Of a DNA stretch of 64,000 nucleotides, positions 1 through 64,000 are shown piece after piece; positions within the stretch are counted from its first letter, which is position 1, and each line of letters starts with the position of its first letter. The notes below the pieces were generated by a model, which ran no database searches, was not told the DNA's origin, and was given only the letters and a program-made list of their open reading frames with translations. The translations under genes and the position numbers were made by a program. The DNA comes from Arenicola marina (taxonomy: Eukaryota > Annelida > Polychaeta > Arenicolidae), in assembly GCA_964019135.1 (NCBI GenBank), contig OZ025256.1, positions 2,418,001 through 2,482,000 on the forward strand, written 5' to 3'.

Positions 1-589
1 CTCGGATCAAACATCAGTCCAAAACTGTCAGTTATTTAGACGTTTGTACTACATCAATGGAAAGATATCGCACTTGACAAGTAGATCTCTACCACTTAGA
101 AATTTGTACTTTAGTAGGACTCGGCACGCTGTACTTTAGTCATGCTACGAGCTTTTTACTATATATAAATATTAGTTGGACATCGGTTATGTTGCACATT
201 TAAAGAACATGCGGTAGGGAGTTAGTATTCGGAGGCATGGGGCTGTTTTCTTATGCTTATAAAGCTTGGCGGACACACTGAGACATTCAATCAGTGAGTG
301 GAACACGATCTGGTAAGAGATTATGGCAAAGCGAAATAACACACAGCCACGCAAAAAAAGCAGGTCAACTCGTTCATATTCATAAGGTTCATGTACCTGT
401 GACCTAAATGATTGCGGATGCATGGTAATTAAATTATTTACAACAATATTTCCGCTGCTTGGTCTCCAAACCGCGAACCTCGCGCGCCGTTACCAGGGGC
501 AACGCAAAGGGAGAGATGTACTGAGGTACTTTGGAGGTTAAACTACGCGTGACTACGGTAATGACGTCACGTCCGGACGCTGCACTCAC
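1..589. other. Intron downstream of TPD52 exon D
   Basis: I searched the minus strand for a final D52 exon and found none. A GTACATGAACC following an AG near 393 resembles a cassette start but has no donor and no family similarity. Confidence 0.6.
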
Positions 590-650
590 CTTGACATTGG
601 TGTACGCACCACCGACCTTCTCTTCAAACGACTTGAACGTGTTTGAATTT
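590..650 (-). CDS. TPD52-family exon D (TFKSFEEKV motif); last exon in the window
   Basis: Acceptor gttctttcgcag|AAATTC, donor GTCAAG|gtgagtg, 61 nt, phase 2 in and 0 out. It encodes NSNTFKSFEEKVGGAYTNVK. NSxTFKSFEEKV is the best conserved short motif of the D52 family (NSPTFKSFEEKV in vertebrates), so the call is strong. The remaining C-terminus, usually a few dozen polar residues, must lie beyond position 1; I see no further exon in 1-589. Confidence 0.93.
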
Positions 651-756
651 CTGCGAAAGAACGGGAAACGATGACGTCATGAATGAGTTTGGAATTAAAT
701 TTGGGTGTTTAGGCCGCTTGTGTACACACGAAGGCTTGGCGGGGTCAACAAGCTGC

Positions 757-2285
757 TATCATCTAAAGACATTGACTCCTTTTGCTCTAATCTAAATACA
801 TTGGCTCCTTTTGCTCTCATCTAAAGACATTGGCTCCCTTTGTTCTCATCTAAAGACATTGGCTCCTTTTGTTCTCATCTAAAGACACTGGCTCCTTTTG
901 TTCTCATCTAAAGACATTGGCCACTTTTGCTCTCATCTAAAGGCATTGATTCCTTTAGCTCTAATCTAAAGACATTGGCTCCTTTTGTTCTCATCTAAAG
1001 ACACTGGCTCCTTTTGTTCTCATCTAAAGACATTGGCTCCTTTTGCTCTCATCTAAAGACATTGGCTCCTTTTGTTCTCATCTAAAGACATTGGCTCCTT
1101 TTGCTCTCATCTAAAGACACTGGCTCCTTTTGCTCTAATCTAAAGACATTGGCTCTTTTTGTTCTCATCTAAAGACATTGGCTCCTTTCGCTCTCATCCA
1201 AAGACACTGGCTCCTTTTGCTATCATCTAAAAACATTGGTTCCTTTTGCTCTCATCCAAAGACATTGGTTCCTTTTGCTCTCATCTAAAGACACTGGCTC
1301 CTTTTGTTCTCATCTAAAGACATTGGCTCGTTTTGCTCTCACCTAAAGACACTGGCTCCTTTTGTTCTCGTCTAAAGACATTGGCTCCTTTTGCTCTAAT
1401 CTAAAGACATTGACTCCTTTTGCTCTAATCTAAAGACATTGGCTCCTTTTGTTCTCATCTAAAGACACTGGCTCCTTTTGTTCTCATCTAAAGACATTGG
1501 CTGCTTTTGCTCTCATCTAGAGACATTGGCTCATTTTGTTCTCATCTAAAGACACTGGCTCCTTTTGTTCTCATCTAAAGACATTGGCTGCTTTTGCTCT
1601 CATCTAGAGACATTGGCTCCTTTTGTTCTCATCTAAAGACACTGGCTCCTTTTGCTCTCATCTAAAGACATTGGCTGCTTTTGTTCTTATCTTAAGACAC
1701 TGGCGCCTTTTGCTCTCATCTAAAGACATTGGCTGCTTTTGCTCTCATCTAAACACACTGGCTCCTTTTGTTCTCATCTAAAGACATTGGCTCCTTTGCT
1801 CTCATCTAAAGACATTGGCTGCTTTTGCTCTCATCTAAAGATATTGGCTCCTTTTGCTTTGATCTAAAGACATTGGCTCCTTTTGCTCTCATCAAAAGAC
1901 ATTGGCTACTTTTGCTCTATCTAAAGACATTGGCTCCTTTTGTTCTCATCTAAAGGCATTGGCTGCTTTTGCTCTCATCTAAAGACATTGGATCCTTTAG
2001 CTCTCATCTAAAGACATTGGCTCATGTTGCTTCATCTAAAGACATTGGCTCCTTTTGCTCTCTTCTAAAGACATTGGTTCCTTTTGCTCTCATCTAAAGA
2101 CATTGGCTCCTTTTGCTCTCATCTAAAGACATTGGCACCTTTGGCTCTCATCTAGAGACATTGGCTCCTTTAGTTATCATCTAAAGACATTGGCTCCTTT
2201 TGTTTTCATCTAAAGACATTTGCTCCTTCTGTTCTCGTCTTACAAGACTTAGGCTCTTTTCGCTTTTATCTAAATGCCTTCTGGG
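757..2285 (+). repeat. 29-bp minisatellite (TPD52 intron)
   Basis: About 52 units of TCTAAAGACATTGGCTCCTT plus TTGCTCTCA, with interchange of GCTCT/GTTCT and ATTGG/ACTGG. It lies between exons C and D. Units degrade toward the right end (after about 2230). Confidence 0.95.
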
Positions 2286-3039
2286 ACGATAAAATAGGTT
2301 TGGATCACACTTGCCCCAGAGCTAGGAGCCAGTGTTCGCACCAATGCACGACCTGTTGAACTGCAACGTGGCCTGCATGCTAACCACTAACTTAGCTAGC
2401 GAGGATCCCTAAGTTATGCTTACAATTATTGTCAAGAAAGTTTCCGCGCACAACTGTCAAAAACTCGCTACATAGCATGACGACCATAGGCCAAGGAAGC
2501 GTTTCAACGATTGTGGCGAGATCGTACTCTTTCAGATAGGTAAGGTAGCCTAGGTCAGGTAAAGGTTTATTCCGTACTGCTGGCCCTACGACCCACAGTA
2601 CAACATATCTACAGATTATGATATTAACATATCTTCTGCATGTTAACTGAACGACTGATCCCAACGCAACACGCTACGGCACCAAGTGGTATTTAGCTGA
2701 TAATATATATACTATAATATATATATATACTATAATACATATATATACTATACTATATATATATACTATAATATATATATATACTATAATATTTATATAC
2801 TCTAATATATATATGCTATAATATACATTCATTTCTCGTTTATATTATTAGAATGAAGCAGTAGTTTGTCCACTACTTGTTGACCTCTTAGTTTTCTACT
2901 GAATTTGAATTATAACATTAAATCTTGCAAACTATTGACGTGACATTAAATCAAATATTATCAAATTTCAATCATTATTGCTAAGACACACCACCTGAAT
3001 CTGGTGACAATCAGCTGTTTCTCTCCGTTCTGGTCTTAC
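2286..3039. other. Intronic DNA between the 29-bp array and exon C
   Basis: Unique AT-rich sequence apart from the TA-rich repeat at 2700-2830. Confidence 0.6.
2700..2830. repeat. AT-rich simple repeat (ATATATACTATA)n
   Basis: Irregular TA runs with a recurring ATATATACTATAAT unit of about 16-18 bases. Confidence 0.9.
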
Positions 3040-3108
3040 CTCACGTCCCCAAATTTCTTCGAAGCAAACTGGCCAAAGGACTTGAATGCCTGGTTCGTCT
3101 TTTGGTAC
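3040..3108 (-). CDS. TPD52-family exon C (conserved KKFGDVR segment)
   Basis: Acceptor ctctcttacag|GTACC, donor GTGAG|gtaaga, 69 nt, phase 2 on both sides. It encodes YQKTNQAFKSFGQFASKK and then FGDVR. The second part matches AFSNVGTAISKKFGDMR of TPD52L1 closely (AF, G, SKKFGD, R). The opening YQKTN matches the start of the same vertebrate exon, but about 11 residues between the two parts are missing compared with vertebrates. Exon A, if spliced in before it, would supply a segment of that kind. The phase joins cleanly to exon D. Confidence 0.9.
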
Positions 3109-3420
3109 CTGTAAGAGAGAGAAGAATAAGAGTTGATAAGGTTGACAATAGTAAGCGCGGTTTATTAAAGTGGACATAAAATAAGAACAGATGGATAACG
3201 GAACACAACCCGTACGAAGTATTCATTAATTTAGTGCATTTTTGTGATAGCTCTTTTTCGTCTTTTTAAATATTTTAAATAGTTAGGTAAGCTACGTGAA
3301 TCGAAGTATATAACTAAGGCGACTATGTACGTGGGGGGGAGGGGGGAGGGGGGGGAGGGTGATCACGACGATTTGAGTAGTTCCCACGTCAACAACGTGA
3401 CTTCTAGACTTGTAGCTGAA

Positions 3421-4600
3421 CAATCAGTGAATGATCTACCACAGAACAGACAGCTGACCGAAGTCAATCAGTGAATGATCTACCGCAGAACAGACAGCTG
3501 ACTGAAGTCAATCAGTGGATGATCTACCACAGAACAGACAGCTGACCGAAGTCAATCAGTGGATGATTTACCACAGAACAGACAGCTGACCGAAGTCAAT
3601 CAGTGGATGATCTACCACAGCACAGACAGCTGACCGAAGTCAATCAGTGAATGATCTACCACAGAACAGACAGCTGACCGAAGTCAATCAGTGAATGATC
3701 TACCACAGAACAGACAGCTGACCGAAGTCAATCAGTGGATGATCTACCACAGCACAGACAGCTGACCGAAGTCAATCAGTGAATGATCTACCACAGCACA
3801 GACAGCTGACCGAAGTCAATCAGTGAATGATCTACCACAGCACAGACAGCTGACCGAAGTCAATCAGTGAATGATCTACCACAGCACAGACAGCTGACCG
3901 AAGTCAATCAGTGGATGATCTACCACAGCACAGACAGCTGACCGAAGTCAATCAGTGAATGATCTACCACAGAACAGACAGCTGACCGAACTCAATCAGT
4001 GGGTGGTCTACCACAGAACAGACAGCCGACTGAAGTCAATCAGTGAATGATCTACCACAGAACAGACAGCCGACTGAAGTCAATCAGTGGATGATCTACC
4101 ACAGAACAGACAGCTGACTGAAGTCAATCAGTGCATGATCTACCACAGAACAGACAGCTGACCGAAGTCAATCAGTGGATGATCTACCACAGAACAGACA
4201 GCTGACCGAAGTCAATCAGTGGATGATCTACCACAGAACAGACAGCTGACCGAAGTCAATCAGTGGATGACCTACCACAGAACAGACAGCTGACCGAAGT
4301 CAATCAGTGGATGATCTACCACAGAACAGACAGCTGACCGAAGTCAATCAGTAAAAGATCTACCACAGAACAGACAGCCGACTGAAGTCAATCAGTGAAT
4401 GATGTACCACAGAACAGACAGCCGACTGAAGTCAATCAGTGGATGATCTACCACAGAACAGACAGCTGACTGAAGTCAATCAGTGGATGATCTACCGCAG
4501 AACAGACAGCTGACTGAAGTCAATCAGTGGATGATCTACCACAGAACAGACAGCTGACCGAAGTCAATCAGTGGATGATCTACCACAGCACAGACAGCGG
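3421..4600 (+). repeat. 44-bp minisatellite (TPD52 intron)
   Basis: About 27 units containing GATCTACCACAGAACAGACA, then GCTGACCGAAGTCAATCAGT. Variants (GAATG/GGATG, AACAG/CACAG, ACCG/ACTG) are arranged in patches. It lies between exons C and A. The second block copy is at 9432-9985. Confidence 0.95.
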
Positions 4601-4960
4601 AGTATGAGACTGATGGGCTGATACCCGTATGTCGACTGACAACCCTCCGCGCTTCGCCACTGACACCGCTATGGACGACACAACCACCAACAGCGTGGAC
4701 GGGGGATGGGGGCAGTCTACACGTGTATACCAGAGATACGGCCTCGGTATAACCGAGGGAAGGCAGCCACGGCTCTGAGTCTTGATAGTAGCAACATCAA
4801 ATGTCCTCGTTACATAAGCGCTTAGGTGGCCATCACTTGAGCGGGATCTCACGTTTCTCGTTTAAAGACTTCGGTTCTGATGGTTCTATAGACTTAACGT
4901 TTAATGCTGATGGTTCCGTCTGCTCTAAACACTTTGGCTCTTTGGCCTTCTTCCTCTAAG

Positions 4961-5290
4961 AACTTCCACTCTAACTGTCAGACCTTAGAACTTCCACTCT
5001 GACTGTCATAGACCTTAGAACTTCCACTCTTACTGTCATAGACCTTAGAACTTCCACTCTTACTGCCATAGACTTTAGAACTTTCACTCTTGCTGTCATA
5101 GACCTTCGAACTTCGACTCTTACTGTCATAGACCGTAGAGCTTTCACTCTTACTGTCATAGACTTTAGAACTTCCACTCTTACTGCCATAGACTTTAGAA
5201 CTTCCACTCTGACTGCCATAGACCTTAGAACTTCCACTCTTACTGTCATGCACTTTAGAACTTCCACTCTTACGGTCATAGACCTCGGTT
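4961..5290 (-). repeat. 30-bp minisatellite, left copy
   Basis: About 11 units of CCTTAGAACTTCCACTCTTA plus CTGTCATAGA. Because 30 is a multiple of three, open frames of about 100 codons with a 10-residue period (such as MTVRVEVLRS) run through it. They are not genes. Confidence 0.93.
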
Positions 5291-5667
5291 TTTACTGTCC
5301 TCGTCAAAGTTTGTTCTTCCTGTTAGTCTTTGAGTAAACTGTTCTCCTCTGCGATTAAGGCTTTGCCTCCTGTTGCCATCATCCACTGCTTTACGCCTGA
5401 GTAATTTGTTTGGTTTTCTATGGTCAGACGTAATACATTTATAATATGCAAAGCGCAATAAAAGTACCTGTCTACAATCGCGAAACAGAAACAAAAAATA
5501 AGGATATGAACTCAATAATTAAAACGTGATGTACAACCAACACAAAGCAAACACGAAATAAATAAGTCAGACAAGCCTCCACACAACCTCGCTTCGCTGT
5601 GGCGGGGAAACCGAAGTCACGGAGTACACTGAAGCATGCAAACTGATTTCAAAATGGACCCACTCAC

Positions 5668-5727
5668 GCTTGTGACGTCGAGACTGTCTCTGAGATCTGG
5701 CTTAACTTGTCGTTTGTCTTTTGGTAC
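5668..5727 (-). CDS. TPD52-family cassette exon A (20 residues, phase 2-2)
   Basis: Acceptor cccaaccag|GTACC, donor ACAAGC|gtgagtg, 60 nt, symmetric phase 2. It encodes YQKTNDKLSQISETVSTSQA, which resembles the vertebrate core segment YKKTSETLSQAGQKASAA (Y, KT, LSQ and a late S and A in register). The first 11 bases (GTACCAAAAGA) are the same as in exon C, and the next several nearly so. With B it makes a pair of equal-length cassettes. Either may be optional, or they may be used in turn; the sequence alone cannot say which. Confidence 0.85.
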
Positions 5728-5960
5728 CTGGTTGGGAGAGGGTATATTTAATGGCAGGCCACAGATGGGGGGCGGGGGTGGGGGGGGGGGGAGTGATAGT
5801 GGGCAGTAGTAGCAACGCTGACACAGACCCACAATACATTTGTGGCGGTTTTTATGCATGATGAGAGCAGACAGTGATGGGGAGAACAGATAGTTAAAAT
5901 AGCACAGGGGGGTGGGTGGGTGGGTGGGTGGAGGGTGAGGACCAGCTGAAACAAAAGCCC

Positions 5961-5963
5961 TGG

Positions 5964-5996
<33 letters not shown>

Positions 5997-6125
5997 CGGT
6001 GATGATGATGACGGTGGTGATGATGACGGTGATGATGATGACGGTGATGATGATGATGGTGATGATGATGATGATGATGATGATGATGACGGTGATGATG
6101 ATGATGATGATGACGGTGATGATGC
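5961..6125 (+). repeat. GAT/GACGGT microsatellite, left copy
   Basis: A (GAT)n run with interspersed GACGGT. The right copy (11342-11374) is only about 30 bases long and lacks the GACGGT interruptions, the largest length difference between the blocks. Confidence 0.95.
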
Positions 6126-6844
6126 AGTATGAAGATGGATGAAGCCACATAGGGATCCTAGCCTTGGGTGTCGTCGTAATGAAATAAATAAATGACTGGA
6201 CGCATTATTATGACGTGAAGGCCAGAGACAACGCCTTCCTTACATGATCCCCAACTCCTGCCCTACTAGAAAAAATCAAAACAGCAAACAAAGAATCGAT
6301 TAAGGCACCAGGGGCCAAGTTTCACGTACATAATCTAGCCCGCTACGGGGCCTAGTCGGCTAGAATCGCCCATCATTTGCATGGTAACTTCAGCCGACTA
6401 AGTCCCGCAGTCGGCTACACTGCGTTCGTGAAATCCGCTGCATGAATATACACAGGACGGACGTCAGCAGAACCACAGGACTGCATAACGCCGGCCATGT
6501 TCATTGTAATGGGCCATGGCGAACAGTTAGGGTGTGCTGCCGTTGTTGTGGCTGTAGTTGGGAAAGCCGGCGTGCTTAGGATGGTAAGTCCACAACGCAC
6601 CGACAAAGAACGGATAAACGACAAACTGACAATCGACAAACCGTAACCTATCGACACCAGGAATGTCAAGAAAGGACAGGAAGAAGTTGGTCGTTTAGGG
6701 CCACTTTTAAGCATATATAAGAGGTTAAATTGGGACAGTAGACCTCGCCAGATACGGGCACCAGGGCTACATACTTCGCCATCAAACAGGATATTAGCAT
6801 GGGGCAGGGCGAAATATTCCACAACTTTCGAACTTACGGGTCCA

Positions 6845-6905
6845 TGGCTCGTACCCACGGCCTGTTAATCTGCAGCCCAGCCTGCTTACCGACTAAGCTT
6901 ACATT
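6845..6905 (-). mobile_element. tRNA-derived SINE head, family 2
   Basis: On the minus strand, AGTCGGTAAGCAGGCTGGGC resembles a tRNA A-box region. It is followed by CTGCAGATTAACAGGCCGTG and a B-box-like GGGTACGAGCC. The same piece is at 12096-12156 (block copy), and a better preserved relative is at 57279-57344. Confidence 0.55.
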
Positions 6906-6909
6906 AGTA

Positions 6910-7370
6910 CAGGGTTCATACAGGCAAGGTTCCATCAAATTCAAGCCGTTTTAAGGCAAGCACTAGAAAACTTTAAGGACTTTTCAAGGACAATTTTTAC
7001 ATTCTCTGGTCTATTTTAAGCATACAAATTGCAAAACTTGGGACTAAATTTTATGTATACAATCTTTGATATGCGGAAATAAGGAATGACAAGAAGGCAG
7101 TCACTCTACGTTTATTTATTACCAACCAACAGCATTTATTGAAGTTTTATTAATTGCTACTTCTTCAATTCAGCCAGCTTTTGTTCGATTTTTTCTTGGG
7201 TCTTTGCCAGTGCCCGGTCCAGTTTGAAATCAAGCACTTTTCATTGTAACTTCCCTATTTTCAAGCAAATTCCAGTACATTGGATCGATCTCAAGGCCCA
7301 TTTCTGTTTTTATGACCTTTTCCAGGCATCAGTCAAAATTCAAGCACTTTTCATGCCTGTGCGCAACCTG
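6910..7370. mobile_element. Non-autonomous DNA transposon (hAT-like termini), copy 1
   Basis: A 461-bp element with ends CAGGGTTCATACAGGCAAG and, inverted, CAGGTTGCGCACAGGCATG. The internal DNA is rich in CAAG/TTTC motifs (CAAGCACTTTTC occurs several times) and has no coding capacity. TAGTA flanks both ends. CAGGG termini suggest the hAT superfamily, but the target duplication looks shorter than the usual 8 bp. Confidence 0.75.
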
Positions 7371-7962
7371 TAGTAGAACTGTTTGTGCTGTTTCTGCCTT
7401 GAATTAGTATTTACACATGTACGATGGGCTGGAGGCCAGCCGCCTAGTACCGAATAAATTACTACTTCTCCTCCTTATTCAATGACCAGGTCGTCTTTGC
7501 TGTTAGGAGTATGTACACAAGGGTCTGACAGCATAATACGTCAGCAATCAAAACACCAATAACTTAATCAAACACTACAACATAGCACCGAAATATCATT
7601 AGACGATGAGCGGAGAATACAATAGCAAAGCCGTTTTAGCTAAACTCCCGACGTATCCTATTCTGTTTACCAATATCAGTATTTTGTGTCCTGTAGATAG
7701 CTTAACGCAATTTTCATTTCTGAATCTAATGCTTGTATGTTAATTGGAAACAAAGTTGTGCAAATATGTGTATAGGTGTCACAGGGTAATTGCAAGAGAA
7801 CGATTAAAAGCAATCATGTTATATACATAATGCACAATTGATAAACTGCATGAATCAAACACATTTTCACGAAGAGACAGAAGGAAGAGTGTAATAAAAA
7901 TTATGAAAAACAACTGAGAAATAATTTTGGAGAGATAAAAACATATTAAACTCTTCACTCAC
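7371..7962. other. Intronic DNA between the transposon and exon B
   Basis: AT-rich unique sequence, duplicated at 12622-13213 in the right block. Nothing recognised. Confidence 0.6.
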
Positions 7963-8022
7963 GCTGAATTACTCGTAATTTTCGTATTCAATTTATGCAG
8001 TTGTTCATTCGTTTTCCTGTAC
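7963..8022 (-). CDS. TPD52-family cassette exon B (20 residues, phase 2-2)
   Basis: Acceptor gcttttcag|GTACAGG, donor TCAGC|gtgagtg, 60 nt, symmetric phase 2. With the flanking split Ala codon it encodes YRKTNEQLHKLNTKITSNSA. This aligns without gaps to the 20-residue alternative exon of vertebrate TPD52L2 (recalled as YVKTSEKLGEWNEKVTQSDL), sharing Y, KT, E, L, N, K, T and S at the same positions. In vertebrates that exon is optional, so exon skipping is expected here too. Including or omitting it does not shift the frame. Its function is not known from sequence; in the family, spliced segments here alter partner binding. Confidence 0.85.
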
Positions 8023-8248
8023 CTGAAAAGCGGAAACAAGAAAAAATAAGTCGCAAATAAACAGACGATGAGCTAAGCCTTTCGACGTCCAGTCCCACAC
8101 AAAAAAAAACAAACAAAAACAGACGCCATGCAGCAACAAGGTCAAGCAGGGTCAAGGTTATTTCGAAGAAGGTCAAGGTCATACGTTGTTCTTCTATTAT
8201 GTTATTAGTATAAACATCGGCACACTGGTGTCAAATCTCTTCGGGGGA

Positions 8249-8480
8249 CCGGCTCGATAGCTCAGTGGGTTAAAGCGCTCGCCTTGAGTGCTCTGGCCAC
8301 CTGAGAGCCTAACGGCACGTGGATCGGTGGTTCGGTCCTATCGCGTCAATGGGAGAAGGAAGGAAGAGTGGAGCCATGTCCCCGGGGGTAACCCCCTACT
8401 CTTTGCGAAGAAGGACGTGGGATCTTTATCCTGCGACCACACAGACAGGGCCACAGCGGGGCTGTGTCATGAGGCATAGC
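8249..8480 (+). mobile_element. tRNA-derived SINE family 1, internally inverted copy
   Basis: The tRNA-related head runs forward (GGCTCGATAGCTCAGTGGGT, AAGCGCTCGCC, then GTGGATCGGTGGTTCG). From there the body follows reversed: ATCGCGTCAATGGGAG, CCCCGGGGGTAACCCCC, GGATCTTTATCCTGCGACC, CCACAGCGGGGCT. In intact copies (40351-40600) the body reads the other way. The break lies at the B box. Confidence 0.8.
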
Positions 8481-8639
8481 GGACGGCGGCCTCGTTCAAG
8501 AGACAGCCTCCATGGCAACAACCAATAGCTCCACGGCAGGGTATCCCCGCTAAACTCTCCCCTAGCACCTAATCCTGAAATACATCAGAAACAAGGCCAA
8601 GCGAAGTGACAGCCTCGGCAACCAGATAAATGAATAGCG

Positions 8640-8730
8640 GGGAGAGGAGAGGAGAGGAGAAGGAGGGTGCGAGCGTGTGTGTGTGGCTGGGGTAGGGAGG
8701 GGGTAAGGGGGGGGGGCTAGGGGGAACGTC
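8640..8730 (+). repeat. GA/G-rich low-complexity tract
   Basis: GGAGAGGAGA units, a short GT run and a poly-G stretch. The counterpart at 13890-13975 has a G-run of different length. Confidence 0.8.
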
Positions 8731-9030
8731 GGGCGCCATATAGGGCAAGATTCTACAATGACAACGGCAGTAAATCTCCATGATGACATTTCGCCAGCGA
8801 AGGAGTTTATTTCGCCGTGTTACGGTGACTCACGCGGTGATACAGCCTGGATGGGCCGGCAGAGATTACCGATGGCGTAAAAACGGAGGCAATAACAATA
8901 CCATGGTTATAAGCGTCACTGATACAGATCTCGGCGAGATATAGATGGCAAGAGGATATGACGTTAGAGCCGCGGAACCGCTGCGTTGACCCAACGAGAC
9001 GACTTCAGCCAGTGCGCGCGGCCTAACGGT

Positions 9031-9231
9031 AGTGTACGGTACGGTAATAGGGCGATACGGTAGTGCAATAGGGTGATACGGTAATAGGGCGATACGGTAG
9101 TGCAATAGGGTGATACGGTAATAGGGCGATACGGTAGTGCAATAGGGTGATACGGTAATAGGGCAAGATGGTAATATGGCGATACGGTAATAGGGCGATA
9201 CGGTAGTGCAATAGGGTGATACGGTAATAGG
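9031..9231 (+). repeat. 16/21-bp composite minisatellite, cut by the gap
   Basis: Units of GGTAATAGGGCGATAC (16) alternate with GGTAGTGCAATAGGGTGATAC-type units (21). The array breaks off at the 200 Ns. It is seen whole at 14281-14925. Confidence 0.95.
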
Positions 9232-9431
9232 NNNNNNNNNNNNNNNNNNNNNNNNNNNNNNNNNNNNNNNNNNNNNNNNNNNNNNNNNNNNNNNNNNNNN
9301 NNNNNNNNNNNNNNNNNNNNNNNNNNNNNNNNNNNNNNNNNNNNNNNNNNNNNNNNNNNNNNNNNNNNNNNNNNNNNNNNNNNNNNNNNNNNNNNNNNNN
9401 NNNNNNNNNNNNNNNNNNNNNNNNNNNNNNN
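9232..9431. other. Assembly gap, 200 Ns
   Basis: Exactly 200 Ns. On the left the sequence ends inside the 16/21-bp ATAGGG array. On the right it restarts inside the 44-bp array that already occurred at 3421-4600. The round size marks a scaffolding gap of unknown length. Confidence 0.99.
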
Positions 9432-10348
9432 TGCATGATCTACCACAGAACAGACAGCTGACCGAAGTCAATCAGTGGATGATCTACCACAGAACAGACA
9501 GCTGACCGAAGTCAATCAGTGGATGACCTACCACAGAACAGACAGCTGACCGAAGTCAATCAGTGGATGATCTACCACAGCACAGACAGCTGACCGAAGT
9601 CAATCAGTGAATGATCTACCACAGAACAGACAGCTGACCGAACTCAATCAGTGGGTGGTCTACCACAGAACAGACAGCTGACCGAAGTCAATCAGTAAAA
9701 GATCTACCACAGAACAGACAGCCGACTGAAGTCAATCAGTGAATGATCTACCACAGAACAGACAGCCGACTGAAGTCAATCAGTGGATGATCTACCACAG
9801 AACAGACAGCTGACTGAAGTCAATCAGTGGATGATCTACCGCAGAACAGACAGCTGACTGAAGTCAATCAGTGGATGATCTACCACAGAACAGACAGCTG
9901 ACCGAAGTCAATCAGTGGATGATCTACCACAGCACAGACAGCTGACTGAAGTCAATCAGTGGATGATCTACCACAGCACAGACAGCGTAGTATGAGACTG
10001 ATGGGCTGATACCCGTATGTCGACTGACAACCCTCCGCGCTTCGCCACTGACACCGCTATGGACGACACAACCACCAACAGCGTGGACGGGGGATGGGGG
10101 CAGTCTACACGTGTATGCCAGAGATACGGCCTCGGTATAACCGAGGGAAGGCAGCCACGGCTCTGAGTCTTGATAGTAGCAACATCAAATGTCCTCGTTA
10201 CATAAGCGCTTTGGTGGCCATCACTTGAGCGGGATCTCACGTTTCTCGTTTAAAGACTTCGGTTCTGATGGTTCTATAGACTTAACGTTTAATGCTGATG
10301 GTTCCGTCTGCTCTAAACACTTTGGCTCTTTGGCCTTCTTCCTCTAAG

Positions 10349-10677
10349 AACTTCCACTCTAACTGTCAGACCTTAGAACTTCCACTCTGACTGTCATAGA
10401 CCTTAGAACTTCCACTCTTACTGTCATAGACCTTAGAACTTCCACTCTTACTGCCATAGACTTTAGAACTTCCACTCTTACTGTCATAGACCGTAGAGCT
10501 TTCACTCTTACTGTCATAGACTTTAGAACTTCCACTTTTACTGCCATAGACTTTAGAACTTCCACTCTTACTGCCATAGACCTTAGAACTTCCACTCTTA
10601 CTGTCATGCACTTTAGAACTTCCACTCTTACTGTCATAGACCTTAGAACTTCCACTCTTACTGTCATAGACCTCGGT
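10349..10677 (-). repeat. 30-bp minisatellite, right copy
   Basis: The counterpart of 4961-5290 in the right block, with some units rearranged and sequence variants homogenised differently. Confidence 0.93.
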
Positions 10678-11055
10678 TTTTACTGTCCTCGTCAAAGTTT
10701 GTTCTTCCTGTTAGTCTTTGAGTAAACTGTTCTCCTCTGCGATTAAGGCTTTGCCTCCTGTTGCCATCATCCACTGCTTTACGCCTGAGTAATTTGTTTG
10801 GTTTTCTATGGTCAGACGTAATACATTTATAATATGCAAAGCGCAATAAAAGTACCTGTCTACAATCGCGAAACAGAAACAAAAAATAAGGATATGAACT
10901 CAATAATTAAAACGTGATGTACAACCAACACAAAGCAAACACGAAATAAATAAGTCAGACAAGCCTCCACACAACCTCGCTTCGCTGTGGCGGGGAAACC
11001 GAAGTCACGGAGTACACTGAAGCATGCAAACTGATTTCAAAATGGACCCACTCAC

Positions 11056-11115
11056 GCTTGTGACGTCGAGACTGTCTCTGAGATCTGGCTTAACTTGTCG
11101 TTTGTCTTTTGGTAC
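11056..11115 (-). CDS. TPD52-family cassette exon A, second copy (probable assembly duplicate)
   Basis: Identical over all 60 nt to the exon at 5668-5727, with the same acceptor (cccaaccag|GTACC) and donor (ACAAGC|gtgagtg). It lies in the block right of the gap. The neighbouring GAT microsatellite is much shorter here than beside the first copy, which is the kind of difference alleles show. Its status depends on whether the block duplication is real. Confidence 0.6.
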
Positions 11116-11341
11116 CTGGTTGGGAGAGGGTATATTTAATGGCAGGCCACAGATGGGGGGCGGGGGGGGGGAGTGATAGTGGGCAGTAGTAGCAACGCTG
11201 ACACAGACCCACAATACATTTGTGGCGGTTTTTATGCATGATGAGAGCAGACAGTGATGGGGAGAACAGATAGTTAAAATAGCACAGGGGGGTGGGTGGG
11301 TGGGTGGGTGGAGGGTGAGGACCAGCTGAAACAAAAGCCCT

Positions 11342-11343
11342 GG

Positions 11344-11374
<31 letters not shown>
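11342..11374 (+). repeat. GAT microsatellite, right copy
   Basis: A short uninterrupted (GAT)n run at the position of 5961-6125 in the other block. Confidence 0.9.
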
Positions 11375-11375
<1 letters not shown>

Positions 11376-12095
11376 CAGTATGAAGATGGATGAAGCCACA
11401 TAGGGATCCTAGCCTTGGGTGTCGTCGTAATGAAATAAATACATGACTGGACGCCTTATTATGACGTGAAGGCCAGAGACAACGCCTTCCTTACATGATC
11501 CCCCACTCCTGCCCTACTAGAAAAAATCAAAACAGCATACAAAGAATCGATTAAGGCACCAGGGGCCAAGTTTCACGTACATAATCTAGCCCGCTACGGG
11601 GCCTAGTCGGCTAGAATCGCCCATCATTTGCATGGTAACTTCAGCCGACTAAGTCCCGCAGTCGGCTACACTGCGTTCGTGAAATCCGCTGCATGAATAT
11701 ACACAGGACGGACGTCAGCAGAACCACAGGACTGCATAACGCCGGCCATGTTCATTGTAATGGGCCATGGCGAACAGTTAGGGTGTGCTGCCGTTGTTGT
11801 GGCTGTAGTTGGGAAAGCCGGCGTGCTTAGGATGGTAAGTCCACAACGCACCGACAAAGAACGGATAAACGACAAACTGACAATCGACAAACCGTAACCT
11901 ATCGACACCAGGAATGTCAAGAAAGGACAGGAAGAAGTTGGTCATTTAGGGCCACTTTTAGGCATATATAAGAGGTTAAATTGGGACAGTAGACCTCGCC
12001 AGATACGGGCACCAGGGCTACATACTTCGCCATCAAACAGGATATTAGCATGGGGCAGGGCGAAATATTCCACAACTTCCGAACTTACGGGTCCA

Positions 12096-12156
12096 TGGCT
12101 CGTACCCACGGCCTGTTAATCTGCAGCCCAGCCTGCTTACCGACTAAGCTTACATT
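12096..12156 (-). mobile_element. tRNA-derived SINE head, family 2 (block copy)
   Basis: The same element as 6845-6905, carried in the right block. Confidence 0.5.
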
Positions 12157-12160
12157 AGTA

Positions 12161-12621
12161 CAGGGTTCATACAGGCAAGGTTCCATCAAATTCAAGCCTT
12201 TTTAAGGCAAGCACTAGAAAACTTTAAGGACTTTTCAAGGACAATTTTTACATTCTCTGGTCTATTTTAAGCATACAAATTGCAAAACTTGGGACTAAAT
12301 TTTATGTATACAATCTTTGATATGCGGAAATAAGGAATGACAAGAAGGCAGTCACTCTACGTTTATTTATTACCAACCAACAGCATTTATTGAAGTTTTA
12401 TTAATTGCTACTTCTTCAATTCAGCCAGCTTTTGTTCGATTTTTTCTTGGGTCTTTGCCAGTGCCCGGTCCAGTTTGAAATCAAGCACTTTTCATTGTAA
12501 CTTCCCTATTTTCAAGCAAATTCAAGTACATTGGATCAATCTCAAGGCCCATTTCTGTTTTTATGACCTTTTCCAGGCATCAGTCAAAATTCAAGCACTT
12601 TTCAAGCCTGTGCGCAACATG
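12161..12621. mobile_element. Non-autonomous DNA transposon, block copy of 6910-7370
   Basis: The same insertion at the same place within the right block, differing by a few bases. Confidence 0.75.
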
Positions 12622-13213
12622 TAGTAGAACTGTTTGTGCTGTTTCTGCCTTGAATTAGTATTTACACATGTACGATGGCCTGGAGGCCAGCCGCCTAGTA
12701 CCGAATAAATTACTACTTCTCCTCCTTATTCAATGACCAGGTCATCTTTGCTGTTAGGAGTATGTACACACGGGTCTGACAGCATAATACGTCAGCAATC
12801 AAAACACCAATAACTTAATCAAACACTACAGCATAGCACCGAAATATCATTAGACGATGAGCGGAGAATACAATAGCAAAGCCGTTTTAGCTAAACTCCC
12901 GACGTATCCTATTCTGTTTACCAATATCAGTATTTTGTGTCCTGTAGATAGCTTAACGCAATTTTCATTTCTGAATCTAATGCTTGTATGTTAATTGGAA
13001 ACAAAGTTGTGCAAATGTGTGTATAGGTGTCACAGGGTAATTGCAAGAGAACGATTAAAAGCAATCATGTTATATACATAATGCACAATTGATAAACTGC
13101 ATGAATCAAACACATTTTCACGAAGAGACAGAAGGAAGAGTGTAATAAAAATTATGAAAAACAACTGAGAAATAATTTTGGAGAGATAAAAACATATTAA
13201 ACTCTTCACTCAC

Positions 13214-13273
13214 GCTGAATTACTCGTAATTTTCGTATTCAATTTATGCAGTTGTTCATTCGTTTTCCTGTAC
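13214..13273 (-). CDS. TPD52-family cassette exon B, second copy (probable assembly duplicate)
   Basis: Identical over all 60 nt to the exon at 7963-8022, with the same splice sites (gcttttcag|GTACAGG and TCAGC|gtgagtg) and the same flanks. It lies in the near-identical block to the right of the 200-N gap. If the block is two overlapping contigs or two haplotypes, this is the same exon seen twice. If the duplication is real, the gene has two B cassettes, both usable in frame. Confidence 0.6.
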
Positions 13274-13499
13274 CTGAAAAGCGGAAACAAGAAAAAATAA
13301 GTCGCAAATAAACAGACGATGAGCTAAGCCTTTCGACGTCCAGTCCCACACAAAAAAAAACAAAAAAAAACAGACGCCATGCAGCAACAAGGTCAAGCAT
13401 GGTCAAGGTTATTTCGAAGAAGGTCAAGGTCATACGTTGTTCTTCTATTATGTTATTAGTATAAACATCGGCACACTGGTGTCAAATCTCTTCGGGGGC

Positions 13500-13731
13500 C
13501 CGGCTCGATAGCTCAGTGGGTTAAAGCGCTCGCCTTGAGTGCTCTGGCCACCTGAGAGCCTAACGGCACGTGGATCGGTGGTTCGGTCATATCGCGTCAA
13601 TGGGAGAAGGAAGGAAGAGTGGAGCCATGTCCCCGGGGGTAACCCCCTACTCTTTGCGAAGAAGGACGTGGGATCTTTATCCTGCGACCACACAGACAGG
13701 GCCACAGCGGGGCTGTGTCATGAGGCATAGC
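13500..13731 (+). mobile_element. tRNA-derived SINE family 1, inverted copy (block duplicate)
   Basis: The same inverted structure as 8249-8480, in the right block. Confidence 0.78.
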
Positions 13732-14280
13732 GGACGGCGGCCTCGTTCAAGAGACAGCCTCCATGGCAACAACCAATAGCTCCACGGCAGGGTATCCCCG
13801 CTAAACTCTCCCCTAGCACCTAATCCAGAAATACATCAGAAACAAGGCCAAGCGAAGTGACAGCCTCGGCAACCAGATAAATGAATAGCGGGGAGAGGAG
13901 AGGAGAGGAGAAGGAGGGTGCGAGCGTGTGTGTGTGGCTGGGGTAGGGAGGGGGTAAGGGGGGGGGGAGCTAGGGGGAACGTCGGGCGCCATATAGGGCA
14001 AGATTCTACAATGACAACGGCAGTAAATCTCCATGATGAGATTTCGCCAGCGAAGGAGTTCATTTCGCCGTGTTACGGTGACTCACGCGGTGATACAGCC
14101 TGGATGGGCCGGCAGAGATTACCGATGGCGTAAAAACGGAGGCAATAACAATACCATGGTTATAAGCGTCACTGATACAGATCTCGGCGAGATATAGATG
14201 GCAAGAGGAAATGACGTTAGAGCCGCGGAACCGCTGCGTTGACCCAACCAGACGACGTCAGCCAGTGCGCGCGGCCTAAC

Positions 14281-14925
14281 GGTAGTGTACGGTACGGTAA
14301 TAGGGCGATACGGTAGTGCAATAGGGTGATACGGTAATAAGGCAAGATGGTAATATGGCGATACGGTAATATGGCGATACGGTAATAGGGCGATACGGTA
14401 ATATGGCGATATGGTAATAGGGCGATACGGTAGTGCAATAGGGCAATACGGTAATAGGGCAAGACGGTAATATGGCGATACGGTAATAGGGCGATACGGT
14501 AATAGGGCGATACGGTAATAGGGCAAGACGGTAATATGGCGATACGGTAATAGGGCGATACGGTAATAGGGCAAGACGGTAATATGGCGATACGGTAATA
14601 TGGCGATACGGTAATAGGGCGATACAGTAGTGCAATAGGGTGATACGGTAATAGGGCAAGATGGTAATATGGCGATATGGTAATAGGGCGATACAGTAGT
14701 GCAATAGGGTGATACGGTAATAGGGCGATACGGTAGTGCAATAGGGTGATACGGTAGTGCAATAGGGTGATACGGTAATAGGGCAAGACGGTAATATGGC
14801 GATACGGTAATAGGGCGATACAGCAGTGCAATAGGGTGATACGGTAATAGGGCGATACGGTAGTGCAATAGGGTGATACGGTAATAGGGCGATACGGTAA
14901 TACAACAATAGGGCAATACGGCAAT
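14281..14925 (+). repeat. 16/21-bp composite minisatellite, complete array
   Basis: About 38 units of two related types, GGTAATAGGGCGATAC and the 21-bp form with TAGTGCAATAGGGTG. Frames of 218-271 codons of PYRIALLPY type on the minus strand are by-products. Confidence 0.95.
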
Positions 14926-15600
14926 AAGACACACACCAAGACCTGTCCAGATCTTTTCATCGCCAAGATTTAGTTTACCGGAATGCCACGTGACTGTTGG
15001 GAATCAAGATAAAGTGGTCGATGCGGGTCACGCACTCCCAGCGCCCTGAACTATAGGATAGTCCTTGTGAACAGTGGAGGCTAGCACCACGTAGAATGGA
15101 CTAACGTTATCACTCGCCAGCTACGCAGGAAGTCAACTGCAATTGACTTCGGGCCTGAACAAAGAATTATCGGGCTAGAAGCAGATGACAACAATGTATT
15201 ATATGGAGGCGGGACCACAATAACCAGACCATCAGTATCGTGCCTTCTCCCTCCAGAACAACATCCATGGGCAGATTTATTCGTCAGATGTAGCTAGTGA
15301 CTGGGTGCGGGATGGGTTTCTCCCGATCTGATATCACAATGGACCACAGCCAAGCGAGCAGAGGAGGAGAACCCAGGGCGGAAAGCCTGTGGGCACTCCC
15401 TGCTGAACCCTGGGCAAAAACCAACACTTCACAGTGGTGAAGTTGTCCTCGGGCCATCACAACAGCCCGGGGGACCTCAAATTGTTGGCTGATGAAGTAA
15501 ACATTCTTTGAATTCTCCATCCGAGGGGGGCGGGAAAGGTCTAATAAGGGTGGAAATGCAAATAATCTCGGCTTGAAGTGTCTGGAGGATAGAGAGAACG
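14926..15600. other. Intronic DNA without a recognised feature
   Basis: Unique-looking sequence between two arrays. I see no exon with paired splice sites and D52 similarity, and no terminal repeats. Confidence 0.6.
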
Positions 15601-18600
15601 GGCGAGTGGCGGGGGCCGAGCGTGGTGGGAGCCGAGAGTGGCGGGGGCTGAGAGTGGCGGGGGCTGAGAGTGGCGGGGGCCGAGCGTGGTGGGGGCTGAG
15701 AGTGGCGGGGGGTGAGAGGGGCGGGGGCTGAGGGTGGCGGGGCTGAGAGTGGCGGGGGCCGAGAGTGGCGGGGGCTGAGAGTGGCGGGGCCGAAAGTGGC
15801 GGGGGCCGAGAGTGGCGGGGCCGAGAGGGGCGGGGGGTGAGAGTGGCGGGGGGTGAGAGTGGCGGGGGCCGAGAGTGGTGGGGGCTGAGAGTGGCGGGGG
15901 CTGACAGTGGCGGGGCTGACAGTGGCGGGGGCTGAGGGTGGCGGGGGCCGAGAGTGGCGGGGGCCGAAAGTGGCGGGGGCCGAAAGTGGCGGGGCCGAGA
16001 GTGGCGGGGGCCGAGAGTGGCGGGGGCCGAGAGTGGCGGGGTCCGAGGGTGGTGGGGGTTGAGGGTGGCGGGGGCCGAGAGAGGGGGGGGGGGGGCTGAG
16101 AGAGGCGGGGGCTACGAGTGGTGGGGGCTGAGAGTGGCGGGGTCTGAGAGTGGCGGGGGCCGAGAGAGGCTGGGGGTGAGAGTGGCGGGGGCCGAGAGTG
16201 GCGGGGGCCGAGAGAGGCTGGGGCTGAGAGTGGCGGGGGCCGAGAGTGGCGGGGCCGATAGTGGCGGGGGCTGAGAGTGGCGGGGGCTGACAGTGGCGGG
16301 GGCTGACAGTGGCGGGGGCTGACAGTGGCGGGGCCGAGAGTGGCGGGGCCGAGAGTGGCGGGGCCGAGAGTGGCGGGGGCTGAGAGTGGCGGGGGCCGAG
16401 AGTGGCGGGGGCTGAGAGTGGCGGGGGCTGACAGTGGCGGGGGCTGACAGTGGCGGGGGCTGACAGTGGCGGGGCCGAGAGTGGCGGGGCCGAGAGTGGC
16501 GGGGCCGAGAGTGGCGGGGGCTGAGAGTGGCGGGGGCCGACAGTGGCGGGGGCTGACAGTGGCGGGGGCTGACAGTGGCGGGGCCGAGAGTGGCGGGGCC
16601 GAGAGTGGCGGGGCCGAGAGTGGCGGGGGCCGAGAGTGGCGGGGGCTGAGAGTGGCGGGGGCCGAGAGTGGCGGGGTCCGAGAGTGGTGGGGGTTGAGGG
16701 TGGCGGGGGCCGAGATAGGGGGGGGGGGCTGAGAGTGGCGGGGGCTGAAAGTGGTGGGGGCTGAGAGTGGTGGGGGCTGAGAGTAGCGGGGGCCGAGAGT
16801 GGCGGGGGCTGAGAGTGGCGGGGGCTTAGAGTGGCGGGGGCTGACAGTGGCGGGGGCCGAAAGTGGCGGGGCCGAGAGTGGCGGGGGCCGAGAGTGGCGG
16901 GGGCCGAGAGTGGCTGGGGCTGAGGGTGGCGGGGGCCGACGGTAGCGGGGGCCGAGAGTGGCGGGGGCTGAGGGTGGCGGGGGCTGAAAGTGGTGGGGGC
17001 TGAGAGTGGCGGGGGCTGAGAGTGGCGGGGGCTGAGAGTGGCGGGGGCCGAGAGTGGCGGGGGCTGAGAGTGGCGGGGGCTGAGAGTGGCGGGGGCTGAC
17101 AGTGGCGGGGGCTGACAGTGGCGGGGGCTGAGAGTGGCGGGGGCTGAGAGTGGCGGGGGCTGAGAGTGGCGGGGGCCGAGAGTGGCGGGGGCCGAGAGTG
17201 GCGGGGGCCGAGAGTGGCTGGGGCTGAGGGTGGCGGGGGCCGAGGGTAGCGGGGGCCGAGAGTGGCGGGGGCTGAGGGTGGCGGGGGCTGAAAGTGGTGG
17301 GGGCTGAGAGTGGCGGGGGCTGAGAGTGGCGGGGGCTGAGAGTGGCGGGGGCCGAGAGTGGCGGGGGCTGAGAGTGGCGGGGGCTGAGAGTGGCGGGGGC
17401 TGACAGTGGCGGGGGCCGAGAGTGGCGGGGGCCGAGAGAGGCTGGGGCTGAGAGTGGCGGGGGCCGAGAGTGGCGGGGGCTGAGAGTGGCGGGGGCTGAG
17501 AGTGGCGGGGGCCGATAGTGGCGGGGGCTGAGAGTGGTGGGGGCTGAGAGTGGCGGGGGCCGAGAGTGGCGGGGGCTGAGAGTGGCGGGGGCTGACAGTG
17601 GCGGGGGCTGACAGTGGCGGGGGCTGACAGTGGCGGGGGCTGACAGTGGCGGGGCCGAGAGTGGCGGGGCCGAGAGTGGCGGGGGCTGACAGTGGCGGGG
17701 CTGACAGTGGCGGGGGCTGAGAGTGGCGGGGGCTGACAGTGGTGGGGGCTGACAGTGGCGGGGGCTGACAGTGGCGGGGGCTGAGAGTGGCGGGGGCTGA
17801 CAGTGGCGGGGCCGAGAGTGGCGGGGGCCGAGAGTGGCGGGGGCTGACAGTGGCGGGGGCTGACAGTGGCGGGGGCTGACAGTGGCGGGGCCGAGAGTGG
17901 CGGGGGCTGACAGTGGCGGGGCCGAGAGTGGCGGGAGCCGAGCGTGGCGGGGGCTGAGAGTGGTGGGGGCTGAGAGTGGCGGGGGCTGAGAGTGGCGGGG
18001 GCTGAGAGTGGCGGGGGGTGAGAGTGGCGGGGGCTGAGAGTGGCGGGGGCTGAGAGTGGTGGGGGCTGAGAGTGGCGGGGGCTGAGAGTGGCGGGGGCTG
18101 AGAGTGGTGGGGGCTGAGAGTGGCGGGGGCTGAGAGTGGCGGGGGGTGAGAGTGGCGGGGGCTGAGAGTGGCGGGGGCCGAGAGTGGCGGGGGCCGAGAG
18201 TGGCGGGGGCCGAGAGTGGCGGGGGCTGAGAGTGGTGGGGGCCGAGAGTGGCGGGGGCTGACAGTGGCGGGGGCTGACAGTGGCGGGGGCTGACAGTGGC
18301 GGGGCCGAGAGTGGCGGGGGCTGACAGTGGCGGGGCCGAGAGTGGCGGGAGCCGAGCGTGGCGGGGGCTGAGAGTGGTGGGGGCTGAGAGTGGCGGGGGC
18401 TGAGAGTGGCGGGGGCTGAGAGTGGCGGGGGGTGAGAGTGGCGGGGGCTGAGAGTGGCGGGGGCTGAGAGTGGTGGGGGCTGAGAGTGGCGGGGGCTGAG
18501 AGTGGCGGGGGCTGAGAGTGGTGGGGGCTGAGAGTGGCGGGGGCTGAGAGTGGCGGGGGGTGAGAGTGGCGGGGGCTGAGAGTGGCGGGGGCCGAGAGTG

Positions 18601-21600
18601 GCGGGGGCTGAGAGTGGCGGGGGCTGAGAGTGGCGGGGGCTGAGAGTGGTGGGGGCCGAGAGTGGCGGGGGCTGACAGTGGCGGGGGCTGACAGTGGCGG
18701 GGGCTGACAGTGGCGGGGCCGAGAGTGGCGGGGGCTGACAGTGGCGGGGCCGAGAGTGGCGGGAGCCGAGCGTGGCGGGGGCTGAGAGTGGTGGGGGCTG
18801 AGAGTGGCGGGGGCTGAGAGTGGCGGGGGCTGAGAGTGGTGGGGGCTGAGAGTGGCGGGGGCTGAGAGTGGCGGGGGCTGAGAGTGGTGGGGGCTGATAG
18901 TGGCGGGGGCTGAGAGTGGCGGGGGGGTGAGAGTGGCGGGGGCCGAGAGTGGCGGGGCCGAGAGTGGCGGGGGCCGAGAGTGGCGGGGGCTGAGAGTGGC
19001 GGGGGCCGAGAGTGGCGGGGTCCGAGAGTGGTGGGGGTTGAGGGTGGCGGGGGCCGAGATAGGGGGGGGGGGGCTGAGAGTGGCGGGGGCTGAAAGTGGT
19101 GGGGGCTGAGAGTGGTGGGGGCTGAGAGTAGCGGGGGCCGAGAGTGGCGGGGGCTGAGAGTGGCGGGGGCTGAGAGTGGCGGGGGCTGACAGTGGCGGGG
19201 GCCGAAAGTGGCGGGGCCGAGAGTGGCGGGGGCCGAGAGTGGCTGGGGCTGAGGGTGGCGGGGGCCGAGGGTAGCGGGGGCCGAGAGTGGCGGGGGCTGA
19301 GGGTGGCGGGGGCTGAAAGTGGTGGGGGCTGAGAGTGGCGGGGGCTGAGAGTGGCGGGGGCTGAGAGTGGCGGGGGCCGAGAGTGGCGGGGGCTGAGAGT
19401 GGCGGGGGCTGAGAGTGGCGGGGGCTGACAGTGGCGGGGGCTGACAGTGGCGGGGGCTGAGAGTGGCGGGGGCTGAGAGTGGCGGGGGCTGAGAGTGGCG
19501 GGGGCCGAGAGTGGCGGGGGCCGAGAGTGGCGGGGGCCGAGAGTGGCTGGGGCTGAGGGTGGCGGGGGCCGAGGGTAGCGGGGGCCCAGAGTGGCGGGGG
19601 CTGAGGGTGGCGGGGGCTGAAAGTGGTGGGGGCTGAGAGTGGCGGGGGCTGAGAGTGGCGGGGGCTGAGAGTGGCGGGGGCCGAGAGTGGCGGGGGCTGA
19701 GAGTGGCGGGGGCTGAGAGTGGCGGGGGCTGACAGTGGCGGGGGCCGAGAGTGGCGGGGGCCGAGAGAGGCTGGGGCTGAGAGTGGCGGGGGCCGAGAGT
19801 GGCGGGGGCTGAGAGTGGCGGGGGCTGAGAGTGGCGGGGGCCGATAGTGGCGGGGGCTGAGAGTGGTGGGGGCTGAGAGTGGCGGGGGCCGAGAGTGGCG
19901 GGGGCTGACAGTGGCGGGGGCTGACAGTGGCGGGGCCGAGAGTGGCGGGGCCGAGAGTGGCGGGGGCTGACAGTGGCGGGGCTGACAGTGGCGGGGGCTG
20001 AGAGTGGCGGGGGCTGACAGTGGTGGGGGCTGACAGTGGCGGGGGCTGACAGTGGCGGGGGCTGAGAGTGGCGGGGGCTGACAGTGGCGGGGCCGAGAGT
20101 GGCGGGGGCCGAGAGTGGCGGGGGCTGACAGTGGCGGGGGCTGACAGTGGCGGGGGCTGACAGTGGCGGGGCCGAGAGTGGCGGGGGCTGACAGTGGCGG
20201 GGCCGAGAGTGGCGGGAGCCGAGCGTGGCGGGGGCTGAGAGTGGTGGGGGCTGAGAGTGGCGGGGGCTGAGAGTGGCGGGGGCTGAGAGTGGCGGGGGGT
20301 GAGAGTGGCGGGGGCTGAGAGTGGCGGGGGCTGAGAGTGGTGGGGGCTGAGAGTGGCGGGGGCTGAGAGTGGCGGGGGCTGAGAGTGGTGGGGGCTGAGA
20401 GTGGCGGGGGCTGAGAGTGGCGGGGGGTGAGAGTGGCGGGGGCTGAGAGTGGCGGGGGCCGAGAGTGGCGGGGGCCGAGAGTGGCGGGGGCCGAGAGTGG
20501 CGGGGGCTGAGAGTGGTGGGGGCCGAGAGTGGCGGGGGCTGACAGTGGCGGGGGCTGACAGTGGCGGGGGCTGACAGTGGCGGGGCCGAGAGTGGCGGGG
20601 GCTGACAGTGGCGGGGCCGAGAGTGGCGGGAGCCGAGCGTGGCGGGGGCTGAGAGTGGTGGGGGCTGAGAGTGGCGGGGGCTGAGAGTGGCGGGGGCTGA
20701 GAGTGGCGGGGGGTGAGAGTGGCGGGGGCTGAGAGTGGCGGGGGCTGAGAGTGGTGGGGGCTGAGAGTGGCGGGGGCTGAGAGTGGCGGGGGCTGAGAGT
20801 GGTGGGGGCTGAGAGTGGCGGGGGCTGAGAGTGGCGGGGGGTGAGAGTGGCGGGGGCTGAGAGTGGCGGGGGCCGAGAGTGGCGGGGGCTGAGAGTGGCG
20901 GGGGCTGAGAGTGGCGGGGGCTGAGAGTGGTGGGGGCCGAGAGTGGCGGGGGCTGACAGTGGCGGGGGCTGACAGTGGCGGGGGCTGACAGTGGCGGGGC
21001 CGAGAGTGGCGGGGGCTGACAGTGGCGGGGCCGAGAGTGGCGGGAGCCGAGCGTGGCGGGGGCTGAGAGTGGTGGGGGCTGAGAGTGGCGGGGGCTGAGA
21101 GTGGCGGGGGCTGAGAGTGGTGGGGGCTGAGAGTGGCGGGGGCTGAGAGTGGCGGGGGCTGAGAGTGGTGGGGGCTGATAGTGGCGGGGGCTGAGAGTGG
21201 CGGGGGGTGAGAGTGGCGGGGGCCGAGAGTGGCGGGGCCGAGAGTGGCGGGGGCCGAGAGTGGCGGGGGCTGAGAGTGGCGGGGGCCGAGAGTGGCGGGG
21301 TCCGAGAGTGGTGGGGGTTGAGGGTGGCGGGGGCCGAGATAGGGGGGGGGGGCTGAGAGTGGCGGGGGCTGAAAGTGGTGGGGGCTGAGAGTGGTGGGGG
21401 CTGAGAGTAGCGGGGGCCGAGAGTGGCGGGGGCTGAGAGTGGCGGGGGCTGAGAGTGGCGGGGGCTGACAGTGGCGGGGGCCGAAAGTGGCGGGGCCGAG
21501 AGTGGCGGGGGCCGAGAGTGGCTGGGGCTGAGGGTGGCGGGGGCCGAGGGTAGCGGGGGCCGAGAGTGGCGGGGGCTGAGGGTGGCGGGGGCTGAAAGTG

Positions 21601-23239
21601 GTGGGGGCTGAGAGTGGCGGGGGCTGAGAGTGGCGGGGGCTGAGAGTGGCGGGGGCCGAGAGTGGCGGGGGCTGAGAGTGGCGGGGGCTGAGAGTGGCGG
21701 GGGCTGACAGTGGCGGGGGCTGACAGTGGCGGGGGCTGAGAGTGGCGGGGGCTGAGAGTGGCGGGGGCTGAGAGTGGCGGGGGCCGAGAGTGGCGGGGGC
21801 CGAGAGTGGCGGGGGCCGAGAGTGGCTGGGGCTGAGGGTGGCGGGGGCCGAGGGTAGCGGGGGCCCAGAGTGGCGGGGGCTGAGGGTGGCGGGGGCTGAA
21901 AGTGGTGGGGGCTGAGAGTGGCGGGGGCTGAGAGTGGCGGGGGCTGAGAGTGGCGGGGGCCGAGAGTGGCGGGGGCTGAGAGTGGCGGGGGCTGAGAGTG
22001 GCGGGGGCTGACAGTGGCGGGGGCCGAGAGTGGCGGGGGCCGAGAGAGGCTGGGGCTGAGAGTGGCGGGGGCCGAGAGTGGCGGGGGCTGAGAGTGGCGG
22101 GGGCTGAGAGTGGCGGGGGCCGATAGTGGCGGGGGCTGAGAGTGGTGGGGGCTGAGAGTGGCGGGGGCCGAGAGTGGCGGGGGCTGAGAGTGGCGGGGGC
22201 TGACAGTGGCGGGGGCTGAGAGTGGCGGGGGCTGACAGTGGCGGGGGCTGACAGTGGCGGGGCCGAGAGTGGCGGGGCCGAGAGTGGCGGGGGCTGACAG
22301 TGGCGGGGCTGACAGTGGCGGGGGCTGAGAGTGGCGGGGGCTGACAGTGGTGGGGGCTGACAGTGGCGGGGGCTGACAGTGGCGGGGGCTGACAGTGGCG
22401 GGGGCTGACAGTGGCGGGGCCGAGAGTGGCGGGGGCCGAGAGTGGCGGGGGCTGACAGTGGCGGGGGCTGACAGTGGCGGGGGCTGACAGTGGCGGGGCC
22501 GAGAGTGGCGGGGGCTGACAGTGGCGGGGCCGAGAGTGGCGGGAGCCGAGCGTGGCGGGGGCTGAGAGTGGTGGGGGCTGAGAGTGGCGGGGGCTGAGAG
22601 TGGCGGGGGCTGAGAGTGGCGGGGGCTGAGAGTGGCGGGGGCTGACAGTGGCGGGGGCTGACAGTGGCGGGGGCTGACAGTGGCGGGGGCTGACAGTGGC
22701 GGGGCCGAGAGTGGCGGGGGCTGACAGTGGCGGGGCCGAGAGTGGCGGGAGCCGAGCGTGGCGGGGGCTGAGAGTGGCGGGGGCTGAGAGTGGCGGGAGC
22801 CGAGCGTGGCGGGGGCTGAGAGTGGCGGGGGCTGACAGTGGCGGGGGCTGACAGTGGCGGGGGCTGACAGTGGCGGGGGCCGAGAGTGGCGGGGCTGACA
22901 GTGGCGGGGGCTGACAGTGGCGGGGGCTGACAGTGGCGGGGGCTGACAGTGGCGGGGGCCGAGAGTGGCGGGGGCCGAGAGTGGCGGGGCCGAGACTGGC
23001 GGGGCCGAGAGTGGCGGGGGCTGACAGTGGCGGGGCCGAGAGTGGCGGGGCCGAGAGTGGCGGGGCCGAGAGTGGCGGGGCCGAGAGTGGCGGGGGCTGA
23101 CAGTGGCGGGGGCTGACAGTGGCGGGGCCGAGACTGGCGGGGCCGAGAGTGGCGGGGGCTGACAGTGGCGGGGCCGAGAGTGGCGGGGCCGAGAGTGGCG
23201 GGGCCGAGAGTGGCGGGGCCGAGAGTGGCGGGGGCCGAG

Positions 23240-23389
23240 ATTACAAACAGGAGATTACCCCGGGCAATCGCTATCCTATTAATGGCCCGCTCTCCCTGCT
23301 CTCACTAAACCAAATGACCAGACCCGGGCGTCAAATCGATCCCCGGGCTGTAACAGGGGTCTGGGGGCCGCGCTTTAATCGCAAACCAC
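23240..23389 (+). repeat. Captured flank segment, copy 1
   Basis: 150 bp of non-satellite DNA (from ATTACAAACAGGAGATTACC to CGCTTTAATCGCAAACCAC) inside the array. The following satellite units are the same as after copy 2. Confidence 0.95.
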
Positions 23390-24230
23390 AGTGGCGGGGG
23401 CTGACAGTGGCGGGGCCGAGGGTGGCGGGGGCTGACAGTGGCGGGGGCTGAGAGGGGCGGGGGCTGAGAGTGGCGGGGGCTGAGAGTGGCGGGGGCTGAC
23501 AGTGGCGGGGGCTGACAGTGGCGGGGGCTGACAGTGGCGGGGGCTGAGAGTGGCGGGGGCTGAGAGTGGCGGGGGCTGACAGTGGCGGGGGCTGACAGTG
23601 GCGGGGGCTGACAGTGGCGGGGGCTGACAGTGGCGGGGGCTGAGAGTGGCGGGGGCTGAGAGTGGCGGGGGCTGAGAGTGGCGGGGGCTGAGAGTGGTGG
23701 GGGCTGAGAGTGGCGGGGGCTGACAGTGGCGGGGGCTGAGAGTGGCGGGGGCTGAGAGTGGCGGGGGCTGACAGTGGCGGGGGCTGACAGTGGCGGGGGC
23801 TGACAGTGGCGGGGCCGAGAGTGGCGGGGGCTGACAGTGGCGGGGCCGAGAGTGGCGGGAGCCGAGCGTGGCGGGGGCTGAGAGTGGCGGGGGCTGAGAG
23901 TGGCGGGAGCCGAGCGTGGCGGGGGCTGAGAGTGGCGGGGGCTGACAGTGGCGGGGGCTGACAGTGGCGGGGGCTGACAGTGGCGGGGGCCGAGAGTGGC
24001 GAGGCTGACAGTGGCGGGGGCTGACAGTGGCGGGGGCTGACAGTGGCGGGGGCTGACAGTGGCGGGGGCCGAGAGTGGCGGGGGCCGAGAGTGGCGGGGG
24101 CTGACAGTGGCGGGGGCTGACAGTGGCGGGGGCTGACAGTGGCGGGGGCTGACAGTGGCGGGGGCTGACAGTGGCGGGGCCGAGAGTGGCGGGGCCGAGA
24201 GTGGCGGGGCCGAGAGTGGCGGGGGCCGAG

Positions 24231-24380
24231 ATTACAAACAGGAGATTACCCCGGGCAATCGCTATCCTATTAATGGCCCGCTCTCCCTGCTCTCACTAAA
24301 CCAAATGACCAGACCCGGGCGTCAAATCGATCCCCGGGCTGTAACAGGGGTCTGGGGGCCGCGCTTTAATCGCAAACCAC
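24231..24380 (+). repeat. Captured flank segment, copy 2
   Basis: Identical to 23240-23389 as far as I can read. The spacing of about 990 bp marks a duplicated block of satellite plus insert. Confidence 0.95.
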
Positions 24381-24632
24381 AGTGGCGGGGGCTGACAGTG
24401 GCGGGGCCGAGGGTGGCGGGGGCTGACAGTGGCGGGGGCTGAGAGGGGCGGGGGCTGAGAGTGGCGGGGGCTGAGAGTGGCGGGGGCTGACAGTGGCGGG
24501 GGCTGACAGTGGCGGGGGCTGACAGTGGCGGGGCCGAGAGTGGCGGGGGCTGAGAGTGGCGGGGGCTGACAGTGGCGGGGGCTGACAGTGGCGGGGCCGA
24601 GAGTGGCGGGGCCGAGAGTGGCGGGGGCCGAG

Positions 24633-24780
24633 ATTACAGAGGAGATTACTCCGGGCAATCGATATCCTATTAATGGCCCGCTCTCCCTGCTCTCACTAAT
24701 CCAAATGACCAGACCCGGGCGTCAAATCGATCCCCGGGCTGTAACAGGGGTCTGGGGGCCGCGCTTTAATCGCAAACCAC
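24633..24780 (+). repeat. Flank segment, terminal copy at the array edge
   Basis: The same segment with a few differences (ATTACAGAGGAGATTACTCC). After GCAAACCAC it runs into unique DNA (ACCCCCATCCTC) instead of satellite, so this copy marks the original right border. Confidence 0.92.
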
Positions 24781-26104
24781 ACCCCCATCCTCTACCCACC
24801 CCACTCCAAATGCCATCTTCTTTCGACTAACCCACCAACCCCCTCTGATGCACTTTTCCCTTGCATTCTTGATTAGCCAGTTACCTCTCTCGTAAACAAA
24901 TCCCTCCCAATTACCCCTCCACCCCACCCCCCCCCCGCACAATATTTGATAATTTCTTAGGTCGGATACTTATTGAGTCAGCTTACAACTTCTTGGAACC
25001 TCTTCTCCCATGCTCTAGCCTCCCTTTTCTAGTCGTATCCCTGGTTCAGAAAGAAGTCACCCTTCTACTGCAGGTTGTAGCACCCATGCTGTTTTTGTCA
25101 ACACAATCACATAAGAAGTGCATTATCGCAACTTCCAACTCTCGCTCTTGCACTCAGCCTCATACATCATCGTGCGCCTCTGTTGGCCACTATACTCCGC
25201 CATCATATGACTCTTGGGCCAAGTGAAAGGACTCATTGAAAACAACAAAAACATGGTTTTCTCAAATTAAAGAAACTTAAAAATCAATACATTTCCCCTG
25301 AAAGTCATAAAAGACGCAAAGAACTAAATTTCCGGCTGGCGCTGAAGAGAACTGAAACAAAGACATGACGGTACCAGCGGGGGTGAGGGGTGGGGTAGGG
25401 GGGGGGGGATGGGGGGGTGGTCGTGGGGCGGGACGCTGCGATAAAAGGAAGACCGACCCTAACACATATCAGTGATATCTCGCCTCAGAGAAGTCGTGGC
25501 AATAACCAAGCGGGAAAGGTCTACAATGACAGCATTAGGAGGACACTGCCACGATTTACCTGTAAGGAATTTTGCACTAACGTTCAAATAATTCGGTGTG
25601 GTGTGAATTTGACTGTAATGTTACCACGTTAGCAAGATTTTAATCACGGTAACATATCCCAAATTGGCTGATAAACACCAAACGCTCCGCCTTTAAGCGT
25701 TGAAAGTATTTTTTTTTTACAAAAATGGAAGCTTTAAGCCGGTGAGTGCAAATTCGTCAAGTTAACGATATAGCATACCAAATTAATAACAGGAGAAATG
25801 AATGCGTTAACAATGCAAAAATAAAATTATAATAAATTAAACACAAGCTATAATACAAAGCACTGCAAACGGCATGTCGCACACTATATATAATAAGTAT
25901 ACATGAAAGTGGAGATGCGGTGCGGCCTAATGAATATGACATTTCAAATCAAAACGCGGAAATAGTGAAGAACCTCACGGCCCAGATATGGATACCCGAG
26001 ACCAGGGGACGAGACTTGAGGAGGAAATGTGAGGCGTGACTTGAGGGCGAGACTTAAGGCGAGACTAAACAGCGACACTGGAGGGCGATATTCGGGGTAC
26101 TCAC
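24781..26104. other. Intronic DNA next to exon 3
   Basis: C-rich then AT-rich unique sequence with a poly-C tract (about 24928) and a poly-G tract (about 25398). No further cassette exon or mobile element recognised. Confidence 0.6.
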
Positions 26105-26253
26105 GCGTCCGACTCTTTGATGTTCTGCAGTCCCTGCTTAAGGTCGTGTTTGATCTCCACCATGGGTGTGATCCCGAGCTTCTTCTTGAGCTCAGAGGAC
26201 TGATAGACCTTGGCGGACAGCACGGTGCGCAGAGTCGAGATCTCCTCCTCCAG
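26105..26253 (-). CDS. TPD52-family gene, exon 3 (D52 coiled coil)
   Basis: This is the diagnostic exon of the gene. The acceptor is ccgccag|CTGGAGG and the donor GACGC|gtgagt; the length is 149 nt and the phases are 0 in, 2 out. It encodes LEEEISTLRTVLSAK, then SSELKKKLGITPMVEIKHDL and QGLQNIKESDA. Against human TPD52 (from memory: VEEEIQTLSQVLAAKEKHLAEIKR, then KLGINSLQELKQNIAKGW) the register is colinear without gaps, with the heptad leucines kept and KLGI conserved. The region forms the dimerising coiled coil of the family. The downstream phase (GC plus G of the next exon) gives Ala-Tyr, the same junction as SAYKKT in vertebrates. Downstream lies a very large intron that holds the 9-kb G-rich satellite. 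Confidence 0.93.
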
Positions 26254-26735
26254 CTGGCGGGGGGAGGGGGGACGACAAACCGGAGATCAGTATCAGTACC
26301 AGAGACAGAGTGGGGGGGGGAGGCAAGCCAGGCGGGTCACCAGGGACGGAAGATGGGGAGAGTGGGAGGGGGGGGGGGGGGAGCCAACGGACAGAGAGGG
26401 GATAAGGAGGGGGGTAAATATATGTATATATATGACACATTGAATTAAGTGTCTAGTTATGTGTTTTGTACACATGTTATGAACATATTTTTTTAATAGA
26501 AATACATAATGAAAAATAATTACCGCATATGGCAGTAGAAAAGAAATCGCTTTATTACTGGCTTATACTCCTCTACACTTAAAACAATGTGCGATGCCAA
26601 TGTGCTAGGCGGCAATATTGTCTCTATTGCGGCAATAGTCAACCACATAGTGTTGGGCAGAACCACCTTAAGGGAGGACGAGTGAAAGACACAAGAAGCA
26701 CAACGGCAGAAAGAAAAACGTCACTGGGAAGGGTT
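26254..26735. other. Intronic DNA between exon 3 and the SINE
   Basis: G-rich tracts (26310-26410), a short TATATG run and unique AT-rich sequence. Nothing further recognised. Confidence 0.6.
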
Positions 26736-26749
26736 AAGTGTAAAGCGGT

Positions 26750-27001
26750 CGGTTGGCTATTCAGGACGCTTTAACCACTTTTGATCATATCGCGTCCATG
26801 GGAGGAGGAATGGAGAGTGGAGCCATGTCTCCGGGGGTAATCCCCTACTCTTTGCGAAGAAAGACATGGGATCTTTATCCTGCGACCACACAGACATGGC
26901 CACAGCAGGGCTCGAACCACCGACCAACGTGCCGTTAGGCTCTCAGGTGACCAGACACTCAATGCGAGCGCTCTAGCCCACTGAGATGTCGCGCCGGCCC
27001 C
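26750..27001 (-). mobile_element. tRNA-derived SINE family 1, full copy with target-site duplication
   Basis: A full-length minus-strand copy: head with A and B boxes near 26910-26995, tail ending in the GCGTCCTGAATA type. It is flanked by a perfect 14-bp duplication, AAGTGTAAAGCGGT, at 26736-26749 and 27002-27015. It lies in the TPD52 intron between exons 2 and 3. Short frames in it are not genes. Confidence 0.92.
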
Positions 27002-27403
27002 AAGTGTAAAGCGGTGCCATGTACCTGTGAATAACCTTTAGCTTAACGAAACACGACACGGGTAAGTTCACCCTGGACAGGCAGAGGCTTTGGTACATCG
27101 GGGGCGCGAACTCGCAAAAACTCCGATAGAATAGTTTGTTTGGCGGATGGCACAGCCCACCCGACCAAGCACAGAGGAAGTGAAAGAGTGGTTTAATAAA
27201 CAGTAATGGAGCGGTCAGCTCCGCGAAAGAGGGGCCAAAAAGAAGCAAAACGGAGCCAGAAAGGGAACACGCGAATTGAAGAAAATAGGGGAGGGGACGG
27301 CGAGGGATGGGGTGGTGATGGGCGCAGTATTCCACCCACCTCGAATTGAAGGGAATAGGGGACGGGGTAAAGGGAGGGGGGGGGGGCGCAGTATTCCACC
27401 CAC

Positions 27404-27528
27404 CTTGGCCAGCTCTGACCTGTACTCCTCCTCCTGTCTGGCTCGTTCCACGGGGTCCATGTCTCGACTGGCCGCCGCATTGTCGTAATCCGGCGACGCC
27501 GTCTCGATGGTGTCGTAAAAACTGTCGT
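27404..27528 (-). CDS. TPD52-family gene, exon 2 (start of the D52 homology region)
   Basis: The acceptor is tactgttgcag|ACGAC and the donor is GCCAAG|gtgggt. The exon has 125 nt, entering in phase 1 and leaving in phase 0. It encodes an acidic stretch with a Tyr-rich segment (DSFYDTIETASPDY) followed by DPVERARQEEEYRSELAK. The last residues match the E-E-L-R-R-E-L-A-K that opens the D52 coiled coil in vertebrates. An internal ATG (MDPVE) also has a good context (GACATGG). It could start a short isoform of ordinary D52 length that does not use the long first exon. D52 proteins are small cytoplasmic coiled-coil adaptors that homo- and heterodimerise and act in membrane trafficking and lipid storage. 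Confidence 0.85.
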
Positions 27529-27752
27529 CTGCAACAGTAAAAAAAAAGGCGCGAAATGACAGAAGGCCCATCGGGAGAGCGCTTCTAGCGCTGCCCCTGG
27601 AGGCACTGGCTGCAGGCTGCAGGCTGTAACCAGCGGAGGAATCAGCACCGCCGACACGAAAACAGACACGGGCAATTTGATGAACTTTCAGTGACGACTG
27701 ACACGATATGGCACGTCGTCTTGCATTTGTCCCTGCTGTGACGCTATAAAAT

Positions 27753-27985
27753 ACTACTCACAATTTGCTAAGGATCACCTCTATCTGAGTGTATAACAGG
27801 TGACTCGGTAATTCTACTATATAATACAACGACGTTTGCCTTTACCATGCATGGTGGCACACGAGTAACAGATTTGGACACAGATTGGGGAAGGTTTATC
27901 TGTATTATTAGTAGAGTTACACAGTCATTTGTTATAGACTCAGATATCTCTGCATAGAGGTGATCCTTAGCAAATTGTGAGTAGT
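27753..27985. mobile_element. 233-bp MITE, nearly palindromic
   Basis: The ends are perfect inverted repeats of 32 bp, beginning ACTACTCACAATTTGCTAAG. Beyond them the arms stay similar inward, apart from a 10-bp insertion in the right arm (GCAGAGATAT). The CTCACAA-type ends recall Tc1/mariner-related MITEs, but the superfamily is unsure. It lies in the TPD52 intron between exons 1 and 2. Confidence 0.88.
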
Positions 27986-27989
27986 GTAC

Positions 27990-29186
27990 ATGAACCAATG
28001 TTTATTGCCTAAAACAATTGCCAAACTAAACTTCCTGCTTCCTTTAACGACACCAACGCCCGTCAAAATGATTCCTTTGTTTTAAAGGAATGAACTTCAA
28101 GCATTAGATGATTATTACTAATTAAACCTAATGCTTCTTCCAGAAAAAGGCTTTTACAGAAAATTGGGGTTCAGATGTGTGGCGGCATGTTTAGAGGATC
28201 TGCTCGGATCTCACACTGACTGTATGGCTCTCAAGGAGGTGGAACACTTCAAGAGGGGGAAGGTTCATCCCAGCTCCTAGTGCTACAGGAAGTCAGCGGT
28301 GGCGCCGGGCGCTGCTTGTACGGGGGACAGCTGAATACACGGCATTCCGACCATCGCTGGACTCTCCACTGGAGTGATTAGGTAAGAAGGCCACACGCTA
28401 TAGAGGCCGCCGTCCCCTACCCCTCACCTCCCAACATCCCGTCCCCCCGACCGGCGATAAGACCGGATGCTGCCACGGTCTACACTGAATCCAGGGTGGA
28501 GTCACGTGTCTTACGGCGGTATGTTCAGGGTCTACCACTCCACCCAGAGATCGCTACCGGCTGACCTGGATAATAAGAATAACACTCCCCCCCACCCCCC
28601 TCCCCAATGCCTCTCCCACCTCCCTGAGGGTGTGAAGAATGCTATCGCTGCCACACCCTGCAGCCTTCCTCTCATAGCGTCTGCGATGTCGGTCTTATTT
28701 CCTTCCTACCACATTTTCTATGGCCACCGTAAGCATCTGGCGTGTTTTGTCATGTGCCACTCAAGTCACGAATTTTCCTTGATATGAGGGTAGTTTTCTT
28801 TCATTCCCCACTGAATTCTCCCCCAATGGAACCACGGGGGGAAGGGGGGGCAAAGTGATTGGATGGAAGAAACGAGAGTGGGTATTAGTAGGTGCGAGCG
28901 GGTGAGGGAATGGCTGGGTGGAGAGGGGTAGGGGGCGGGGCGGCTCCGTTTATGGGGAGGGGGAGGAGTGGGGGCGGCTCCATATGTGGGGAGGGAGGGA
29001 GGAGGGGGCACGTCGGTATATGGAAAGTGAAGAGAATAATGAGAATGCGCGAGAATGCAGAGGAGCGTGGAGCTATTTCGGAGGAAATGAAATGGAAGTG
29101 AATGGGAGCATGGGCGAAAATAGGAATGTTGATATGGACGTGCGGGGAGAACGGTGAAAGAGCATAGACGGCATAAAGAAGGTGGT
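27990..29186. other. Intronic DNA, partly G-rich
   Basis: Unique sequence to about 28850, then a GA/G-rich stretch (28870-29160) that yields spurious frames on both strands. Confidence 0.6.
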
Positions 29187-29726
29187 GGCGACTATGGCCT
29201 CTGGGAGCCCCTGTGAGAGACCTGGAGGGCTGCAGACACTTACCCTGGCGACTATGGCCTCTGGGAGCCCCTGTGAGAGACCTGGAGGGCTGCAGACACT
29301 CACCCTGGCGACTATGGCCTCTGGGAGCCCTATGAGAGACCTGGAGGGTTGCAGACACTCACCCTGGCGACTATGGCCTATGGGAGCCCTAAGAGAGACC
29401 TAGAGGGCTGCAGACACTCATCCTGGCGACTATGGCCTCTGGGAACCCCTGTGAGAGACCTAGAGGGCTGCAGACACTCACCCTGGCGACTATGGCCTCT
29501 GGGAGCCCCTGTGAGAGACCTAGAGGGCGGCAGACACTCACCCTGGCGACTATGGCCTCTGGGAGCCCCTGTGAGAGACCTAGAGGGCTGCAGACACTCA
29601 CCCTGGCGACTATGGCATCTGGGAACCCCTGTGAGAGACCTAGAGGGCTGCAGACACTCACCCTGGCGACTATGGCCTCTGGGAGCCCCTGTGAGACCCC
29701 TAGAGGGCTGCAGACACTCACCCTGA
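29187..29726 (+). repeat. 60-bp minisatellite
   Basis: Nine units starting GGCGACTATGGCCTCTGGGA and including GACCTAGAGGGCTGCAGACA. The length, a multiple of three, keeps frames open on both strands. It lies in the TPD52 intron. Confidence 0.95.
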
Positions 29727-31588
29727 CAGACGGTCGGTGGGTGGCAGTCTCATTGGGGACATGTACGTACACGAGAAACAGACACTGATGCACTTCATGC
29801 AGAGGATAAACCCTCGCCGTCAGGCCCAGTGTTACAAAGAACTCTCGGCTTATGCAAATTACACAACGAAAACTCGAACCGAAGTGCATTGAGAACCCGA
29901 GAGCACAGTCGGCCTTGACGATCGATCGATCGCTGTGACCTCGTCCTCGGCACCGGGCAACCGTTGTGGTCCCTCCTCGATCACCCAATCCCTACCCCCA
30001 CCCCCCTATCCTCCCTAGCCGCCCACCCACCATCGCTGTCTCTTAAGCTGCCAGATCTAGTGCATCCAGACTACCACCCCCACCCCCACCCCCACCAACG
30101 CCGCCGCCTCCCAACCTCCCAACCAGCGTGTATAGTAAGCGTTCACCCTACACCACCACCCACCCGAGGAACCTTTCCCTCTCAAAGGTGTCGTCTTCAA
30201 TGTTATCGCACCACCAACCATGGACAGGGTACCACCAGGGGGGCGGGGGGTTGAGGAGGATGGGGGGGGGGGTGAGGAGGTGGGTTGAGGAGGGGGGGGG
30301 GGCAACCATGGACCAAGGGACAGGCTACGACCAGTGGGGCGGGAGGCTCAGGAAGAGTGGGGGAGGGTGAGGAGGGGGGAGAGAGGAGGGGAGGGGGGTA
30401 TCCATGGTGAAGGGTTCCTCCCATGCCTATAGTCCTGCCCGCTGAGGGACCACCGCATACCATCTCTCTGGTGGGGCGGTGGGGCATGGGGTTGTGGGGG
30501 GCAGGGTGGGGTTGGGGTGGGGAGGACGTGAGGATGGAGAGAGGACGTGAAGCGGAGATCAGACTGACAAAGTGGGGCACTTTATGCTCCGTTTATCAGG
30601 GTTATTGTGACGAAAGAGCTTCCCGAGGCAGATGTTCTTCAACGTGCCACTGAGCTGGATGGATAAAGTCAACGGGAGGCGGCGAAACAGACCCCGCCAC
30701 TTCACAACCCACTGCCACACAAGCCGCGCTCCTCAAACCATGGTGCGTAGTCTTCAAATAAACTTTCACTAGCTCGTTGTTTTTAGGACCGCTGATAACT
30801 ATACCACTTTTTGTCGTTTTGGTTATGGTTAAGATGCTTTCGCCAAAGCCTCCCCTTCCGTTCCCTTGTTAGCGGTCTCCCAATCCCTTTCCCCTTGATC
30901 TCCTACCCACACCTTCCCCTATTATCGCCTTCTTTCCTATCAATTCCCCCCATTATCGCCTCCCCTATCCCTTTCACCAGTATTTCCTTCCCTACGCTTT
31001 CCCCTGTGATCTTCTTCCCTATCTCTTCCCCCATAAAATCCTTTCCAATGCCTCCCACCAGTCTTGCCCAAAAAGTTCGTTACTTTCTCCTTTCCTATTC
31101 TATCTCAATTCTCACCTTCAGCAGTGTCGCATCCCTCAGTTTTTCTCAAGCCCTACCCCTGATTTTATTCTCTTCCCTTCATAATTCTTCCTTGGTTTCC
31201 ACTGAACAGACAGACTATATTTAGTACGTGTCAGTTTGTGGTTTATATAACTGGGGAACCTTCTCAACTCAGCTGGTATAAGCGGGTTCAGCAGAAGACA
31301 GGTCATGGATTCAAACGTCGAAAGGCCAATATATAGCTATACTATAAGGCTGTACTATACTATGCTAAAGCCGATCACCTAATGCGGATCGCCGAAGTGA
31401 ACACATACATTACCCATCCGATTACTGTATCGTAAACTGTATAAATACATATGCATGGGCATTGTACCCGAAGTACTGAGTAAACATCACACTAGTAATG
31501 CGGATCCTCATACATCATATATCATACATACATCAGTCGCTGAACAGCAGCCAATGAACAAACTGATTCATGACACGCCAACACTTTT
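29727..31588. other. Intronic DNA with simple repeats
   Basis: C-rich (30060-30110) and G-rich (30235-30400) stretches, a CT-rich pyrimidine stretch (30890-31160), and a weak tRNA-like piece near 31268-31320 (CTCAGCTGGTATAAGCGGGT). No gene seen. Confidence 0.55.
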
Positions 31589-31592
31589 TTAA

Positions 31593-31982
31593 AGTTGCAT
31601 GTGGAGTTGTTTAGCTGTTTTTGAATGCCAAATTTGCGTATAAGAACACAAACCTAAGGCCTTAAGCTTCATAACAGACAATAAACACCTACCATATCGC
31701 TCACCAATTATCTGCCAATGAGCAGTTTCAAATTCATGAATTGTCCGCCGCAAAAATGAAAACTTGTGCTGATTTGAAACGTCATAAACGTGTGTACACA
31801 AGTCGTTTACCGGTGCCACCGACAGGGGGCCCAAGCGCTAAATTATATGAGACAATAGAAGCGTCCGGAGCGCCACTTTTTCTTTGGCGGTGGCCGTTGA
31901 CACTGCTTGTGGTCAAAGGTAACATTTCCTGTTTATGTTTATCTTGGTACAGCCGTTGCAACGGTCAGCTCCACATGTAACT
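31593..31982. mobile_element. 390-bp MITE with TTAA target duplication
   Basis: Inverted ends AGTTGCATGTGGAGTTG and (reversed right end) AGTTACATGTGGAGCTG, flanked on both sides by TTAA (31589-31592 and 31983-31986). TTAA targets are typical of piggyBac-like and a few other superfamilies. No coding capacity. Confidence 0.85.
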
Positions 31983-32176
31983 TTAAGCTTAATTATATGG
32001 TGAGCGATGGGTGGTTTAGTCTCCCTCACTCTCAAGAGGACAAGAGGAATACCATTTCCTGGAGCAGTGATCTAGACGGATGAGAAGGCACATATCCAGG
32101 AGCGGTCATGGTGGGAGAGGCTGGAGGCTGGTCGTATGAATGCGACCAGGCGGGAAGATTGCTTGTACATGATTGT

Positions 32177-32370
32177 ATATTCAGGACGCTCTGACAACTT
32201 TTGGTCATATCGCGTCGAAAGAAGGGAGAGTGTAGCCATGTCCCGGGGGGTAAGCCCCTACTCTTTGCGAAGAAGGGCATGGAATCTTTATCCTGCGACC
32301 ACACAGACAGACATGGCCGCAGCGGGGCGCAAACCACCGATCCACGTGCCGTTAGGCTCTCAGGTGGCCA
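32177..32370 (-). mobile_element. tRNA-derived SINE family 1, head-truncated copy
   Basis: Tail and body are present (TATATTCAGGACGCTCTGAC through GGCTCTCAGGTGGCCA); the A-box part of the head is missing. It lies in the TPD52 intron between exons 1 and 2. Confidence 0.85.
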
Positions 32371-32399
32371 CCAGGCTGGCAGAGGAAGGATGCCAAGGG

Positions 32400-33152
32400 G
32401 TGCGGGTTAAATACAATGGAATGAGGACCTTCCGATGAAACAGATGGCCGCGTAAATTCTCGTAATTACATTTGGGGGCCATGCCAATGGCCATGTGAGA
32501 GCAGTGCCACGCAGCGGCACTTTGCAGCAATGTGAGTGCAGTTGGCGGGGCCACGTAGATCGGATGAAGTGGGTGGCTGTGTGTGTGTGGTAGTGGGTCT
32601 GTGAGGGAGACACGGCAAGTGAGAGGCTGTCTCTCCCAGCCCCGGATCGCGGCATCAATCAGGAGCAGCTCATCCCAGAGGTCGTGGCCTAAGTACATGG
32701 CATCTTAAGGGCGGCGGCGGCGAGGTCATGACCTCAAGGCAGGCGGCCCCGGAAATGGGCTTACCATTCGCCCACCTTCAAATCCAACGGGTGCTTACGT
32801 CGCACTCCATTTAGACCGCATTTAGAGGAGAGGCTCCTGTGATCGCTGCCGGCGAAGAGGACGCCCGCGAGAGTGGCGGACCGCAACATCCATCGCTGAA
32901 TGAGGGCCACAACTTGAATGGCCGCCCTTAGAGCAACCGGCAAGGATTGGCCATCGGGAAGTGGAATGTTGGGGGGGGGGGGGGGGCGGACGGGGGCATC
33001 CTAGCTCATTTGGCAATCGGACTGAGCTGCAGACCAACAAACCATGACTTTCGAAGCCTTGGACCGGCTTCTGGGGCATGTTTCATCAATCCCGATGTAA
33101 TTGGGTACGGGATGCCATCCGTACATGGTGAGGACCGATATAAGGATAGTTC
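32400..33152. other. Intronic DNA without a recognised feature
   Basis: Unique-looking, GC-moderate sequence with one poly-G tract (32970-32987). Confidence 0.55.
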
Positions 33153-33275
33153 CCGATCCTGGTCACGGCACCATGATCCCGGTCACGGCAGCATGGCCCT
33201 GGTCACGGCACTCTGATCCTGGTCACGGCACCATAAACTCGGTCACCGAACCCGGATCCCGGTCATCGCATTATA
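33153..33275 (+). repeat. 20-bp minisatellite
   Basis: About six degenerate units of GATCCTGGTCACGGCACCAT. Confidence 0.85.
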
Positions 33276-33809
33276 TCAATATATGAGGGATGTTCCGCGC
33301 ACTTCTTCTGAGAACTCAACCACCGACCCTTCCTTGGCCACGAGCTACAAGCAAAATGTCAACGGTGGCGCCATATAACCTATATCTCCAGTAAGAAGTT
33401 AGAAGTCGAGCCGGGACGAGAACGTTTATCATCAAACTCGATAGCTCGAGCACAGTCCGAAAGGATGAACGAATGCAGCTGCGTTCATCGGGCCTGGTGG
33501 GTGGGGCTTCACGGTAAGGCTAAAGGGTCGGGCTGCATTGTAAGCTGGAAGTGGAGCTCAGAGGAGGAGTTGGCTTCAGTGGGGGTCGGGCTATATATGG
33601 GAACGTCTGCGGGGAGTAAATGATCAGGCTATAAGGGCATGTACACAGTCTGCAGGGTGCCGAAGAAGGGCAATGCTGCGGGATGGGGATGTACGGTTGA
33701 CCCGAGTGTCGAGGGCAATCCGTATTGGAACGGCTGATGGGTGAGATTAAAGGCTGGAAGAGCCAGTGGGACTTAGGGGCCAGGCCAAGTTGGAGGGTGC
33801 GGCGGGCGG

Positions 33810-34030
33810 GATGGGGCAAAGGGGGTGTGGGCGACGGGGGTGGGGTTGAGTGGTTGGGCGATGGGGGTGGGGAGGGGGAGTAGTGGGGCGACGGGGGTCA
33901 ATTTGAGTGATTGGGCTATAGGGGTGGGGTGAGTGGTTGGGTGACGGAGGTGGGTTTGAGTCGTTGGGTGACGGAGGTGGGGCTGAGTGGTTGGGCGATA
34001 GGGGTGGGGTTGAGTCAACGGTAGTTGCGG
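33810..34030 (+). repeat. Degenerate G-rich minisatellite
   Basis: Irregular units of GGTGGGGTTGAGTGGTTGGG with CGATGGG/TGACGGA variants. Proline-rich frames on the minus strand are by-products. Confidence 0.8.
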
Positions 34031-34910
34031 GGAGGGGGGGAGGGGTGGTGATACCCCCAGCGGGCAAGCTGGGGTGATACATAGCGCCATCACCATTACC
34101 GCTCCGTTAGGGACTCCCAACCACGAGACTTTTTCCTAGAAGGACCCCCCCCCCCCATCCTGAGATCCTTAATGTCCGGCGGGACTATCGCGGGGTGTCG
34201 ATAGGGCCTAAAGCCAGTCACTCGGCGCCAATTAATGTATTCCTGCGCGGAGAGCTCCCCGAAGGCAGCGACGAGACGGGGATCCATAATGCAGAGTTAG
34301 CGGGAACGGACGGACTGACTGGCCGGAGAACTCAGCACTAGGCCTTGCGCATAGAACACCCAAAAAAAGAGGCCTCTACGATAGAAGGATGCCGACGGAG
34401 CCGGGATGGATAGTGCATGCCTCCCTTGTGCCATGAGCTTCCTCGCCATGTCCAGAAAACTGAGGCACTAGGATGGATAACGTGTTTAGGCTGAGGCCGC
34501 TGTGGCTTGGAGGAGGGGTCGTGGAGAGGGAACGGGGGAGGGGTCGGGGTCGGGGTCGGGAAATATAGACGGGGGCGTGGGGGGGGGGATCGCGGGATTG
34601 GGGGCGGGGGGCACCACCTGCGCATCGACCACATTATAGTTACTTTGGATACAGATTAGGCCACCTGTTGTGCACAGTAAAGCTAAAGTGAGACGTGAAT
34701 CCACTGATACGAGGAGATGAACGGAGGATTGGGAGAATCGCTCGGTGAACTTACCAACAATTTTATTTAACTAATAATAACGCAGATTATTGGCGAAGTC
34801 AAGATTTAGCAGTTACATGTATTTCCTGACTGATATTCTTCACACTTAAAAAATAAATAAAACACGAGGCAAGAATAAGAGGCAAAGACACCGGCAAATT
34901 GGGGACTAAT
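34031..34910. other. Intronic DNA without a recognised feature
   Basis: Contains a poly-C tract (34147) and a GGGGTC run (34540-34560). No exon with D52 similarity. Confidence 0.5.
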
Positions 34911-34918
34911 TATATGGT

Positions 34919-35062
34919 CCTAATTGGCTAGGATGTGAGCCTAACAAAGACCCTGCTATAATCCTAATTGGCTAGGATGTGAGCCTAACAAAGACCCTGC
35001 TAACGTCCTAATTGGCTAGGATGTATGCCTAAAAAAGACCCTGCTATAGTCCTAATTGGCTT
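34919..35062 (+). repeat. 44-bp tandem repeat
   Basis: A little over three units starting CCTAATTGGCTAGGATGTGA at 34919, 34963, 35007 and 35051. Confidence 0.93.
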
Positions 35063-35319
35063 GAAGATGAATGAAGCACGAACCCCTAAATTCTCATTTC
35101 AAGGTATGATGTGACATTGGGGCATCTCACAACAAACAGCGGACAGAGACACCCTGGGGAACACACTATCAATGTGTGACACCGGGTTCAAACCATTTAT
35201 GTTCGTCGTTTGACTCCTGGATGTCTGGGCAACGATAACCCCCAATCCCCTACTACTTGAGTGGGGAGTTTCATGCACACAACACACGGACACGGACCAC
35301 CTTTTTTTTTATTGATTAC

Positions 35320-35983
35320 CTCTGTTGCCGAACGTCGAGCGGTCGGAGCTGGAAGTCCGGCTTCGCGATTTCTCCACCTGCTTCACATCCAGAATGAACT
35401 TCTCCGTGTCCTCCGACGATAGGTCTGGATCTCCCCTATTATCGTCCAGTTCCACCCCGACAAACTGCGCCGACGGCGGCGTCAAGTCCAGATCCTCCAC
35501 AAGGTCATCATCATCCCGCCCCGGAAGTGACGTCATCATCGAGGTGGCAGTCTTATTGTCCATGGGTTCGGCGCTGGCGCTACCGCTGGCGCTGGACGCC
35601 CTGTTTCTATTGTCCTCGTTTGATTTGCTCTTGCGCCGCTTTTGATTGTCGGATGCCGCGATGGCGGCGGCGGCTTCGTCCTCGGAGGAGAAGTCGGAGT
35701 CGCCGGTGTAGATGAGCTTCAGGTAGGCCGGGTAGTTCTTGGTGCCCTCCGTCACCAGCTTCTCGATCTTGTCCCGTGTCGTACCCTTCTTCCCGCGCCG
35801 CAGTCTGGCGGCCGTCACAGCGCCCGCCGCCGCCGACGACGACGACGGCGGCGGAGTGATATGTGGGCCGGGCAGCGGCGTCGTCTGTGACGCGGCCACG
35901 CCGCCGGGGAGGGAGGCTATGTTGACCGGGTTGGCGTTACTGTCGCGTTGCTCCGCCAGCGACGCCGGCGCGGTAGAGGCCAT
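35320..35983 (-). CDS. TPD52-family gene, first coding exon (long disordered N-terminus)
   Basis: The ATG at 35983 has a good context (G at -3, G at +4) and opens 221 codons plus one base. The exon ends at AACAGAG|gtaatc. Ending in phase 1 is exactly what exon 2 needs, since a G plus AC restores an Asp codon. The encoded region is low complexity: a Pro/Ser/Ala-rich start, a basic patch RLRRGKKGTTRDKIEK (about 60-75), two acidic SSED motifs of the casein-kinase-2 type (about 98 and 190), an NLS-like QKRRKSKS (about 113) and a Ser/Arg-rich end. I recognise no folded domain. It is far longer than the short N-termini of vertebrate D52 proteins. The link to exon 2 rests on strand, order and phase across a 7.8-kb intron; an alternative first exon, or a different gene, is possible. 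Confidence 0.65.
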
Positions 35984-36260
35984 GGCGCGACGCTCACGTC
36001 GACGCTGCCGCTGACACCGACACCGACGCCGGTACGGTGGGTGGCGGGGGGGGGGGGATGGATGGAGTGAGTGATGAGAAGGAGGGCGAGGGATCTAACC
36101 CTGACAGGTGCGACTCACTCCCCCCAGCGCGTGCTCAGGTAAACTGTTTCTGGTCAGGCGTTATCCGTACACGCGGCGCCAATTTATATATATCTAGGTT
36201 CTCGGTCAGAAAGTCACTGCAACGACAGCCACCTGTATGTAGTATATAAACATAGATCTA
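35984..36260 (-). promoter_or_regulatory. 5' UTR and possible promoter of the TPD52-family gene
   Basis: The DNA just upstream of the start codon is CpG-rich (several GACACCGAC-type repeats), continuing the GC-rich first exon. On the gene strand a TATATATAAATT run lies near 36180-36195, about 200 bases before the ATG, and could be a TATA element. A poly-G tract interrupts the leader at about 36045. The transcription start cannot be fixed from sequence. Confidence 0.3.
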
Positions 36261-36720
36261 GACCACGATGGTCTGCGGGCGACAGGGGGGTGGGGGGGGG
36301 GGTGGCGGAAGGAGGGGGTATCCCAAAGTGCTAATACACACCACTCAACGCCACCATGGCGAGCGAGCACATACCAAAACGACAGTCAGACCAATAGAAA
36401 GACGTGGCGACGATAACAAGATGATCACACCGTCTTTAGAGGCCGGCTTTGGAAGGGTGGCATTACCTTCCTGAACCTTCCTGAAGTCCTACAACACGAA
36501 CAGACAGACAACCGTATCCAGAACACGACCGTACAGTTCAAGCACGGGATCCCCAACCCAAGGAAGACCGATCGGGATCTGGCATATCCAGACAATCAAT
36601 AGAGCGGTCGATGTCTGCACATCCGCCCGTCTACACCAGTCTCCGCCTGCATCAAATACATCACACGACCTGCCGGCTGGCTCCTCGGGGGAAGATGGCA
36701 CGACAGGCAGCGAGGGACGT
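36261..36720. other. Region between the TPD52 5' end and the 27-bp array
   Basis: Unique sequence with a poly-G tract near 36283. No gene signal found. Confidence 0.5.
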
Positions 36721-36721
36721 G

Positions 36722-38789
36722 CTTCACCCACCCCGCCCTGCCTGAGGCCCTCACCCACCCCGCCCTGCCTGAGGCCCTCACCCACTCCGCCCTGCCTGAG
36801 GCCCTCACCCACCCCGCCCTGCCTGAGGCCCTCACCCACTCCGCCCTGCCTGAGGCCCTCACCCACACCGCCCTGCTTGAGGCCCTCACCCACTCCGCCC
36901 TGCCTGAGGCCCTCACCCACCCCGCCCTGCCTGAGGCCCTCACCCACTCCGCCCTGCCTGAGGCCCTCACCCACACCGCCCTGCTTGAGGCCCACACCCA
37001 CACCGCCCTGCCTGAGGCCCTCACCCACTCCGCCCTGCCTGAGGCCCTCACCCACCCCGCCCTGCCTGAGGCCCTCACCCACTCCGCCCTGCCTGAGGCC
37101 CTCACCCACCCCGCCCTGCCTGAGGCCCTCACCCACCCCGCCCTGCCTGAGGCCCTCACCCACCCCGCCCTGCCTGAGGCCCTCACCCACACCGCCCTGC
37201 CTGAGGCCCTCACCCACACCGCCCTGCTTGAGGCCCACACCCACACCGCCCTGCCTGAGGCCCTCACCCACCCCGCCCTGCCTGAGGCCCTCACCCACAC
37301 CGCCCTGCCTGAGGCCCTCACCCACCCCGCCCTGTCTGAGGCCCTCACCCACCCCGCCCTGCCTGAGGCCCTCACCCACACCGCCCTGCCTGAGGCCCTC
37401 ACCCACCCCGCCCTGTCTGAGGCCCTCACCCACACCGCCCTGCCTGAGGCCCTCACCCACACCGCCCTGCCTGAGGCCCTCACCCACACCGCCCTGCCTG
37501 AGGCCCTCACCCACACCGCCCTGCCTGAGGCCCTCACCCACACCGCCCTGCCTGAGGCCCTCACCCACCCCGCCCTGTCTGAGGCCCTCACCCACACCGC
37601 CCTGCCTGAGGCCCTCACCCACCCCGCCCTGCCTGAGGCCCTCACCCACACCGCCCTGCCTGAGGCCCTCACCCACCCCGCCCTGTCTGAGGCCCTCACC
37701 CACACCGCCCTGCCTGAGGCCCTCACGCACACCGCCCTGTCTGAGGCCCTCACCCACCCGCCCTGCCTGAGGCCCTCACCCACCCCGCCCTGCCTGAGGC
37801 CCTCACCCACACCGCCCTGCCTGAGGCCCTCACCCACACCGCCCTGCCTGAGGCCCTCACCCACACCGCCCTGCCTGAGGCCCTCACCCACACCGCCCTG
37901 CCTGAGGCCCTCACCCACACCGCCCTGCCTGAGGCCCTCACCCACCCCGCCCTGTCTGAGGCCCTCACCCACCCCGCCCTGCCTGAGGCCCTCACCCACA
38001 CCGCCCTGCCTGAGGCCCTCACCCACCCCGCCCTGTCTGAGGCCCTCACCCACACCGCCCTGCCTGAGGCCCTCACCCACACCGCCCTGCCTGAGGCCCT
38101 CACCCACACCGCCCTGCCTGAGGCCCTCACCCACACCGCCCTGCCTGAGGCCCTCACCCACACCGCCCTGCCTGAGGCCCTCACTCACCCCGCCCTGTCT
38201 GAGGCCCTCACCCACACCGCCCTGCCTGAGGCCCTCACCCACCCCGCCCTGCCTGAGGCCCTCACCCACACCGCCCTGCCTGAGGCCCTCACCCACCCCG
38301 CCCTGTCTGAGGCCCTCACCCACACCGCCCTGCCTGAGGCCCTCACGCACACCGCCCTGTCTGAGGCCCTCACCCACCCGCCCTGCCTGAGGCCCTCACC
38401 CACCCCGCCCTGCCTGAGGCCCTCACCCACACCGCCCTGCCTGAGGCCCTCACCCACACCGCCCTGCCTGAGGCCCTCACCCACACCGCCCTGCCTGAGG
38501 CCCTCACCCACACCGCCCTGCCTGAGGCCCTCACCCACACCGTCTAGCCGGAGGCCCTCACCCACACCGCCCTGCCTGAGGCCCTCACCCACCCCGCCCT
38601 GTCTGAGGCCCTCACCCACCCGCCCTGCCTGAGGCCCTCACCCACCCCGCCCTGCCTGAGGCCCTCACCCACACCCCCCTGCCTGAGGCCCTCACCCACC
38701 CCGCCCTGCCTGAGGCCCTCACCCACACCGCCCTGCCTGAGGCCCTCACCCACCCCGCCCTGTCTGAGGCCCTCACCCACACCGCCACT
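36722..38789 (+). repeat. 27-bp minisatellite, type 1
   Basis: About 76 units of CCTGAGGCCCTCACCCACCC plus CGCCCTG (variants CACACCG, GTCTGAGG). Since 27 is nine codons, all six frames can stay open: LRPSPTPPC on the plus strand, GEGLRQGGV and VRASGRAVW on the minus strand, the longest 593 codons. A segment with the rare variant CTCACGCACACCG recurs at about 37720 and 38340, implying a block duplication of about 620 bp. Confidence 0.96.
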
Positions 38790-39502
38790 CCTGGTGCCCG
38801 GATTCACACCGTCTAGCCTGGTGCCCGGATCCACAATCTAGCCTGGTGCCCGGATTCACACCGTCTAGCCTGGTGCCCGGATCCACACCGTCTAGCCTGG
38901 TGCCCGGATTCACACCGTCTAGCCTGGTGCCCGGATCCACAATCTAGCCTGGTGCCCGGATTCACACCGTCTAGCCTGGTGCCCGGATCCACACCGTCTA
39001 GCCTGGTGCCCGGATCCACACCGTCTAGCCTGGTGCCCGGATCCACAATCTAGCCTGGTGCCCGGATTCACACCGCCTAGCCTGGTGCCCGGATCCACAC
39101 CGTCTAGCCTGGTGCCCGGATTCACACCGCCTAGCCTGGTGCCCGGATTCACACCGCCTAGCCTGGTGCCCGGATCCACACCGTCTAGCCTGGTGCCCGG
39201 ATCCACAATCTAGCCTGGTGCCCGGATTCACACCGTCTAGCCTGGTGCCCGGATTCACACCGTCTAGCCTGGTGCCCGGATCCACACCGTCTAGCCTGGT
39301 GCCCGGATTCACACCGCCTAGCCTGGTGCCCGGATCCACACCGTCTAGCCTGGTGCCCGGATTCACACCGCCTAGCCTGGTGCCCGGATTCACACCGTCT
39401 AGCCTGGTGCCCGGATCCACACCGCCCAGCCTGGTGCCCGGATTCACACCGTCTAGCCTGGTGCCCGGATTCACACCGCCTAGCCTGGTGCCCGGATTCA
39501 CA
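38790..39502 (+). repeat. 27-bp minisatellite, type 2
   Basis: About 26 units of CTAGCCTGGTGCCCGGATTC plus ACACCGT, with 25-bp variants (CCACAAT). The ATTC/ATCC variants are mixed. Plus-strand frames read PSLVPGFTP. Confidence 0.95.
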
Positions 39503-40308
39503 ATTGGCCGCCAGCAAAATGGAATTCAGGTAACAGCAAAAAAGACGACGGCCCTATATATAACCCAAACACACGGTGCATACCACTCCCGACCGATGGC
39601 AGACTGTGTCCTGACACCAATCTCAGCAGAGGCTTTATGCATTGATTGAAAGTAATTTTTTTGGATTTTTTTTGTGCAATTGGGTCTTATATGGCGGCTG
39701 AAACACGTTGCAAGGCGATACCGTCTGGTATCTGGCAGCGTGGATTTTTCATCAGTAATAGAGGCTACAATGAAAGCTTCACTAACCGGCCGGCAATACC
39801 ATAGTGTAACAAGTCTCCGTCGACAAAACGGGGAATATGGTGGACGATGTCTTCAACGCCCAAAGAGAAATACGCTGGATCCTGCATTAACCGGTCAAAA
39901 GGAATACCAGTGCATTTAACAGGCCAGACGTACAGTCAGCCATCGGTTAGAAATACAGTGAAACCAATGACGGAGAATATGGCGAACTATTTGAAACCAA
40001 ATGGTCCATCTTCTATATTGGAACCCACAAAACGGATTATAATTGTAGTAAATGGCATGCACGCGTGACATATGAGCTATGCGCAAACAATGGTTCGCCC
40101 TAACCTGAAAGAACGACCAACAAAAAATGCTACACAAAATATACACGATAGCTCGTCAAATTGGCTGTAATCAGGAAATGACATCCAATGATTACCCATG
40201 AAAGGGACAACATATATGCGTTAACCGCAATTCGCATCAAGCGTCAAGCATCGATCACGTTTCAGAAACTCACAAACTATTTTGGACCGACTTTGCCCAG
40301 GAGTAAAA
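39503..40308. other. Intergenic DNA without a recognised feature
   Basis: Unique, AT-moderate sequence. Short frames have no recognisable similarity. Confidence 0.5.
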
Positions 40309-40350
40309 ATAATGTGGCCCTAGACGAAACTCCAACGCTAAGAGTAGGAG

Positions 40351-40600
40351 GGCCGCCCTGGTACCTCAGTGGGTTACAGCGCTCGCATTGAGTGCTCTGG
40401 CCACCTCGGCGGATAACGACACGTGGATCCATGGTTCGAGCCCCGCTGTGGCCATGCAAATCTGTGTGGTAACAGGATAAAGATCCCATGTCCTTCTTCG
40501 CAAAAAGTAGGGGGCTACCCCCGGGGACATGGCTCAGCTCTTCCCTTCCTTTTCCCATTGACGCGATATGACCAGAATTGGTTAAAGCGTCCTGAATACA
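40351..40600 (+). mobile_element. tRNA-derived SINE family 1, full copy
   Basis: The head (TACCTCAGTGGGTTACAGCG, B box GGTTCGAGCCCC), body and tail are in normal order. It is flanked by an imperfect direct repeat of about 30 bp beginning AATAATGTGGCCC (40309 and 40648). That is longer than a normal target duplication, so older surrounding repeats may be involved. Confidence 0.88.
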
Positions 40601-41007
40601 TAACCAACTGACCAGACACTCAGCGACTGTAGTGCCCACGAGTACAATAATGTGGCCCGAAACGCAACTCCAACACTACCGCTCACCCCAGAGTCGGTCT
40701 TCCCGTGCTCAATACACGTGAGGTCGGTACCAAACCAACGGAAAGCTTCCTTCGCCGGTCTTCCACGTCAATATTCCGGGAGGTTTAACGACCTGGTTTA
40801 CACCACGTGTGCGCCAAACGTTGCCTAACAGCACAATCCCTCCATTCGCCCATCCATCACCATCCCTCGAGATGTAAAAAACTACCATCCCGAACACATT
40901 TGGCCGGTGTTCCCGTTGGCAGGAAAGGCCACTCTCCCCTGCACAAAAAGCCGCCAGCCCCAGACTATGATGGGGAAAATACCCCATAATTCGGCCGCAA
41001 GCGTTTT

Positions 41008-41044
41008 ATATATATATAATGTGTTTATATATATATATAATTAT
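41008..41044. repeat. AT dinucleotide repeat
   Basis: Two TATATATATA runs separated by ATGTGTT. Confidence 0.9.
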
Positions 41045-41140
41045 GGGCGTGTTGGCATTTTAGGCCACATTTCTGTCCAAACGTGACCAGACATAGGGTG
41101 CACGACTTGAGGATCGAACCCTTCTCTATTTACGGAGAAA

Positions 41141-41400
41141 GGCAGCCTCGATAGGTCAGTAGGTTAGAGCGCTCGCACTGAGCGCTCTGGTCACCTGAGA
41201 GCCTAACGGCACGTGGATCGATGTTTCGAGCCCCGCTGTGGCCACGTCTGTGTGCTCGCAGGATAAAGATCCTATGTCTGTGTTCGCAAAGAGCACGGGG
41301 GTTAACCCGGGACATGGCTCTGCTCTTCCCTTCCTTCCTTCTCCCATTGACGCGATGAACGGAATAGGGCCAGAATTGGATCAGAATTGGGCCGAAATTG
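41141..41400 (+). mobile_element. tRNA-derived SINE family 1, full copy
   Basis: Head from GGCAGCCTCGATAGGTCAGT, B box GTTTCGAGCCCC, body, then GACGCGATGAAC. The tail diverges into repeated CAGAATTGG/GAAATTGGGCC units. Confidence 0.85.
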
Positions 41401-41860
41401 GGCCACCTTGATGCACATACGGGATAAGCATGGTCAAGAAACAAATCCCTTGATGGAGATGGTCGATGTGTCTGTAGCCGTGCTGCTAAGTTCTCCATTG
41501 GAAGGACATGCCAAGTCCATCACATGAGCAGCCGTTGCCGTAGCAAGCAGCAGTTGACGGGGCGAGGCGGCTGGGGTGAAGGGAAGACGTGTCTTTGGGT
41601 AGGGCTGGATGTGATTGGGTTGGGTCAGCGATGGAGGAGGGGGTTCCAGTCAGCGGTAAGACAACGACCCATAACGTGCATAGCCCAGCGAACAACAGAA
41701 ATCTAAAATCTGACAGCCCGTGCACCCACCTGGGTAAAAGGATGGGTGCACGTTTGGTCGAACGTGACAGCTCATCGTAATCTTCCATGAACCGTGACAG
41801 GATAAAACACGAAATACGTCTTCGTTGGATGAAAGAAATGGACATGAGGCCAGCGGCACA

Positions 41861-42303
41861 AGCCACCGGGACACAATACGGGCTTGTACCATCGGGACAC
41901 ACTACCGGCTTATACCAACGGGACACACTACCGGCTTATCCCAACGGGACAAAGTACCGGCTCATACCAACGGGACACAATACCGGCTTGTACCATCGGG
42001 ACACAATACCGGCTTATACCAACGTGACAATACCGGCTTATACCATCGGGACACAATACCGGCTTATCGCAACGGGACACAATACCGGCTTATACCAACG
42101 GGACACAATACCGGCTTATCCCAACGAGACAATACCGGCTTATACCATCGGGACACAATACCGGCTTATCGCAACGAGACACAATACCGGCTTATACCAA
42201 CGGGACACAATACCGGCTTATCCCAACGAGACAATACCGGCTTATACCATCGGGACACAATACCGGCTTATCCCAACGGGACACAATACCAGCCTATCCC
42301 ACT
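41861..42303 (+). repeat. 26/23-bp minisatellite
   Basis: About 17 units of ACACAATACCGGCTTATACC plus AACGGG. Variants lacking three bases (GACAATACC) occur at regular intervals, so frames stay in register. Confidence 0.95.
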
Positions 42304-43857
42304 GGTGTTGGATGTGATTGAATACCACGGCTTAGGTCATGTCCCCACCATCCCACCACACAACCCTCCCACCCCCTCACCCAGGGTGATCGATACCGGT
42401 CGATCAGTCAGTATCCCCGACCAGCAACTCCATGGTGGCCATGCACCACACAGGTATCTTATACCAATTGTGATGGTGCGACTCCATCATTATATCTCTC
42501 CTACACATATATACATATTTTTGTTCTTGTGCGAGCATATAAGCACTGCTTCCGCTGAGTTTGCGACGTAACCAATGCAATGTACATGCTTCATATGAAA
42601 TAAACCATAGATACCAATATGAACAGTGGCGCGCATCGCCCGGGAACCTATGGGACAAGCAGATGACACGGCCTTAGAAGGAGGTGGGGCTCGAACCCAC
42701 AACCGGGTCAGTCTACAGTCTTGCACGTTGCTGATCGCTCCGTAGCGAGACGACCGACTTACAGCCACTTACCATACAAGTAGTCCATGCTCCCGTATCA
42801 ACCAGACTTGAGTTCTCACGCAGCCATTTCTACGGTCAACACGCCTGGCTTAACTAACCTCATGAAATGATAGGAAAGCAAGCAGCCAAGCATCAGCTGG
42901 TACGTCTCGCCGAGGTAACGTATGGGCGAGATCAAACACACGAGACTTAATGTTCGATTGAAGTGGGTCCCTATTAGCGGTATGAATGGCTGTTGGGGAG
43001 ACCAACGAGATGTAGCTGCGGTATGGCTGCAACCAAGGCAACTAGCGGGGGGTAATTTAACCATAAATCGTTGATCATATCGATCCACCAAGGTCTCTAT
43101 TGTGATAGCGATTTCACCGGTACATTATACGTCCATTGCAGCCAGCTGTAGTGTGAGTGGCAAGACATCTGGTGCTGGCGAACAACCAGAATACGTGTGT
43201 ATCTCTTAACCCAGGAATTTGTGAGAAGTTTTCGTATTGCGCATTTAACGATGTCTCGAAGGGCAGGGGTGAGCACGTGGCTTATTTAAATCGATGGTGA
43301 TATATGCTATGGCGTGGTTCACCTTTTAAGTCCTTTATTAAATATAGCAGGTATATGATATGATAATCTGTCTCCAGGGCAGGTTGTCAGGTATGCAGGT
43401 TGCATAAAGTAGGGCGTTTTAACCTGTGTTGATTATATCACGACAACGAAAAGGGTCAAGATGGAAAGGAAACAAGTATCAACTGGAGTATACTTTTTTG
43501 CGAAGAATATAATCGTTATCTTGCACAAACATAAGACAGTTGCACGGGGGATTCGAACCACGATGGATTTTAGCGGGGCACCAGCTTCATAATCAGCCAA
43601 TCAATACCAATCAGCTACAAACAGCTCCAATCAGCAATAGCCCCCCCCCCCCCCCAAGGTTCCCTTGTGCAGCCCACGTGCCTATATTGACATCAAGGAC
43701 GCGAGGCTGTATACACCAGGAGAGAGGATTGACAGGACGGCTATACACCGCCAAGGGGCGGATACAATGTATGTGGTAGAGAGGAGCTGAGCCGGGCCGA
43801 GGATTCCTGCGGACAATGCCATGGCGGAACGAGGACACGGTACACATAATGTACATA
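42304..43857. other. Intergenic DNA
   Basis: Apart from the tRNA-like piece at 42680-42775 and a weaker one near 43545 (GGGGGATTCGAACCACG), this is unique sequence with a poly-C tract at 43639-43655. Confidence 0.5.
42680..42775 (-). mobile_element. tRNA-like SINE fragment
   Basis: On the minus strand GTTGTGGGTTCGAGCCCCAC is a perfect B box. The upstream part (GTCTCGCTACGGAGCGATCA) is tRNA-like but does not fold into a convincing tRNA. A SINE head or tRNA pseudogene. Confidence 0.5.
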
Positions 43858-44307
43858 CAGGGTTCATACAGGCAAGGTTCCATCAAATGCAAGCCTTTTT
43901 AAGGCAAGTACTAGAAAAATTCAAGGACTTTCAAGGACAATTTTTACTTTCTCTGGTCGATTTTAAGCATACAAATTGCAAAACTTGGGACTAAATGTTA
44001 TGCATACAATTTGGATATGCGGAAATAAAGTGTGCACGTTTATTTATTACCAGCCAACAGCATTTATTGGAGTTAATCACTTTACTTTTATTGATTGCTA
44101 CTTCTTCAATTCAGCCAGCTTTTGTTTTTTTCTTGAGTCTTTGCCAGTGCCCGGTCCAGTTTGAAATCAAGCACTTTTCAATGTAACTGCCCTATTTTCA
44201 AGCAAATTCAAGTACATTGGATCGACCTCAAGGCCCATTTCTGTTTTTATGACCTTTTCCAGGCATCAGTCAAAATTCAAGCACTTTTCATGCCTGTGTG
44301 CACCCTG
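43858..44307. mobile_element. Non-autonomous DNA transposon, independent copy
   Basis: A 450-bp relative of 6910-7370 in the same orientation, with an internal deletion near the middle. The ends are CAGGGTTCATACAGGCAAG and GTGCACCCTG, flanked by TACATA on both sides. As it sits at an unrelated site, it confirms the element's boundaries. Confidence 0.82.
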
Positions 44308-44386
44308 TACATAACAGGCAGTGACACATGGTTAAAGGGAAGAAACGGTACCTGATACAGACGGGGGTTCGAACCTTCAGCGCCTG

Positions 44387-44580
44387 GTGGGCAAGGCAAA
44401 CCAGAACCTGGACAAGTACTATGGATCTGAAGTGGTTGCTTATCAGTCCAGAATCAAAGCGAACGGAACCGTGGACATACTGTGTATGGATGCCTATGAT
44501 GTACTATTTTTTAGAAGATATTGGTGCACGACAAAGTTTTGGCAACGATGGCTGCCTTTCGTAAGACCAAACACTAATTT
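44387..44580 (+). pseudogene. Possible coding remnant
   Basis: An open stretch just after a tRNA-like piece reads VGKANQNLDKYYGSEVVAYQ and later GTVDILCMDAYDVLFF. The composition looks protein-like rather than repeat-derived, and the DAYDV block recalls the acidic motif of some glycosyltransferases. There is no start codon (the frame opens with GTG) and no clear splice donor. It may be a fragment of a processed copy or an exon of an unseen gene. Confidence 0.2.
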
Positions 44581-46976
44581 ATAAATCACCAATAGATCAT
44601 AAATCCCAATTAAAAAAAAAACGTGTGCGTTTGTATTCCTCTGTGACGTCACTTTTCTCGATGTTAACAATACTTTCATTGAATTCATCGCAGTAAAGAA
44701 ACATAAATATACTATGCATTTATATATTTTGAGAAAAAAAATAAATAGATACCGGTAATCTATTAAAACAAAGGTCATAGCTTTAACCATTTCGACACCT
44801 CGCACTGGTATTCAGCGTCCATCCACGCGGGTCTTCCCCAAGCCGCAACCCGCCGCTAGTGAGGCATACATGGCTAGCCACGACATGGCAACAGGCCGGC
44901 GGCTCACCAAGAGGGGTGCGAGCCGGGGGGGGGGGGGGAGGGGAACAGTCTAACAGTCTACCTCCCCTCCCCCCCCCCCACCACACACACACACATCCCT
45001 TCCCTACCCCACAACTCCAATACTAGCCAATACAGCGATCGATCCCATGTTGACGCCGTCAGTGCTGCAGCCCTCTATGTTCAGCCAGTGCTGCAGCCCT
45101 ATATGTTCAGCCAGTGCTGCTTCCCTATATGTTCAGCCAATGCCTTGCCCACTGGGCTGGCTGGGGTCATGCGATCCGCTTGTCAGTCCGCCCCACTTAA
45201 CCCTGGACGTACGTACCTATACTTTATCAATAATAAATCCATATACTCCTGCGGCATTGCCCAGCCGCTAGACCGGTGAACCACAACCACCTCATGATGA
45301 TATCGTCTCTTCAAAGACATCTGTATGGTTGTACGTGTGTAAAGGAGTCGATTAACTTGCAATCTCCGGTAACCGGAGTGAAACAGTACCCAGCGAGCCA
45401 GGTACATGCCCAGATGCTGGTTGACACTGTACGATGGATGGATGCAGTGTTGTTTTAAGCCACTGTTGTGCACACATGGTCTAAGCCGGATACATGAACC
45501 AATTAAGAGAATAACAAGACGATTAGGATCTCACGACTCATCATCCACCAAAATGGCTCCAAACACCCGTGGTGTTGGCTTAGTTTTTTTGAAAAAAAAC
45601 GCTGAATAAAAACGTTGGAACACCCATAAAGGAAGCAGCCACTTCTCAACAAATTGCACTCGAACGCCACATGAAAAAAACAAACACTACCGCCGTATAG
45701 AAGAAGCCCAATTTTGCTGCTTCAAGCAAATGGAACCCATTCTCTCTAGAGGGGCCTAAAGCTATTTTTGGGACCGATTCTATTCCCTCATTATCTTACA
45801 CCACGAAGCTTTGCAGAAGAACAAACACAACATTTTTCTGTTCAATGTGTCGGACGTGGTTCGGTCTAGACAGGTAGGTGGTACCCAGGGGCCAAGACCA
45901 ACCGTAGCGGACATCACGTTGATGCCACATTATGGTCACGTGCTCTCTTGGGTAGAACGAGAAGTGCGTGTTTATGTTGCGCTCACATTAAATACGTCCT
46001 CAAATACTTTGTACAGTTGACAGTTTACCGCTGTAACCACACAAGAGGATTACTTTCCAGGTGTCTCGTTATTGAGAAACGAAAAAACCGATTGCAGTCG
46101 CCTGTTTAATAACCATCTGGCAGAGAGGAAAGTCCATCTAATGACACTGCAGGCCAGACTACTGCGTGATAAAAAAGTTGATGTCACCAACCATGAAACC
46201 ATTGGCCCGACAGTCATCGGCATAATATGAACCCGTTGACCTGACCGTCAGCCACATAACAATTCTATCGCCTAGCTTAACCCCTAGGGATGATGTCAGG
46301 TTTATGCAGCAGCCCATCGTGATAATGTACAGGAGATGTTATACCGAAGAACAAGGCCGGTTGGCCGAGACAATAGCTAGCACCTACAAGCACGCAATGA
46401 ACCTGCTTGAAACATGAAAAAGCAATATGTACTGTCACAAAACCGGGAGACACGAGCTACACTCGCTGACTCATCCAGCTCCCCGCTGACCAGACCTCAT
46501 CATCCACCAATTGCTTCCAGTGACACATGCCACAGCCGTATGACCCAGACGGCTGTTCGCGGCACACAGCCCCGGTCTGCAGACATGACCAATCTCCTGA
46601 CTACATCCGGTGATATGGCACCGACTGCAGCGGGGATACTGTCTATCGGCGACCGCCACGGAGGACCAGACCTCCACCGTCTCAATAACACCAGGACAAC
46701 CAGCTCCCGCCGACAGAGGCACACAGGATAACCATGGGAACAATGACCCCGACACACTACTGACCGACGGTTCTGTGTGGTTGACCCACAGGCCACGTGA
46801 TCTCTCTCTCTCTCTCTCTCTCACTCACCCACTCCTCGTACTCACAACGCAGAGAACGCGATTTCCGACACCACGACTCCTTAATAATAATTACAAGGGA
46901 AGCGTAGGGAACCAGGGAAGGGAAGGCGTATCCTCGATGAAACTATCCGATATCTGCGTGCGTAAGCGACGGCAAC
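44581..46976. other. Intergenic DNA with short repeats
   Basis: Contains poly-G/poly-C tracts (44930, 44965), a three-unit 26-bp repeat with TATGTTCAGCCAGTGCTGC (45055-45140) and a (CT)n run (46801-46822). No gene recognised. Confidence 0.5.
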
Positions 46977-47452
46977 GTATAGATCTGCAAGGCATTGCCT
47001 TCAGACCCGATGGCCGGGTATAGATCTGCAAGGCATTGCCTTCAGACCCGATGGCCGGGTATAGATCTGCAAGGCATTGCCTTCAGACCCGCTGGCAGGG
47101 TATAGATCTGCAAGGCATTGCCTTCAGACCCGATGGCAGCGTATAGATCTGCATGGCATTGCCTTCAAACCCGATGGCAGGGTATAGGTCTGCAAGGCAT
47201 TGCCTTCAGACCCGATGGCAGGGTATAGATCTATATGGCATTGCCTTCAGACCCGATGGCAGCGTATAGATCTGCATGGCATTGCCTTCAGACCCGATGG
47301 CAGGGTATAGGTCTGCAAGGCATTGCCTTCAGACCCGATGGCAGGGTATAGATCTGTAAGGCATTGCCGTCAGACCCGATGGCAGGGTATATATCTGCAA
47401 GGCATTGTCTTCAGACCCGATGGCAGTGTATAGATCTGCAAGGCAGACTCGA
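46977..47452 (+). repeat. 41-bp minisatellite
   Basis: About 11 units of TATAGATCTGCAAGGCATTG then CCTTCAGACCCGATGGCAGGG. Unit variants (CATGG/CAAGG, GCAGCG/GCAGGG) alternate in places. Confidence 0.95.
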
Positions 47453-48552
47453 TGGTCGGTGGTTGTACCGTAGCATAGCAACCAGTGCTTGTATGTATTA
47501 ACGCGTGGCTGTTTTGTAATCCGGTGAACGCTGACAGCGATAAATATGATAGGTAGGACACACAGCCAGAGAGATAGAGAGAGGTATCCAGGGAGACGAT
47601 GGTGGTTACACTGTGCCGCCTGGTGTCCCTCTGTACGCAATCGTGGCTCTCCCTCTCCTGTCTGTCTCTCAGGCTGGGAGGTAACTACGGTCGCCGGTCG
47701 TGCCGCTTGTCTTTGTCCGTCTGTCTCCCTCTCCTTCCATCCGCCTGCCGCAGTAACGACTGGCGCGGAGTGGGTGCTGGGGGAGGGAGGGGAGAGGGTG
47801 AGGGTGAGGATTGGTCGGGGGCCGGGCGGGAAGGCTGAGGAGATGGGTAGGCTGCGGCCAGCCAGCCAGCAGCACTGAGTCAGTTGTCCGTGTGTGCGGG
47901 TGAGTACGGCCGGCGGGGAGAGTGGCGGCGGCGTGCGGCGGCACTGCGGCGGGGCAGGGAGAGGGTGAGGGTACTATAGGGTGGGGGGGGGAGCGTGAGG
48001 GTGCGGGGGTGAGGGAGTAGGGGAAGGGCATGGGGTGGGTTCGCCAACGGGGAGGCCTCGTGACGTCACGTGGGGGGGGGTGGCGAGGAGAAGGAACACA
48101 TGGCATGTTAGGGGCGGAATGGGGGGGAGGGGGGAGGGGAGGGTGGCATAAGAGTGGGTGGGAGGGAGGGAAGGGAGGCTCGAGCGGGGTTGGGGGTCTA
48201 AAACCATAAGGCACCAGCAGAAGTTAACAGCACCCCTGTTTGGCCGGACAGTCAGCCAGACAGACGTCCGAGCCTGCACACTGGGAGTCCCCCCCCCCTC
48301 CCTCTCACCTCCCTGACCTCCACTGGGAGTCCCCCCCCCCCTCCCTCTCGCCTCCCTGACCTCCACAGGGAGTCGCTCCTTCGCTTTCGCCTCCCTGACC
48401 TCTTGGCACCGCATTGGGAGCCCCCCCCCCACCCTCCACCCCCTGCTCTCTTTCCTTCGATGACGATGGTCAATAAACTACAGAGCGGACATCGCGTGTT
48501 TAATAATGGAATGGCATGATCTGACCTGTGACGGCCCCATCATCCGCCAATC
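47453..48552. other. Intergenic GC-rich DNA
   Basis: G-rich (47760-48190), then C-rich tracts with a repeated segment CTCACCTCCCTGACCTCCAC (48300-48420). No gene recognised. Confidence 0.5.
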
Positions 48553-49240
48553 ACAACGGCACCACCCCGCCACAGCACCACCCGGCCACGGCACCACCCG
48601 GCCACGGCACCACACCGCCACGGCACCACCCCGCAACAGCACCACCCCGCCACGACACCACACCGCCACGGCACCACCCCGCCACGGCACCACCCCGCCA
48701 CGGCACCACCCGGCCACGGCACCACACCGCCACGGCACCACCCCGCCACGGCACCAACCGGCCACGGCACCACACCGCAACAGCACCACCCCGCCACGGC
48801 ACCACCCCGCTACGACACCACCCGGCCACGGCACCACACCGCCACCACACCGCCACGGCACCACCCCGCAACAGCACCACCCCGCCACGACACCACACCG
48901 CCACGGCACCACACCGCAACAGCACCACCCCGCCACGGCACCACCCGGCCACGGCACCACACCGCCACGGCACCACCCCGCAACAGTACCACCCCGCCAC
49001 GACACCACACCGCAACAGCACCACCCCGCCACGACACCATCCGGCCACGGCAGTACCCCGCCACGGCACCACCCCGCCACGACTCCACCCCGCAACGACA
49101 CCACCCCGCCAAGGCACCACCCCGCAACGACACCACCCGGCCACGGCACCACCTGGCCAAGGCACCACCCCGCCAAGGCACCACCCCGCCAAGGCACCAC
49201 CCCGCCAAGGCACCACCCCGCCACGGCACCACCCCGCCGA
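48553..49240 (+). repeat. 16-bp C-rich minisatellite
   Basis: About 43 units of GGCACCACCCCGCCAC with CGGCCAC, ACCGCCAC and CGCAAC variants. Frames of 240-334 codons on both strands are by-products. The reverse complement, GTGGCGGGGTGGTGCC, shares its first nine bases with the 16-bp unit at 15601-24630. Confidence 0.96.
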
Positions 49241-49289
49241 GCGTCTGGAGCGCTGGGACTGAGACACCCGCAGGGGGGACGCCGAGAGG

Positions 49290-49492
49290 GGTGGGGGGGG
49301 CAGAGAGAGAGGGAGAGGAGGGGCAGAGGGCGGGGGAGAGGGAGAGGATGGGGCAGAGGGTTGGGGAAAGGGAGAGGACGGGGCAGAGGGCGGGGTAATG
49401 GGAGAGGACGGGGCAGAGGGAGGGGCAGAGGGCGGGGAGAGGGAGAGGACGGGGCAGAGGGCGGGGGAGAGGGAGAGGGAGAGAGAGAGGCA
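49290..49492 (+). repeat. GA/G-rich minisatellite
   Basis: Irregular units of GGGAGAGGACGGGGCAGAGG, about 24-30 bases long. Confidence 0.88.
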
Positions 49493-49662
49493 AACGGGCG
49501 GCCGGATTAACACAGGGGTGACTGGTAAACGTCACATTTCGAGGCGTAAGAATTCCACTTATTTTTCACCCCGTCGGTCGGCGGCTTATTCCTGAACACG
49601 TGGTGTCAAGGGCAACCCCCAGGAGGAGGCGTCCCCATCCGGGTCACCGATGGCTTCAGCAG

Positions 49663-49712
49663 TGTACGTCCCGGTGTACGTCCCGGTCACGTCCCGGTCA
49701 CGTCCCGGTCCA
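49663..49712 (+). repeat. 12-bp tandem repeat next to C/G homopolymers
   Basis: Four to five units of GTACGTCCCGGT/CACGTCCCGGT, followed by a poly-C then poly-G stretch (49732-49751) that could form a hairpin. Confidence 0.85.
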
Positions 49713-50496
49713 GACCCTCACAATCCCAAGACCCCCCCCCCCCGGGGGGGGGCCCCCACCACTCCCTTCCCCCCTTCCGCCACACATAAACACCCGCACA
49801 CAAACTCACCATATCGAGTACTTCAGTTGTCGCCCCAGAGATGGCACCACTGGGGTCGCCCCAGAGATGGCACTATTGGGGTCATGCGTCGCCAGCTTCT
49901 CCATCCACGTCAAATGTGGGTGGGATGGGGAGGGAGGCCATGAACAGTGGGGGGCGGGGTGCACCGGGCTGGGAGGAGGGGTGGGTTGCAGAGGGATAGC
50001 AGGGAGCGGGTTGAACAGGGCTGGGGGTAGGCGTGGGGTGGTGTGCAGAGGGAGGGCGGGGAGAGGGTTAAGCATGATGATGCTTGTATAGAATTGCGAA
50101 GCCACATACGAAATAATCGCTGTCGATAAGACTCCGTGCAGCGTTACAAAGTCGTCCCAACGCGGTTAACACGAAGTGACATTCCACCTGACCTTGACCT
50201 CTCACCCACGAGACACAGACACAGTCCAGAGGTGGCAGTACATTAAAGCACTTTATACAGAGTCAAGATCGATATCCATAACGCGCGCCAGTGGGTCCAC
50301 CCACCCCCCCCCCCTCCCCCGCGCTCCTATCCTCCACCCTCTTCACCCTATCAATACACCCCCAACCCACCCCAGCACATCCTCCGGCAGCCTCCTTGGA
50401 CCCTTGATTTCCAGAGCCATAGCACCACCAACGGTTTGTGGGATTGTGCCAACAGACAACATGCCCCAGGGCTCCTACAGCCTGACAGAACCCGAA

Positions 50497-51595
50497 CCCA
50501 CCCAGTGAGACGCCACGGTGGTCCCTGTCCAATACCCCAGCCTAGCCTTCTACCTTCTCTGTCAGAAAGGCATCCTTTCTTCTTTAAACATCCTCTATTT
50601 CTGTAAAACATTCCCTCCTTCCTGAATAAACTTCACCCAGTGAGACGCCACGGTGGTCCCTGTCCAATACCCCAGCCTAGCCTTCTACCTTCTCTGTCAG
50701 AAAGGCATCCTTTCTTCTTTAAACATCCTCTATTTCTGTAAAACATTCCCTCCTTCCTGAATAAATTTCACCCAGTGAGACGCCACGGTGGTCCCTGTCC
50801 AATACCCCAGCCTAGCCTTCTACCTTCTCTGTCAGAAAGGCATCCTTTCTTCTTTAAACATCCTTAATTTCTGTAAAACATTCCCTCCTTCCTGAATAAA
50901 CTTCACCCCGTGAGACGCCACGGTGGTCCCTGTCCAATACCCCAGCCTACCCTTCTACCTCCTCTGCCAGAAAGACATCCTTTCTTCTTTAAACATCCTC
51001 TATTTCTGTAAAACATTCCCTCCTTCCTGAATAAACTTCACCCAGTGAGACGCCACGGTGGTCCCTGTCCAATACCCCAGCCTAGCCTTCTACCTTCTCT
51101 GTCAGAAAGGCATCCTTTCTTCTTTAAACATCCTCTATTTCTGTAAAACATTCCCTCCTTCCTGAATAAACTTCACCCCGTGAGACGCCACGGTGGTCCC
51201 TGTCCAATACCCCAGCCTAGCCTTCTACCTTCTCTGTCAGAAAAGCATCCTTTCTTCTTTAAACATCCTCTATTTCTGTAAAACATTCCCTCCTTCCTGA
51301 ATAAACTTCACCCCGTGAGACGCCACGGTGGTCCCTGTCCAATACCCCAGCCTACCCTTCTACCTCCTCTGCCAGAAAGACATCCTTTCTTCTTTGAACA
51401 TCCTCTATTTCTGTAAAACGCTCCCTCCTTCCTGAATAAACTTTACCCAATGAGACGCCACGGTGGTCCCTGTCCAATACTCCAGCCTAGCCTTCTACCT
51501 TCTCTGTCGGAAAGACATCATTTCTTCTTTAAACAACCTCAATTTCTGTGAACAAAAAAAAAACTTCCTGAAAAAATTGTAACGCCACGGTGGTC
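50497..51595 (+). repeat. 135-bp tandem repeat
   Basis: Eight good units and one degenerate unit. The landmark TGAGACGCCACGGTGGTCCC recurs at about 50507, 50641, 50776, 50910, 51045, 51180, 51315 and 51450, ending with a worn copy at 51578. Each unit carries a CCTTCCTGAATAAA segment. Confidence 0.96.
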
Positions 51596-51737
51596 CCCGT
51601 CGAGTACTCCAGCCTACCTTTCTACTTTATCTATCGAAAAGACATCCTCCTTCTATAATGTTCCTCTATTTCTGTAAGACATCCCGTCTTGCCGTGACAC
51701 AGCCTCACTCTTTATCATTCATTCGGTCTATGCAGAC

Positions 51738-51950
51738 TATACAATGTCATCATCTCTACAGACCACATCTCATCTCTACAGACCACATCCCGTCTCTCCA
51801 AATCTGATCTCAGCCCTACAGAACAAACCCCGTCTCTAGACCACACCCCGTCTGTACAAATCACACCCCCGTCCCTACAGACCAAACCCCGTCTCTACAA
51901 ATCACACCTGGTCTTCAAAGGCCGCACCCAGTCTCTACAGACCGCTTCGC
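51738..51950 (+). repeat. Degenerate 20-bp repeat
   Basis: Units of CTCTACAGACCACATCCCGT with frequent changes. Confidence 0.8.
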
Positions 51951-52539
51951 CTCCCTGCCTGCCTCCCCATATCGCATGCCTTCTCCATAGTCCACAACCC
52001 ATTCCCATGCACGACCTCTCAGAGTCCCGCCCTAGAGAGGCAAAACAAATTATCTCAAAGGATAATATTATCGTCCTTTCTAGGCAGGAGGGAGGCGTGT
52101 GGTTTGGTTTCCGATGTGACTGAGCCCCGTTGTTTTCACAGCTTGTCATTACATCTGTACGGCCAGCACGGTAGGTCATTACACTGGACTAACATCGGCC
52201 TCAGAGTGGCCCTCACTCGCCTCACACAGTTGAAACCCTTTTCTCTTTTTTTCTCTCTAACGAATGCAAAGACAATTACCCACAATAAACCATGTTGTTG
52301 TTCTAGAATCTATCTCCGTCTAGCCTTCAGGCCTACAAAACAATTACCATATTTCCCTATACTTTTTCCAGCTTTTTTTTATTGAGCCAATTATCTCCTG
52401 CCTCTAGACCTAATCGCCCCCTACCCCAAGCCTGTCTGGCCCTATTAACTTAATGACTCGCATTCTCTGCACCATGTCGCACCATTTTCTAATCGCCCGA
52501 TATCATTAGCCTAATCACTCCCCTATATTGAGACTCAGT

Positions 52540-53220
52540 TACCCCTTGTCATAGCCTCAATCATCCCCTTGCCTAGCCTCAATCATCCCCATGTCTTAGC
52601 CTCAAGCACCCCTTGCCCTAGCCTCCATCACCCCCTTGTCTTAGCCTCAATCATCCCATTGTCCTAGCCTCAATCACCCCCTTGTTTTGGACATAATCAC
52701 CTCCTTGCCCAAGACTCAGTCACCCCTTGCTCCTGACCTATTCACCCCATTGCCATAGCCTTAATCATCCCCTTGCACAAGACTCAAACACCTCATTGCT
52801 CTGGTTGCTCCGGACGTAATCACCCTTTATCCTAGCCTCAATCACCCCCCTTGCCCTGGCCTCAATAACCCACTTGTTCGGGACCGAAACACCCCTTTGC
52901 CTAAGACTCAGTCACCCCTTGCTCCTGATCTATTCACCCCCTTGCCATAGCCTTAATCATCCCCTTGTACACGACTCAAACACCTCATTACTCTGGTTGC
53001 TCCCGACCTAATCACTCCCTTGCTCTAGCTTCCCTCACCCGCTTGCCCAAGAGTCAAACACCCCTTGCTCCGGACCCAATCACCCCCTGGCTCTAGCCGC
53101 CATCACCCCCTTGCCCAAGATTCAAACACCCCTTTGCTCTGGACATAATCACCCCCTTGTCCTAGCCTCGATCGCCCCCTTGCCCTGGCCTCAGTCACAC
53201 CCGCCGCTCTGCACCAAATC
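52540..53220 (+). repeat. Degenerate 20-24-bp repeat
   Basis: About 30 diverged units of CCTAGCCTCAATCACCCCCTTG, the most decayed large array in the window. Longer segments recur too (the TCCTGACCTATTCACCCC region at about 52730 and 52920). Confidence 0.88.
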
Positions 53221-54316
53221 ACCCGTTACTCACAGATAAAAAAGACGCAGATATATTGAAACTGATGCAGCTGATATTTCAGCTGGGTACCCGACCAGGG
53301 ATACGACTCTAAATCCCCTGGTGGCGACCGACCTTCTCCCACGGAATCCCCCCCCCCACTCTCCTCCCTGGCTGCGTGAAAAAACAAAAGTCACAAAGAG
53401 ACGTTGAAGACGTAGAAGGGAAAAAACGCGTCAGGCAGCTGGCAATGGATTGATATGGGATAGGCTTATGTCGGTGGAAGGTACCGGTGGCCCTGGTGAC
53501 GAGGCGAGTGAGGGGGGGGGGGGAGGTGATACAGGGCACACGGGGGAGGGCGGGGACCAAAGGGTGGCAGAATATTACAGGGAGACCGGACAAAAGCTAC
53601 TGTAACAGCAAATGATTCATGTGTCTGGATTCCCGAGTGCTGGGTGCCCACCCACAACCAGTCCCAATCTACCAAATGGCAAGGATATTCCTCACATTGC
53701 TAAATATGTCGGTGTCCAGTTATAACGTCCAGATATAACGTCTGTACTATCTGACGTCATTGCAGGTAATCGGATACATGATATGTGCCACGCCAATATG
53801 TGTCTTCTCCAGCCAGACTTGCACTGTCCCAGATATTATCACGGTATCTAATGATATTTGTATCCAATCTAATATATGACAAGACTCGAGCTTCTCTCTG
53901 TCAAAATCAGAATGTGCGGTAATGCCAGGATACAATTAAAAATTAGACATTTGTATGATGCAGGGTTCATTTCTTAGAGGTTGCTCTTTCCAGCCAAAAC
54001 TAAAAAGGTCAAAATACAGATAAGAATCAGTCCTTGAATCATTCAAGATTTCTTATGTGTATAAGTTTTCATTTTAGTGGTAAACGTCATCAGTTTGTGT
54101 GCTTCGCGATGCTTTGGTATAAGTAGCAGTGCCGAGTTCTGTGGTGTCCCGGGATAGACACGTTTGCCACATCATAGGCGAAACGGCGATGTTTATCAGG
54201 TTTCTCAATTTATAGAATGAAACAATCGAGTTTTCTGCAAGTTTGGATATAAATTTCGCCTGGGCTTAGTTTTGGCGGGAAAGACCTCGCCATGCAACTT
54301 TCATATGGATAACGGT
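53221..54316. other. Intergenic DNA without a recognised feature
   Basis: Unique sequence, with a poly-G tract near 53512. Confidence 0.5.
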
Positions 54317-54416
54317 ATTATGGGTTAAAGTACCGTCGAATCGGTCAAAGCGCATGCGCACACAAGGCACGTACAACATTCCCAGGGGTTGTGGGTTCAA
54401 ACCCCACGTGTACATG
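54317..54416 (+). mobile_element. tRNA-like SINE fragment
   Basis: GGTTGTGGGTTCAAACCCCA is a B box, preceded by a degenerate A-box region (GAATCGGTCAAAGCGCATGC). Confidence 0.45.
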
Positions 54417-55502
54417 AGCGTTCGTTTTCCCATTTCATCTCATCACTTCATCACTTCCTTGGCCCATCAAGCCGGTGTGTGTGCATAAAAGGTGGCATGA
54501 AACACCAAACTATCCATCCTTCGACCAGTAACTTGCCCTACCACATCCCACAGTTCCTCCGTACACAAGCCGTGGACAAGATCTCACGCCTGATAAATAC
54601 GCGAGGGACGGTGCCGCAGACCACCATGACCAGCCAGCCGACTGTGTAGCTTGCCTGTCTGATCACATATCACTGGTGTTTAGCACACCCGGCGCCCACC
54701 CTGACACAGCCCCCGGCTCCTGTGTCACAAACACTTCATTCTTCTCTCAGCCTCCACGCCATGTCACGTGTTAGCTGCTGGTTAAGTTGGACGTGTGAAG
54801 GTCATAAACGTGAAGGTCAGTGTGACTGACTGGGCGCATTTCTTTGGGCCACGTTCGGTATCCCGCCCGGGACGCGCAACACGTGACAGGGAACTTCCGG
54901 GTGTGCCGACAGGGATATGCCTATTCCAATGAAATGCACACACCGTTCACATCCGGTGCACGTAGGGGCACTGGAACCAACCTACTCTCATCACCTTTCA
55001 ATCCGCCGCCATCTTCTGCCGAATGTCCCGTGCTGTTTTGAAAGGGGCACATCGGCATACCGAATGGATGCGCGCGCACCCATGGCCGGATGAAAGAAGT
55101 TTCGGGCGGTGGACCGATGCGTAATGTGCGTATTCGGTCTACCGCAGGGATACACCCATTTACCAAAGAAATGCGCCCACTATGGGACAGTGCCTCGGCT
55201 ATGAGGCTAAGAAACTGCAAGTCTGTTTCCGCGTAAATGTTCTCCTCGTCATTTAGTTTTCAATCCGAATCTTGAGGAAAGCCGACTAACAGTTTCTTTG
55301 GTTCGCGTGTTGTCAATTTCAGAGATGAGTACTTCTCACTTGTACCTACCATCAGCTATTATTGTTAATTTCATACTTACGATTAAGGGAAAAGGACTCA
55401 AGCGTGGGCGGGGCTTACCTCGCACAGGAGGGACTCCACCACTTGGGGTGACATAGCAGAGCACACTCGACAATAGAAGACCCCGTTACCTAGCCCAGTG
55501 AA
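54417..55502. other. Intergenic DNA without a recognised feature
   Basis: Contains an inverted pair of related segments, GGGCGCATTTCTTTGG (54831) and CCAAAGAAATGCGCCC (55172-55187). These may bound a further degenerate foldback element of about 355 bp. No gene seen. Confidence 0.5.
54831..55187. mobile_element. Possible foldback/MITE-like element
   Basis: The ends GGGCGCATTTCTTTGG and CCAAAGAAATGCGCCC (reversed GGGCGCATTTCTTTGG) match over 16 bases. Inside, GTTCGGTATCCCGCCCGGGA and the reversed right arm are partly similar. Superfamily unknown. Confidence 0.5.
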
Positions 55503-56202
55503 CTTGACCCTTCTGACAACAAGCTGATAGGCAGAAGGGTCAAGCAATACACATGGTTAAAAAAGTAGTAATGCATAACCAAGCTCACTTCGATGAATGA
55601 TTTTCGATTATGACAACGAGCCAACCTCTTTAACTCGCCGCGACCCTTTTCTTTACACATTACTTGGACCCTAGGATGCATTCATTTTAAAGTTCGCTCT
55701 CTATTACTTGCACATGAATGATATTTTCATCGGTTGTTAACGGCTTTCCTCTCTGACGCTTCAAAGTTGACCAGGCAATAAAACAGACATCATCCGCATG
55801 GCGGCGCCGCTAGTTGCGTCAAAAACGCAGGCACGACTATAGACACACAACAAGAATTAGTGGCGCCGCCATACGGAAGCTGTCGGGTGTATTACCTGAT
55901 GTCAACAAACGAGCCGCGGCAACCGCCTAGAAAAATTTGAAGCGGCACGGAGGGAAACCGTTAACGACCGACGAAAATATCATTGATGTGCAAGAAGTAG
56001 AGAGCAAACTTTAAAATGAATGCATCCTATGGTCCAAGTAATGTCAAAAGAAGAGGGTCGAGGCGATTATGAGAGGTAGGTTCGTCGTCATAATCGACAA
56101 ACATTCATCGAAGCGAGCTGGGTGATGCAATGCTACTTTTTTGACCGTGTGTATGGCATGGCCCTTACACCCCCGTTAGGGTTGAGGTCGTGAGGGCCAT
56201 GC
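55503..56202. mobile_element. 700-bp palindromic (foldback) element with terminal hairpins
   Basis: Two arms of about 310-330 bp are inverted copies of each other around 55833-55855. Matching landmarks are AAAAAAGTAG, TTACTTGGACC/GGTCCAAGTAA, GCATTCATTTTAAAGTT and GGCGGCGCC. Each outer end is itself a 13-bp-stem hairpin: CTTGACCCTTCTG with CAGAAGGGTCAAG on the left, GCATGGCCCTTAC with GTGAGGGCCATGC on the right. No coding capacity. Confidence 0.82.
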
Positions 56203-56924
56203 ATCAGGGCTACCCGTTACCCACTAAGCCAAGGGTTGATATCTAAACTGCCCCTGGAAGATGCTCTGGAATCGACAAGATCCATGGATGTGCGGTATTA
56301 GGAGACAGAAGGAGCCCGGCGAGGTTACCCCGAGTACCTGCTGTTGGCTTCATCTCACGGCAGGTTCTCCGCTGACCTGCACTGATACATGAAAACAAAA
56401 TGCAAGTGTTTTATCTCACTTATGTCCACATGAAATAATGACATAGGGGGTTGGATGAAACGTGCCCCATATACTGGTGCCAGAGCGCGAAGTGTCATAC
56501 GACAAACAGTGGCAAACTGGTTAATAATAATATCATTCCTGTATACAATTCAACGTGATTGTGATGTTATCAGCGCGCAAGCAAATCAGAGATTATATAA
56601 TTTTGCTGATCAAATCACTATATGTGATCAATCCGGTTGCGTTATGACTATGATGACGCGAGGGGGGGGGGCGTTATGACGTTGCCGCTGGTCTGGGAAG
56701 GGCACCTGTAGTGTCTCGCGTCCAGACTTCTCAAGCGTCTCCATGGCTCGACAATATATGCGGCTCCGAGACAGCGGCGGCCGGTATGATACAGACAGCG
56801 AGTCGTCAGGAAATGAAATGCTAATGATCCAGGTGACTTGTGTGCACATAAAGGCTGGGCCAAGAAATCCCCCGGTACAATGGCATGCGGTGGGGTGAAA
56901 CATGGCGCGAAGCCATGGTCGGTT
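56203..56924. other. Intergenic DNA without a recognised feature
   Basis: Unique sequence with a poly-G tract near 56663. Confidence 0.5.
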
Positions 56925-57171
56925 GTATATTCAGGACGCTTTAACCACTTCTGGCCATATCGCGTCAATGGGAGAAGGAAGAGAAGAGCGGAGCCATGTC
57001 CCCAGGGGTAGCCCCCTACTCTTTGCGAAGAAGGACATGGAATCTGTATTGTGCGACCACACAGACATGAGCACAGCGGGGCGCGAACCAATGACCGACG
57101 TGCCGTTAGGCTCTCAGGTGGCAAGAGAGCTCAATGCGAGCGTTCTAACCCACTGAGCTATCGGGGCGAGC
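56925..57171 (-). mobile_element. tRNA-derived SINE family 1, full copy
   Basis: A minus-strand copy from TATATTCAGGACGC (tail) to CCCACTGAGCTATCGGGGCG (head). A family 2 head follows about 110 bases to the right. Confidence 0.88.
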
Positions 57172-57278
57172 CCATGACATGCCAGCACATCCGGGTTACC
57201 AATCGAGCCAGGAAGGCTCAATTCGTGCACAACCCCGTGTCAATGGGTTGGATAAAGACAAATAACCAGATGCACGCA

Positions 57279-57344
57279 CCAGGGAGCGAACCTACGACCT
57301 GTTGATCTGCAGCACAGCCTGCTTAGCTACTGAGCCAGGGAGGC
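57279..57344 (-). mobile_element. tRNA-derived SINE head, family 2
   Basis: On the minus strand it reads TGGCTCAGTAGCTAAGCAGG (A-box region), then CAGATCAACAGGTCGTAGGT and TCGCTCCC (B box). A cloverleaf-like tRNA ancestor is evident. It directly follows the family 1 SINE at 56925-57171. Confidence 0.65.
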
Positions 57345-58687
57345 TGCACCGGTTCGTCAAGAAGACAAGTGTTGTCATAAAGACAGCAAAGCGCATGACG
57401 TGTCTATATAATTGTCGACGGGGACTGCGTAATAATTGGGCCAAACACTTGTCGCCTGTGCCTGGCCGGCGTGGCGTGCTGAATACACGAGATGTTGGGG
57501 CCATCATAGGAGAACATCGCCTCACTAGACGCCCCCCCCCCCCTCCTCCGTATCCACTCACCCACCCTCCTAGCCGTCCCAACCCGCCATAAACGGAAAA
57601 ATACGACATGAATAATCAGACCCAAGCGGCCGTGCCCAGACAGCGTGCCGGCGTAATTACCGTATACGGTACTAGGGAAAACACACGCATGCATATCATC
57701 ATTAGACTTCACCGCCCCCCCCCCCTCCGTAGTCACTCTCGCCTGTGCGCCATGGATCACCACAGCGCCCCCCCCCCCCCCCCCACACACACAAACACAC
57801 AGTCAGAACGTTATAAATGCCCAGCCTCCAGCTCGGCCTGTACATGCTGGTCAATATTGACGGACCTCACCAATATATCTGCCCTCAGAATGGGTACACG
57901 CCACGACTGACCAACAGCACGGCTACACACTGTAAATGTGTGTGTCGCAGTCATGCCATACATAGCGACAAATCAAAGGCACGACGAACTTCCTCAACCT
58001 TCACTCTTACTCTATCACTGTTACGGCACAACATCAATCTATTATCCAGTAAAGCGTCCCCTACAACAAACGACAGATAGGCTTGTCAAACAATGGCTAT
58101 TTCAGTCACTCTAATCGAAAAACCCGCAATAAAACATGTCTACGTGGCCAGCATATCTTGTTATATATCAATACTATAAACGCAGATGACATGGATTGAC
58201 GTGTCTTTCATGTACAGCGCAAGGCTACATTGGCAACATCGACAACGAAACAGCCACAGATACAGCAGGGGTTTGAACCTGCCACCTGTTGGCATGCAGT
58301 CCAGCAGTACGCTATTCTACAATCACACCCCCCCCCCCCCTCCTCCTATATAATCACACAATAAAATGTGCGCATTTCGTCTGGTTTACTGACTCGATGG
58401 TAGCTGTTCAGCGTGTATCAGCTTCCACTGTATGACGCGCCCCGATCAAAGGTCCCTCCACTGTCTAGTTCCCCACGGACCACATCGCTGACGCCGGCGT
58501 GCCTGCGTGCGTCCGCCTCACTGTTAATTATTGACGTCTAATGGTTGAACTACGTATATGGTCATGGCGCCGTGTGCATGAGCTCCCCATCGTACCCCGG
58601 CCAACAGACCAATGCCATCAGTGATGACGTCATTCCCGCTCTCTCCCGTCACCGTGGCCCGACAAGAGGTCACGTTAATCTTAGCAG
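57345..58687. other. Intergenic DNA
   Basis: Several poly-C tracts (57532, 57715, 57768, 58327) followed in places by (CA)n. No gene recognised. Confidence 0.5.
58262..58325 (-). mobile_element. tRNA-like SINE fragment
   Basis: On the minus strand, GGTGGCAGGTTCAAACCCCT follows ACTGCTGGACTGCATGCCAA. A similar pattern recurs at 59015-59090 and 59158-59190 (CGAACCCGCGACC, TTTGAACCCGC). Confidence 0.4.
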
Positions 58688-58768
58688 TACCTCCCCAGGA
58701 CGAACTTTGGGCTAGTTGGAGGATTTGTCTTTACCTCCCCAGGGTGAACTTTGGGCTAGTTGGGTGAT
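58688..58768 (+). repeat. Two-copy 43-bp tandem repeat
   Basis: ACCTCCCCAGGACGAACTTT and ACCTCCCCAGGGTGAACTTT open two units that both continue GGGCTAGTTGG. Confidence 0.9.
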
Positions 58769-58769
58769 T

Positions 58770-61714
58770 TTTTTTTTTTTTTTTTGCGGATTTAACATAA
58801 TCATATTGTTCAACTCAGTAATCGTTTATATGTCTAAGAAAAGAGAAGGCTGTGGTACAAAAGATGGATGGGGTCGTAGGTCACATTTCTGCACACGGGG
58901 TAAACATGGGGGTATATCGTGCCATAGAACCCACCCATGGATCAATGTGATAACAGATGAAACGGATATTCCGGCCCGGAATTCTTCCGAAAATTCAGAC
59001 TCTCTCCAGCTGCCCTGATTGAGTCGCGAACCCGCGACCCACCGATCACCGGACCGAAACTCTAGCTCTTGGGCTGCAAAGGCATTTTCACCCAGTCCGG
59101 TCGGTCATTCATTTACTGATACCACCGGCCCATAGGCTATAAAATGACCCCACATATAAGCGGGGTTTGAACCCGCAAACGGTTCATCTGCAGCAGAGTA
59201 ACGGTATGTGACCTCTCTCACATGGCGGTTGCTGTTTAAAACATATATTATAATAATATGTTTAAAACACAAGGCACAGAGGCACTTACATTTTGAGTTA
59301 AAGGTTTGGACATATAGAGTGTGAGCCTGAACCTTCAGAAACGCTCCAAATTAAAACATACATAGATATCTGTATAGGTATCCCAGCAAATCAATAGTAT
59401 AATGTTATTCAGTACAACCCAATTTTTGCCACAAAATTGTAATGCATCCATATCCTGAAATCAGCTGATTGAACATATATCTTTGTGCACAGCTACATAC
59501 TATGATCAAACAAGCCCTCATAGAATAGGAAAGGTCAAGGCTTTGAGGAGCCTTAACATTTTAAAGTTGTGTTCTATCCCTGGATAAAAGGTTGTATAAT
59601 GGAGAGGTTTATATACCTAGTATAGGGACCATTGTAGGGACCATATATTATATATGTATATGTAGCATTCTAGATAATATTATGTTTTGTCGTTAAATGA
59701 AGAAACGACCACTGAATAAAAATACAACTTATCTATATAACCTTTCAGTTACAGCCGTTTTTTTCGGATCTCAAAGGTATTGAACAGCAGTTTATATGTA
59801 TAAAGAAAAGTTGAATGAGTTAGGCTATAGTTTGTTGACTTCATCAAATGATGATCTGCATCATATTCAAGGGAATATCTAATCAATTTTGGTTTACCAT
59901 TAAAGTTAATATTCTCTTCACTATAATCAACCAGTTTCTGGGTTGTAATAAGGGAATATTGATTTTATCCAATTGGCTGTTAGAATTTTACTTTAATTTT
60001 TTACTTACTTTTGGTATTTTGTCAAACAGTGTTTCTGATAGAGCTTATAGTGAGCTGAAATGATTTCTTTTTTCTAATACAAGGTTAGTTCAACAATAAG
60101 TCTACTATAAAAACGAGATTGCGTCATCCATAGAGTGAGATGACGTAAAATGTAATATCCAGATTATGTCTTCGGTCCACTACAATGACCTTGATCTTAA
60201 CAGTGGACTTGACCTGTGACCTACAGACCCTGTTAACAAACTTGCTCGGATATTGAGGAGTTAATTTATATGATGAAATGTTGCGTTTTGTGGCCTACAC
60301 AGACACACCCTGAGATCCAGATGTGACCATTCAAATTCGTATTGAGCCTCTAAGATCCAGATTTGATAATATTGACCCCTCAGATTTAGCAGCTCCATAA
60401 CTGTCGTTATAGTGAGAATCCTCTCAATTGTTAGCCACATCCCAAAAGTAAAAGTCACTCTTCAGTTTTGCCCCCAGATTCAACGATCTCACTCAGTAGA
60501 CATCTGAAACCAACCTGCCCATTTATTAAGTTTCGGTCTACATTTCTAGTTTGTACATTAGTTTCCTAGCAAACGACGCAATCATCCCAACACCCCAGCT
60601 TGAACTCCCCCCCCCCCCCCCCCCAAAAGTAGGCCTGCACTGTCACAGCTCACGACAGTGAAGAGCCTCGCTGTAATGTTGTTATAATAAAATTAGTGAG
60701 TCGTGCTGTGTTGACATCTGGATAAGCCAAGTGACGAGTCCCCGGCCACACATCATTGAGGTCGGCCAGCTGTTCTTAACGGTTAATAGTTCTTGTAGTG
60801 TCTTATGTTAAAGTTTAGCAATTTTTTTGCAGACAAACTAATTAGGCGATTTGCAAAATTCAAAGATGTTATACATGTTACCTATGGGCTCAATACATGA
60901 TATAATGTACAGCGTCATTAAATGAAAACTGTGAACGTTATAGTGACTTTCCCAATTTTTGGTCGTATCTACCAATGGTCAAATACCTATTGATGGGTAA
61001 AGTTACAGAACAAAATGTGGCATTTTGCGACTTATAAAGCATGCACACATATACACATAAACAGACATACCAACAGAGTGTCATAAATATGCCAAATACA
61101 GCTACAACTTGGGGGCAACAACTTAGTCTTAAATAGATAATGGGAACATTATCTGGCATAATTATAAAGTATATACAAATAACATAATATGGATAAGTGC
61201 TACCTAAACGAATGTAAATGTATCGATTCATCTATTCCTTGGGGATATATCTAGTTTAATATTTAATATTTAAAATAAATCCTATTTTGCCTAGACATGT
61301 ATATCTTAGGCTGGATGATATATACCATGCATATGCTTGTGGCATATCATTTAGTGGCTTAGGAACTCCCATTGTGACATCATTTTTATAATATTTTTAC
61401 GTCATGGCGCCTCAAATTCGGTTTTAAAACATTGAATTCTTCTTGTTAATAAATTATTAAAATATATAAAACAAGAGGTTAATTTTTTGAAATCAGCAAG
61501 TTTGGTTGATATGGATATATATGTATTAAAGTAATCAATCCTCGGCATAAAAAAAAACTTCTTGTAGATTTCACATAGCACATAACCATGATAACAGTAT
61601 GGGATTCAGCAATAGATTATATCATTTCTTTCTAAAGAGCTCGATACGCTCGCTATTATTTACCCCTCCCCTAAGCCGCGATTGAGGCCACTGTTAACTG
61701 CTTACGACAGAAGC
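58770..61714. other. AT-rich intergenic DNA
   Basis: The base composition changes sharply to AT-rich, with a near-palindrome (TGTTTAAAACATAT and its complement, 59235-59270), a poly-C tract (60606) and tRNA-like pieces near 59015-59190. No gene recognised. Confidence 0.5.
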
Positions 61715-63471
61715 GGTACATCGTTATAGCGGAACCGAGCGAAACCGGGTGAAAAGTAGCGGAACCGGGCGCAAATTACCAGTTAGACAAGGAGTAGGAA
61801 GTTCAGTTTTGCTTAAAAGTACACTTATCAATATTTCTGTTATATTCGTATAATATTTACATAGAAATGCCGACTAAATCGTGTACATTGACGCCCGTGA
61901 TCAAGTTGTGGGTGGGGCAGAAGAATATATTCCCCAAAATCAAAAACGACTAATGCAAGAAAATAACAAGTGGAAAAATTTATTATTTGGCAAAAAATGC
62001 TCGTCAATGTACAGGGTTTAGTCGGCGCCGGTGGCGCCGCCAAGTGGTGACTCTAAGAGTCTTACTACAACAACAACCAAAATGGTGGCCTGGCACTAGG
62101 CTCAGCACTCGGAGACAAATCCTTCTGGTACTAGTAGAGCGGTCGGCGCTCGCACGCAGCGAAACTTGATAGTTGATCGAGCGCGTGACGCAAACGCATT
62201 TTAAACTGGCGATATTTATTAAACTATATGAGTATTATTGTTAAATCTACAATATGTTGGTCTATGGGTCAAACCCTGCATAATGGTGCTTATAAACTTC
62301 ATCTCCGATAAATAATACAACCGCAACGAGCGCGTGAAAACGGCTCAGCGCACAACCTTTTTACGGCCCAAAAAAGTGTGTCACGAAAAGAACGTTTTAA
62401 CAAGTGTTCTTTGTCAAGGGAGATTTCGGCGGATATCACATCAATATTACTAAACCCACTATCAAGTTGAAGGAAAACCCTTCTTCTTTCTGATTCTATA
62501 TGATTCGGCCTCTCAGATATAGTACATATTAAAATAAAACTCGAATCTGGCTTAAAATAAAACACTTGTTTAGTCCAATTTTCAAAACTGCCGATCACGC
62601 CATATGTTGTGCCGCGCGCACCGCCTTACTTGACGTTGTTTAATTTTGGGAGCGTAAATATTACGTCAGACGTCTATCTAAACGAGACAACGAAATCCTG
62701 CCATGCAGTCTTACATACGTAGATCTAGATCTACATAAATTAAGACAATAAGTTTTGATACATTGTTGTGAATGTCATAGTCAGATCGTCCATTCACGAA
62801 GAAGGCCAGACGATATCCGTCGAATCGCGTGTCGTTTAAAACTCCACTCGCTCGCCGGGCAGTTCCATTGTTACTTGGGCCAGTTTCGATAGGGGCGGCG
62901 CCCATGCTCCGTCCGTGTAGACGTAACATACCTAGACTTATCTCAAAATTATTTGTCTTTCTTTCTCAATGTTTCAGAGGCATCAATTAAAATTCTAGCA
63001 CCTGAATGCACAGCGAAAATAAATTCCACACGTATCATCCATACATTTATAGATGTTTTGCGGTATGCCAACTGTACTCTCCCTTTCTCGGCAGTTATAC
63101 TAAATATAAAATACTTTTAGCAACTATCAAGTTTGGTCGTAAAATTTCAAGTTGGAAACTGCAATATCTTTTTAACCGAATGACCTATTACAAAAGAAAA
63201 AGAAGGGTTATTCTTCTTTTGAAGAGAGCTATCCAGCTAACTTAAACTTAATAGTCTTGCTACAATTTGATTTTTGGGCTGTCCACCCTAGTACTAGACA
63301 ATACCTTCACATTTCTACATAAAATATTATACGAATATAGATCTAACAGAAGCATTGATAAGTGTACTTTTAAGCAAAACTGAACTTCCTGCACCTGGTC
63401 TAACTGGTAATTTGCGCCCGGTTCCGCTACTTTTCACCCGGTTTCGCTCGGTTCCGCTATAACGATGTACC
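61715..63471. mobile_element. 1.76-kb DNA transposon with ~155-bp terminal inverted repeats
   Basis: The left end (61715-61869) and the right end (63312-63471, reversed) match from GGTACATCGTTATAGCGGAA inward through TTCAGTTTTGCTTAAAAGTA. The ends carry internal subrepeats (AGCGGAACCG). The flanks GACAGAAGC and GACACAAGG may be a worn target duplication. Two minus-strand frames inside (62711-62929 and 62299-62598) are short and I do not recognise them. Probably non-autonomous; superfamily unassigned. Confidence 0.82.
62011..62278. mobile_element. Possible small MITE nested in the 1.76-kb transposon
   Basis: Ends CAGGGTTTAGTC and (reversed) CAGGGTTTGAC resemble hAT-like termini. The inside contains a GGCGCCGGTGGCGCC palindrome. 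No clear target duplication. Confidence 0.4.
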
Positions 63472-63591
63472 CCGACACAAGGCACTACCGCTGGCCACGG
63501 CACTGGGCCCTGGCCATAACAAATCTGAAATCGGACATCATAACCTGATAACCCCAACGAATGACCACGTAGAAACACAGTAAAATCTTAC

Positions 63592-63640
63592 CTTGCGCCG
63601 AGGGGCCTTTGAAAAGTGGTTCCTCTGCAGTCTTGTCCAT
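63592..63640 (-). CDS. Probable first coding exon of an unrecognised minus-strand gene
   Basis: An ATG at 63640 opens MDKTAEEPLFKGPSAQ and runs into a consensus donor, GCGCAAG|gtaaga, leaving phase 1. The hydrophilic 16-residue start has no signal peptide. About 105 bases upstream is ACCGGAAGT, an ETS-type site common in TATA-less housekeeping promoters. I found no convincing second exon further left; the first 1.8 kb there is occupied by a transposon (61715-63471), so the next exon would lie beyond it. I do not recognise the product. A short frame with one good donor can arise by chance, hence the moderate score. Confidence 0.4.
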
Positions 63641-63744
63641 GACTCTTGATTGCTGTGGTAAGAAAGTCACCTGACTTCAACTGTAATCTCAAAAAATCTG
63701 CCAACTTTTAGACGTCTGTCAAACTAAAACCCCTATCTTGTCAG

Positions 63745-63785
63745 ACCGGAAGTAGATATACAGTGATGTCACCAAAGTTACTCTC
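63745..63785 (-). promoter_or_regulatory. Possible promoter elements of the 63.6-kb gene
   Basis: ACCGGAAGT (63745-63753; ACTTCCGGT on the gene strand) is an ETS consensus. Close by is TGATGTCA, one base off a CRE. Both are placed as expected for a promoter just upstream of the putative first exon. Motif-only evidence. Confidence 0.25.
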
Positions 63786-64000
63786 AAATCCTTAAGTTAA
63801 ACTATTAAGACACATTGTTCACTCATAAAATAGTTTTGTTATTGTCCGTTTCCATATTATCAATATTAACTATAATTTATAATATCGTGTCAAATCATAA
63901 AGATTTCAACATTATTATTTCGACTTAAATATTTTTGTTTCAGGTGCACAGAGTTTTGCCAGTGACGCCATCTGACGAATGAAATCGCCACTACAAACCA

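Follow-up and report, generated by a model that had tools for sequence, protein, structure and literature searches.

Proteins of the TPD52/TPD54 family are vesicle proteins that share a layout of a coiled coil, then the D52 motif, then the FKSFE(E/D) region, and TPD54 with insert 2 differs in interaction strength from TPD54 without it. A TPD52L2 transcript variant has reportedly been the subject of a study, and CG5174 is presumably the fly TPD52 homologue. Several transcripts were given for CG5174 (PMC2669885). In TPD54 (TPD52L2), insert 2 comprises residues 106-125 and is present or absent by splicing; a 2026 review described it as limited to TPD54 isoforms and its function as not clear, and Table 2 of that review gave no insert 2 for human TPD52, TPD53 or TPD55 (PMC12896813). 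Residues 83-125 of TPD54 were required for membrane binding (PMC8298100), and amphipathic helices were placed at residues 101-120 and 141-158 (PMC12896813). The literature search returned no description of a tandem exon duplication for TPD52, the sole match on tumor protein D52 isoforms or splicing in molluscs concerned avian germ cells, and the available portion of PMC7039206 contained nothing on the insert.

The window, that is the whole stretch of 64,000 nucleotides of Arenicola marina DNA that was analysed, contained a TPD52-family gene on the minus strand. The features were as follows (window positions, exons in the order of the gene):

27404..27460, minus strand: E1 (coding end), MDPVERARQEEEYRSELAK, with the start of the exon further upstream (sequence read and string placement)
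26105..26253, minus strand: exon 2 (E2), LEEEISTLRTVLSAK...LQNIKESDA; ends in GC, phase 2 (string placement)
13214..13273, minus strand: B', a repeat of exon B that matches it at 60/60 bases; probably a false duplication
11056..11115, minus strand: A', a repeat of exon A that matches it at 60/60 bases; probably a false duplication
9232..9431, no strand: assembly gap of 200 N, flanked by 4044-9231 and 9432-14522, which overlap along their whole length
7963..8022, minus strand: cassette exon B, YRKTNEQLHKLNTKITSNSA, insert-2 type, 60 nt (exact string placement)
5668..5727, minus strand: cassette exon A, YQKTNDKLSQISETVSTSQA, insert-2 type, 60 nt (exact string placement)
3040..3108, minus strand: exon C, YQKTNQAFKSFGQFASKKFGDV + AG, core family exon, 69 nt (exact string placement)
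590..650, minus strand: exon D, (R)NSNTFKSFEEKVGGAYTNVK (string placement)

The order of the exons by sequence was E2 (LEEEISTLRTVLSAK..), with a putative coiled coil, then the AYxKT exons, then NSNTFKSFEEKV; exon C encoded the peptide YQKTNQAFKSFGQFASKKFGDVR, its final R being completed by exon D. When the joined exon peptide was used as a genome search query, 6 matches were obtained, every one inside this locus. The locus thus appears to be the sole TPD52-family (PF04201) gene found by searches of the Arenicola marina genome, a statement that depends on reading a further candidate, C19, as a repetitive coiled coil. C19 scored 22.5 bits (30.9 bits with its neighbours, over the cut-off), and was rejected as a second TPD52 gene on that reading. 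Judged from sequence, this is probably one TPD52 gene with two insert-2-type exons, A and B, between E2 and C, in which C would be constitutive, A and B would be optional or alternative and vary a membrane-binding stretch, and A' and B' would be haplotype copies.

The preliminary description had given B and A as 60 nt and C as 69 nt, each starting GTAC with phase 2 on both sides, and exact string placement agreed. Each of the three had AG before and GT after, was open in phase 2 on the minus strand and encoded a peptide starting Y-x-K-T-N. Since E2, B and A all end in GC and B, A and C all start GTAC, every such joining restores an identical GCG-TAC (Ala-Tyr) junction. The boundaries, phases and identical junction codons therefore put E2-C, E2-A-C, E2-B-C and E2-B-A-C all in frame, as the earlier frame-preserving grammar had proposed, with predicted lengths of 162, 182, 182 and 202 aa, respectively, from the internal Met of E1. 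The gene had been suggested to make at least four proteins by adding A and/or B before C, and it may make all four of these products. Against AG or GT sites in 304 kb, the acceptors scored 12.0 for B (99.9th percentile), 5.5 for A (93.6th percentile, lower than those of B and C), 14.3 for C and 11.1 for D, while the donors scored 5.0 for B and 5.0 for A (both 91.5th percentile), 10.3 for C and 12.1 for D. The E1 donor AAG/GTGGGT was at the 99.7th percentile. A and B had the same donor, AGC/GTGAGT, with C at -1, a base also found at -1 in the E2 donor, and the B-A intron was 2235 nt.

A chance set was made of every AG..GT stretch, 60 or 69 nt long and open in phase 2, on the two strands of 304 kb (1025 + 724 = 1749). 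A Y-x-K-T start was present in 5 of the 1749, namely B, A, C, A' and B', so that no further cassette was found among stretches of this kind in the 304 kb; the remaining 1744 served as the null. Six other YxKT motifs were seen on the sense strand of 104 kb.

The three exons had been described as interchangeable; the shared anatomy stands, but profile scores and the null comparison showed them to be unequal, with A and B of the insert-2 type and C the core exon of the family. With the curated PF04201 profile (cut-off 25 bits), E2 alone matched positions 15-66 with 50.4 bits, joined B-A-C-D scored 39.9 bits, C-D by itself reached 32.6 bits, and B+A joined without C and D gave no match. All four C-containing isoforms passed the cut-off for family membership (C 98.3, A+C 103.9, B+C 101.6 and B+A+C 99.5 bits), whereas those without C scored 76.5 (A), 75.5 (B) and 65.5 bits (neither), a loss of 26-33 bits. 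The family match was shown to be carried by C, with little or no contribution from A and B. Because the four C-containing isoforms are barely separated (98.3-103.9 bits), the PF04201 score is no proof that A and B are optional.

An origin of the exons by duplication had been proposed from the first 11 bases common to A and C. The identity exists, the actual count being 12, but it is weak evidence for duplication because the shared bases fall in the D52 motif; past the motif bases, 15 of 44 matched between A and C and 16 of 44 between A and B. Over all 19 residues the A-C score of 27 was reached by 0/1744 null stretches because of the common YQKTN, and over the peptide tail (residues 6-19) the score was -1, reached by 276/1744 null stretches and by 72/1744 in the other direction. 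Beyond the first five residues, the resemblance between A and C is weak. The A-B tail score was 14, reached by 4/1744 and 2/1744 null stretches in the two directions, and B and A are putatively two paralogous 20-residue exons.

The comparison used a presumed human TPD54 sequence, which fits the insert-2 bounds, the length of 206 and, for 9 of 9 residues, the numbering in print. The suggested link to an optional 20-residue vertebrate exon held, the presumed human sequence having Y-V-K-T at insert 2. Both A and B were found in the corresponding place (60 nt, phase 2/2, at the junction where the residue preceding the D52 tyrosine meets the core exon), and with the presumed letters both were similar to insert 2 past the shared YxKT. 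The tails (residues 6-19) scored 23 (A) and 26 (B) against insert 2, values reached by 0/1744 null stretches and only as good as the presumed human letters. After residue 5, A scored 18 against the core exon of human TPD54, nearly equal to its score against insert 2 (22).

Identical copies of A and B, missing from the preliminary description, were found upstream, across the 200-N gap. The two copies, of about 5.1 kb, lie in the same orientation on the same scaffold and differ at 28 of 3932 aligned bases outside VNTRs (0.7%), with the exons and splice sites of A and B identical in both. This identity was rejected as a sign of selection on A and B, and is uninformative on it, since the copies are likewise free of differences in 67% of windows of 60 bases in this region and in 52% of those of 102 bases. 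The alignments extend exactly to where the left contig stops and the right contig starts, and either contig alone fits one gene (right E1-E2-B'-A'; left B-A-C-D and the last exon). Among four gaps in 304 kb, only this one had an overlap, and since the other gaps had none (0/3), the overlap is no systematic feature of the assembly. In a control at arbitrary points (10-kb flanks with low-complexity masking, compared with flanks of up to 20 kb and no masking in the gap test), an overlap was present at 3 of 91, all within about 3.7 kb (142,719-146,424 on the scale of the window positions); their identity was about 90-91%, and a single tandem array presumably accounts for them.

A' and B' most likely represent exons A and B of the other haplotype, placed there by contig overlap (false haplotype duplication). 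Were the duplication real, the gene would have five YxKTN exons in the order B'-A'-B-A-C, with the cassette pair doubled recently and, with C in every transcript, as many as 16 in-frame combinations. The size, orientation, scaffold and near-identity of the copies would fit it, as would the absence of an overlap at the other nearby gaps, but it is quite unlikely: its junction would have to coincide with the contig break, because the alignments run to the very ends of both contigs, and the copies end in two different VNTRs and so offer no shared repeat for unequal crossing. In addition, the gap lies between a duplicated pair on one scaffold, which is among the marks of false duplications listed in PMC9516828. 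The three exons B, A and C of the earlier count exist, but the count is clouded by this apparent duplication, and cassette counts from the assembly are suspect because the copies are probably false. The locus illustrates how overlapping contigs beside a gap can make a tandem cassette array look richer in exons than it is.

The use of the exons may also be read differently. Strict mutual exclusion, with either A or B before C in each mRNA and two proteins of equal length, is one form of the optional or alternative use preferred above, and the two overlap in probability; taken by itself it is a possible but doubtful reading. Equal length, the same phase, the same donor and similar peptides agree with it, and the one-cassette isoforms scored best against PF04201 (103.9 and 101.6 vs 98.3 and 99.5 bits), but this difference is 2-6 bits, the frame is kept when both are joined, insert 2 in human is included or skipped and not exchanged, and the length of the B-A intron is too great for one exon to exclude the other by simple steric means. 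If instead B, A and C were all constitutive, the gene would simply make a longer protein (B-A-C) with no alternative splicing. This is unlikely: of the three acceptors, that of A scored lowest (5.5 vs 12.0 for B and 14.3 for C), a C occupies -1 in the donors of A and B (as in that of E2) and the human counterpart is optional (PMC12896813), even though the acceptors and donors of all three exons were above the 90th percentile in 304 kb and B+A+C is a valid family member. The lack of a PF04201 match for A+B without C and D would be expected if A and/or B were chance open stretches and not exons, but this is hardly credible, as no null stretch matched insert 2 as A and B did and the only YxKT starts among the 1749 were these exons and their copies.

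Under the preferred reading, A and B are most likely optional and would tune the membrane-binding stretch. Since membrane binding in human depends on residues 83-125, and insert 2 shares residues with helix 101-120, the number of cassettes (0, 1 or 2) may change the length, charge and phase of this stretch, and the altered stretch could in turn change the affinity for, or choice of, small curved vesicles or partners. Helical moments were not significant against shuffles for A (0.27, shuffle fraction 0.106), B (0.36, 0.062) and insert 2 (0.31, 0.088); C had 0.41 (0.041), and C+D as one helix 0.09 (0.730). A and B form a natural pair (B basic, A neutral) for asking if it is vesicle binding or the choice of partner that the insert determines. 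The occurrence of two divergent exons of insert-2 type in a non-vertebrate gene suggests that the insert-2 exon is old. As a speculative and very unlikely extension, this single TPD52 gene of a non-vertebrate would hold a real insert-2 cassette array (two members, or four should the duplication at the gap be genuine) acting as a graded dial of 0-4 membrane-binding segments before a curvature-sensing core; if so, insert-2-type exons would predate the vertebrate TPD52/53/54 split and would have been lost from TPD52 and TPD53, not gained in TPD54.

Like TPD54 insert 2, A and B encode 20 residues with a Y-x-K-T start, lie between the coiled-coil and ALPS parts and directly follow Ala, the junction being ...SSA/Y in human (presumed letters) and ...SDA/Y here. 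As in the TPD52 core exon with its D52 motif AY(V/K)KTxETL, C has the motif start (A-Y-Q-K-T) and runs into the ...KKFGDVR-NSNTFKSFEEKV region, but at 23 residues it is 11 shorter than the 34 of TPD54 (126-159, presumed sequence). The charge is +3 for B, 0 for A and -1 for TPD54 insert 2 (presumed letters), B being the more basic. What is new relative to the known case is the presence of two insert-2-like, apparently paralogous exons in one gene, against the single optional one in human TPD54. Tandem exon duplications with alternative choice in 14-3-3zeta, Mhc, tropomyosin and further genes likewise involve homologous, frame-neutral neighbouring exons (PMC9013439). Unlike those exons, A and B look like optional inserts before a distinct core exon.

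The window (scaffold C9, 2418001-2482000, in a genome of 867 Mb and 762 pieces) contained one TPD52-family (PF04201) gene on its minus strand, with the parts in the transcript order E1, E2, B, A, C, D and last exon. Exact placement bore out the coordinates, lengths, GTAC starts and phases of the 60-nt cassette exons B and A and the 69-nt exon C in the preliminary description.

Parts of the TPD52-family gene and the assembly gap (window positions)
27404-27460, minus strand: E1, coding end, exact placement, reading MDPVERARQEEEYRSELAK
26105-26253, minus strand: E2, exact placement
7963-8022, minus strand: B, exact placement
5668-5727, minus strand: A, exact placement
3040-3108, minus strand: C, exact placement
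590-650, minus strand: D, exact placement
about -3426 (outside the window), minus strand: last exon, read as SKVRGSQSENNFQDALSTSAASDTEGATSAEVDTTAASTPKSSETEAVPL, probably starting at SKV
9232-9431: assembly gap, 200 N

An open frame was also seen upstream of the gene on the minus strand (35309-36094), in which a charged stretch rich in Ser came after a Met; this frame could belong to another gene or represent a long 5' exon of the TPD52 gene.

At the 200-N gap, the last 5.19 kb of the left contig (4044-9231) aligned to the first 5.09 kb of the right contig (9432-14522), and the alignment ran to the exact ends of both. There were 28 mismatches in 3932 aligned bases outside VNTRs (0.7%) and 93/5046 overall, the length differences between the copies included a TGA microsatellite, and each end of the overlap sat in a VNTR of its own, one with 44-bp units and the other with units of about 16 bp. 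The right contig carried E1-E2-B'-A', where B' and A' are second copies of B (13214-13273) and A (11056-11115), and the left contig carried B-A-C-D and the last exon. A single gene with one copy each of B and A therefore appears to be represented twice across the overlap. A gap between a duplicated pair on one scaffold is named as a mark of false duplication in PMC9516828. Against this, a similar overlap was found at 0 of 3 other gaps within 304 kb. Among 91 arbitrary control points, 3 showed an overlap, all inside about 3.7 kb and presumably one tandem array. False haplotype duplication inside the TPD52 gene was judged very probable; if unflagged, a cassette count in this assembly would give five YxKTN exons, not three.

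The TGA microsatellite (5964-6124 and 11344-11375) had about 54 units in one overlap copy and about 11 in the other. Both copies also held an element with a tRNA-like start (GGCTCGATAGCTCAGTGGGTTAAAGCGCTCGCCT) at about 8240-8640 and 13500-13880, judged by eye to be probably a SINE, and a related piece lay at about 26780-27000 with the tRNA-like part reversed. Minisatellites at 754-2274 (29-bp unit), 3421-4598 (44-bp) and 4959-5285 (30-bp) crowded the introns that lie between the cassettes and D. A G-rich minisatellite took up about 9 kb of the E2-B' intron (15600-24600); its GGCTGAGAGTGGCGGG-like unit was estimated by eye at roughly 16 bp, and its minus strand contained long frames free of stop codons.

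E2, B and A all ended in GC on the donor side, while B, A and C all started with GTAC. The cassettes are interchangeable because every joining of an E2, B or A donor to a B, A or C acceptor rebuilds GCG TAC, the Ala-Tyr at the heart of the D52 motif, printed as AY(V/K)KTxETL in PMC12896813. The end of C differed (GTGAG, completed by the A of D as AGA, Arg). Splice sites scored with consensus frequencies gave acceptors of 12.0 (B), 5.5 (A), 14.3 (C), 11.1 (D) and 5.7 (E2), and donors of 5.1 (E2), 5.0 (B), 5.0 (A), 10.3 (C) and 12.1 (D). The weaker donors of E2, B and A had cytosine at position -1, fixed by the common Ala codon. Strong C and D sites and weaker E2, B and A donors may hint that C and D are constitutive and that B and A are regulated, A being the easiest to skip, but E2, presumably constitutive, was just as weak as A at its splice sites.

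B, A and C had been presented as interchangeable cassettes; two kinds were distinguished by PF04201 scores and a null comparison, namely core C and insert-2-type A and B. Isoforms assembled from the exons scored 98.3 (C alone), 103.9 (A+C), 101.6 (B+C) and 99.5 bits (B+A+C) against PF04201, and 76.5 (A), 75.5 (B) and 65.5 (neither) without C. Like for like, loss of C cost 26.1 to 32.8 bits; therefore, the core match lies in C, and A and B are additions to it. B-A joined without C and D gave no PF04201 match. The null comprised 1744 open phase-2 AG..GT stretches (60 or 69 nt; 304 kb, both strands), five YxKT ones having been taken out of 1749. Over residues 6-19, A against B scored 14 (reached by 4 and 2 of the null in the two directions), A against C -1 (276 and 72) and B against C -6 (461 and 258). 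Exon duplication had been argued from 11 first bases common to A and C, of which there are actually 12. Over all 19 residues A and C scored 27 (0/1744) because of the common YQKTN. Past the first 16 bases, identity was 16/44 (A-B), 15/44 (A-C) and 15/44 (B-C); A-C likeness past the motif was low, thus the sharing is confined to the motif. It does not point to a recent copy, and an old common origin of A, B and C is possible.

The working human TPD54 sequence used for comparison had the expected 206 residues, with insert 2, its optional 20-residue exon, as the YVKT 20-mer at 106-125. It agreed at 9/9 residue positions named in PMC8298100. Against insert 2 of this working sequence, residues 6-19 of A and B scored 23 and 26, reached by 0/1744 null stretches in both directions. 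Past residue 5, A scored nearly equally with human insert 2 (22) and the human core exon (18), and B scored 25 and 9. PMC12896813 describes insert 2 (residues 106-125) as present in TPD54 only, with unclear function, reports stronger interaction of TPD54 with the insert-2-containing form and, on the authority of Reynaud et al. 2022, assigns residues 101-120 and 141-158 to amphipathic helices; PMC8298100 gives residues 83-125 as required for membrane binding. Insert 2 lies within 83-125 and overlaps helix 101-120, and therefore falls in the first membrane-binding stretch, as A and B would by homology. The two cassettes may tune vesicle binding; an outstanding helical moment was not found for A or B taken alone.

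The cassette arrangement first described is real and mostly as described, and is improved by setting C apart from A and B and flagging the second copies. A limited literature search found no paper on a doubled insert-2 exon; public automatic gene predictions may well list such isoforms. The exon-peptide search of the genome gave 6 matches, every one in the TPD52 locus. The genome appears to have one TPD52-family gene, compared with four in human, a difference that suggests an invertebrate. A PF04201 family search gave one extra match on scaffold C19 (22.5 bits; 30.9 with neighbours, marked over the cut-off), which was rejected as a second TPD52 gene, the sequence reading as a repetitive LRRHLAT-type coiled coil.
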